Assembly (NCBI GenBank): GCA_021162655.1
Contig: JAGGYI010000139.1
Span: 1 to 42,458 of the forward strand
DNA: 42,458 bases
Source: Anaerolineae bacterium
GTDB lineage: Bacteria > Chloroflexota > Anaerolineae > UBA1429
Reading direction: 5' to 3'
The stretch's first letter is position 1. The number at the start of each line of letters is the position of its first letter. Under the pieces are notes generated by a model, which was not told the origin of the DNA, did not search any database, and worked only from the letters and a program-made list of their open reading frames with translations. The translations under genes and the position numbers were made by a program. Positions 1 through 42,458 of this stretch are shown here, piece after piece.

Positions 1-269
1 AGCAAATAGCGGAGAACATCCTCGGAAAGTTTCAGGGTACGTTCCATCTCGCGGATGGCGGGGAGTTCCAGCTTGGCGTGGATGAGGACATAGTAGCCCT
101 CAGTCTTGTGCTTGATGGCGTAGGCTAGCTTTCGCTTGCCCCAATGCTCGACGTCGACGATCTCGCCCCCGTTGTCGGTCATTGCTTTCTGGATGCTTTC
201 AACGAGGGCCCCGAGTTCTTCTTCCTCCAACTCGGGTCGAGCGATAAAGAGGAGTTCATACGTGCGCAA
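1..269 (-). CDS. rpsF: 30S ribosomal protein bS6 (partial, 3' end outside window)
   Basis: Reading the minus strand from a TTG codon at 269-267 gives a bS6 N-terminus beginning MRTYELLFIARPELEEEELG and continuing for 89 codons, with the family-typical stretches DVEHWGKRKLAYAIKHKTEG and YYVLIHAKLEL. bS6 binds bS18 on the platform of the 30S subunit. A strong Shine-Dalgarno (AAAGGAGG on the minus strand, about 275-282) sits at the right distance for the TTG and no ATG competes, so TTG is chosen. The gene runs off the left edge and the last residues and stop are not seen. In bacteria rpsF usually leads an operon with ssb and rpsR; that part would lie outside the window. Confidence 0.95.
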   Translation of the reverse strand, partial: MRTYELLFIARPELEEEELGALVESIQKAMTDNGGEIVDVEHWGKRKLAYAIKHKTEGYYVLIHAKLELPAIREMERTLKLSEDVLRYL

Positions 270-311
270 AGTACTTGCCTCCTTTCTCTGGGATTTGCCC
301 CTACCGCTGTT

Positions 312-335
312 GCTCACGGCGGCAAAACCGCGAGC
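312..335 (-). promoter_or_regulatory. Hairpin in rpsF leader, possible S6:S18 autoregulatory element
   Basis: In the roughly 100-nt leader of rpsF the minus strand reads GCTCGCGG, TTTTGCCG, CCGTGAGC. The arms form an 8-bp stem with one G-U pair. An alternative fold pairs CGG with CCG and leaves a CCGT bulge. rpsF leaders in many bacteria carry an S6:S18-binding structure with a conserved CCG in an unpaired region. The position and the CCG fit, but identity with that motif is inference. Confidence 0.35.
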
Positions 336-378
336 GGATAGGAGCAGAAAGGTCCTTCATGTGCAAAAAAGCGTGCCC

Positions 379-407
379 ATTATAACATTGAATGGGAAGA
401 GGGGCAA
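379..407 (-). promoter_or_regulatory. Sigma-70 type promoter of rpsF
   Basis: On the minus strand the -35 box TTGCCC (407-402) is followed after a 17-nt spacer by a perfect -10 box TATAAT (384-379). Transcription would start near 372 and give a leader of about 100 nt before the TTG start of rpsF. A GGGCA/TGCCC inverted repeat (402-415) overlaps the -35 box. Confidence 0.7.
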
Positions 408-430
408 AAATGCCCACTAGGAGCTGGTTG

Positions 431-459
431 TTGACGGATGGAGGGCGCTCGTTTACACT
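431..459 (+). promoter_or_regulatory. Sigma-70 type promoter of the DUF4416 gene
   Basis: TTGACG (431-436) and TACACT (454-459) are separated by 17 nt, 36 nt upstream of the ATG at 495. The short leader contains the Shine-Dalgarno GAAGGAGG. This promoter is divergent to the rpsF promoter. Confidence 0.65.
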
Positions 460-494
460 AGAATAACCTTGTTTGTGAGAGAAGGAGGTTTTTC

Positions 495-1046
495 ATGGGC
501 AAGGCAACCGAGCCTCTCCCTGTCAAATTGATTATGCCCATGTTCACCCGGTACGTTGAGCTCTTTGAACAGGCAGAGGAGGTTTTGGCAGAACGTTTTG
601 GCCCGGTGGATTATCGCAGTGAGCGCTTTCCCTTTACTCATACAGATTATTACACAGAAGAATTTGGCCCTGGGCTTGTGCGTTGGTTCATTTCTTTTGA
701 GCGGCTCATCGATCCCGGGGAGCTGGCCGAGATCAAACTTTGGACGAATGCTCTCGAAGAAAAGTGGGCTGAGGAGGGTAAGCGGCGCATCAACCTTGAT
801 CCTGGCTATATTGCTCCGGCCAAGCTCGTTTTGGCGACGACCAAAAACCATGGGCATCGCATCTATATCGGCAAAGGAATCTATGCAGAGGTAACGTTGG
901 TCTATCGCGGGAAGGACTTTCGCCCCTGGCCGTGGACGTATCCGGACTATCAGACAAAAGAGTATCTGGCCGTCATGCGGGCGATCCGCGAGATCTATAT
1001 GCAACAACTGCGCCAAGAGGGCTTGCTTACTCGACGATCAGGCTAA
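495..1046 (+). CDS. DUF4416 family protein
   Basis: The 183-residue product starts MGKATEPLPVKLIMPMFTRY. It has the DUF4416 pattern: an early strand ending in MPMFT, a conserved DYYTEEFGPGLVRWFISFE block near residues 50-70, and a hydrophilic C-terminus containing YPDYQTKEY. There is no signal peptide or membrane segment, so it should be cytosolic. The family has no established function. The ATG is supported by GAAGGAGG 7 nt upstream and a promoter at 431-459. It is a single-gene unit, divergent from rpsF, and its 3' end overlaps the convergent FecR-domain gene by 20 bp, which could allow antisense interference at the ends. Confidence 0.85.
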   Translation: MGKATEPLPVKLIMPMFTRYVELFEQAEEVLAERFGPVDYRSERFPFTHTDYYTEEFGPGLVRWFISFERLIDPGELAEIKLWTNALEEKWAEEGKRRINLDPGYIAPAKLVLATTKNHGHRIYIGKGIYAEVTLVYRGKDFRPWPWTYPDYQTKEYLAVMRAIREIYMQQLRQEGLLTRRSG

Positions 1047-2229
1047 CGTCGGAGACAAAGCTTTCATAATCCCAGCCAGAGGCGTAGACGCGGATCTTGA
1101 TGATTTTATAGGGGCGCACAGAGAGGGTCTCGAGAAGGTTTTTCGACTCGAAAAGGAACCAGCGATCTTTGGGAATCTGGAGCCCATAGGTGGTGGGGTT
1201 CCCTGAGACGTTCTGGTAGTAGAATCCCTGTACCCACTCTGCCTCGCTGTCATAGACATCTCGATAGGTAAGGCGAATCATCAGAGGGTATTCCGAGCTG
1301 AGATAACCCCCGCCGGCGAGGCTTTGGTAGTGCACTTTGACCATGGCACGGACGACGAGAGAAGTCGCAGGGTCGGGGATCTTCTGATTGATTTTCTGTT
1401 CGAGGATCGTCTCGCAATGGTTGCCGTTCCCTCCGGAGCGGAAGAATTTGACGGCGCGGCGTCCCTCGTCCACCACCAGGGTGGCCTCTCCGTCGACGGT
1501 TCCCCCATCTGTTCCCTGGTCGTTAAAGACGCGCCAGCCTTCGCTGAGAGGTTTGCTGAAATCCCCATTGACGATGAGATTGCGAGCGGCACTCACTGGA
1601 GCTTTGGGTGGCTGCCCGTAAGCGATCTCAGTGCGTTGCCGGGCAGTGAGGGAGACCGTCTTGCCGGCCGCCGAGACCTCAGCTTTGCCCCGGTAGACGG
1701 TGAGTTCTGAGCGGTCGTTCGTTGCCTCAAGCACGTAGCTCCCGTCGGCTGCTAGGCGCGTTTGCGCGTGGAGGGTCTTCACCCAGAAGACGAGTTCCGT
1801 GTTGGAGGAGAGGGCAGTATCGACGCGGATGCGACCGCCCAAAAGGTAGAGATGCACCGTGTTGGGCACCTGGCCGCTTTTGTAGCGAGGGGAGCGGGTG
1901 CGTTCCAAGCGTACGCTGGTGTCGGGAAAGATGCGCATAAAGCTGTGGTCGAAAAGGGTGAGCACTGCTTCGGAGGTTTCATCCGTTCGGATGACTGTGC
2001 CCTCTGAGATCGAGGTCTCTTGGCCTTTGCTGAGGGGGATGGGCCCCCGCCCCACTGGAGGCTCTACGACGATCGTCCCTGAGAGAGATTCAACGAGGGC
2101 TTTGTGCTCGCGCTCTGCATGACGTATATACCAGCGAACCCCGAGGGGCACGCCAACTACAATGAGGCAAAAGATAGCAAAAGAAGCCAAAAGTACGGCC
2201 CAGGCGATTCGCTCCGGGTTTCTTTTCAT
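1027..2229 (-). CDS. Membrane-anchored FecR-domain protein
   Basis: This 400-residue protein has an N-terminal membrane anchor (about residues 9-33) followed by an extracytoplasmic part. Residues about 45-200 form a FecR-like domain, with the typical SISEGTVIRTDETSEAVLTL and a beta-rich HLYLLGGRIRV region. From about residue 218 (LIVNGDFSKPLSEGW) there is a second beta-sandwich-like module resembling carbohydrate-binding or galactose-binding folds; that call is tentative. Classical FecR relays iron-citrate signals to a sigma factor, but no sigma or TonB-receptor gene is nearby. A structural or polymer-binding envelope role is as likely as signalling. The start follows directly on the acylphosphatase stop, with GAGGTG inside the upstream gene, so translation is probably coupled. 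The 3' end overlaps the DUF4416 gene tail-to-tail. Confidence 0.75.
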   Translation of the reverse strand: MKRNPERIAWAVLLASFAIFCLIVVGVPLGVRWYIRHAEREHKALVESLSGTIVVEPPVGRGPIPLSKGQETSISEGTVIRTDETSEAVLTLFDHSFMRIFPDTSVRLERTRSPRYKSGQVPNTVHLYLLGGRIRVDTALSSNTELVFWVKTLHAQTRLAADGSYVLEATNDRSELTVYRGKAEVSAAGKTVSLTARQRTEIAYGQPPKAPVSAARNLIVNGDFSKPLSEGWRVFNDQGTDGGTVDGEATLVVDEGRRAVKFFRSGGNGNHCETILEQKINQKIPDPATSLVVRAMVKVHYQSLAGGGYLSSEYPLMIRLTYRDVYDSEAEWVQGFYYQNVSGNPTTYGLQIPKDRWFLFESKNLLETLSVRPYKIIKIRVYASGWDYESFVSDVSLIVE

Positions 2230-2523
2230 CTAAAAGCGCACCTCAAAGTCTGGAAATTCGCCGGTGGGTGTTTGCCAAAGCACTTGGACCTGTCTGACCT
2301 GGGCCAAAGGAGGCCCGATGTGCAGCCAAGAAAGAAGCTTCTGGAGGTTAGCTTCAGGGCCTTCGGCAACAACCTCTACTGTGCCATCCCAGAGATTGCG
2401 AACATACCCACAGAGGCCCAGCCGTCGGGCCTTTTCCCGAGTGTAGTAGCGAAAGTTCACCCCTTGTACTCGCCCGTGGATGATGGCACGAAAGCGTTTC
2501 GTTTGCTCCTTTCCCTCTGCCAT
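2230..2523 (-). CDS. acyP: Acylphosphatase
   Basis: This is a small cytosolic enzyme that hydrolyses acyl phosphates. Starting at the ATG at 2523, it has 97 residues beginning [20 protein letters not shown]. The active-site Arg lies in [12 protein letters not shown] and the active-site Asn in [16 protein letters not shown], both intact, and the length is typical of the family. An in-frame ATG at 2553 would add ten residues and overlap the HEAT-repeat gene. The downstream ATG is preferred because it lies 13 bp past that gene's stop with a GGGG-type ribosome site and gives the usual N-terminus. It abuts the FecR gene. Confidence 0.9.
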
Positions 2524-2536
2524 CTTGGTCCCCACT

Positions 2537-3571
2537 TTAGATATCGATGACATCGTCTGGCCACTCTTCCTCGTCGGGGCCGAGCCAGTCTTCCTCCTCT
2601 TCTTCCCAGCTATCCTGGCCCTCTGTGAGATCGGTTTCCTCCAGCGAGGTGGACATGAGCTCTACCAGACGGGAAGCGAACTCCGCCTCGTCCAGGGCGT
2701 CTTCGGCAGCAGCCCGGAGGCGATCATCATCCTCTTCGATGCAGCGGATGAGCGCCGCGCGAGCTTTATTGCCGCCAATTTGCCCCAGGGCCCAAATGGC
2801 CATCTCTTGGACGGCTCGATCCGTATCTCTGATGAGTTGGATCAGCCGAGGGACTGCCTTTTTGATCTGAATCTCCCCACAGGCCCTGGCGGCCTCGTAG
2901 CGCATGGCGGGGGAATCGCTATAGAGTTCGTCGAGAACGATATCAGTCCAAAAGGGATCTGCACTGCGGCCCATTGCAAAGAGAGCGCTCAACTGCATAC
3001 GTCGATCCCAGTGGGCATAGGTGCGCTCAATGATCTGGCGGACTTGGTCGTCATTGATAAAGGCGAGAGCCTCTACTGCTCGGCGGATGACCTCTACTCT
3101 CTCTTGAGGATCGTTGATGGTGCGTTCCAATTCCCGACGGATCAGCTCTCCTCGTTGGGGGTCGATCTCCTCGCATTCAGCGAGAAAGACAAACCTCCCC
3201 AGGGAGGTCGCAGCGGCCGCCCGCACGCGGTGGTCCGGGTCTTTTGCCAGCATTTGAAGGAGAGGCTTGATGAGATCTGGCCGCTCATCCTCCCAGAGGC
3301 CGCGGATGGCAAAATGCCGAACTACCGGGTCGTGGTCGCGAATGCAGAGGCGAAAGATATCCACAAAGTCCAAATCAAAGCTCTCTACGGCATAGCGTAC
3401 CATGCGCGCCAGCACCTCGCGTCGGCGGCGCTGGCTGAGGCGGCCGAGCGCCTCGACGAAAGCCTGGCTCTCCTCTCGGGTGGGGCCAGAGAGCATTGCA
3501 AGCAGGTCTCGGTTAAGAGGAGTTTCTTCATTCTCTATTTCATAGAGGGCTAGCCTAAAGCTAGAAGCCAT
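2537..3571 (-). CDS. HEAT-repeat protein
   Basis: The 344-residue product is built of successive alpha-helical HEAT/PBS-type repeats from about residue 60 to 265. Recurring elements include [49 protein letters not shown] and [18 protein letters not shown]. The C-terminus is strongly acidic (a run of Glu/Asp with Trp near residues 322-340). Such proteins are usually scaffolds or phycobilin-lyase-like adaptors, and nothing here shows an enzyme activity. The ATG has a good Shine-Dalgarno (AAGGAGGG) and its own promoter at 3610-3638. It leads a three-gene unit with acylphosphatase and the FecR protein. Confidence 0.85.
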
Positions 3572-3609
3572 CCTTCACCCTCCTTATGAGCTCAAGTTCC
3601 ATCTTGATA

Positions 3610-3638
3610 ATTGTAGCATAACTTGTCCAGATGGTGAA
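3610..3638 (-). promoter_or_regulatory. Promoter of the HEAT-acyP-FecR unit
   Basis: On the minus strand TTCACC (3638-3633) and TACAAT (3615-3610) are 17 nt apart, with a TG extended -10 (TGCTACAAT). It lies about 40 nt upstream of the HEAT-repeat start and just before the stop of the preceding gene. Confidence 0.6.
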
Positions 3639-3651
3639 AGGAGGGTAAGGC

Positions 3652-4494
3652 TCATTGCCAATAAAAGGTGCGTGTTTCGCTCTGCTCGCTGATGGGATAG
3701 CCGGCCCGTCCTCCGTCGGGCTTGGTGGAGGTCTGTTTCATCACCACTACATCCCACTGATAACCAGGATGGGCAGGATCATATTTCTGAAAGAGTTCAG
3801 CGGGCACACGCCAACGCGTCTCTTTTTGCCAGGTGCCCGAGTATTGGGTTCCCCCGTTGGCAAAATAGCGCAAACTCACGGCGTACCACTCATCTTCAGC
3901 TAGGGGGCGGCCGATTGGCTTCCAACTGAGCCAGATTCTGGCCCCCTTGCCTACAAACTTTTGCCCGTCTTTGGGTGAGATGAGCTCCGGCGCAGGCAAG
4001 AGTGTGGGAGGTGTTGCCGTGGGCTGGGGCGGGGGTGTGGGCGTTGGTGGAGTGGGTGTAGCTGTGGGAGGGCGCGTCGGCGTGGCTGTGGAGGTGTGAG
4101 TGGCCGTGGGCGAGGCAGTGGGTGTATTGCTGGGGGTGGGAGTAGGCAGGGGAGTGGGGGTGGCCGTGGTTCCCCAAAAAGCATCGATGGAAAGGGTGGG
4201 CATCTGTGCACGCACCCGGCTGGCCACCTGAGAAAGCGCATGCTCCACTGCATAATGCTGAAAGGCGGAATATCCTCCGATGAGAAGCAAAAGCACGCTC
4301 AATAGAGCAAGTTCTGGAAGCCAGCTGCGGTGTAAGGGGTGCCTACATACAGGGCAGGTGCCCCTTCCTTTGGGCACCTGGGCCCCACAGCTTGGGCAAG
4401 AGGTGTAGCGTCGCACCTTGCCAAGGCTTGCTCCGCAGTGGGGGCAGATCTCCCACTGGGCTTCCACTCGGGCGCCGCAGCGTTTGCACCTCAT
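3652..4494 (-). CDS. Double zinc-ribbon, single-pass membrane protein with Pro/Thr-rich linker
   Basis: The 280-residue protein has three parts. The N-terminus holds two zinc ribbons (Cys 3/6/17/20 and 33/36/47/50), followed by one membrane helix (about 61-80). A low-complexity linker of TPTPT, TATPT and SPTAT units (about 108-165) leads to a C-terminal beta-rich domain beginning PAPELISPKDGQKF, typical of extracellular fibronectin/Ig-like ligand domains. The zinc ribbons should be cytosolic and the C-terminal domain outside. Such Pro/Thr linkers are very common in Chloroflexota surface proteins. The start follows rseP by 16 bp with GGGGAAGAG upstream, implying co-transcription. The function is unknown. 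Confidence 0.8.
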   Translation of the reverse strand: MRCKRCGARVEAQWEICPHCGASLGKVRRYTSCPSCGAQVPKGRGTCPVCRHPLHRSWLPELALLSVLLLLIGGYSAFQHYAVEHALSQVASRVRAQMPTLSIDAFWGTTATPTPLPTPTPSNTPTASPTATHTSTATPTRPPTATPTPPTPTPPPQPTATPPTLLPAPELISPKDGQKFVGKGARIWLSWKPIGRPLAEDEWYAVSLRYFANGGTQYSGTWQKETRWRVPAELFQKYDPAHPGYQWDVVVMKQTSTKPDGGRAGYPISEQSETRTFYWQ

Positions 4495-4510
4495 AATCTC
4501 TTCCCCAGCA

Positions 4511-5542
4511 CTAGAAATACCGTCGGAGATCCAGAAAAGTCACCAGGATCATCAGGGCGATCAGGACGGCCATCCCAATGGCGTGGACGAGCCCCTCCTT
4601 CTCAGGAGGTACCCGACGCCCCCGCCGAAGCCACTCAAGCAGGACAAAGATGAGCCGTCCCCCGTCCAGGGCCGGCAAAGGCAAAAGGTTCACTAAAAAG
4701 AGGTTCACGCTCAAAAAGGCAGTGAACTCGATGAGCTGTTCAAGCCCTGTCTTGGCCACCTCTTTGGTCATCTTGTAGATGCCAATGGGGCCGCTGATCT
4801 GGAGAGGCATTTGTTTGAGGATGGCCGCGCGGATGCCATAAAAGATGCCGCGGATGGCGTTATATGCAGTGCGAAAACCCAGAGGGATGGCCTGCCAGAA
4901 GGGGTAGGTGTGTCTCTCCAAAGGGAGGTCGAGAGAGACGCCCAGGGCGCCTTGGTTGGGCGGCGGATTGACCCGTGGGGTGGCGACCATAGGGGGGAGA
5001 AGCTCACCCTCTCGACGCACAACGATCTCGATGGGTTTGCCCAGGTTTGCCTTGATCAGAGCCACAGCGTCTTCAACGTCGCGGATCTCCTGTCCGTTGA
5101 TGCTGACGATGGTGTCGCCGGGGCGAAGGCCGGCCTTTTCGGCAGGGGAGCCTGGTGCGACGTAGTAGATGCCCGCTCCGGGGGCCTCTACAGGGGTCAA
5201 AGCTCCCAGCATAAAGATTGTGCTATAGAGCACTACCGCCAAGAAGAGGTTCATCAACGCACCTGCTGCATAGACAAGAGCGCGAATGGTCCTTCCCTTA
5301 CTGGCTAGGCTCCCTTCGACGGAAGGATCGTCCTCGTACATGCGCACGAAACCGCCAAAGGGGAGTGCGTTGAGGGTGATCTCTGTACCTCGCCATGTAC
5401 CTAGCTTCAGCAGGCGAGGGGGATAGCCAAAGCCAAATTCATCCACCCGCACCCCCGCCAGTTTGGCGACGATGAAATGTCCGAACTCGTGAACAAAGAT
5501 CAGCAAGCTAAAGATGACGACAAAAGAGACGATTCCAATCAT
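4511..5542 (-). CDS. rseP: Site-2 intramembrane zinc metalloprotease (RseP/M50 family)
   Basis: This 343-residue membrane protease has the zinc motif HEFGH at residues 18-22 in the first helix and the third zinc ligand in NLLPLPALDGG (285-295, Asp293). Between them is a single PDZ domain (about 122-190, with GSPAEKAGLRPGDTIVSING). The family cleaves membrane-bound anti-sigma factors and signal-peptide remnants inside the membrane. Length and single PDZ fit the Gram-positive/Chloroflexota type rather than the two-PDZ E. coli form. A promoter lies at 5579-5607. In many bacteria rseP sits near dxr and cdsA; here it follows isopentenyl phosphate kinase, which is also an isoprenoid gene. Confidence 0.92.
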   Translation of the reverse strand: MIGIVSFVVIFSLLIFVHEFGHFIVAKLAGVRVDEFGFGYPPRLLKLGTWRGTEITLNALPFGGFVRMYEDDPSVEGSLASKGRTIRALVYAAGALMNLFLAVVLYSTIFMLGALTPVEAPGAGIYYVAPGSPAEKAGLRPGDTIVSINGQEIRDVEDAVALIKANLGKPIEIVVRREGELLPPMVATPRVNPPPNQGALGVSLDLPLERHTYPFWQAIPLGFRTAYNAIRGIFYGIRAAILKQMPLQISGPIGIYKMTKEVAKTGLEQLIEFTAFLSVNLFLVNLLPLPALDGGRLIFVLLEWLRRGRRVPPEKEGLVHAIGMAVLIALMILVTFLDLRRYF

Positions 5543-5578
5543 CAGTGCCCTCTAGTCTGAGCTCTTTGCAGCTCGGTA

Positions 5579-5607
5579 ATTATAAGCCTCTTTGGCCTTG
5601 GTGTCGA
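5579..5607 (-). promoter_or_regulatory. Sigma-70 type promoter upstream of rseP
   Basis: On the minus strand TCGACA (5607-5602) and a perfect TATAAT (5584-5579) are 17 nt apart, directly after the stop codon of the isopentenyl phosphate kinase gene. It would drive rseP and the zinc-ribbon gene. Confidence 0.6.
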
Positions 5608-5608
5608 T

Positions 5609-6415
5609 CTAGTAGCAGAGGAGGGTTCCCTCTCGAAGGGTAGGATCGACGAGCATACGTTCGACAAGGCGGTTGCGCCTTCCAGTGATGATGTGCACGT
5701 GGAGATTGGGTTGTTCTGTGACAAGCCCAAAGAGGAGGCGGACTTTGCTGAGCATCCCTCCGGTGACATCTACTCCAAAGGAGGCAGAAAGGGAGCTTTC
5801 GATCTCCTGATAGTTCCGAGAATTGATCTCAGGAATGAGACGGACAACAGTATCTCGCTGAGGGTCGCCAGAGTATACTCCGGCCACTTCGCCTGCTAGG
5901 ATGATCCTCTGTGGACGTAGGAATTGGGCGAGATAGACGAAAATCTGCTCTGTTGAGATGATGGTGCAACCGCGGGCGTTATCAAGGGCGACATCCCCAT
6001 AGACCATGGGGACTACTTGATGTTTGAGGAGCTCCACGATGGGGTCGATGGCCATCTCGACGAGTTCTCCGTCGTGGCAGCGGGCTGAGGCTGAGGGTTG
6101 CAGGGAGACGACGCGTACCCCTGCGGCCAGCAAGGCGTCCGTCACTAGGCGGTTTAGCCGCTGGGCAGCCGCGCTCGTTTCGGCATAGCCACGCCAATCC
6201 TCTAGGTTCCCCTCGTGGACCTTGTAGCGGTCAGCAACAAAATGGCCAAAGGAGCCGCTCCCATGCCCGAGGACTAGGCGCAGGTCGGGGCGGGCCTCTA
6301 GGGCGGCGTGAATCTCGTTGGCGAGTCGCTCGATTACCGCGGGGCGCGGTGTTTCGTAGCGTCGTTTATCGGTGATGAGAGAGCCCCCAAGTTTAAGGAA
6401 AACTAGCTCTTCCAT
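5609..6415 (-). CDS. Isopentenyl phosphate kinase
   Basis: This 268-residue amino-acid-kinase-fold enzyme starts MEELVFLKLGGSLITDK. It has the glycine-rich nucleotide segment KLGGS (8-12) and the IPK hallmark HGSGSFGH (51-58), whose last His matches the catalytic histidine of archaeal IPK. The family phosphorylates isopentenyl phosphate to isopentenyl diphosphate as the last step of the alternative mevalonate routes. It is best known from archaea and plants and also occurs in some Chloroflexota. No mevalonate enzyme is in this window, so its source of isopentenyl phosphate is not visible. The ATG has a strong GAGGAGG upstream. A glutamate 5-kinase or UMP kinase assignment fits less well because of the HGSGSFGH motif. 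Confidence 0.88.
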   Translation of the reverse strand: MEELVFLKLGGSLITDKRRYETPRPAVIERLANEIHAALEARPDLRLVLGHGSGSFGHFVADRYKVHEGNLEDWRGYAETSAAAQRLNRLVTDALLAAGVRVVSLQPSASARCHDGELVEMAIDPIVELLKHQVVPMVYGDVALDNARGCTIISTEQIFVYLAQFLRPQRIILAGEVAGVYSGDPQRDTVVRLIPEINSRNYQEIESSLSASFGVDVTGGMLSKVRLLFGLVTEQPNLHVHIITGRRNRLVERMLVDPTLREGTLLCY

Positions 6416-6473
6416 TTCAATCCTCCTCTGTCTCTCTGGAAGGAGGTAAGCGTCGATCTGGTGTAGGCTCTTC

Positions 6474-7424
6474 TTACCTCATCTCTCCAGAGGGACTGAC
6501 CTTCTCTACCCCCTCACGGGTGATGCGATAGTGATCCAGGTCCCTGGGGACGATCGCCCGGGGAAAGATCTCTCTGGCCTCCTGGACGATCTCTCTTTCA
6601 GAGTAGCGCCGCGAGATGTGTACGAGGAATAGGGTGCCTACTTGGGCCGCTGCGGCCAGTTCAGCGGCCTGGGCTGCCGTCAGGTGGCCAAAACGGGCGG
6701 CCATCTCTGCCTCGCGTGAGAGGTATGTCGCCTCGATGATGAGGGCATCCGCACCTTGGCAGACCTGGATGAGGTTATCCACTCGGCCGGCGTCGCCCAC
6801 GTGGACGAGCTTTGTGCCACGGATCTCGGGACCGAGGACCTGTTCTGGGCGGATTACCCGCCCATCCGGCAGGGTGATGGCCTGCCCTTGCACCAGGAGA
6901 CGGCGTTCGGGGCCTCTGGGCACGCCCAGGCGTTCCGCCTCCTCGGCGAGGAAGGGACGCCGGCTTTTCTCCTGAAAGAGGTAGCCAAAGCAGCCAGGAC
7001 CACGATGGATCACCGGAAAGGCTGAGATGGTCATCGTCTCATCTTCCCAGATGACCCCGGGCTTGATGGCGGTGAATTCGATGTTCATCTCTACTTCGTC
7101 GCTGCGGAGCACGACGTCCATCAAGTCTTTGACTCGTTGCAGGGCCCACTGCCCTCCGTAGATGCTCAACTTGGAGATCGACTCCCAGCGGGAAAAGGTG
7201 GAGACGAGCCCTCCCAAGCCTAGGATATGATCGAGATGTCCGTGGGTGAGGAGAATTTTATCCAGCTTGCGAAAGCCCAATCCGCTGCGCAAGAGTTGCC
7301 GCTGCGTGCCCTCTCCACAATCAATGAGGAACCGCTGGTCGCGGTAGAGGACAAGGGTAGAAGAAAGCCCTCGGTCGATCGAGGGAGCGGATGCAGATGT
7401 GCCGAGAAAGACAACCTCGAACAT
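6474..7424 (-). CDS. rnz: Ribonuclease Z (tRNA 3'-processing endonuclease)
   Basis: The 316-residue metallo-beta-lactamase-fold nuclease removes 3' trailers from pre-tRNA. The zinc motif HGHLDH is at 61-66, preceded by LIDCGEGTQRQLLRSGLGF, typical of tRNase Z. Further features are the GPGCFGYLFQE exosite-adjacent region, LVHVGDAGRVDN (metal Asp) and FGHLTAAQAAELA followed by LVHISRRYSEREI. Length matches the short (bacterial) form. The start is 6 bp after the upstream nitrilase-family stop, with AAGGTAG as a modest ribosome site. Confidence 0.93.
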   Translation of the reverse strand: MFEVVFLGTSASAPSIDRGLSSTLVLYRDQRFLIDCGEGTQRQLLRSGLGFRKLDKILLTHGHLDHILGLGGLVSTFSRWESISKLSIYGGQWALQRVKDLMDVVLRSDEVEMNIEFTAIKPGVIWEDETMTISAFPVIHRGPGCFGYLFQEKSRRPFLAEEAERLGVPRGPERRLLVQGQAITLPDGRVIRPEQVLGPEIRGTKLVHVGDAGRVDNLIQVCQGADALIIEATYLSREAEMAARFGHLTAAQAAELAAAAQVGTLFLVHISRRYSEREIVQEAREIFPRAIVPRDLDHYRITREGVEKVSPSGEMR

Positions 7425-7429
7425 TATCG

Positions 7430-8509
7430 CTACCTTTTTCTCCTTCCGCCTGCACGGCCTTGGACCTGCAGGTAGATGGTTGGGATATAACGTCGGTAAA
7501 GATCTAAATTGAAGCGGGGTCTGTGTTCGTGGCGATATTGGCGCAGGGCTTCAAGATCCACCTGGGCAATGAGGATTTCCTCTTTGTCTCCACTATGGGC
7601 CTGCGCCAGGATGCCATCCCGTGCAGGGGTCATCTCCAAGGGGGCGTAGACGCCGCTACACCCTCCAAACTCGACCCCGAGGATCTTGCCCACCATGAGG
7701 GCATGCACACCATATGCAGGGCTTTCTTGTACTCGGCCCCATACCCCCCGCGACTGGAGCCAAAAGTTATAGCGTGCTGCGTCGGCTGCCGGGTCGATGA
7801 TGATCTCTGCTCCCAAGAGCCAGGCGATGCGAATGGGTTCGAAATAGGTGTGGTCCATACAGATGGGAGCGGCCAGAGTTCCGACCGGTGTATGGGCCAC
7901 TTGGATGCGAGAGCCGGCGCTGAGCCCCCAGATGGCCTCTGTGGGAAAGAGGTGGGTCTTGCGTTGAGAGAGCAAGGGCTTACCCTCTGGGCTATAGAGG
8001 TGGGCCTCTTTGAAAACCCGTCCGTCGCGCTCCAGAGCGATGGTGCTTCCGGCGAGGATATGCACACGGAAGGAACGGGCTAGGGTGGAAAAGGTGGTTT
8101 GGTAGATTGCCCGAGCTGCTGGGGCAAGGAGCCGAAAGAGAGTCAGTACGGGGGCCTTGCCCTCTTGGACGGCTTGCGCTGGTGCTGCTTCCCTTGAAGA
8201 GGTGAGACGTTCGATTTGAGGGATGAGCCCTGCAAGGGGATAGCTCCCCGTATCTTCGGGAAAGATAATCAGCTGGGCCCCTTCCTGGACGGCTTGGCGG
8301 ACAAGTTGGTAGATGTGCTCCACATAGTCAATGGCGTGAGTATAGAGCCGGCCCTCTAACTGAATGACGCCAAGCCGCGTCTGTCGCCCATCGGGGGGAG
8401 GGGCAAGGGGATAATCCTGCTGAGCTAGAAATCGGCGAATCGCCCCGAGAGAAGCCCTCTGTTGGAGAAACTTTTGGCCCAGTTTGAGGAGCAGATGTTG
8501 CAGGGTCAT
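7430..8509 (-). CDS. Nitrilase-superfamily carbon-nitrogen hydrolase, catalytic triad intact
   Basis: The 359-residue protein has a C-N hydrolase domain from about residue 45. The Glu-Lys-Cys triad is present: Glu85 in IIFPEDTGSY, Lys184 in SQRKTHLFPTE and Cys217 in AAPICMDHTYFEP. The family hydrolyses amides or nitriles, or transfers ammonia or acyl groups; the substrate cannot be told from sequence. The start overlaps the stop of the upstream paralogue by 4 bp (ATGA), with GGAGGAGAG as ribosome site, so the two are translationally coupled. The upstream paralogue has lost its triad, which suggests an obligate pair in which this is the active member. Confidence 0.85.
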   Translation of the reverse strand: MTLQHLLLKLGQKFLQQRASLGAIRRFLAQQDYPLAPPPDGRQTRLGVIQLEGRLYTHAIDYVEHIYQLVRQAVQEGAQLIIFPEDTGSYPLAGLIPQIERLTSSREAAPAQAVQEGKAPVLTLFRLLAPAARAIYQTTFSTLARSFRVHILAGSTIALERDGRVFKEAHLYSPEGKPLLSQRKTHLFPTEAIWGLSAGSRIQVAHTPVGTLAAPICMDHTYFEPIRIAWLLGAEIIIDPAADAARYNFWLQSRGVWGRVQESPAYGVHALMVGKILGVEFGGCSGVYAPLEMTPARDGILAQAHSGDKEEILIAQVDLEALRQYRHEHRPRFNLDLYRRYIPTIYLQVQGRAGGRRKR

Positions 8510-9408
8510 CTCTCCTCCATCTGTTCGTATAAAGAGGGGAAGTAATGGTGATACATCTCTGGGTTGAGCATTGCGAGGATGGGATAATGAGCGATGACTT
8601 GGTGCCGAGCTGCCCTATCTAGCTCGGCGACAAGGCATTCCTCGCCCTCCCCTCGTGCCTGTGCGAGCACTCCACAGCGCTCTGAGGTCATCTCACAGGG
8701 GCAATGGATCGTGGCCTGTCCCTGATAACCTGCGCCTACTAGGGGGCTCTCTATGCCAAAGGTCTGATTTGCCTGCACCTCGCGCCAGAGGCGGCTCATC
8801 CATTCGGCCATATTATTGGAGCGCCAGGCCCCCTGATGCACAAAGACATCGGCCCCCAAGAGGGCGAGAATGCGACCCACTTCGGGGTAGCAGACATCTC
8901 TTTCGAGGAGAATGCCCAGATGCCCCGCAGGAGTGGGGAACACCCTCAGTTCTTGCCCTGGGGTTAGGCCAAGGCTTTCCTCTTCTTCTTTGCTGAGGTG
9001 AGTTTGCTCTTGCCATCCCTGTATCTCCCCTGTGGCAGAGATCACGGGGGTGGCATGATAAATATCTCCCTCACGGAGGCGAAAAAGGGAACCGCCAACG
9101 AGCCAAATGCTCAGTTTTTCAGCTACCTTTTGGTAGCAGGCTATCGTCTGCTGGGCGGCATGTTCTATTCGATCTTTGTGAGGGGCAAGAGAGCCCACGC
9201 TGGCAAGCGCCTGAAACGAGTAAGGAGCTTCCAAGGACAAGCCCAGGAGGGGGCCCAGAAGCGCCCAACCTAGACGGGCTGGTAAGACAAGTAAATCGGC
9301 CCCTTTTTGTCTTGCTTGTTGGCCCAACTCTAGAAGGCGCTCTTCGAGGGCCTCCTGCTGCTGGCACCAGCGCGGTATAGTTTGTAGGGCAGCAACACGC
9401 GGGTTCAT
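8506..9408 (-). CDS. Nitrilase-superfamily paralogue lacking all three catalytic residues
   Basis: Starting at the ATG at 9408 (GGAGAG just upstream; the in-frame ATG at 9444 has no such site), this is a 300-residue nitrilase-fold protein. It aligns without gaps to its neighbour around each active-site block. The Glu position is Ala44 (VLPARLGWA), the Lys position is Gln135 (QEQTHLS) and the Cys position is Glu169 (GILLERDVCYPE). The nearby Cys in DVCYPE is four residues further on and aligns to a Thr in the neighbour. Fold residues such as DVCYPEVGRILALLGAD are kept. It is therefore probably a non-catalytic partner or regulator of the active copy, with which it overlaps by 4 bp. That role is inference; the substitutions are seen directly. 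Confidence 0.8.
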   Translation of the reverse strand: MNPRVAALQTIPRWCQQQEALEERLLELGQQARQKGADLLVLPARLGWALLGPLLGLSLEAPYSFQALASVGSLAPHKDRIEHAAQQTIACYQKVAEKLSIWLVGGSLFRLREGDIYHATPVISATGEIQGWQEQTHLSKEEEESLGLTPGQELRVFPTPAGHLGILLERDVCYPEVGRILALLGADVFVHQGAWRSNNMAEWMSRLWREVQANQTFGIESPLVGAGYQGQATIHCPCEMTSERCGVLAQARGEGEECLVAELDRAARHQVIAHYPILAMLNPEMYHHYFPSLYEQMEER

Positions 9409-9426
9409 TGCTCTCTCCAAAATATG

Positions 9427-9453
9427 GAGGAGACAGTGAAGCACCGTCTCCTC
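9427..9453 (-). other. Intercistronic inverted repeat
   Basis: GAGGAGAC and GTCTCCTC form a perfect 8-bp inverted repeat with an 11-nt loop between the PHP gene and the nitrilase pair. On the plus strand it is followed by TTTT; on the minus (coding) strand by CATATTTT. It could be a weak terminator or an mRNA processing/stability hairpin. I cannot distinguish these. Confidence 0.4.
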
Positions 9454-9490
9454 TTTTCAACGATGGCAAGGAAGGAAAGGGAGGGCACCT

Positions 9491-11179
9491 TCACTCTTTG
9501 AGGCCCACCACCTCTTTCCAAGGGCCGTGGATGCCGTCCTCTGTCACGCCATAGTAGATGCGCACCTGGCCATCGGGCATGCGTTGTACGAGGTCGTAAT
9601 GGGGGCGGCCAGCTCGTAGGTATCTGTGCCATAGGCCAAGGTCGCCGACCCACTCCACTTTGTCTTCCTGGAAGGTTCCCTTTTCTTTGAGGGCGATTGC
9701 ATAGCGCCACAGCCGCCGTGCAGAGGAACGGGTGACGTTGTGTACCTCTCCACCATCGCGTAGATCTCGCATTGTATGGTATATCACCCCATCCCGCTCG
9801 GTAGATGCAACGATCTCTACCCCTGTGCGTGGCGGCTGAACCGTGGTGGTATCGGGGTGGCGCTCTTCGGCCTTGCTAGCAGAAGGCGTTTGGAGTGGTA
9901 GGGCACCTTTTTCAGCCAGCGCTTTGGCGATCAGAGAGACGATCTCGTCGCGCATAGCCAGGCTTGTCTCGCTTTCTTGCCGGAGGTAGATCTTGCTGCC
10001 CTCGAGGACGTAGGGAGGGTCCTCTCCCTTGGGGACAACTATGCGGATGACGTTCTTTCCTCGGCTCTTTAGTACGCTGAGCTGTACCTCTATCGGAGGG
10101 GTAATCAGCCGGGCGATTTCGGCGCGCAGCTCTTTCATCGCTTCCTCAGGGTTGTCTATCCCTTTGGGGGCGATGCGGCTATTGGGGCTCACGCCAACAT
10201 AGATGGTGCCGCCATTTGTGTTGGCAAAGGCGACGATGTCGCGCATGATGGCGTGAAGGCGTCCCCCGCGCCGAGACATGCTCTCGTGGAAGCTTTGCAC
10301 GATGGAAGGGCCCTGTTTGCGGGCCGCTTCAACGTGGTCAAAGGGTTCAGCTGTCCGACGGTAGGGGCGTGTACGCGTAAAGTCATTGCTCAAAAAGAGC
10401 TCTTTGAGGGCCTTGAAGCTGACCTCCGGCAGGAGAACCTCTGTAGCTCGCTCTCCCACGCCATAGTTGTTGCGCTTGCCTACAAGGCGGTGTGCATCTG
10501 ATCCTTGGATGCAGTGCATCCGACGGGGATATTGGGGCTTGGAGCCATCAAAGAAGGAGGCAGTAGTCCTTTTCCTCTTGCTTTCAAGGTCGGTGACCTC
10601 GAGGGCGTGGAGGTGAGGATCCTGAGTATAAGCAATTCGCGTCTGTCCTCCAAAGTCGAAACCAAACATCGCCACGCCATGGCTGGCGTTGGCATGGGCG
10701 GCGATCACCAGGGCCCCTGCCTCGTCCATCACGCGGTAGGCAGTGAGGACGTCGCTCGTAGGCCCCACCTCGGTTTCTCCCTCATCGAGCAGTTCTGCAG
10801 GCACGTTCAACTGTAAAAGGACGTGCTCCAGGGTGCGGATAGGGGTATCTTGATCAAAGATTGCTAGGATGTGGAAACCAAAGGTGGCTGTAAGCTCAAA
10901 ACCCGGTAGGACGAGGATCTTGCTCATTAGCCGCCGGTATTCTTCAAGCCGAGCCTTTTCCTCGGGGGTTAGCCTGCCACTGGCTTCCCAACGTTCGAGA
11001 TCAGAGATCTCTTGCATCATCGCCGCATAGCCGGCCACCGTATTGTGGTCAGTAAAGGCGATGATATCCAACCCCTCTGCTTCCGCTTTCCTGAGGATAT
11101 CTAGAAAAGTAACGTCAGGTTCCTGATAATCTTTAGAGGCGGGCGTGTGAATATGAAGGTCAATGCGCCGCCACTGCAT
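9491..11179 (-). CDS. PHP-domain phosphoesterase fused to an AlbA_2 (Schlafen-type) domain
   Basis: From the ATG at 11179 the product has 562 residues. Residues 1 to about 265 are a PHP metal-dependent phosphoesterase domain: LHIHT (His9, His11), [10 protein letters not shown] (Asp44, His45), a mid-domain [10 protein letters not shown] and GSDAHR near the end. Residues about 290-405 form an AlbA_2/Schlafen-like ATP-binding domain ([17 protein letters not shown], then [13 protein letters not shown]). The remaining C-terminus resembles a small DNA- or protein-binding domain. The combination suggests a nuclease or regulator acting on nucleic acid, which is inference. A longer reading from 11278 would overlap lon by 119 bp. 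The chosen start overlaps lon by 20 bp and begins right at the PHP motif, though its ribosome site is weak. Confidence 0.75.
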
Positions 11180-13673
11180 CTTCTCTTGATGGTTCTGCCC
11201 CGCTTTCTTGCGTTTGTTCCTGGGCACTTTTTCTTCCTTCCAAATCTCCGAAAGCTGCCTCAAAGACCTGGTCCACATGGTCTACGAGGATGAATTTCAT
11301 CTGCTTTCGCACATCTTCGGGTATTTCGTCGAGGTCCTTTTCGTTGCGTCGTGGTAGGCAGACCATCTCTAGCCCGGCTCGGTGGGCTGCCAAGATCTTT
11401 TCTTTGATTCCTCCTACGGGTAGGACCTGCCCCCGCAGGGTGATCTCGCCAGTCATTCCCAGCTTGCTATTCACGGGTACCTCTTTTAATAGCGAGGCCA
11501 GCGCGGTAGCCATGGCAACGCCGGCAGAGGGACCATCTTTGGGAATGGCTCCGGCGGGAACGTGGAGGTGGATGTCGATCTTTTCAAAAATATCTTCTTG
11601 AATTCCCAACTCTTTTGCTTTGGAGCGGACGTAGCTGAGGGCTGCCTGGGCCGATTCCTTCATCACGCTGCCCAATTGACCGGTGACGATAAAGCCCTTG
11701 CTCCCTCTCATCTTGGTGGCTTCGATAAAGAGGATGTCTCCTCCGGTGGGCGTCCAGGCCAAACCGATCGCCACCCCAGGAATCTGGGTACGCTCGGAAA
11801 CTTCGTAGAAGTAGATGGGCTTGCCGAGAAAATCGGGCACGTTCTCGGCAGTGACGACAGTATGCACCGTCTCTCCCTCGGCGACCTTGGTTGCCACCTT
11901 ACGGCAGACTGCGCCGATCTGACGCTCGAGTTCCCGAACCCCTGCCTCGCGGGTATATTCGCGAATGATCCTTTGGAGGGCCTCCTCTTGGAAAGTGATC
12001 TCTTCCGGGCGGAGGCCATTTTCCCGGATTTGCCGTGGGATCAGGTACCCTTGGGCAATGGCGATCTTTTCTTGCTCGGTATAGCCCGAGAGCCGCAGAA
12101 TCTCCATGCGGTCTCGCAGGGGAGCGGGGATGGTATCAAGTACGTTGGCGGTGGCGATGAACATCACCTGGGAGAGATCAAAGGGAACGTCGAGGTAATG
12201 GTCGCGGAACTCGCGGTTTTGTTCGGGGTCCAGCACTTCCAAAAGGGCTGAGGCGGGATCGCCCCGAAAGTCTGTCCCCAGCTTGTCAACCTCGTCCAGC
12301 ATAAAGACGGGGTTTCGCGAGCCCACCCGGCGGATGGCCTGGATAATCCGGCCGGGCATCGCTCCCACATAGGTGCGACGGTGGCCGCGGATCTCGGCCT
12401 CGTCGTGAACACCGCCCAAAGATTGGCGAATAAACTTGCGCCCCAAGGCCCGGGCGATAGATTTGCCCAGTGAAGTCTTGCCGACACCTGGGGGACCAAC
12501 GAAGCAAAGGATGACACCCTCTCGCTCCTGCCGAATATAGTCCTTATTTTCCTCCTCTCTCAGTTCTTGGGCGCGCTCCTGACGTAATTTGCGCACGGCG
12601 AGATACTCGATGATGCGCTCTTTGATACGCTCCAGGTCGTAATGGTCCTCGTCTAGCACACGCCGGGCCGTGGCGATATCGAGGTTATCTTCTGTAACGA
12701 CCTGCCAGGGAAGCTCGACGAGCCAATCCAAATAGGTGCGAATGACGGAATACTCTGCCGCCGCTGGAGGCAGTTTGGAGAGGCGATCGAGCTCTCGAAG
12801 AGCCTCTTTTTTGGCCTCCTCTGGCATGCCCGCCGCCTCGATCTTTTTGCGGAGCTCGTTGATCTCTGCAGCTTGCTCATCCTCCTCGCCCAGCTCTCTT
12901 TTGATGGCTTTGAGCTGTTCACGCAAAAAGTACTCTCGCTGGACTTTTTCGATCCCTGATTGGGCATCGGATTGGATCTTTTTGCCTAGCTCGAGGACAT
13001 CCACCTCCCGCGTGAGCACGGAGATGAGCTTGCGCAGCTTTTCCGAGACGCTATCTAGCTCGAGGATCTCCTGCCGGGTGGCCAGGTCCATCCGCGTGCT
13101 CATTGCTACCATGTAGGCGAGTTGCTTGGGGTCCTCAGTGTTGAGCACATTCGTCACTACCTCGTCGGGAAGGTAGGCTGCCAAGCTCACCAGTCGCTGG
13201 AAGAGTTCCCCAATGCTGCGTACCAAGGCTTCCATTTCCATGCCTTCCTCGACTGTCTCGGGGGCGGGTTCCACCTTGGCACGGAGGTAGGGGTCCGTCT
13301 GGGTGAACTCGGTCAGGCGGATGCGCTCTAACCCTTGGACTACCAGGTGCAGTGTGCCATCGGGCATGCGGGCCAGGCGGTGTATCATGGCCACAGTGCC
13401 CACACGGTACACGTCGGATGGAGTGGGCTCTTCGATTTCGGGATCTTTGAGCGCAACGAGCGCGATCAGGCGGTTGGCCAGGACCGCATCGTCTATCAGA
13501 CGCACAGAGCGCGGACGCTGTACGACGAGAGGGATCACAGTGAGAGGAAAGACCACCGTGTTCCGCAAAGGGAGCACAGGAAGTTCCTCGGGAATGGTCC
13601 GCTCCTCGCCGTTTTCCCTCTGTTGCCCTTCTATCTTTAGTTCCTCTTTATCGGCTGATCGTTCTGATCCCAT
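11160..13673 (-). CDS. lon: ATP-dependent protease Lon (LonA)
   Basis: The 837-residue cytosolic AAA+ protease has an N-terminal substrate domain beginning [19 protein letters not shown] (31-49), a long helical stretch to about 350 and Walker A GPPGVGKT at 393-400. Walker B is VFMLDEVDK. The proteolytic domain has catalytic Ser716 in PKDGPSAG and the partner Lys759 in GGIKEK. Length and order fit LonA. It degrades misfolded and regulatory proteins. It lies 37 bp downstream of hsp20, giving a heat-shock/proteostasis pair. Confidence 0.97.
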
Positions 13674-13710
13674 AGAACTCTCACCAGGTTCGGTTTTTTT
13701 TCTGTTGATT

Positions 13711-14148
13711 TCAGGAGGACTGATCCTCCTCTTTGGCTACACGGACTTGGATACGGTGCTTCTCCGCCTTGGGCAGGCGAACAAAGAGAAAGCCGTTTTC
13801 ATAAGTGGCCTCGATAGGCGCGTCTCCCATCGCCCTATCGATGCGTACCTCGGTGCGGAATGCGCCATAATGGATCTCCATGTTGTGATAGACGCATTTG
13901 CCCTCAGGGAAGCGGCGGTGCCCAGCGATGACCAGCTGTCGATCGGCAAGAGTGATCTCGAAATCCTCTTTTCTCATCCCAGGGATCTCGACCTTGACGA
14001 TGATGTGGTCTTCCGTTTCGTACACGTCGGTGGGCGGCCGCCAGATGCGGCGCATCCGCACAATGTACAGATCATACTCCCCGCCCATAATGCTTTGGCC
14101 AGGCTGTTCATAGCCCCAGTTTTTCCCTGGTATCCCTTGCGGGGCCAT
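13711..14148 (-). CDS. Hsp20/alpha-crystallin small heat-shock protein
   Basis: The 145-residue protein has an alpha-crystallin domain at about 38-140. It begins [20 protein letters not shown], contains [18 protein letters not shown], and ends with the conserved [13 protein letters not shown] block. Small heat-shock proteins hold unfolding clients for refolding or degradation. The coupling to lon 37 bp downstream fits that role. The ATG has GAGGAG upstream. No clear sigma-32 or CIRCE element is visible. A weak TAAAAT box on the minus strand (near 14190) may be its -10. Confidence 0.9.
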
Positions 14149-14282
14149 TGGCTTTGCTCCTCATGCAATAGAACTTGGTCCTGTACATTTTACCACATTC
14201 AAAGGGGGCCCTCCAAAAAGAGGTCCCAGGTGCAACATCTTCTGCTAGGAGGCTTTGCGCTTTTCTGAAAGCCTTTACCCTG

Positions 14283-14360
14283 ACGAATTTCGTAGTGGAA
14301 AAAGGGAAAGGTTTTACAAGCTTCTTTTCATTTGCGAAAGGATACGAATTTCGAAAGTGG
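14283..14360 (+). repeat. Pair of direct repeats ACGAATTTCG...GTGG near the cluster promoter
   Basis: The first copy is at 14283-14298 (ACGAATTTCGTAGTGG) and the second at 14344-14360 (ACGAATTTCGAAAGTGG). They are 61 bp apart start to start, and the second ends at the base before the -35 box. Each has a near-palindromic CGAATTTCG core. Spacing and position suit an activator or repressor site, which is inference. Confidence 0.5.
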
Positions 14361-14389
14361 TTGACATCGCCTTCCTTTGCAGGTATAAT
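14361..14389 (+). promoter_or_regulatory. Perfect-consensus sigma-70 promoter of the 27-kb cluster
   Basis: TTGACA (14361-14366), a 17-nt spacer and TATAAT (14384-14389) match both boxes exactly. The start of transcription would be near 14396, about 140 nt before the first ATG (14538). No other promoter of comparable quality was found inside the cluster. Confidence 0.85.
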
Positions 14390-14537
14390 TATAGCAAGTT
14401 TGTGTCTTAAAGCACGAAGGTGTGTGGAAGCGGGGGTAGGTTTGTGGATCATTCTAAGGTCAGGGATAGCACTTGGAAGGCTCACCTTCATTCCCCGCCG
14501 TTCCGAGCACTGAAAACATCTTAGAGAGCATGCAAAG

Positions 14538-15584
14538 ATGCGGGAACACCCAAGCGTTATCGTCGTTGGTGGGGGCATAGCTGGCCTCACGGCCGCGCTG
14601 AACTTAGCAGAGCGGGGAGCTCACGTCACCCTAGTAGAACGTGACTCTGTTCTGGGAGGCAATGCGCGGACCGTTTGCTGCAAGGCCATCGCCGGGGAAT
14701 GCCAACTGTGTGGTGGGTGTCTATTAGGAGAGCGCCTAGAATTAATTGTTTCCTCCCCTGTTGAGCTTTTGCTCGAAACCTCCGTTGCGCGCGTAGAGCG
14801 AGACAACGGAGGTTTTCTTGTATATTTGGAGGGGGCTGAGAAAAGCTCTCCTTTGCGTGCCCAGGCGGTTATCTTGGCGACGGGTTTTGACCATGTTGAT
14901 GCCCACACCAAAGGGCCTTATGGCTATGGGATCCTCCCTTCGGTGACCACTGGCGAGGAGATGGAGCGCAAGATCAAAGAAGAGGGCCAGGGGGCCTATG
15001 ATGCTCTGGGGTTGCACAAGGTGGCCTTCATCCAATGTGTTGGTTCGCGCGATGAGCATGTAGGGCGTGGTTACTGTTCGCAAGTCTGTTGCCGTTACGC
15101 GCTTCGCCTGGCCCGGCTTCTCAAGGCGCGCCAGCCCGAGCTCGAGATCACCATCTTTAAGATGGATATTCAGAACTCTGGGCGAGATTTTCAAAAGACT
15201 TGGCAGGCCGCTCAAGAGGAGGGCATTCGCATTGTAGCGGGGTTGCCGGCCGTCATCCGACGTTCCTCGGAGGAACCACGGCGGGCCACTTTTGTCTATG
15301 ACGATATCCTCGCGGGGCAGATCGTTCAGGAGGATTTTGACCTGGTAGTGCTTTCTGTGGGCATGCAGCCTCGTCGGGATGCGGAGCAAGTAGCTGAGCT
15401 TTTTGGGATCAATCAGGATCGCTATGGCTTTTTTGCCGTTGGGGATGACCTGATCAGCACGATCGTTCCAGGGGTTTTTGTCGCAGGTACTTGCCAGGCC
15501 CCTCGTTCCATGGCGGAGGCGGCTGCCCATGCTCAGCAGGCCGCTGAGGCTTGCTATCGATACCTCCAGGAGTTGGCATTGTGA
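14538..15584 (+). CDS. HdrA-like FAD subunit (short form, no ferredoxin domain)
   Basis: The 348-residue flavoprotein matches the central FAD region of heterodisulfide reductase subunit A. It has the FAD motif VVGGGIAGLTAA (9-20), a cysteine cluster at 47/48/55/58/61 (CC...C..C..C), the HdrA-typical FIQCVGSRDEHVGRGYC and CSQVCCRYALRLARLL, and a closing VFVAGTCQAPRSMAEAAAHA. It lacks HdrA's N-terminal CxCG domain and C-terminal 4Fe-4S pair; the ferredoxins are supplied by the next gene, whose start overlaps the stop here. It is the first gene of the cluster and probably forms a complex with the following HdrA-like, MvhD, MetV and MetF proteins. The ribosome site (AGAGAG) is modest. Confidence 0.85.
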   Translation: MREHPSVIVVGGGIAGLTAALNLAERGAHVTLVERDSVLGGNARTVCCKAIAGECQLCGGCLLGERLELIVSSPVELLLETSVARVERDNGGFLVYLEGAEKSSPLRAQAVILATGFDHVDAHTKGPYGYGILPSVTTGEEMERKIKEEGQGAYDALGLHKVAFIQCVGSRDEHVGRGYCSQVCCRYALRLARLLKARQPELEITIFKMDIQNSGRDFQKTWQAAQEEGIRIVAGLPAVIRRSSEEPRRATFVYDDILAGQIVQEDFDLVVLSVGMQPRRDAEQVAELFGINQDRYGFFAVGDDLISTIVPGVFVAGTCQAPRSMAEAAAHAQQAAEACYRYLQELAL

Positions 15585-16744
15585 GCCAGGCGACACCAGT
15601 GGCAAAGCAGGTTCTTGTTTTGGGGGCAAGCTCTGAGGCAGCTCGGGCAGTGAAGGAACTGCTGGCCCTCGGTTATAAAGTGCTGTGGGTTTCTGGGGAT
15701 GAGCTTCCCTCGAATGGGCTGGATTCCCCCGCATTGGCCAAGTATGCGAATTGCCGGCTGTATGCACTTGAAGGGCATGTGGGGCGTTTCGTCTCTCATT
15801 TTCTCCATCAAGGGCAAAGGCTTGCCCTTTCCACCTCGGCTATCATAGTGGCCACGGGCAATGAGCGTTATTTCCCCGCAGAGCGTTATGGGCTCGAGCT
15901 TTCCTCCCTTGTCTGGACGACCTCGCAGGTGAAAGAACAGCTGAAGAAACCGCTTCCTCAGAGCGTGCTTGCCTTTCGGGATAAGCGCATCCTTCTTCTC
16001 CTAGATTGGAGTGGAGAGACATCTAAAGAGCTGGTCAGCGAGTCCTTCTCCTTAGCAGGAGAGCTTTGCGAGCGGTGTCGGAGTGAGGTCTATTTCTTTT
16101 ATCGGGATCTCACGGTTGATAGCCCTGGCTGGGAGCAGAGGACCCGTGAGTTACGAGATAAAGGGGTTGTCTTTTGCCGGTATGGCGAGCCGGAGGTGAC
16201 CGTTGGGGAAGCGGCGGTGAGCATCTCCTACTTGGAGGGGACCGTCGAGGGTGATCTGCTCGTCTTGCCGGAGGCGGTGCGCCCGCGAGGAGATACGGCT
16301 GAGCTGGCCGAGATTCTCCAAGTGCGCCTGGGCGAAGATGGCTATTTCCAAGAGTTGAACATTCGCAAGTATCGTGCGGGGCTCTCTGCACGAAAGGGTA
16401 TCTTTTTTGCTGGGCGTTGCCACATGGATTGCGACGCAAGCGAGGCCGAGAGTGATGCCCTTCAGGTAGTGGCGGCTGTCGATGCCCTCTTGGGCCAGGG
16501 AGCTTTGGAACCTGAAGAGGTCATCGCCTATGTGGATCCTAGCAAGTGTATCCGTTGCCTTACCTGTGTGCGAACCTGCCCGCATGCGGCCGTCCAGGTT
16601 GTAGAGTATGAGGATATGGATGTCGTTGCCGCGCGGGTGGATGAGCTGGCCTGCTGGGGATGTGGCGCTTGTGCAAGCAATTGCCCTGTGCAGGCCATCG
16701 AGATGGTGGGCCAAGAGATGCCGGCTTGGGTGCAAGGAGTTTAG
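15581..16744 (+). CDS. HdrA-like partner: degenerate Rossmann domain plus two 4Fe-4S clusters
   Basis: The 387-residue product is read from GTG at 15581, overlapping the previous stop (GTGA) with AGGAG upstream. The N-terminal half has a Rossmann-like fold, but the usual GGGxAG flavin motif is replaced by GASSEA (15-20), so FAD binding at that spot is doubtful. The C-terminus carries two ferredoxin motifs, CIRCLTCVRTCPHAAV (Cys 323/326/329/333) and CWGCGACASNCPVQAI (358/361/364/368), as at the C-terminus of HdrA. With the previous gene it looks like an HdrA divided over two chains, one holding flavin and one passing electrons to MvhD and MetV. That split-subunit view is inference. Confidence 0.8.
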   Translation: MSQATPVAKQVLVLGASSEAARAVKELLALGYKVLWVSGDELPSNGLDSPALAKYANCRLYALEGHVGRFVSHFLHQGQRLALSTSAIIVATGNERYFPAERYGLELSSLVWTTSQVKEQLKKPLPQSVLAFRDKRILLLLDWSGETSKELVSESFSLAGELCERCRSEVYFFYRDLTVDSPGWEQRTRELRDKGVVFCRYGEPEVTVGEAAVSISYLEGTVEGDLLVLPEAVRPRGDTAELAEILQVRLGEDGYFQELNIRKYRAGLSARKGIFFAGRCHMDCDASEAESDALQVVAAVDALLGQGALEPEEVIAYVDPSKCIRCLTCVRTCPHAAVQVVEYEDMDVVAARVDELACWGCGACASNCPVQAIEMVGQEMPAWVQGV

Positions 16745-16759
16745 GAGATCGAGGAGACA

Positions 16760-17155
16760 ATGGGTGACCACCAAAAGATCGTCGTGATGGCCTGCAAGCA
16801 TTCGGCGGGCGAGGCCTTGCGAGAGCTCCAACGGGAGGGATGGGCTCTGCCCGATGGGGTAGAGTGGGTGGAGTTACCCTGTGGCGGCAGTTTGGACGAG
16901 CTTCACATCCTGCGGGCTTTTGAAGCAGGGGCAGCGGCTGTGTTGGTCCTCGCCTGTTATCATGGGGCTTGCCGTTCGCTGGATGGTAGCCGTTGGGCAG
17001 AAAAGCGCGTCCAGGCTATTCAGGAGATGCTGGCCGAGATAGGTATTGAGCAGGATCGGTTGGAGTTTCGCAACATTGCCCCGACGATGCCGGCTGATCT
17101 GGCCAGCTGGGTCGAGGCATTGCACCGGCGGGTTTTGGCTCCGGCGGGGGAATAG
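16760..17155 (+). CDS. mvhD: MvhD-like hydrogenase iron-sulfur subunit, divergent
   Basis: The 131-residue protein of the MvhD/FrhD family normally carries a 2Fe-2S cluster and passes electrons between HdrA and its partner. Visible are ACKHSAGE, the LPCGGSLDELHILRAFEAGA block (MvhD: CSGRV...AF..GADGVLV) and ACYHGACRSLDGSRWAEKR (MvhD: GCHxGDCHYxxGN). Cysteines are kept but spacing and flanks are less standard than in the second MvhD of this cluster (23876). It lies 16 bp after the split HdrA pair and 20 bp before metV, the arrangement expected for a MetVF-HdrA-MvhD complex. Confidence 0.8.
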   Translation: MGDHQKIVVMACKHSAGEALRELQREGWALPDGVEWVELPCGGSLDELHILRAFEAGAAAVLVLACYHGACRSLDGSRWAEKRVQAIQEMLAEIGIEQDRLEFRNIAPTMPADLASWVEALHRRVLAPAGE

Positions 17156-17174
17156 TTGCCTACCAGGGGGAAAG

Positions 17175-17846
17175 ATGATCGTCGCGGAACGCAAGCCATT
17201 AAGCGAAATCATCGCCAAGGTTGAGGGATATAATCGCTTGCTGATAGTGGGATGTAATACCTGCGTGGCGGTTTGCCAGGCAGGAGGAGAAAAAGAAGTG
17301 GCCATGCTGGCCGCTGCATTGCGTCTACGCTTCCGCGATCGGCAACCTGCGATGGAGATCATCGAGCGTTCAGTGGAGCGGCAGTGTGAGGAGGAATTCA
17401 ACCAAGTGCTGGCTGAAGACATCGCTCATGCGGAAGCGGTCCTCTCGATGGCCTGTGGGGTGGGAGTGCAGACCCTGGTAGAACAGTTCCCCGATGCCAT
17501 CGTCTTGCCGGCGGTGAACACCAAGTTTATGGGGCGCCCGGAGGAACGGGGAGTTTGGTCGGAGCGTTGCATTGGCTGTGGTAACTGCGTGCTCGACAAG
17601 TTTGGAGGGATCTGCCCCATCACTCGCTGCGCCAAGAGCTTGCTCAATGGCCCTTGTGGAGGGTCCGAGAACGGTCGCTGCGAGGTGGATCCTGAGAACC
17701 TCGAGTGTGCCTGGCAGCTCATTTACGACCGCCTGGCACGCCTGGGCCAGCTGGATCGCCTTTTGGAGATTGAACCTCCAAAGGATTGGTCTACTGCGCG
17801 CTATGGCGGGCCGCGCAAGATCGTCCGGAAGGATATGGTTCTATGA
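17175..17846 (+). CDS. metV: MetV, zinc/iron-sulfur subunit of methylene-THF reductase
   Basis: The 223-residue protein of the methylene-THF reductase C-terminal-domain family is the MetV partner of acetogen MetF. It has two cysteine-rich parts: Cys27/30/34 in VGCNTCVAVC, and a ferredoxin-like RCIGCGNCVLDKFGGICP continuing through CAKSLLNGPCGG (Cys 132/135/138/147/152/161/169). In acetogens MetV docks MetF and receives electrons from Hdr-type or RnfC2-type partners. The ATG at 17175 follows a GGGGGAAAG ribosome site; upstream in-frame starts would overlap mvhD heavily. Its stop overlaps metF by 4 bp, so the two are probably translated in stoichiometric amounts. Confidence 0.9.
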   Translation: MIVAERKPLSEIIAKVEGYNRLLIVGCNTCVAVCQAGGEKEVAMLAAALRLRFRDRQPAMEIIERSVERQCEEEFNQVLAEDIAHAEAVLSMACGVGVQTLVEQFPDAIVLPAVNTKFMGRPEERGVWSERCIGCGNCVLDKFGGICPITRCAKSLLNGPCGGSENGRCEVDPENLECAWQLIYDRLARLGQLDRLLEIEPPKDWSTARYGGPRKIVRKDMVL

Positions 17847-18775
17847 AATCTGGCAGCAAGCTTGAACGTATCCTTGCCTCTGGCGCTTTTGCTGTGACGG
17901 CAGAGCTGGGTCCTCCAAAGGGGCCCGACGTCAGCGTTGTGATGCGCAAGATGGAGCTCCTGCGGGGCGTCTGCGATGCGATCAATGTGACGGATAACCA
18001 GACGGCAATTGTCCGTTTGAGCAGCGCAGCCACTTGTGCCCTCTTGCATCAGAACGGCCTCGAGCCAGTGATGCAGATGACCTGCCGCGACCGCAACCGT
18101 TTGGCTATTCAGTCGGATATCTTTGGGGCGGTTGCCTTGGGGATACGCAACCTGCTCTGTTTGACGGGCGATCATCAGGTTTTTGGTAATCACCCCACCG
18201 CCAAGAACGTGTACGATCTGGATTCGATCCAGCTCATCCAGATGGTTGCGCGAATGCGCGATGAGAGTGTAACAGCGGGCGGGGATCCAGTGGAAGGGGA
18301 GGTGCCCCTCTTTATTGGTGGGGCGGCGAATCCCTTTGGCGATCCCTTTGAGATGCGTGTGATTCGCCTGGCGAAAAAGGTGGCTGCGGGGGTAGATTTC
18401 ATTCAGACCCAGTGCATTTTTGACTTGCCGCGCTTTCGAGAGTGGATGAAGCGGGTGGTCGACCAGGGGTTGCATGAAAAGGTTTATATCCTTGCAGGGG
18501 TGATGCCCCTCAAGTCCGTTGGGGCAGCTCGCTACATCAATAGGAACGTGCCTGGTTTTTCTGTGCCCAATTCCATTATCAAGAGGATGCGGGCAGCTGG
18601 CAAAGGGAAAAAGGCCCGAGAGGAAGGGATCAAGATTTGTGCCGAGATGATCCAGGAGCTACGCGAGATCGAGGGAGTGCGCGGGGTGCATATCATGGCC
18701 GTAGAGTGGGAAGAGGCGATTCGTCCCATTGTCGAGCGGGCGGGCCTCTTGCCTCGCCCTTCCCTGGAGGATTGA
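17843..18775 (+). CDS. metF: Methylenetetrahydrofolate reductase, MetF
   Basis: This 310-residue TIM-barrel flavoenzyme reduces methylene-THF to methyl-THF, the last step of the methyl branch. Recognisable blocks are VTAELGPPKGPDVSVV near the N-terminus, DAINVTDNQTAIVRLSS, MTCRDRNRLAIQSDIFGA, NLLCLTGDHQVFG, GVDFIQTQCIFD and ILAGVMPLKSVGAARYIN. It is the MetF type that works with MetV. The start overlaps the metV stop (ATGA), with GGAAGGAT upstream. In Moorella, MetVF forms a complex with HdrABC and MvhD. Here the neighbours are Hdr-like and MvhD-like proteins but no HdrB. Confidence 0.95.
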   Translation: MKSGSKLERILASGAFAVTAELGPPKGPDVSVVMRKMELLRGVCDAINVTDNQTAIVRLSSAATCALLHQNGLEPVMQMTCRDRNRLAIQSDIFGAVALGIRNLLCLTGDHQVFGNHPTAKNVYDLDSIQLIQMVARMRDESVTAGGDPVEGEVPLFIGGAANPFGDPFEMRVIRLAKKVAAGVDFIQTQCIFDLPRFREWMKRVVDQGLHEKVYILAGVMPLKSVGAARYINRNVPGFSVPNSIIKRMRAAGKGKKAREEGIKICAEMIQELREIEGVRGVHIMAVEWEEAIRPIVERAGLLPRPSLED

Positions 18776-18828
18776 GACCTGTTCTGGCAGTGGCAGCCTG
18801 AAGGCGATTATGGATGAGAGGTCAGAAA

Positions 18829-19308
18829 ATGGCGGAGCTGAAAAAGGGAGTTGACCCGAATTTCAAATACGATGTCGCCGCGCAACCTGGTGGGGAGCAG
18901 ATCAAGGTATGCTATTCCTGTGGTACATGCACAGCAGCATGCCCTGTAACGGATGTAGACCCCCGTTACAGCCCGAGGAAGATCATCCGCCAGGTGTTAT
19001 TGGGGCTACGTGAAGAGGTGCTCTCGAGCGAACTGCTTTGGTATTGTGAGACGTGTTATACCTGTTCTGCCTATTGCCCCCAAAACGTCAAGTTTGGCGA
19101 TGTCATGCGGGCTCTTCGAGAGATGGCCGTGGCGGAGGGCTACTTTAAGCCCGAGTTCTTGGAGCGCATGCGCAAGGTGGACCATTTGGCCCATGCTGTC
19201 CGGTTGGATCTTGTCCGTGCTGCTTTGGAGGCCAAGGATCAGCCGGAGGTTTCTCTCGAGGCGGCTCTGCCAGAGATTACAAAGAAGCTCAAAGAGACGA
19301 CGGTCTAG
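18829..19308 (+). CDS. hdrC: HdrC-like ferredoxin subunit
   Basis: The 159-residue protein has two 4Fe-4S motifs: CYSCGTCTAACPVTDVDP (Cys 28/31/34/38) and CETCYTCSAYCP (73/76/79/83). Around them are the HdrC-typical SPRKIIRQVLLGL and a helical C-terminus. HdrC normally bridges HdrA to HdrB, the subunit with CCG motifs that reduces disulfides or other acceptors. No hdrB is encoded anywhere in the window, so the acceptor here is probably different. The ATG at 18829 has AGAGGTC at good spacing; an ATG at 18814 is an in-frame alternative adding five residues. It sits 36 bp before the giant HdrA fusion. Confidence 0.88.
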   Translation: MAELKKGVDPNFKYDVAAQPGGEQIKVCYSCGTCTAACPVTDVDPRYSPRKIIRQVLLGLREEVLSSELLWYCETCYTCSAYCPQNVKFGDVMRALREMAVAEGYFKPEFLERMRKVDHLAHAVRLDLVRAALEAKDQPEVSLEAALPEITKKLKETTV

Positions 19309-19343
19309 TTATCCAAGGGCGATATAGTATAGGGGAAGGTTGC

Positions 19344-22300
19344 ATGGATTCTCAGCCTGATCGTGTAGTCGGTTCCGTCCTGGTGGTGGGTGGCGGCATT
19401 GCTGGCATCCAAGCCTCGTTGGACCTCGCCGATTCTGGCTACAAGGTCTACTTGCTGGAGAGCTCGCCGGCAATCGGCGGGACGATGTCTCAGCTGGATA
19501 AGACCTTTCCCACAAACGATTGTTCGATGTGCATCCTCTCGCCCAAGGTGGTCGAGTGTGCACGCCACCTGAATATCGAACTGATCACTTGGTCGGAGCT
19601 CGATGCTGTCGAGGGCAAAGCGGGTGATTTTCGGGTGCGCATTCGGCACAAGCCGCGGTTTGTCGATCCCCAAAAGTGTACGGGATGTGCAGAGTGCTTG
19701 AGCGTTTGCCCCATCAAGGTGCCCGGGGAGTTTGACGAGGGGATAGGGTTGCGAACGGCAATCTATCGTCCCTATCCGCAGGCAGTGCCGAACATTATGG
19801 TGATCGATAAGCGAGGAGTCTCTCCCTGCAAGGCAGCTTGTCCAGCGGGGACCAGCGCCCAAGGCTATATCGCTCTTATTGCCCAGGGACGTTATGCAGA
19901 GGCCCTGGAGCTGAGCCGCAAGGCGAATCCTTTCACTTCGGTTTGTGGGCGGGTCTGTTACCATCCCTGTGAATCCGTCTGCAGCCGCCAACTTTTGGGA
20001 GAGGAGCCCGTCTCCATCGCAGGGTTGAAGCGCTTTATGGCTGATTGGGCGGCTGAGCACGGCGATGCTCCTGTGGAGCCGGTGCCCGTCACCCGGAAGG
20101 AGCGGGTGGCCATTGTGGGGGCTGGCCCCTGTGGGTTGACGGCGGCCCAGGACCTGGCGATGTTGGGCTATGCGGTGACCGTCTATGAGGCCAAGCCCAA
20201 GCCGGGAGGCATGTTGCGCTACGGCATCCCTGATTATCGCTTGCCTCAGCATATCTTGGATCAGGAGATCAAGCGGATCACCGATCTGGGGGTCAAGATC
20301 CTCACCAATACCCCGGTTACCGATTTGGAGGCCCTCCAAAAAGAGTATGATGCTGTCCTCCTCAGTGTTGGAGCACACAAGGCGCCGAGCTTGCGGATAG
20401 AGGGGGAGGACCTGCCGGGGGTTTACTCGGCCATCGATTTCCTCTATCGCATCAATTCGGGAGAGCGGCCCGACGTTGGCAAGAAGGTCATCGTGGTGGG
20501 CGGTGGCAATACGGCTATCGATGCCGCCCGTTGTTCTCGTCGTTTGGGGGCAGAGGTCACTATCGTCTATCGGCGTTCTCGTGCCGAGATGCCAGCTCAC
20601 CCGTTTGAGGTGGAGGAGGCTGAGGCTGAGGGAGTAGAGATTCAGTTCCTCACCAATCCGGTGCGCATCTTGGGCGAGGATGGCCAAGTGCAAGGGGTAG
20701 AGCTGGTGCGTATGCGCTTGGGCGAGCCCGATGAGAGCGGGCGGCGGCGTCCTCTGCCCATTGAGGGTTCCAACTTTACCATGGAGGCGGATACGGTCAT
20801 CCTGGCCATTGGTCAAGTTCCTGATACTTCTTTCCTCCCTGAGGATGTGCAGGTAACTCGGCGCGGTGTGATCGTGCACGACGAAGAGTCGTTGGCGACA
20901 AGCCGCAAGGGCGTTTTCGCTGCTGGCGATGCAGCAACGGGTCCGCGCAGCGCCGTTGAGGCCATTGGCATGGGACATCGAGCGGCCGAGTCCATTCATC
21001 GCTATCTCTCGGGCGAAGAGGTGCGCTTCCTTCCACGTATCGCCCCTGAGGATGTGGTTGTGCTGAATCGGGAAGAGGTTGCTCGCAGGGTGGCTCGAGG
21101 GGAGGTAGCACGCCGGCCGCGAGCTAAGATGCCCGAGCTTTCCATTGAAGAGCGCCTGCGAGGATTTGATGAGGTAGCTCTGGGCTTTACGGAGGAGCAG
21201 GCTCTTGCGGAGGCTCAGCGTTGCCTTGCCTGTGGAGTGTGCTCCGAGTGTTATCGTTGTGTGGATGCCTGTAAGCCCCAAGCGATCGATCACTCGATGA
21301 AGGAAAGCTACAGCGAGCTGAATGTTGGGGCGATCCTCATCGCCACCGGGTTCGACGAGTTCGATGCACGGCGCAAGTACGAGCTGGGGTACAGCCGCTT
21401 CAAAGATGTGGTAACGAGCATCGAGTTTGAGAGGATTCTCTCGGCCTCTGGGCCTTATGAAGGGCATGTGGTTCGTCCTTCGGATGGCAGGTCTCCTCGG
21501 AGGATCGCTTTCCTCCAGTGCGTGGGCTCTCGAGATCGGCAGTGTGGGAACACGTACTGTTCTTCCGTCTGTTGCATGTATGCCATCAAAGAGGCGGTCA
21601 TCGCCAAAGAGCATGACCATCAGATCGAGCCCACCATCTTTTTCATGGACATGCGGGCCTATGGCAAGGATTTTGACAAGTACTATGAGCGTGCCCGCGA
21701 TGAGCACGGGGTGCGCTTTGTGCGGGCCCGAGTAGCCAAGGTGGATGAGGGAAGCGACGGTCGACTGCGGGTGGCCTATACCACCGAGGATGATCGCCTC
21801 ATCTATGAAGAGTTTGATATGGTTGTTCTCTCGGTGGGGCTAGAGCCTTCCAAAGGGACTAGGGAGCTCATCAAAAAGCTGGGCTTGCGCCAGGCAGAGG
21901 GAGGCTTTTGCTACACGGACGAATTCCATCCACTCAGGACCTCGCGAGAGGGAATTTTCGTCTGTGGTGTGGCCAGCGGCCCCAAAGATATTCCTGAGAC
22001 GGTGGTGCAGGCCAGCGGGGCCGCAGCTGAAGCGGCTGCGTTGTTGGCCCCTGCGAGGAACACCCTGACAAAGGAGAAAGAGTATCCGCCCGAGCGCGAT
22101 ATTTCAGGAGATCCGCCTCGGGTGGGCGTGTTCGTCTGCCACTGTGGTATCAACATCGCGGGCGTGGTGGACGTAGAAGCTGTGCGCGCCTATGCAGAGA
22201 CGCTGCCCTACGTTGTCTATGCGGGGCGCAATCTCTTTACCTGCTCTCAGGATACTCAAGAGTCGATCAAGGAGATCATCGAAGAGTATCAGCTCAACCG

Positions 22301-23837
22301 CGTGGTGGTGGCCTCTTGCTCACCGCGTACCCATGAGCCACTCTTCCAAGAGACGATTCGTGAGGTGGGGCTGAACCCCTATCTCTTTGAGCTGGCCAAC
22401 ATACGCGATCAGTGCTCTTGGGTGCATATGGATGAGCCAGAAAAGGCCACGGAAAAGGCCAAAGATCTGGTGCGCATGGCCGTCTCGCGAGTGGTGAACA
22501 ATAGGCCTCTATATGGGCAGCCTCTGCCAGTGACCCATAGTGCGCTGGTGATCGGAGGCGGAGTGGCGGGGATGACGGCGGCTCTCAAAGTGGCTGGCCA
22601 GGGATATGAGGTCTATTTGGTTGAGCGCGAGATGGAATTGGGTGGCAATGCCCAGCAGGTCTATGCCACGCTGCGCAATGATAACGTGCAAGAGATGTTG
22701 GCCAAGATGCGTGAGCAGGTCTACGCGCATCCGTTGATCCATGTCTACACCGGCGCGACCGTCAAGAAAGTGGATGGCTTTGTGGGGAATTTCCAGAGCC
22801 TCATCGAGCGCCGGGCGAATGGTAGTGGCCCTGAAGAAATTGAAGTCAAGCATGGTGTGGTCATCATCGCCACGGGGGCCCAGGAACGGAAAACCTCAGC
22901 CTATCTCTATGGCCAGGATCCTCGCGTGATGACCCAGCGGGAGCTGGAGGGGGCTTTGGCCAAAGGGGAGTTCTCTCTGCCACCGCGGGGTACTGTGGTG
23001 ATGATTCAGTGTGTGGAATCCCGTACCCCTGAACATCCCTACTGTAGCCGGGTATGTTGCTCGGAGGCTCTAAAGAATGCCATCGCCCTCAAGAAGCGCT
23101 ACCCAGAGAGCAACATTTATATCCTTTATCGGGATATTCGCAGCTACGGCTTGCGCGAGCGATATTACCAACAGGCCCGTGATATGGGAGTGCTCTTTGT
23201 GCGCTACGACCTCGAGCCCGACGAGCAGGGGCGTGGCGGACTCCCCATAGTGGAGAAGCGGGGGGATCGCCTTACGGTGCGGGTATATGACTATATCTTG
23301 GGTCGAGAGATCGAGCTAGAGCCGGATGCCCTTGTGCTCAGCGTGGGCATTGCTCCGCGCGAGGATGCTGAAGATCTGGCCATGATGCTCAAAGTCCCCC
23401 TGAATGAAGAGCAGTTCTTCCTTGAGGCCCATATGAAGCTTCGCCCTGTCGAATTTGCTACAGAGGGCGTCTTTTTGGCTGGTATGGCTCATGGGCCCAA
23501 GTTCATCGACGAGGCGATCGCGCAAGCCAGTGCTGCTGCCTCTCGGGCCTGCACTGTGCTGGCAAAAGAGCAGTTGATGTCTGTAGGTACGGTGGCGCAT
23601 GTGGATCAGCTCAAGTGCGTGGCCTGTGGGGATTGTGTAAACATCTGCCCTTACCAGGCCATTGAGCTGGTACACAAAGAGGTGACTAGGCGCAACTGGA
23701 AAGATTGTGCAGAGGTGAACCCCGCTCTTTGCAAGGGGTGTGGGGCCTGCGCTGCAGCTTGTCGTTCGGGATGCATCACCCTTGATGGGTTCGATGATGT
23801 TCAAATCATGGCCCAGATCTCGGCGTTGGTGCCCTGA
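19344..23837 (+). CDS. hdrA: Giant HdrA-GltD-HdrA fusion (1497 residues)
   Basis: Three flavoprotein units lie on one chain. Residues 1-905 are an HdrA: FAD motif VVGGGIAGIQAS (14-25), CSMCILSPK (60-68), ferredoxin CTGCAECLSVCP (112-123), and FLQCVGSRDRQCGN onward. About residues 150-575 are an insert matching the NADPH-glutamate synthase small subunit: Cys 162/166 and 201/205/209/213, FAD VAIVGAGPCGLTAA (255-268) and NAD(P) VIVVGGGNTAIDAA (382-395). HdrA resumes with six cysteines (627-643). Residues 925-1497 are a second, complete HdrA: VFVCHCGINIAG (929-940), FAD IGGGVAGMTAA (1070-1080) and two 4Fe-4S motifs (1425-1435, 1463-1473). It should take electrons from NAD(P)H and divide or join them with ferredoxin and MetVF; this is inference. 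GGGGAAGG precedes the ATG. Confidence 0.9.
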   Translation: MDSQPDRVVGSVLVVGGGIAGIQASLDLADSGYKVYLLESSPAIGGTMSQLDKTFPTNDCSMCILSPKVVECARHLNIELITWSELDAVEGKAGDFRVRIRHKPRFVDPQKCTGCAECLSVCPIKVPGEFDEGIGLRTAIYRPYPQAVPNIMVIDKRGVSPCKAACPAGTSAQGYIALIAQGRYAEALELSRKANPFTSVCGRVCYHPCESVCSRQLLGEEPVSIAGLKRFMADWAAEHGDAPVEPVPVTRKERVAIVGAGPCGLTAAQDLAMLGYAVTVYEAKPKPGGMLRYGIPDYRLPQHILDQEIKRITDLGVKILTNTPVTDLEALQKEYDAVLLSVGAHKAPSLRIEGEDLPGVYSAIDFLYRINSGERPDVGKKVIVVGGGNTAIDAARCSRRLGAEVTIVYRRSRAEMPAHPFEVEEAEAEGVEIQFLTNPVRILGEDGQVQGVELVRMRLGEPDESGRRRPLPIEGSNFTMEADTVILAIGQVPDTSFLPEDVQVTRRGVIVHDEESLATSRKGVFAAGDAATGPRSAVEAIGMGHRAAESIHRYLSGEEVRFLPRIAPEDVVVLNREEVARRVARGEVARRPRAKMPELSIEERLRGFDEVALGFTEEQALAEAQRCLACGVCSECYRCVDACKPQAIDHSMKESYSELNVGAILIATGFDEFDARRKYELGYSRFKDVVTSIEFERILSASGPYEGHVVRPSDGRSPRRIAFLQCVGSRDRQCGNTYCSSVCCMYAIKEAVIAKEHDHQIEPTIFFMDMRAYGKDFDKYYERARDEHGVRFVRARVAKVDEGSDGRLRVAYTTEDDRLIYEEFDMVVLSVGLEPSKGTRELIKKLGLRQAEGGFCYTDEFHPLRTSREGIFVCGVASGPKDIPETVVQASGAAAEAAALLAPARNTLTKEKEYPPERDISGDPPRVGVFVCHCGINIAGVVDVEAVRAYAETLPYVVYAGRNLFTCSQDTQESIKEIIEEYQLNRVVVASCSPRTHEPLFQETIREVGLNPYLFELANIRDQCSWVHMDEPEKATEKAKDLVRMAVSRVVNNRPLYGQPLPVTHSALVIGGGVAGMTAALKVAGQGYEVYLVEREMELGGNAQQVYATLRNDNVQEMLAKMREQVYAHPLIHVYTGATVKKVDGFVGNFQSLIERRANGSGPEEIEVKHGVVIIATGAQERKTSAYLYGQDPRVMTQRELEGALAKGEFSLPPRGTVVMIQCVESRTPEHPYCSRVCCSEALKNAIALKKRYPESNIYILYRDIRSYGLRERYYQQARDMGVLFVRYDLEPDEQGRGGLPIVEKRGDRLTVRVYDYILGREIELEPDALVLSVGIAPREDAEDLAMMLKVPLNEEQFFLEAHMKLRPVEFATEGVFLAGMAHGPKFIDEAIAQASAAASRACTVLAKEQLMSVGTVAHVDQLKCVACGDCVNICPYQAIELVHKEVTRRNWKDCAEVNPALCKGCGACAAACRSGCITLDGFDDVQIMAQISALVP

Positions 23838-23875
23838 ACTGAGGCTGAAAAGAGCGATCCTTCTGAGGGATATAG

Positions 23876-24346
23876 ATGATGAGTGCTCAAGAGATACCGC
23901 CGGATTGGGAACCCAAGATTTTGGCTTTTCTCTGCAATTGGTGTTCCTACGCTGGTGCAGACTTGGCAGGGACTTCGCGAATTCAATATCCCCCTAACGT
24001 GCGCATCATTCGTGTGCCCTGCTCGGGCAGGGTGAATCCCATCTTTATCGTAGAGGCTTTGCGCCAGGGGGCGGATGGCGTGCTGGTCTCGGGGTGCCAT
24101 CCGGGGGATTGTCATTACCTGGCGGGGAACTACTATGCGCGGCGGCGCTTTGCCCTGTTGCAACGCTATTTAGAGTATCTGGGCATTGAACCGGGCCGGG
24201 TGCAGTTTTCCTGGGTATCAGCCTCGGAGGGAGGGCGTTTCGCCGAGGTTGTCACCAAGGTGACCGAGGATGTGCGCAAACTGGGGCCGTTGCGTCGATT
24301 GAATATCAAGGCGGCATCCCTAACACAAGAGGGTGAAGCAGGGTAA
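23876..24346 (+). CDS. mvhD: MvhD-family hydrogenase iron-sulfur subunit
   Basis: The 156-residue protein matches MvhD closely: FLCNWCSYAGADLAGTSRIQ, then RVPCSGRVNPIFIVEALRQG, GADGVLVSGCHPGDCHYLAG and NYYARRR. MvhD binds a 2Fe-2S cluster and connects HdrA to its electron donor, a hydrogenase in methanogens or a FlxABC-type NADH module in bacteria such as Desulfovibrio. The gene follows the giant HdrA by 38 bp and precedes three Flx/Asr-like subunits, so the donor is probably the latter. ATG codons at 23876 and 23879 are both served by GAGGGA. It is a better family match than the MvhD at 16760. Confidence 0.92.
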   Translation: MMSAQEIPPDWEPKILAFLCNWCSYAGADLAGTSRIQYPPNVRIIRVPCSGRVNPIFIVEALRQGADGVLVSGCHPGDCHYLAGNYYARRRFALLQRYLEYLGIEPGRVQFSWVSASEGGRFAEVVTKVTEDVRKLGPLRRLNIKAASLTQEGEAG

Positions 24347-24347
24347 G

Positions 24348-25298
24348 ATGAGCACACTTGAGCAAGGGATCCAGAAACAGATAGCGGATTGGCTACGCTC
24401 GGGGGAGATTGAGCTTTTCATCGGATATGAGGCAGGGACCGTGCCGCTTCAGGCAACGCCCGCTTTTATTCGTCGGCCCGAGGATGTGGGGCGGCTCATT
24501 TGGGATGCGACATGTGAGAATAATTTGGCGGTCTTTTTGCCCAGGTACAAGGGCAAAAAGGTGGGCATCATGGTCAAGGGCTGTGATGCGCGTGCGGTGG
24601 TGGGCCTGATTCAAGAGAGGCAGGCCGTGCGCGAAGACTTGCGCATCGTAGGAGTGAGTTGTCCGGGCGTGGTGGATCCCAAAAAGGTGGCTGAGCGTCT
24701 GGGAGTGGCTGTCGAGGATATCGAGGAAGCTAAGGTGGAGGGTTCCCAGGTGCTCGTCGATGGGCAGTCCTTACCCCTTGAGGAAGTGATTTATGACCTT
24801 TGTCAAGCCTGCGACCGTCATAACCCGATCATTTTCGATGTGCATCTAGGGGAGGAAATTCCAGAGGACCCCGAACGGGATCCGTTTGCACATGTGCGGG
24901 AGATCGAAGCCCTTTCCCCTGAGGAGCGCTGGGAGCGTTTTCGGCAAGAGGTAGAGCGTTGTAATCTCTGTTATGCCTGTAGGAATGCCTGTCCCCTTTG
25001 CTATTGTAATATCTGCTTTGTCGATCGGACGATGCCGCGCTGGGTCTATCAGACGACCCGTCCTGAGGATGTGCAGTTTTTCCAGATTATGCGGACGTTC
25101 CATTTAGCTGGGCGCTGTGTGGGCTGTGGCGCTTGTACGAGGGCCTGCCCTCAGGGGGTCAACCTGCGCCTCTTTTTGGACAAGCTGCGTAAGGACACGC
25201 TGGAGCTCTTTGGCTATGATGCCGGGGTAGATCCGGAGGCCAAGCCGCCGTTAACGACGTATCGTGAGGACGATTATAACGATTTCATCATGGGCTAA
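24348..25298 (+). CDS. 4Fe-4S dicluster electron-transfer subunit (FlxC/FrhB-like)
   Basis: The 316-residue protein has an N-terminal domain similar to F420-hydrogenase beta or related subunits (GIMVKGCDARAVVGLIQER, VGVSCPGVVDPKK). A cysteine-rich region CNLCYACRNACPLCYC (205-220) with NIC at 221-223 follows, then a classical 4Fe-4S motif CVGCGACTRACP (257-268). It probably wires the NAD(P)H-oxidising subunit to MvhD and HdrA. A GTG at 24333 is an in-frame alternative overlapping mvhD by 14 bp. The ATG at 24348 is preferred; it begins just after the mvhD stop. FlxC is used by analogy with bacterial Flx-Hdr clusters and exact orthology is not established. Confidence 0.8.
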   Translation: MSTLEQGIQKQIADWLRSGEIELFIGYEAGTVPLQATPAFIRRPEDVGRLIWDATCENNLAVFLPRYKGKKVGIMVKGCDARAVVGLIQERQAVREDLRIVGVSCPGVVDPKKVAERLGVAVEDIEEAKVEGSQVLVDGQSLPLEEVIYDLCQACDRHNPIIFDVHLGEEIPEDPERDPFAHVREIEALSPEERWERFRQEVERCNLCYACRNACPLCYCNICFVDRTMPRWVYQTTRPEDVQFFQIMRTFHLAGRCVGCGACTRACPQGVNLRLFLDKLRKDTLELFGYDAGVDPEAKPPLTTYREDDYNDFIMG

Positions 25299-25329
25299 AG
25301 TTCCTGATCAAGATGAGGAGACGAGAGCT

Positions 25330-26373
25330 GTGGAACCGTTCCTCTTTGCCAAAGATCAATTGTCTGAGTTTGTCGCCGAGTTGATGTCTCGCGTTCGGCT
25401 CTATGCGCCCGTTCCTCGCGATCAGGAGCTGCGCTTTGACGAGGTCAAGACGCCAGACGAGGTGGTCCTGGATTACCGCAACACGACCAAGCCGCCCAAG
25501 ATGGTGCTCTTTCCTCAAACGGAGCGCATGATCGCTTTTGCTCAGGAGCGAGAGCATTTCAATAAGGTGCTTCAGGTTCCTTTCGATGAGCAGCCCAAGG
25601 CGATCTTGGGGCTACGCCCCTGTGATGCGCGGAGCTTTCTCCTTTTCGATAAGGTCTTTGGCGCGGGCAAGTATATAGATCCTTATTATCAGGCCCGGCG
25701 AAAGAGCACCCTCATCCTTGCCCTTGCCTGTACCCATCCGCGGCCTACTTGCTTCTGCCATGCCTTCGGGAGTGGCCCCTATGATAGCGAGGGGGCAGAT
25801 ATCTTGATGCGGGATGCAGGGGATGCCTACCTTCTTGAGGCTGTCTCGGAAAAGGGGGCTGCCCTTCTCGAGGAGCTTGGTTTGGCTCAAGCAGATCAGG
25901 CCCACCTGCAAAAGGCTGCCGAGTTGGAGGAAGCCGCCTACCAAAAGCTTGTCGAGATCGAGCCGGTCGAGGGGATCGAGCGAGATCTGGAAGATCTCTT
26001 TGAAAGTGAGCTCTGGGCCGAGATTTCAGAAAAATGCCTTGCCTGTGGCACTTGTACCTATAATTGCCCCACCTGCCATTGTTTTACCATTGAGGATCGA
26101 GTGCTTTCAGGAGGTGGGGAGCGAGTCCGTTCGTGGGATTCGTGTATGTACCCTTATTTCACTCTCCACGCTTCGGGGCATAATCCGCGGCCCGACCAAG
26201 CTTCGCGTTGGCGGCAACGGGTGATGCACAAGTTCGAATATCTTCCCCACAATGTGGGGCTTTATGGCTGCGTGGGTTGTGGGCGGTGTGTGGTGAACTG
26301 CCCGGTGTTATTGGATATCCGCCAGGTTCTCCGGCGTGTGCGCCAGGAGCGTGCCTCCAAAGTTGAATCCTGA
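25330..26373 (+). CDS. 4Fe-4S dicluster subunit (AsrA/FlxB-like)
   Basis: The 347-residue protein resembles anaerobic sulfite reductase subunit A and the beta subunits of sulfhydrogenase-type complexes. It has an N-terminal LGLRPCDARSFLLFDKVF block, a cysteine patch ACTHPRPTCFCHAFGSGP (about 134-150), and two ferredoxin motifs: CLACGTCTYNCPTCHC (236-251) and CVGCGRCVVNCP (314-325). I place the start at GTG 25330 because AGGAG lies 9 nt upstream. An upstream GTG at 25264 would overlap the previous gene by 35 bp and lacks a good site. It should relay electrons from the FAD/NAD subunit encoded next. No sulfite-reductase catalytic subunit is present, so sulfite reduction is not implied. Confidence 0.83.
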   Translation: MEPFLFAKDQLSEFVAELMSRVRLYAPVPRDQELRFDEVKTPDEVVLDYRNTTKPPKMVLFPQTERMIAFAQEREHFNKVLQVPFDEQPKAILGLRPCDARSFLLFDKVFGAGKYIDPYYQARRKSTLILALACTHPRPTCFCHAFGSGPYDSEGADILMRDAGDAYLLEAVSEKGAALLEELGLAQADQAHLQKAAELEEAAYQKLVEIEPVEGIERDLEDLFESELWAEISEKCLACGTCTYNCPTCHCFTIEDRVLSGGGERVRSWDSCMYPYFTLHASGHNPRPDQASRWRQRVMHKFEYLPHNVGLYGCVGCGRCVVNCPVLLDIRQVLRRVRQERASKVES

Positions 26374-26387
26374 GAGCAGGAGTGGCT

Positions 26388-27263
26388 ATGAGCGCCGTGC
26401 ATGAATGTACCTGTGGCCATCGGGGAGAGAACCCCTATTTGCCTATGAGCATGGTCATCCAGCGGATCGTCGACGAGACGGATGATCGCACGATCAAGAG
26501 CTTTGATCTAGCTTTTGCCTGTGAGGAGGATGCCGAGCGGTTCTGCTTTTCCCCTGGGCAATTCTGTGAGCTCTCTGTCTTTGGCAAGGGGGAAGCGCCT
26601 TTTGGGATCGCTTCCTCACCTACCGAGAAGGGTTTCCTCCGCTTCACCATCAAAAAGGCGGGGGTGGTTACTTCTGCTTTGCACAGCCTCGTCCCCGGCG
26701 ATGTGATCGGCTTGCGTGGACCGTTGGGGAATTGCTTCCCCCTTGAGCGGATGAAGGGTAAAGACGTGGTTGTGATTGGTGGAGGATTCGCGTTTACTAC
26801 CTTGCGTTCGCTCATCGTTTACCTTTTGGAGGGGGGAGAGCGAGATCAGTATGGCAAGATCACAGTGGTCTATGGTGCTCGCAATCCTGGGCTGTTGATG
26901 TACAAGGAGGATCTGGCTGCCTGGGAGGAACGGGACGATATTGAGGTCTGGCAGACGATCGACCGCGAGGCCCCCGGCTGGACGCGCAAGGTGGGGTTCG
27001 TTCCGGCCGTGGTGGAGGAAGTTGCCCCCTCGGCAGAGAATGCCATCGCGGTCATCTGTGGTCCCCCCATTATGATCCGTTTCACACTGCCTGTGATGAC
27101 CAAGCTGGGCTTTCAGAAGGAGCAGATCTATACCTCTTTGGAGAACCGGATGAAGTGCGGCATCGGTAAGTGTGGTCGTTGCAATGTGGGGCCCAAGTAT
27201 GTTTGTGTGGATGGGCCTGTCTTTAGCATGGCCGAGCTAGAGGAGTTGCCGCCCGAGTATTAA
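26388..27263 (+). CDS. FAD/NAD(P)-binding oxidoreductase with C-terminal 2Fe-2S site (AsrB/FlxA-like)
   Basis: The 291-residue protein is of the ferredoxin-reductase/dihydroorotate dehydrogenase electron-transfer type. Residues about 20-115 are an FAD domain (SPGQFCELSVFG, PFGIASSP). The NAD(P) domain begins KDVVVIGGGFAFTTLRSL (GGGFAF, 131-136) and contains ICGPPIMIR. The C-terminus has 2Fe-2S ligands Cys 257/262/265/273 (RMKCGIGKCGRCNVG). It should oxidise or reduce NAD(P)H and pass electrons to the two preceding FeS subunits, then to MvhD and HdrA. The ATG at 26388 lies 5 nt after GGAG; a GTG at 26382 overlaps that site and is less likely. The gene order matches a Flx-like module next to HdrA. 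Confidence 0.87.
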   Translation: MSAVHECTCGHRGENPYLPMSMVIQRIVDETDDRTIKSFDLAFACEEDAERFCFSPGQFCELSVFGKGEAPFGIASSPTEKGFLRFTIKKAGVVTSALHSLVPGDVIGLRGPLGNCFPLERMKGKDVVVIGGGFAFTTLRSLIVYLLEGGERDQYGKITVVYGARNPGLLMYKEDLAAWEERDDIEVWQTIDREAPGWTRKVGFVPAVVEEVAPSAENAIAVICGPPIMIRFTLPVMTKLGFQKEQIYTSLENRMKCGIGKCGRCNVGPKYVCVDGPVFSMAELEELPPEY

Positions 27264-27288
27264 GGTTTGAGGAGGGGCAGGAGCGAGG

Positions 27289-27918
27289 ATGTTCACAGAG
27301 TTGAGGGTTAGCGAATTTCTTGAAAAGTTGGCCTCCAAAGAGCCCGTTCCGGGTGGAGGAAGCGGGGCAGCGTTGGGGGGAGCGTTGGGCGCGGCCCTTG
27401 TGAGCATGGTCTGCAACCTCACCATTGGCAAAAAGGGCTATGAGGATGTCCAAGAGAAGATGAGCGCCATCCTCGAGAAAAGCGAAGCCCTACGCGTGGA
27501 GTTGGCCAAGCTATTGGAGGAGGATACACAGGTCTATGGCCAGGTGATGGAGGCTTATCGTCTGCCCCGCAAGACGCCTGAGGAAAAAAAGGCGCGTACT
27601 CGGGCCCTGCAGGCTGCTTTGAAGGAGGCGGCAGAGGTTCCTCTCTCTGTAGCAGAGCGGTGCGCCCAGGTAGTGGAGCTGGCGCTGCCTGCCGCAGAGA
27701 TGGGCAACAAGTGGGCAGTGAGTGATGCCGGGGTGGCGGCACTCCTTGCGGAAGCGAGCATCCATGCCGCTCTTTTGAACGTTTACATCAATTTGGCCAG
27801 CATCAAGGATGAGGCGTTTGTGCAAAGCGTCCGTGAGCGGATCGCGGCGATTACGGAAGGCAAGACGGAAACTAAGGATCGTGTTCTAGCTATCGTACGG
27901 GAAAAGATAGGGGCCTAG
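27289..27918 (+). CDS. fchA: Methenyl-THF cyclohydrolase (FchA, cyclodeaminase-family)
   Basis: The 209-residue all-helical protein of the formimidoyl-THF cyclodeaminase family has the signature EPVPGGGSGAALGGALGAAL (about 18-37) and SVAERCAQVVELALPAAEMG, followed by the conserved NKWAVSDAGVAALLAEASIH. Stand-alone members serve either histidine degradation or one-carbon metabolism. Its place 33 bp before folD in a Wood-Ljungdahl cluster supports hydrolysis or formation of methenyl-THF. It may be essential here because the neighbouring FolD lacks the lysine required for cyclohydrolase activity. The ATG follows GAGGAGGGGCAGGAG. Confidence 0.88.
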   Translation: MFTELRVSEFLEKLASKEPVPGGGSGAALGGALGAALVSMVCNLTIGKKGYEDVQEKMSAILEKSEALRVELAKLLEEDTQVYGQVMEAYRLPRKTPEEKKARTRALQAALKEAAEVPLSVAERCAQVVELALPAAEMGNKWAVSDAGVAALLAEASIHAALLNVYINLASIKDEAFVQSVRERIAAITEGKTETKDRVLAIVREKIGA

Positions 27919-27951
27919 GGGCTTGCAAGGGAGAGTAGACAAGGGGGTGCT

Positions 27952-28812
27952 ATGACGGCGCAGATTCTAGATGGCCGAGCTCTGGCAAAGACGATCAGCC
28001 AGGAAATCGCCGAAGAAGTGGCTCAGTTTCAAGAGAAGCATGGCTGGGTTCCTGGCATTGCTGTAGTGCAGATTGGCGAGGACCCGGCTTCTTCTTGGTA
28101 TGTGCGCCAGATTAAAAAGAGCTTTACAAAAGCGGGGATGCGCTTCGAACTGCATACCCTGCCGGCAGATGCCGATGCAGAGGCGTTTACCATGCTATTG
28201 GCGCGCCTGAACCATGACCCGCGAACGAATGGAATCATCGTCCAGATGCCACTTCCCAAACATCTTCCTTCCCATCTTGTCACCGATGTTCTCGACCCCC
28301 AGAAAGACGTGGATGGTATCCATCCCCTGAATGCTGGCAAGCTTTTCCAGCAGAGTGGCGATACCTTTGCCCCAGCGACGCCCTTGGGCGGGATGGAGAT
28401 CCTTCATCGGTACAACATCGAGTTAAAGGGGAAGCATGCGGTGATGGTAGGGCGGAGCAACATCGTAGGGCGCCCTATGGCTTTATTGATGCTGCACGAG
28501 CATGCGACGGTGACCATCTGCCATTCCCGAACGAGGGATTTGGCTGCCATGACCAAGCAGGCGGATATCCTGGTGGCAGCGGTGGGCAAACCCAAGATCA
28601 TCACCGCAGAGATGATCCGCCCAGGGGCTGTGGTGATAGACTTTGGCGTGAACGTGGTAGATGGCAAGCTGGTGGGTGACGTGGATACAGAGGCGGCCAT
28701 GGAGGTGGCTGGGTATATCACCCCGGTGCCTGGAGGGACAGGCCCGATGACGAACGTGATGCTCATGCGGAATACTTTGGTGGCCGCCAAACGCCAGACA
28801 GGACAGGCATAG
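27952..28812 (+). CDS. folD: Methylene-THF dehydrogenase FolD, cyclohydrolase lysine replaced by Ile
   Basis: The 286-residue FolD has the expected blocks: GEDPASSWYVRQIKKS (42-57), GIIVQMPLPKHL, DPQKDVDGIHPLN, the Rossmann segment GRSNIVGRPMALLML and TPVPGGTGPMTNVMLMRNT near the end. It interconverts methylene-THF and methenyl-THF with NAD(P). In the active-site motif YVxxK the Lys (K56 in E. coli and human enzymes) is Ile54 here, in an ungapped match anchored by DPAS and Tyr50. Mutation of that Lys in characterised enzymes abolishes cyclohydrolase but can spare dehydrogenase activity. I therefore expect a dehydrogenase-only enzyme, with FchA doing the hydrolysis. Some family members with natural replacements may behave differently. 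Confidence 0.93.
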   Translation: MTAQILDGRALAKTISQEIAEEVAQFQEKHGWVPGIAVVQIGEDPASSWYVRQIKKSFTKAGMRFELHTLPADADAEAFTMLLARLNHDPRTNGIIVQMPLPKHLPSHLVTDVLDPQKDVDGIHPLNAGKLFQQSGDTFAPATPLGGMEILHRYNIELKGKHAVMVGRSNIVGRPMALLMLHEHATVTICHSRTRDLAAMTKQADILVAAVGKPKIITAEMIRPGAVVIDFGVNVVDGKLVGDVDTEAAMEVAGYITPVPGGTGPMTNVMLMRNTLVAAKRQTGQA

Positions 28813-28893
28813 TGCCTGATAGGAAAGGTTCTTTTCTCAATGGGGTAGCTGGTCAGGAGGCCGTTCCCCACTAGAAAGAAGGAGGGAGTCGCA

Positions 28894-30630
28894 ATGCTGA
28901 GTGATTTGGAGATCGCCCAGGCAGCAGAGATCAAACCGATTCTGGAGATTGCTGAAGAAGTTGGTCTCACCAAGGACGATTTGGAGCCGTATGGCTGGTA
29001 CAAGGCCAAGGTACATCTGGATGTTCTGGATCGTTTTAAAGACAAGCCTAATGCCAAGTATATCGATGTGACGGCCATCACGCCTACGCCTCTGGGGGAG
29101 GGCAAGACGACGACGACGATCGGGCTCAGCCAGGCTCTGGGCAGCCAGCTGGGCAAGCGTGTCTTTACCTGTATCCGTCAGCCATCGATGGGCCCGACGT
29201 TCGGGATCAAGGGGGGCGCTGCTGGTGGTGGATATTCGCAGATCATCCCGATGGAGGATTTCAACCTGCACCTGACGGGAGATATCCACGCGGTAGGGGT
29301 GGCCCACAACCTGCTGGCTGCGGCCATCGATGCGCGTATGATGCATGAGCGGCGCTTGAGCGATAAGGCGCTGGAGCGTGTGGGGTTGCGCCGTTTGAAC
29401 ATTGACCCCTTCTCTATCCTCTGGAACCGGGTTGTTGACGTAGAAGATGCTGCGATGCGCCAGATCGTCATTGGCCTGGGAGGGCGACGCAATGGTACGC
29501 CGCGGGAGACTGGCTTTGACATCACTGTGGCGAGTGAGGTGATGGCGATCCTAGCGTTGGCCACCAGCTTGAAGGACCTGCGGGAGCGGTTGGGGCGCAT
29601 CACCTTTGGGATGGATACCAAGGGGAACCCACTGACCGCGGAGGACTTGGGGGTGGCCGGTGCGATGGCGGTGCTGATGAAGGATGCATTGATGCCCAAC
29701 TTGATGCAGACCCTTGAGCACACGCCAGCCTTTGTTCATGCAGGGCCCTTTGCCAACATTGCCCATGGGAACTCGTCTTGTATTGCCGATATGATCGCCG
29801 TCAAGCTGGCTGATTACGTGGTCACCGAGTCGGGCTTTGGTGCCGATGTCGGGATGGAAAAGTTCTTTGATATCAAGTGTCGAGTCAGCGGGTTGATTCC
29901 CAATTGCGTGGTGATGGTGGCCACGGTGCGAGCGCTCAAGATGCATGGTGGGCTGGGCAAAGTGGTGCCGGGCAAGCCCTTGCCCAAGGAGCTCACGGAG
30001 GAGAACTTGGAGTATCTAGAGAAAGGATGCGCGAACCTGGTGGCCCACATCAACATTGCTAAACAGTTTGGCATCCCCGTGGTTGTGGCCATCAACCGCT
30101 TCACCACCGATACTGATGCCGAGATCGAGCTCATCCGCAAGATCGCTATTGACGCAGGCGCTGAGGATGCTGTTCCCAGTGAGCACTGGGCCAAGGGTGG
30201 CGCAGGGGCTCGTGAGTTGGCTGAGGCGGTGGTCAAGGCTTGCGAGAAGCCATCCAACTTCCAGTTCCTCTACCCCTTGGATATTCCCATCAAAGAAAAG
30301 ATAGAGATCATTGCTACCAAGGTGTACGGGGCAGATGGGGTTGATTACCTGCCTGAGGCAGAGCGCAAGATCCAGCTTTATACCAAGCTCGGCTATGACA
30401 AGATGCCCATCTGCATGGCCAAGACACACCTTTCGCTCTCTCACGACCCGAGCCTCAAGGGGGCACCTAAAGGCTGGCGTCTCCCGATTCGGGACATTCG
30501 GGCGAGTGTGGGCGCGGGGTTCCTCTATCCTCTTTGCGGTGATATGCGTACCATGCCCGGCTTGCCCAGGAGGCCAGCATTCATGGATGTGGATCTTACC
30601 GAAGAAGGGAAGGTCAAGGGGCTCTTCTAA
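28894..30630 (+). CDS. fhs: Formate-tetrahydrofolate ligase (formyl-THF synthetase)
   Basis: The 578-residue enzyme joins formate to THF using ATP, the entry step of the methyl branch. The P-loop is [19 protein letters not shown]. Further conserved parts are [79 protein letters not shown] and [15 protein letters not shown]. Length is close to the usual size, a little longer at the N-terminus. A strong AAGGAGGGAG precedes the ATG. No formate dehydrogenase gene is present in the window, so formate must come from an enzyme encoded elsewhere or from the environment. A hairpin follows the stop codon. Confidence 0.97.
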
Positions 30631-30639
30631 AAGGTCCAT

Positions 30640-30666
30640 GGGGGCGCAAGAGGACTTGCGTCCCCC
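30640..30666 (+). other. GC-rich hairpin after fhs
   Basis: GGGGGCGCAAG and CTTGCGTCCCCC pair over 11 bp with one bulged base and an AGGA loop, 10 nt after the fhs stop. No U-tract follows, so it is not a canonical intrinsic terminator. It more likely marks an mRNA processing or stability boundary between the methyl-branch and CODH/ACS parts of the cluster. Confidence 0.5.
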
Positions 30667-30803
30667 CCTCGTGCTTGATTGTAATCGGCAAGATTGAAAA
30701 AAAACTTTTGGAGGGTTTATTTCATGTTGTTCTTTGTTCATGGGCCATAAATTGCGGGAGAAAACTCTACCTGCGGGTAGAGAAAAAAGGAGGCGTGTAT
30801 GCT
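30667..30803 (+). other. AT-richer leader before the HMA-like gene, with hairpin
   Basis: This stretch is visibly richer in A/T than its surroundings. TTGAAA and TTATTT (about 30693-30722, 17-nt spacer) could be a weak internal promoter. CTCTACC and GGTAGAG (30765-30782) form a 7-bp hairpin just before the AAGGAGG ribosome site (30787-30793). No start codon with a good ribosome site other than the ATG at 30804 was seen. Confidence 0.35.
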
Positions 30804-31136
30804 ATGGAGCGGTTAACACTGTACGTGCCGGCTATGTATGCTGACCACCATGTGCTGCGTGTGCGCCAGATCCTCTCAGAGCTAGAGGGCGTTGCGAACA
30901 TTGTGGCCAGCTCGGCAGCCAAGCGGGTTATCCTCGAGTACGATCCAACCCATATTTCCCCTCCCGACATAGAACGTACCCTCTCTGACGCTGGATATCC
31001 TCCCAACCAAGACCTGCCGTTGCCGAAGCTGCCCAACCATCCAGAGGATGGTTCAGCCTGGTATAGCCTCATCCAGCGAGTCACCGAGACAGAACGCAAA
31101 GACCTGGAGATGGCTGGGGACTTTCGTCGTTATTAA
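30804..31136 (+). CDS. Small HMA-fold protein lacking the metal-binding CxxC
   Basis: The 110-residue product starts MERLTLYVPAMYADHHVLRV. It has the ferredoxin-like beta-alpha-beta pattern of heavy-metal-associated domains, including RVRQILSELEGVANI, VILEYDPTHISPPDIERTL and SDAGYPP. The usual GMxCxxC is replaced by AMYADHH, so Cys,Cys becomes Ala,His with an Asp-His-His trio. A 35-residue charged tail follows. AAGGAGG precedes the ATG at good distance. It stands directly before cooS, so handling of nickel or another metal for CODH/ACS is an attractive guess. A regulatory or scaffolding role cannot be excluded. Confidence 0.7.
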   Translation: MERLTLYVPAMYADHHVLRVRQILSELEGVANIVASSAAKRVILEYDPTHISPPDIERTLSDAGYPPNQDLPLPKLPNHPEDGSAWYSLIQRVTETERKDLEMAGDFRRY

Positions 31137-31173
31137 GTCCTCTGCTGCATCGTTGCCTTTCGTTTTGGGGGAC

Positions 31174-31186
31174 GGGAACAGTTCCC
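31174..31186 (+). promoter_or_regulatory. Perfect palindrome GGGAAC-A-GTTCCC upstream of cooS
   Basis: A 6+1+6 inverted repeat lies 67 nt before the cooS start, in the 117-bp gap after the HMA-like gene. Its size and symmetry suit a dimeric repressor or activator site. No convincing promoter was found around it, so it could equally act in the RNA. The regulator is unknown. Confidence 0.4.
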
Positions 31187-31253
31187 TTGGTGGTGTATTC
31201 CTTGTTTTCCTTATTTGTGGCGTGTCTTTTGTTAGGATAGGGAGAGAAAGTAG

Positions 31254-33230
31254 ATGGCTCAGGAGAAAAGCGTCGACAAAGCCGTACTTGAGGTCCTTGC
31301 CTGCTGCGATGGGGAGGTGGAAACCGCCTTTGATCGTGCTGAACAGGTAAAGCCCTGTCCCATCGGAGCGGATGGCATCTGTTGTAGGATATGCTTTATG
31401 GGGCCCTGCCGCTTAGTGGGCAAAGTTACTCGTGGAGTGTGTGGAGCCACTCGGGCGACGGTTGCGGCGAGGAACTTTGCCCGTGCGGTGGCAGGCGGCG
31501 CTGCGGCCCACTCGGATCACGGGCGCGACCTGGCCTTGACCCTTTTAGCTGTTGCCAAGGGGGAGGCTCAGGGATACCGCATTCGCGATGTGGCCAAGCT
31601 CTATATGGTGGCTGGCTACCTGGGAGTGGAGACCGAAGGCCGGAGCGTGAACGAGATCGCCCTGGACGTGGCAGAGAAAGCTCTGGAGAACTTTGGCCAG
31701 CAGCAAGGAGAGGTGACCTATATCTCTAGGGCTCCGCACAAGCGTCAGCAGCTTTGGCGCGACCTGGGTTTGGTTCCTCGAGGCGTCGACCGAGAGATCG
31801 TCGAGATTATGCACCGTACCCATATGGGAGTGGACCAGGATGCCGAGCATATTATGGACCAAGTCCTGCGGGCGGCCCTGGGGGATGGCTGGGGAGGTTC
31901 GATGCTGGCCACAGACCTCAGTGATATCCTTTTTGGTACCCCTAGCCCCCTGCAGAGCCAGGTGAACCTGGGGGTGCTCAAGGAAGATGAGGTGAACATC
32001 ATCGTTCATGGCCACGAGCCCACCCTTTCGGAGATGATCGTGGCAGCCTCCTCGGATCCCGAGTTGGTGGCCTATGCCCAGTCCAAAGGGGCCAAAGGGA
32101 TCAACCTGGCGGGCATCTGCTGTACAGCGAACGAGGTGCTTATGCGGCATGGCATTCCGCCGGCAGGGAACTTTCTTTCCCAGGAGTTGGCTTTGGCCAC
32201 CGGGGCCGTAGAGGCGATGATTGTGGATGTGCAGTGCATCATGCAGGCTCTGGCCACCGTTGCTCAGCAATATCATACTCTGCTCATCGCCACTTCTCCC
32301 AAGGCCAAGATCGAGGGGGCTACCTATATGGAGTTCGATGAACACAAAGCCTACGATTCGGCCAAGGAGATCGTCAGGGCAGCGATTGAGAACTATCCAA
32401 ATCGCAAAGAGGCCCGCATCCCCGCCATTCGCGAGAACTTGATCGCTGGGTTCTCTCATGAGTACATCCGCTACATGCAGGGTGGGTTGTATAGAGGCTC
32501 CTTCCGCCCGTTGAACGATGCGGTGGCGGCGGGGCGCATCCGTGGATTGGCAGGGGTGGTTGGCTGCAATAACGCCCGAGTGACCCATGATTCAGGTATC
32601 ACGCAGGTTATCCGTGAGCTAATCCGCAATGACGTGCTAGTAGTCGTCACCGGATGTGCTGCCACGGGGGCGGCCAAGCAGGCATACTTGCGCCCAGAGT
32701 TCATGGCGGAGGCTGGCCCTGGCCTGCGTGAGGTCTGTGAGGCCATCGGGGTACCGCCGGTGCTGCACGTGGGCTCGTGTGTCGATAACTCGCGTATTCT
32801 CACCATCCTCACCCAGTGTGCGACCGAGGGTGGTTTGGGCGAGGATATTGCTGATCTTCCTGCTGTGGGCATTTGCCCTGAATATATGTCGGAGAAGGCG
32901 CTTTCCATTGGGACCTATTGTGCAGCTTCGGGGGTCTATGTACTCTTTGGAGTGCGCAACCCCGTCGCTGGCAGTGAAGAGGTCGTTCGTATTATGACGG
33001 AAGGTTGGGAGGCTAAAGTAGGCGGCAAGATCGAGTTTGAGCCCGATATTGAAAAGCTCATTGAAAAGGCTTTGGCACACATCGATGCCAAGCGGGCTGC
33101 GCTGGGCTTGCCGGCCTATGACCCCACTCGCTATGGAGAGAGTGGAGATCGTCTTGTGGAGCAGCTTCGGAGCAGCTTGGGGGAGGAGCAGGCAGCTGCC
33201 CTCTATTCTGTGCCCGAGCTGTCAGAGTAG
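31254..33230 (+). CDS. cooS: Anaerobic carbon-monoxide dehydrogenase catalytic subunit
   Basis: The 658-residue Ni-Fe CODH reduces CO2 to CO for acetyl-CoA synthesis, or works in reverse. N-terminal cysteines for the B and D clusters are at 17/18, 35, 43/44, 47, 52 and 63 (ICCRICFMGPCRL). C-cluster regions include INLAGICCTANEVLMRHGI, VDVQCIMQALATVAQ, GVVGCNNARVTHDSG, VTGCAATGAAKQA and HVGSCVDNSRI. It is the bacterial homodimeric CooS/AcsA type, not the archaeal CdhA. The ribosome site is GGGAGAG. AcsB follows after 13 bp, as expected for a bifunctional CODH/ACS complex. Confidence 0.97.
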   Translation: MAQEKSVDKAVLEVLACCDGEVETAFDRAEQVKPCPIGADGICCRICFMGPCRLVGKVTRGVCGATRATVAARNFARAVAGGAAAHSDHGRDLALTLLAVAKGEAQGYRIRDVAKLYMVAGYLGVETEGRSVNEIALDVAEKALENFGQQQGEVTYISRAPHKRQQLWRDLGLVPRGVDREIVEIMHRTHMGVDQDAEHIMDQVLRAALGDGWGGSMLATDLSDILFGTPSPLQSQVNLGVLKEDEVNIIVHGHEPTLSEMIVAASSDPELVAYAQSKGAKGINLAGICCTANEVLMRHGIPPAGNFLSQELALATGAVEAMIVDVQCIMQALATVAQQYHTLLIATSPKAKIEGATYMEFDEHKAYDSAKEIVRAAIENYPNRKEARIPAIRENLIAGFSHEYIRYMQGGLYRGSFRPLNDAVAAGRIRGLAGVVGCNNARVTHDSGITQVIRELIRNDVLVVVTGCAATGAAKQAYLRPEFMAEAGPGLREVCEAIGVPPVLHVGSCVDNSRILTILTQCATEGGLGEDIADLPAVGICPEYMSEKALSIGTYCAASGVYVLFGVRNPVAGSEEVVRIMTEGWEAKVGGKIEFEPDIEKLIEKALAHIDAKRAALGLPAYDPTRYGESGDRLVEQLRSSLGEEQAAALYSVPELSE

Positions 33231-33243
33231 GAGGTGATAGGAG

Positions 33244-35526
33244 ATGTCGCGATATATTGCCAAGGCGGCCATTCGCGGTGCGAATCTGATCGTCAGCGAA
33301 GCAGAAAAGATGTTGCAGGAGGCCATCAAAGAATTGGGGCCAGAGACGCCCGTGGTCTTTACGAATACCGCCTACTATTTGCCGGTGATCCTGGGGTTCA
33401 CCGGCATCGAGGTGCAGACGCTGGGGGATCTTCAACAGGTGATCGATTACGCCAAGAAGCTGCTTCACCCCGTCCCTGGAGATACGCTTTGGCTCCCTTA
33501 CTTGGGCGAGACGCTGGATTGCGGTGTGGCCACTCTCCTGGCAGAGGAGGCCATTGAGGGTATTCGCTTTGCCCGCGGATTGCAACCGGAACCCATCCCA
33601 GGGTTGCAGCTTACAGGAACTAGCTTTACCAGCCCTGATGGCAATAGCCAGGAGGAGGAAGGAGGCTTTGCCAATGGCCCCATCGATGACGTGCAGTTGC
33701 GTGCTTGGGGTATCCAGCTCGTCGATGGTCGTATGCCGGGGTTTGCGGCCATCGTAGGCGCAGCCCGGAGCAATGAGGCGGCCGTCTCGATTGTCCGCGA
33801 GCTGCAGCAGAGGAATATCTTGGTTTTTCTCTCCGGAAACGTGAACGGGCGGAGCATCATTCATCAGCTGATGGAAGAAGGCGTCGAGATGGGCTACGAT
33901 ACGTATATCGTCCCCTTTGGCACTGATACCATCTCAGCGATCTATGCCCTCGGCTTTGCGACACGCTCTGCGCTGACGTTTGGAGGCCTCTCGGGAGGAC
34001 AGGCGCGAGATATCCTTCTCTACAACAAATATCGCGTTTTCGCCTTTGTCCTTGCCCTCGGTGAGGTGGATGACCTCAAGTATGCGACGGCAGCAGGGGC
34101 CCTTAACTATGGGTTCCCCGTCATCGCCGATACGGTGATCCCGCAGATTCTCCCCACAGGCATCACTCAATATGAGCACGTGATCAGCATGCCCTTTGAT
34201 GACATTGAGGGGGAGACGGATGCAGAGAAAGCTCGCCGCTTGGTTCAGCGGTGTATCGAAGTACGAGGTATCAAGGTCAAGATCACCGAGGTGCCCATCC
34301 CCGTGCCCTATGGGAGTGCCTTTGAGGGCGAGCGTGTGCGCCGTGCGGATATGCGTATCGAGTTTGGAGGGCGCAACGCGCGGGCCTTTGAGTATCTCCG
34401 CATGGCTGACTTTGATGAGGTAGAAGATGGCAAGATCACCCTCATAGGTCCCTCCTTTGAGGATGTTGAAGTCGGTGGGGCGATGAACCTGGGCATCTTG
34501 GTAGAGGTGGCTGGCCGCAAGATGCAGGAGGATTTCGAGCCCGTTCTGGAGCGGCAGATCCACTACTTTATTAACGGAGCTTCGGGTGTCCAGCACATCG
34601 GCCAGCGAGATATTACCTGGATTCGCTTCAGCAAGGCTGCGGTGGAAAAGGGTTTCCAGATCAAGCACTTGGGCGAGATCCTCTATGCTCGCTTCCATGC
34701 AGACTTTGGCTCCATTGTGGACAAGGTCCAGGTGACGCTGATCACCGACGAAGAGCTCTTCCAAGAGTGGCTTCAGAAGGCGCGCGAAGCCTATCAGGCA
34801 CGCAATATTCGCCTGGCAGACATGACGGACGAGTCGGTGGACGAGTTCTATAGTTGTACCCTCTGCCAGAGCTTCGCCCCGAACCATGTCTGTATCGTCT
34901 CGCCGGAGCGCTTGGGGCTGTGCGGTGCATACAACTGGTTGGACTGCAAAGCCTCCTACCAGATCAACCCGACAGGCCCCAACCAGCCAGTTCCCAAGGG
35001 CATTTGTCTGGATCCGGTGTACGGCGTCTGGCAGGGGCCGAACGAGTTCGTCTATCAGAACTCCCATGGAACGGTGGAGCGGGTCTCTATGTATTCAATC
35101 ATGCGCGACCCGATGACGGCCTGTGGCTGCTTTGAGTGCATCGCCATGGTCATCCCAGAGGCGAATGGGATTATGGTCGTCTCTCGAGAGGATCCTAGCA
35201 TGACCCCCGTGGGGATGAAGTTCTCTACCCTGGCTGGCATCGCTGGCGGTGGTCTTCAGACCCCGGGCATGATGGGTGTGGGCAAGTATTACCTCCTGAG
35301 CAAGAAATTCATCTCGGCTGAAGGAGGTTTCAAGCGGGTGGTTTGGCTCTCCAAGATCCTTAAAGAGACGATGAGGGATGAGCTTCAGGCCGTTTGTGAG
35401 CGCGAAGGAGTGCCTGATCTCCTTGACAAGATCGCCGATGGGGATACGGCGACCACTATTGAGGAGCTGTTGGCCTTCTTGGAGGAGAAAGGGCATCCCG
35501 CTTTGACGATGGATCCCATCTTTTAG
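33244..35526 (+). CDS. acsB: Acetyl-CoA synthase (CO-methylating), AcsB
   Basis: The 760-residue bacterial-type ACS assembles acetyl-CoA from CO, a methyl-corrinoid and CoA. It keeps the N-terminal CODH-contacting domain (MSRYIAKAAIRGANLIVSEA) that archaeal CdhC lacks. A-cluster ligands are Cys 538, 541, 550 and 560 (SCTLCQSFAPNHVC, RLGLC) and the distal nickel site Cys627-Gly628-Cys629 (TACGCFEC), all intact. The protein is slightly longer than the Moorella enzyme. GAGGTGATAGGAG precedes the ATG. It is flanked by cooS and the corrinoid-protein genes in functional order. Confidence 0.97.
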   Translation: MSRYIAKAAIRGANLIVSEAEKMLQEAIKELGPETPVVFTNTAYYLPVILGFTGIEVQTLGDLQQVIDYAKKLLHPVPGDTLWLPYLGETLDCGVATLLAEEAIEGIRFARGLQPEPIPGLQLTGTSFTSPDGNSQEEEGGFANGPIDDVQLRAWGIQLVDGRMPGFAAIVGAARSNEAAVSIVRELQQRNILVFLSGNVNGRSIIHQLMEEGVEMGYDTYIVPFGTDTISAIYALGFATRSALTFGGLSGGQARDILLYNKYRVFAFVLALGEVDDLKYATAAGALNYGFPVIADTVIPQILPTGITQYEHVISMPFDDIEGETDAEKARRLVQRCIEVRGIKVKITEVPIPVPYGSAFEGERVRRADMRIEFGGRNARAFEYLRMADFDEVEDGKITLIGPSFEDVEVGGAMNLGILVEVAGRKMQEDFEPVLERQIHYFINGASGVQHIGQRDITWIRFSKAAVEKGFQIKHLGEILYARFHADFGSIVDKVQVTLITDEELFQEWLQKAREAYQARNIRLADMTDESVDEFYSCTLCQSFAPNHVCIVSPERLGLCGAYNWLDCKASYQINPTGPNQPVPKGICLDPVYGVWQGPNEFVYQNSHGTVERVSMYSIMRDPMTACGCFECIAMVIPEANGIMVVSREDPSMTPVGMKFSTLAGIAGGGLQTPGMMGVGKYYLLSKKFISAEGGFKRVVWLSKILKETMRDELQAVCEREGVPDLLDKIADGDTATTIEELLAFLEEKGHPALTMDPIF

Positions 35527-35585
35527 AGGACCCTTGGTATAGATAGTCAGAAAGGCATCTTGGCTGTGAAAGGAGCGTGAAGTAG

Positions 35586-36557
35586 ATGGCTGCAAGTGTG
35601 CCTTCGGTACAGGAGAAATGGACGGGAAAGGTTCGAGAGGTCACTTTAGGTGCCCTGCCGGCGGATGGTGGCACACGGGGGCGTACGGTGACCGTTGGTG
35701 GGGAGAACACACTGCCCTTCCTCCATTTTGAAGGGGAGGTTCCTCATCGCCCAGCGATCGCCATAGAGATCTGGGATCATCCCCCTGAGGACTGGTCTCC
35801 CATCCTTTTGGAGGCTTGGGGTGACGTGCTCCAAGATGTGGGGGCCTGGGCCAAAAAGGCTGAGGAGGTGGGGGCAGACCTCATTGCCTTGACCTTGGAT
35901 AGTGCTCACCCTGAGAAGGGCAACACCTCTGGGGAGCAAGCGAGGGCCACGGTGCGCAAGGTTCTTGAGGCAACCACCCTCCCGCTGATCGTCTACGGGC
36001 CGGGCCAGGTGGATAAGGATAATGAAGTGCTTGTGGCTGTGGCGGAGGAGGCCGCTGGTGAGCGGGTAGCCTTGGGGAACTGTGAGGAGGGAAATTATCG
36101 CACCATTGTGGCAGCGGCTCTGGCTCACGGGCATCTCGTCATCGGCAAGACTCCTATCGACGTGAACTTGGCCAAGCAGCTGAATATCCTCATCAGCGAT
36201 ATGCGCTTGGATCTGGACCGCATTTTGATGGACCCCACGACTGGAGCCTTGGGTTACGGCTTAGAGTACACTTATTCGGTGATGGAGCGTCTCAAACTGG
36301 CCGCCTTGATGGGCGATAGCATGACCCAGCAGCCCATGATCGTCACGACGGGCTTTGAGGCTTGGCGGGCCAAAGAGGCTCGGGTCAATGAAGGGGTCCC
36401 TGCAGAGTGGGGAGATTGGACGAAGCGAAGCCTGCTTTGGGAGACGATAACGACAATGGCCCTCCTCGAGGCGGGGGCGAATATCGTCGTCATGCGCCAT
36501 CCCGAGGCGGTGAAAAAGATCCGCCAGGTCATCGACAAGTTGATGACCAAGGCATAG
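35586..36557 (+). CDS. acsD: Corrinoid iron-sulfur protein, small subunit
   Basis: The 323-residue TIM-barrel subunit (delta/CdhD type) pairs with AcsC to carry the cobamide that takes the methyl group from methyl-THF to ACS. Diagnostic stretches are TVGGENTLPFLHFEGEVP near the N-terminus, ALTLDSAHPEKGNTS, PLIVYGPGQVDKDNEVL, GNCEEGNYRTIVAAAL and DPTTGALGYGLEYTYSVMER. No cofactor cysteines are expected in this subunit. The ATG follows AAGGAGCG. It lies 59 bp after acsB and 46 bp before acsC. Confidence 0.95.
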   Translation: MAASVPSVQEKWTGKVREVTLGALPADGGTRGRTVTVGGENTLPFLHFEGEVPHRPAIAIEIWDHPPEDWSPILLEAWGDVLQDVGAWAKKAEEVGADLIALTLDSAHPEKGNTSGEQARATVRKVLEATTLPLIVYGPGQVDKDNEVLVAVAEEAAGERVALGNCEEGNYRTIVAAALAHGHLVIGKTPIDVNLAKQLNILISDMRLDLDRILMDPTTGALGYGLEYTYSVMERLKLAALMGDSMTQQPMIVTTGFEAWRAKEARVNEGVPAEWGDWTKRSLLWETITTMALLEAGANIVVMRHPEAVKKIRQVIDKLMTKA

Positions 36558-36603
36558 TTTGTTTGCCGATAGCCATGTTTGCTGAAGGAAGGAGAGTGTA
36601 GCC

Positions 36604-37947
36604 ATGGGATTGAGTGGGTTGGCAATATATAAATTGTTGCCCAAGACGAACTGCAAGGAGTGTGGCTTCCCTACCTGTTTGGCTTTTGCGATGAAGCTGG
36701 CCGCTCGGCAAGTGGAGCTTTCTGCTTGCCCATACGTCTCGGATGAGGCAAAGGCTGTTTTGGATGCTGCCTCAGCACCGCCTATCCGCTTGGTCAAGGT
36801 GGGGCCTGAGGAGCGCAAGGTCGAGGTAGGGAACGAGACGGTACTCTTTCGCCATGAGAAGACCTTTTACCATCCCCCTGGCTTTTTCTATCGCTTGAAG
36901 GACGATGAGCCGGCGGATGCCTTTGCGGCCAGGTTGGAAGCCGTGGCGAATTATGGTGTGGAGCGTGTGGGTATCGAGTTAAAGGCGGATGGGATTGCGC
37001 TCCAGAGTGCCGCGGGTAGTGCAGATGCTTTTGGAGAGCGCGCTGCTCAGGTGGTAAGTGCGGGATTACCCCTTGTCTTGATCGCAGACGATCCTCAGGT
37101 GATGGAAGCGGGGCTCAAAGCAGCTCAGGGAATGGCCCCCCTGATCTATGCTGCGAATGCAGAGAATTGGGAAACCATGGCCTCTTTGGCTGCCCAGTAC
37201 GGAGCGCCTTTGGCTGTCTTTGGGGAGGGGCTGGAGACTTTGGCTGAGTTGACGGAAAAGATCAAGGGCAAGGGCGTCGAGGACATGGTCTTGGACCCAG
37301 GGACAAGGGGGTGGAGCGATTCGCTGGCGGCCTTTACCCAGCTGCGCCGTCTGGCGATCAAAAAGAACTATCGACCGCTGGGGTACCCCATCATTGCCTT
37401 CCCTGGAGAGGGGACCGAGGACGAGCTGGAGGAAGCTCTCCTAGCGGGCCAGTATGTGGCCAAATATGCGGGGTTCATTGTTATGGACCACTTTGATCCG
37501 GCGAGCCTCTATCCGCTCTTGACTTTGCGGCAGAACATCTACACCGATCCGCAAAAGCCCATCCAGGTGAGCCCGGGTCTCTATGAGATTGGCAAGCCCA
37601 CGCCGGAATCCCCCTTGCTGGTGACGACCAATTTCTCCTTGACGTACTTTAGCGTGGCGGGCGAGGTGGAGGGCAGCGGCATTCCTGCCTGGTTATTGGT
37701 TGCCGACTCGGAGGGAATGTCGGTGTTGACGGCCTGGGCCGCGGGCAAGTTCGACGCGGAGAGGATTGCCAAAGCGGTCAAGTCTATGGGGGTGGCGGAA
37801 AAGGTTGCCCACCGCAAGATCATCATCCCTGGCTATGTCTCGAGCATTTCGGGCGAGTTGGAGGATGAGCTTCCCGATTGGGAGATCCTGGTCGGGCCGA
37901 GGGAGGCGATCAATATCCCCAGCTTCCTCAAGCAGTTTGCTGCCTAG
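36604..37947 (+). CDS. acsC: Corrinoid iron-sulfur protein, large subunit
   Basis: The 447-residue gamma subunit (AcsC/CdhE) begins with the 4Fe-4S domain NCKECGFPTCLAFAMKLA (Cys 17, 20, 25 and 42) that reductively activates the cobalt. A TIM barrel and a C-terminal cobamide-binding domain (about 330-447, with GLYEIGKPTPESPLLVTTNF, SVLTAWAAGKFDAERIAK and HRKIIIPGYVSSISGELED) follow. All features are intact. The ATG is preceded by GGAAGGAGAG. The activator for this protein is encoded directly downstream. Confidence 0.96.
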   Translation: MGLSGLAIYKLLPKTNCKECGFPTCLAFAMKLAARQVELSACPYVSDEAKAVLDAASAPPIRLVKVGPEERKVEVGNETVLFRHEKTFYHPPGFFYRLKDDEPADAFAARLEAVANYGVERVGIELKADGIALQSAAGSADAFGERAAQVVSAGLPLVLIADDPQVMEAGLKAAQGMAPLIYAANAENWETMASLAAQYGAPLAVFGEGLETLAELTEKIKGKGVEDMVLDPGTRGWSDSLAAFTQLRRLAIKKNYRPLGYPIIAFPGEGTEDELEEALLAGQYVAKYAGFIVMDHFDPASLYPLLTLRQNIYTDPQKPIQVSPGLYEIGKPTPESPLLVTTNFSLTYFSVAGEVEGSGIPAWLLVADSEGMSVLTAWAAGKFDAERIAKAVKSMGVAEKVAHRKIIIPGYVSSISGELEDELPDWEILVGPREAINIPSFLKQFAA

Positions 37948-37994
37948 GTTTATTGAGGGTGTTTTTACCGATAGTGTAGAAAAGGAGGACTCTC

Positions 37995-39938
37995 ATCGCA
38001 GACAAGTGCAGAGTGACGCTGTTGCCTGCTCAGCAGGTGGTTTATGTAGAAAGGGGGGCCCTGCTGCAGGAGGCTATCGAGGCAGCAGGGATCCCCTTGG
38101 CTCTCCCTTGTGGGGGCCAAGGACGCTGTGGGCGCTGTATAGTGGTCGTTCAAGAGGGCCAAGTGCGCCGCCGCTCGGTGGCGCGCCTAACTCCCCAGGA
38201 GGTAGAACAAGGGTACGCCCTTGCCTGTCAAACCCTGGTCGAGGGGGACCTCGTTGTCTATGTGCCCCCTCAGGAGGAGAGGATTGTACGCCTGGAGGTG
38301 GGTCTGGCGGCCGAGAAGGAGGCCCCAGAGGTTGTTGTCTGTGAGCATGAACAGGCGCCTTGGGTGGCCAAGTGCCATTTAAAGGTGGACCCCCCTTCCT
38401 TGGCAGATAACACTACCGATTTTGAACGCCTCCAACGAGAGCTTGTGCGGCAACATGGGATAACGGGATTGGTTGCCAGTTTGCCCATCATGCGCAAGTT
38501 GGCAGGAGCGCTCCGGGCAGAGGATTGGGAGGTGACGGCCGTCGTAGAAAAGGGGACTTGGGCAAGCTCGCAGGGACCTCCCAGGTTGGTGGACATTCGC
38601 CCTGGAGATACAACGGAACACACCCTGGGGTTGGCCATCGACATCGGTACGACTACCAATGTCGTCTATTTGGTGGATTTGCAAAGCAAGGCTTTGCTTG
38701 GGCGCGCTTCTGCATACAATGGGCAGATCTCCTGTGGTGAGGATGTCATCTCGCGGATCATCTACTCTCAGCGCCCAGGGGGGCTAGAGCACCTCCAACA
38801 GCTTGTCTTGAACACTTTGAACGGCTTAATCGATGAGCTCCTCGCAGCGCATGGGGCAAGCCCTGAGGATGTGTATTTTGCCACCGTGGCAGGTAACCCC
38901 ACGATGATTCACCTTTTCCTGGGGTTAGATCCTCGCCATATTCGCTTGGAGCCCCATATCCCCACGGTGAATCATCCCCCGCCTGTGCGAGCGGGTGAGC
39001 TTGGCTTACGAATACACCCAGAGGCGACAGTGGATTGCCTCCCTGGGGTTGGTGCCTATGTGGGGGCAGATATCACTGCGGGGGTGCTACGTTCACGGAT
39101 GAGTGAGGAAGAGCCCATTACCCTTTTCATTGACGTGGGTACGAATGGGGAGCTCGTCCTGGGGAATAAAGACTGGCTGATCTCTTGCGCTTGCTCGGCC
39201 GGGCCGGCCTTTGAGGGCTCGGGCGTGGTCTCGGGGATGCGGGCTACTGTGGGGGCCATCCAGGAAGTGTGGATCAATCCTCAGACCTTTGAGCCCACCT
39301 ATGAAACGATAGGCAATGCCCCGCCAAAGGGTATTTGTGGTTCGGGGATGATTTCATTGTTGGGCGAGATGTTTATCACGGGGGTTATCGATAAGAGCGG
39401 CCATGTGAATCGCAGCTTGGATACCCCCCGGGTGCGAGAGGGCCCTGGCGGTGGGGAGTATGTCGTTGCCTGGGCCGCCGAGACGGAGGATAAAAAGAGG
39501 GATATCGTCCTCACAGAGGTGGATATTCAGAACCTCTTGCGAGCCAAGGCGGCCATCTATGCGGGGATGAACGTGCTGGCCACCAGTGTGGGTCTGGAGC
39601 TAGAGGACATTGAGCGCATCCTCATTGGCGGGGCTTTTGGCAAGTACATCGATATCGAGAAGGCCATCGAGATAGGCCTCTTGCCCGATATGCCCTGGGA
39701 TCGCTTTGCATATCTAGGCAACACCTCGGTACAAGGGGCTTATCTCTGTCTTCTCTGCCCAGAGCATCGCGCTATGGTGCGCGAGATTGCCAGCAAGATG
39801 ACCTACCTGGAGCTCAGTGCAGATAATAGCTTTATGAACGCCTTTACTTCGGCGCTCTTTTTGCCACATACGGATTTGGAGCAGTTTCCCTCTGTGCGAG
39901 AGAAGCTTCGCAATGTGGAACGGCTTGGAGGGTCATGA
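37995..39938 (+). CDS. RACo-like ATP-dependent activator of the corrinoid protein (2Fe-2S + ASKHA)
   Basis: This protein reductively reactivates Co(II) corrinoid to Co(I). An N-terminal 2Fe-2S domain (PCGGQGRCGRC, later CQT) is followed by a linker and an ASKHA ATPase domain (LGLAIDIGTTTNVVYLVDL, ATVAGNPTMIHLFLG, TLFIDVGTNGELVLG, ACSAGPAFEGSGV, ERILIGGAFGKYIDIEKA). The start is unusual. The only good ribosome site (GGAGG, 37984-37988) lies 6 nt before an in-frame ATC at 37995, which would give MADKCRVTLLPAQQ, the usual N-terminus. The first standard start is GTG at 38013, 24 nt from that site, which would remove part of the first beta strand. I give 37995 as the more likely start; the GTG reading has 641 residues. 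The stop overlaps cooC. Confidence 0.88.
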   Translation: MADKCRVTLLPAQQVVYVERGALLQEAIEAAGIPLALPCGGQGRCGRCIVVVQEGQVRRRSVARLTPQEVEQGYALACQTLVEGDLVVYVPPQEERIVRLEVGLAAEKEAPEVVVCEHEQAPWVAKCHLKVDPPSLADNTTDFERLQRELVRQHGITGLVASLPIMRKLAGALRAEDWEVTAVVEKGTWASSQGPPRLVDIRPGDTTEHTLGLAIDIGTTTNVVYLVDLQSKALLGRASAYNGQISCGEDVISRIIYSQRPGGLEHLQQLVLNTLNGLIDELLAAHGASPEDVYFATVAGNPTMIHLFLGLDPRHIRLEPHIPTVNHPPPVRAGELGLRIHPEATVDCLPGVGAYVGADITAGVLRSRMSEEEPITLFIDVGTNGELVLGNKDWLISCACSAGPAFEGSGVVSGMRATVGAIQEVWINPQTFEPTYETIGNAPPKGICGSGMISLLGEMFITGVIDKSGHVNRSLDTPRVREGPGGGEYVVAWAAETEDKKRDIVLTEVDIQNLLRAKAAIYAGMNVLATSVGLELEDIERILIGGAFGKYIDIEKAIEIGLLPDMPWDRFAYLGNTSVQGAYLCLLCPEHRAMVREIASKMTYLELSADNSFMNAFTSALFLPHTDLEQFPSVREKLRNVERLGGS

Positions 39939-40708
39939 TGACGGTAACGATAGCTGTGGCGGGCAAGGGGGGAACTGGTAAAACCCTCTTTGCCGCCCTG
40001 ACCATCAAATATCTTTTGGAAAGAGGACGCACCCCCATCCTGGCTATCGATGGGGATCCCAGTTCGAACTTGAACCTGGCTTTGGGGATGGAGCTACGTG
40101 AGACGATCGGCCAGATTCGCGAAGAGACGCAGAAACAGGTCTCGAGTGGACGCTTTCAAGTGGGCATCTCCAAGCCAGATTGGTTCGAGTACAAGGTGTA
40201 CGAGTGCCTGGTTGAGGGTGAAGGGGTGGACCTTTTGGCGATGGGGCGACCCGAGGGGCCGGGGTGCTACTGCGCGGCCAACAACATGCTCCGCCAATGT
40301 ATCGACCGTTTGGGCGATGAGTATGCCTATGTGGTGATCGACAACGAGGCGGGGATGGAGCATATTAGTCGTCAGACTACTCGGGATGTGGACTATCTCT
40401 TTATTCTCAGTGATCCGAGTTATCGTGGGGTGATTGCGGCAGCGCGTATTGCCGAGCTGGCCCAGGAGCTGGGGACGCGCATCGGGAAGGAATACCTCGT
40501 GATCAACAACGTCCAGGGGGAGCTCCCAGAAGTATTGGAGAACAGAGTCAAAGAATTGGGTGTACCTTTCCTGGGGGCAATTCCGCGCGATCAGGCAGTG
40601 ATGGAATGCGATTTCGAGGGTAAACCTCTCATCACGCTGGGGGAGGACTCGTTGGTGTACCCAGCTGTCTGCCGATTGTTGGATCAAGCCTTTGCGGATT
40701 CGAAATAA
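39935..40708 (+). CDS. cooC: CODH/ACS nickel-insertion ATPase (CooC/AcsF)
   Basis: The 257-residue MinD/ParA-type ATPase has the deviant Walker A GKGGTGKT (10-17) and the CooC metal-binding pair Cys111-x-Cys113 in GPGCYCAANNMLR, where a dimer would hold one nickel. Other typical regions are AIDGDPSSNLNLALG, VVIDNEAGMEHISRQT and VINNVQGELP. It loads nickel into CooS and/or AcsB. The start overlaps the activator's stop (ATGA) with GGAGGG upstream; ATG at 39938 is an equivalent alternative. Whether it serves CooS, AcsB or both cannot be told from sequence. Confidence 0.95.
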   Translation: MMTVTIAVAGKGGTGKTLFAALTIKYLLERGRTPILAIDGDPSSNLNLALGMELRETIGQIREETQKQVSSGRFQVGISKPDWFEYKVYECLVEGEGVDLLAMGRPEGPGCYCAANNMLRQCIDRLGDEYAYVVIDNEAGMEHISRQTTRDVDYLFILSDPSYRGVIAAARIAELAQELGTRIGKEYLVINNVQGELPEVLENRVKELGVPFLGAIPRDQAVMECDFEGKPLITLGEDSLVYPAVCRLLDQAFADSK

Positions 40709-40753
40709 GCTTTGTGCCGAAAGGCGGAGCGGTTACGGGAAGGAGGAAAAGAG

Positions 40754-41674
40754 ATGCTAATCGTTGGAGAGAACATCCATATCCTCTCGCCAAGGGTGAA
40801 GCGGGCGATTCGCGAGCGCGATACGGAGGCGATTCAGAAGCTGGCCAAAGCCGAAGTGGAGCATGGGGCCCACATGCTGGATCTGAACATTGGCCCCCAG
40901 CGGCGCCATGGCCCCGAGGTGATGGAGTGGATCGTCAACGCTGTGCAAGAGGTGGTGGATGTGCCCCTTTCCTTTGACACAACCAACCTGGAAGCCATCG
41001 AGGTGGGGCTCAAGCTGGCTAAGAAGCAAGCGATGATCAACTCTACCTCGGCCGAGCCTGAGCGCTTGGAGAAGGTGCCTCCGCTGGCAGCCAAGTATAA
41101 TGCCAAGCTGATTGCCTTGATGATGGGCAAGGGAGGTATTCCAGTGACGGCCGAGGAGCGGGTGGCCATCGCCATTGAGCACTTGGTGCCAAGAGCGATG
41201 GAAGTGGGCATCCCCATGGAGGATCTCTATCTTGACCCTCTGGTGCTCACGGTGGCGGGATGTCAGGAGTATTGCCCCCATGCCATTGAGGCAGTGCGCT
41301 ATGTGAAGCAAGGGATGGATCCGGCTCCTCAAACCATTGCTGGGTTGAGCAACGTGTCGAACCATGTTCCCACAGAGAACCGCAGCTTGATCAACCGGGT
41401 TTACCTTGTGATGCTGATGGCGGCGGGGCTGGACGCTGTGATCGCCGATCCCCTGGACGACAAGTTGATGGAAGTCATTCGCATCATTGAGGAGAGGGAT
41501 GACAGCACGCCTGTGGGCAGGTTGCTCTTGGCCCTCTATGATGCGACGGCGGCGATGGAGGAGCTCGATCCCTCCCAAGTGGATATGGACGATCCGGAGC
41601 AGGTGGCCATTTGGAAGACGGTTCAGATTCTGTTGAACAAGGTGATCTTTACCGAGTCCTATCTACGCACCTGA
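40754..41674 (+). CDS. acsE: Methyl-THF:corrinoid iron-sulfur protein methyltransferase
   Basis: The 306-residue pterin-binding TIM-barrel enzyme transfers the methyl group from methyl-THF to the corrinoid protein, joining the two branches. Visible are MLIVGENIHILSPRVKRAI at the start, HGAHMLDLNIGPQRRHGPEV, VPLSFDTTNLEAIEVGL, AMINSTSAEPERL, DLYLDPLVLTV and TIAGLSNVSNHVPTENRSLI. Length matches Moorella AcsE/MeTr. The ATG at 40754 follows AAGGAGG at good spacing; an in-frame TTG or GTG-type start at 40712 would add an unconserved 14 residues. It is the last gene of the cluster, 16 bp before the terminator stem. Confidence 0.96.
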   Translation: MLIVGENIHILSPRVKRAIRERDTEAIQKLAKAEVEHGAHMLDLNIGPQRRHGPEVMEWIVNAVQEVVDVPLSFDTTNLEAIEVGLKLAKKQAMINSTSAEPERLEKVPPLAAKYNAKLIALMMGKGGIPVTAEERVAIAIEHLVPRAMEVGIPMEDLYLDPLVLTVAGCQEYCPHAIEAVRYVKQGMDPAPQTIAGLSNVSNHVPTENRSLINRVYLVMLMAAGLDAVIADPLDDKLMEVIRIIEERDDSTPVGRLLLALYDATAAMEELDPSQVDMDDPEQVAIWKTVQILLNKVIFTESYLRT

Positions 41675-41690
41675 TTTTTAGGGGAGGCGA

Positions 41691-41723
41691 AGCCCCTCAT
41701 CGCGTAGGTGAGGGGCTTTTTTT
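41691..41723 (+). terminator. Intrinsic terminator ending the Wood-Ljungdahl cluster
   Basis: AGCCCCTCA (41691-41699) and TGAGGGGCT (41709-41717) form a perfect 9-bp stem with a 9-nt loop, followed by a run of seven T (41717-41723). It starts 16 nt after the acsE stop. An AGGGG just upstream (41680-41684) could compete for the CCCCT arm. Confidence 0.93.
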
Positions 41724-41876
41724 CATGGGGTAGGCTGGGGGCTCCCTCTAGAGCCTTGCCAATTATCCCTCTAGGTCTTGATGGCGGCGGACTTTCAGTC
41801 ACTTTGCCGGTTCAAGGCGAGGGGCGCGGTGGCGAAAGATTCAGGTTAAAGGCCCAGGTGGCGGCGGATGGCAACC
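41724..41876. other. Intergenic stretch between the terminator and the integrase remnant
   Basis: I see no gene or recognisable element here. I looked for an attC-like or attI-like recombination site next to the integrase remnant and could not support one. Confidence 0.5.
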
Positions 41877-42440
41877 TCACCTCGATTTGAGGATGTGAGT
41901 GTAGAGCGTTGTGGCCTTGACGTCCTTGCAAGCGAGAAGTTCCTGAACGGTGCAGATTGCCATCGTGCACAATAATCTGGCGTTGCGTAAAGTCAATGTC
42001 CTTGACGCACAAGCCCAGACGCTCTATCAGCCGGAGACCGAAGCCATATACCAACTTGGCGGTCAATTGGTATGCGCCAGAGATGGCAGTGGTGATCGCC
42101 ATTATCCTCTCCCTGTCTTGCTTATGACGGTAGACAAGCGTTTCGACTTTTTGGCGTGAATGAAGTTAATAGAGCCATCCAGGTCTATCTTGAACGTCTC
42201 GCGATAAGGGACCAGTGGAGTAGCAAGGCCTGATTCTGGGTGGAGGCCGCCACGTTTTTGTCTAAAGTCAGCTGGGCGAGGAAAGCTTCGGGATCTCCAT
42301 ATCATGCGGATGCTTTGTGGGGAAAAACGTGGCGTTTGATCCAGTTAACGCAGGTCTCGGGTCTGTTCGGTACGAATCAAGCAGTGCTTGAGCTGGATGG
42401 CATCACGGGCTCGGCCGAGCAGCTTCTTGCTAGAGTGTGC
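41877..42440 (-). pseudogene. Decayed integron-type tyrosine recombinase (integrase)
   Basis: Read on the minus strand, pieces of one integrase lie in order but in changing frames. KKLLGRARDAIQLK (from 42428) is followed after a frameshift by VNWIKRHVFPHK (from 42349), then an in-frame TGA, then EAFLAQLTLDKNVAASTQN (from 42289). After another shift comes IDLDGSINFIHAKKSKR, then LTAKLVYGFGLRLIERL and VKDIDFTQRQIIVHDG (41950-42102), and finally TVQELLACKDVKATTLYTH (from 41951). These match the N-terminal SAM-like domain, the first catalytic Arg block and the last block with the nucleophile Tyr. The HxxR region between the last two pieces is deleted. At least four frameshifts and one stop make it clearly inactive. 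No start codon is visible; the 5' end may extend past the window. Confidence 0.85.
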
Positions 42441-42458
42441 TTTTATTATCTATCTTTC

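Follow-up and report, generated by a model that had tools for sequence, protein, structure and literature searches.

The FolD encoded in a Wood-Ljungdahl gene cluster of an Anaerolineae bacterium is very probably a methylene-THF dehydrogenase without cyclohydrolase activity, with the adjacent FchA taking over that step; the cyclohydrolase half would be lost because its catalytic lysine, Lys54, is Ile. This FolD is a member of an old and widely distributed subfamily that accompanies FchA and in which Lys54, Gln98 or both are missing; its state is not a loss specific to this genome. An earlier note on this DNA had proposed a division of labour between the two genes; their association argues for it, although as an old subfamily trait and not as a loss of this genome.

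The window, by which we mean the whole stretch of 42,458 nucleotides, corresponds to contig C84 in a Chloroflexota genome of 3.1 Mb that is 95.7% complete, and its gene set is a Wood-Ljungdahl cluster. All genes discussed lie on the plus strand, beginning with those for a MetV-like protein of the methylene-THF reductase C-terminal family (17046..17846; PF12225, 2e-37) and a MetF-like methylene-THF reductase, the next methyl-branch step (17786..18775; PF02219, 2e-45), and continuing with Fe-S and HdrA-like, MvhD-like and FNR-like oxidoreductase genes. These are followed by fchA, a predicted stand-alone methenyl-THF cyclohydrolase of 209 aa (27289..27918; PF04961, 2e-72), folD, a predicted methylene-THF dehydrogenase of 286 aa with the cyclohydrolase lysine replaced (27952..28812; PF00763 and PF02882), and, 3' of folD in the same cluster, the formate-THF ligase gene fhs (28894..30630; PF01268, 9e-266). 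Pfam matches identify the remaining Wood-Ljungdahl genes (31254..41674) as those for CODH, ACS, corrinoid protein subunits, RACo, a CooC-like ATPase and a pterin-binding methyltransferase. As the earlier note had it, a stand-alone FchA is encoded directly upstream of folD, the two genes being separated by 33 bp.

We observed directly the sequence, the order of the genes, what the genome contains and the association with FchA; from them we infer the activities and the flux order in the methyl branch. Fhs would make formyl-THF, FchA would interconvert 10-formyl-THF and methenyl-THF, FolD would convert methenyl-THF to methylene-THF, and MetF/MetV would yield methyl-THF, followed by CODH/ACS. The HdrA-like protein (1497 aa, window 19344-23837) carries an inserted glutamate-synthase-type Fer4_20/Pyr_redox NAD(P)H module, and its gene adjoins that of the MvhD-like protein, near MetF/MetV; this combination suggests an electron-bifurcating methylene-THF reductase complex.

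Both FolD domains are recognized by Pfam (PF02882, 2.5e-66; PF00763, 2e-34), and the window FolD aligns over its full length with solved FolDs, with the YVxxK motif aligned gap-free. The motif reads YVRQI (DPASSWYVRQIKKSF): residue 54, encoded by ATT (28111..28113) at the site of E. coli Lys54 and human Lys56, is Ile, and the lysine of the YxxxK motif of bifunctional FolDs is absent. Tyr50, Asp121 and Gln98 (codon 98, 28243..28245), the second cyclohydrolase residue, which many relatives lack, are all present. The earlier note had read the motif the same way from an alignment anchored on DPAS and Tyr50, and both the reading and the alignment stand; it had numbered the lysine K56 in both E. coli and human enzymes, which is correct for the human enzyme only. 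The gap-free alignment, and the same residue in close relatives, rule out that Ile54 stems from a frame shift or a misaligned position. The closest relatives are found in Chloroflexi and Anaerolineae MAGs, and since Ile or Leu54 recurs in the nearest ones (identities of 79% to 54%), with FchA adjoining or close by, Ile54 is neither chance nor a sequencing slip.

The PF00763 search of this 95.7% complete genome gave one match, so that the window FolD is its single FolD and a second, cyclohydrolase-competent copy was not found; a PF02882 match on contig C26 was rejected, having 22.8 bits, under the cut-off, and no PF00763 match. FchA is the sole FTCD_C protein found by profile search, which gave no formiminotransferase (FTCD_N) in the genome; FchA therefore has no evident role in histidine degradation. 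It is intact, matches the solved FchA 7vg4 (8e-49) and has the conserved residue in every one of the 14 columns on which 59 relatives agree to 95% or more. NCBIfam NF045657 (FchA) is the best and sole family matched, at 248 bits against a curated equivalog cut-off of 275.

Published mutants show what these residues contribute. E. coli FolD K54N has undetectable cyclohydrolase and about 19% of dehydrogenase activity, in line with the earlier note's statement that mutants of this lysine lose the former and can keep the latter, and Q98H has about 1% and 8%, respectively (PMC5688156). Because K54N also lowers dehydrogenase activity, loss of the lysine is not free in every background. Human K56 and Q100 mutants, studied by Sundararajan and MacKenzie in 2002, reportedly likewise lose cyclohydrolase, with dehydrogenase better kept.

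Our pooled set of 322 FolD sequences, rows that share ancestry, covered Chloroflexota, Clostridia and Bacilli, with a few from elsewhere; we called intact those with Lys54 and Gln98 and broken those lacking either or both. All 111 FchA-adjacent FolDs were broken and none intact, versus 60 broken and 151 intact among the 211 others. Thinning at 97% identity left 108 broken and 0 intact adjacent FolDs versus 57 and 144 non-adjacent ones, and representatives below 60% identity gave 54 and 0 versus 38 of 88 broken and 50 intact. The earlier note had asked whether loss of the lysine tracks fchA; it does by these counts, except that Bacilli keep Lys54 and exchange Gln98 for Glu. What FchA-linked FolDs lose is just Lys54 and Gln98, in several combinations: Tyr50, Asp121, Gly173 and Pro260 are conserved across the FchA-adjacent FolDs, and residue 54 in those that lack the lysine is only Ile, Leu, Ala or Val. 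The replacement types are Ile, Leu or Val54; Ala54 with Phe, Leu or Met98; Gln54; and Lys54 with Glu98, and the route differs by lineage, with Ile/Leu54 in Chloroflexota, Ala54 plus Phe98 in Clostridia and Lys54 plus Glu98 in Bacilli.

On unrooted FolD trees from which columns 54 and 98 had been left out, the broken state changes 5-6 times, Lys54 6-7 times and Gln98 about 14 times. A single set, moderately supported (SH-aLRT 93), takes in most of the broken FolDs from Chloroflexota, Clostridia and Bacilli; outside it lie the Gln54 FolDs of Clostridia and the tandem Ile54 copies described below. With so few changes of the broken state, the association is an old trait, co-inherited and with a small number of additional origins, and does not stand for 111 separate losses; an independent-pairs test found only 2 usable pairs and had no power. 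Lys54 is assumed to be ancestral, since E. coli, human and most bacteria have Lys.

In 46 loci of named genomes, the Ile/Leu54 FolDs of Chloroflexota had FchA adjoining or near (one locus ends before the site) and the Lys54 FolDs had none. We also sampled 151 Chloroflexota genomes systematically, searched them with PF00763 and PF04961 and read FolD in 112 of them; Lys54 is absent from all 53 FchA-adjacent FolDs read, and 106 of the 112 genomes obey the rule. These comprise 65 genomes in which every FolD read is broken and a short FTCD_C is present (53 FchA-adjacent, 12 with the short FTCD_C elsewhere) and 41 with intact FolD (29 without FTCD_C, 12 with FTCD_C in a long frame only). Four of the six off-rule genomes combine intact FolD with a short FTCD_C of divergent sequence, and in one of the four, G013, a formiminotransferase lies nearby; NCBIfam gave no match to the ORFs searched as divergent FTCD_C in G087, G071, G013 and G095, some of which were the wrong ORF. 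The other two, G027 (Val54/Leu98 FolD, no FTCD_C, genome 87% complete) and G120 (Lys54/Glu98 FolD, one FTCD_C within a 634-aa frame), count against the association and are at best partly explained.

In genomes without FchA, FolDs lacking the lysine are nearly all accompanied by a second, intact FolD (G050, G106, G151). Two of these, G050 (L074, G050:C15) and G106 (L071, G106:C13), are small Chloroflexota genomes with tandem FolDs, Ile54 then Lys54, possibly a second way of splitting both activities. A separate FolD paralogue (L104, L106, L108, L109, L111-L113, L116-L120, L122, L124, L125) is not FchA-adjacent and has lost both Lys54 and Gln98 (Val/Leu54, Leu98, KDVDGLG); its genome usually also has an FchA-linked FolD. 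One Lys54/Gln98 FolD (L097), from G095, where the divergent FTCD_C is the only one, sits within the part of the tree that lacks the lysine, as a possible reversion or misplacement.

Loss of the lysine in many FolDs from genomes lacking fchA, which the earlier note had named as evidence against its proposal, did not occur: in our sample of 147 Clostridia genomes, wherever FTCD_C is absent the FolDs read have Lys54/Gln98 (49 of 49). Among Clostridia genomes with FchA, Lys54 is absent in 47 of 49 FolD rows, mostly as Ala, Ile, Leu or Val54 with Phe, Leu or Met98 and in five cases as Gln54/Gln98. The two Lys54 rows come from G168, whose second FolD is broken and adjoins FchA, and from G213, whose intact FolD alongside an FTCD_C gene counts against the association. 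Seven FchA-adjacent FolDs of Bacilli (L338-L344) keep Lys54 with Glu at 98, presumably a different route to the same loss; the remaining Bacilli FolDs have Lys54/Gln98, save a single copy with Glu98 in G317, where an intact FolD accompanies it. Bacilli with a strong FTCD_C and intact FolD were rejected as counterexamples: the FTCD_C genes of L313, L316 and L318 lie in a formiminotransferase and/or Fhs neighbourhood, and of these three loci a nearby formiminotransferase was demonstrated for L313 and L316. A Nitrospirae FolD with Thr54 and no FTCD_C (L043) was set aside likewise, as the same genome has a second FolD, L307, with Lys54/Gln98.

Other points also count against the main reading: the window FolD keeps Gln98, FchA scores under the NF045657 cut-off, and the evolutionary events are few. 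The first would suit a FolD that is still bifunctional, in which Gln98, Lys55, Lys56 or water supports the cyclohydrolase and FchA merely boosts a high-flux pathway; Tyr50, Gln98 and Asp121 are indeed intact, and Lys55 and Lys56 are close to site 54. We rejected Lys55 and Lys56 as stand-ins, however, because neither is conserved as a substitute: position 55 is Lys in 2 of 104 FchA-adjacent FolDs without Lys54, and a basic residue at 56 is common to intact FolDs. Gln98 is also gone in many relatives, cyclohydrolase is undetectable in E. coli K54N (PMC5688156), and a role for FchA as flux booster leaves the 111 of 111 broken FchA-adjacent FolDs unexplained, so that we regard a bifunctional window FolD as improbable. 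Still less credible is that FchA is a formimino-THF cyclodeaminase of histidine or purine breakdown, placed here by chance, with spontaneous hydrolysis replacing the cyclohydrolase. FTCD_C proteins do include cyclodeaminases, some sampled Bacilli with intact FolD have FTCD_C adjoining a formiminotransferase, and methenyl-THF can turn over without an enzyme (PMC5688156); yet this genome has no formiminotransferase by profile search, the gene sits among Wood-Ljungdahl genes with FchA as its best named match, and the E. coli K54N strain grows very slowly (PMC5688156).

A dehydrogenase-only FolD served by FchA, the reading we prefer, is compatible with a neutral cause of the loss: Lys54 may have decayed after the arrival of FchA, without FolD becoming specialized as a better dehydrogenase, a view to which we give a little under an even chance. 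Variation at residue 54 (Ile, Leu, Val, Ala, Gln) and the repeated changes of Gln98 on the tree are expected for an unneeded function; the restriction of FchA-adjacent FolDs without the lysine to four residues at 54 hints at constraint, and Tyr50 and Asp121 stay conserved.

Taken more broadly, we lean slightly towards the view that FolDs without Lys54, Gln98 or both form an old, phylum-spanning, dehydrogenase-only group co-inherited with FchA, that the two residues and the neighbourhood predict wrong 'bifunctional FolD' annotations, and that a second intact FolD substitutes for a missing FchA, as in the tandems of G050 and G106. We met no statement of such a cross-phylum rule in the literature searched, which takes in few of the subscription journals. 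Automatic annotation probably misnames the whole group lacking the lysine, because among the NCBIfam matches listed for the window FolD 25 of 25 carry dehydrogenase/cyclohydrolase names. Neither annotation nor modelling should treat the FolD of this Wood-Ljungdahl operon from Chloroflexota as bifunctional; Lys54 and Gln98 set against FchA linkage offer a simple, testable sequence rule for predicting FolD cyclohydrolase activity, useful for metabolic models and for enzyme choice in synthetic formate assimilation.

The division of labour between FolD and FchA is itself already known from Clostridium perfringens, and the window pair adds a Chloroflexota case. Aluri et al. are said to have found in 2016 that C. 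perfringens FolD has dehydrogenase activity alone and that the cyclohydrolase comes from FchA. There too, FolD is annotated as bifunctional, FchA is its partner for the cyclohydrolase, and both occur with Fhs; the window shares the stand-alone FchA adjoining FolD, and no cyclohydrolase-competent FolD was found in its 95.7% complete genome. It differs in lying in a Chloroflexota Wood-Ljungdahl operon and in having Ile54 with Gln98 kept, unlike the sampled Clostridia with FchA, which mostly have Ala/Ile54 with Phe/Leu/Met98.

Structure 1EDZ, which we take to be yeast Mtd1, a monofunctional NAD-dependent dehydrogenase, matches the window FolD only distantly (E 2.4e-13 over residues 10-188), and cofactor and context differ; we rejected an Mtd1-type assignment on this weak and partial match. 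Mtd1 is described as a monofunctional FolD relative in PMC6443876, which cites Barlowe and Appling 1990 and also mentions a monofunctional methylene-THF dehydrogenase of Peptostreptococcus productus; the latter, a bacterial enzyme reported to be monofunctional, resembles the predicted window FolD in this. The C. perfringens study of Aluri et al. 2016 (doi 10.1099/mic.0.000209) appears by title among the works cited in PMC7219735. To the bifunctional E. coli FolD and human MTHFD1 the window FolD is homologous over its full length and keeps Tyr50, Gln98 and Asp121, with Ile in place of E. coli Lys54 (human K56).
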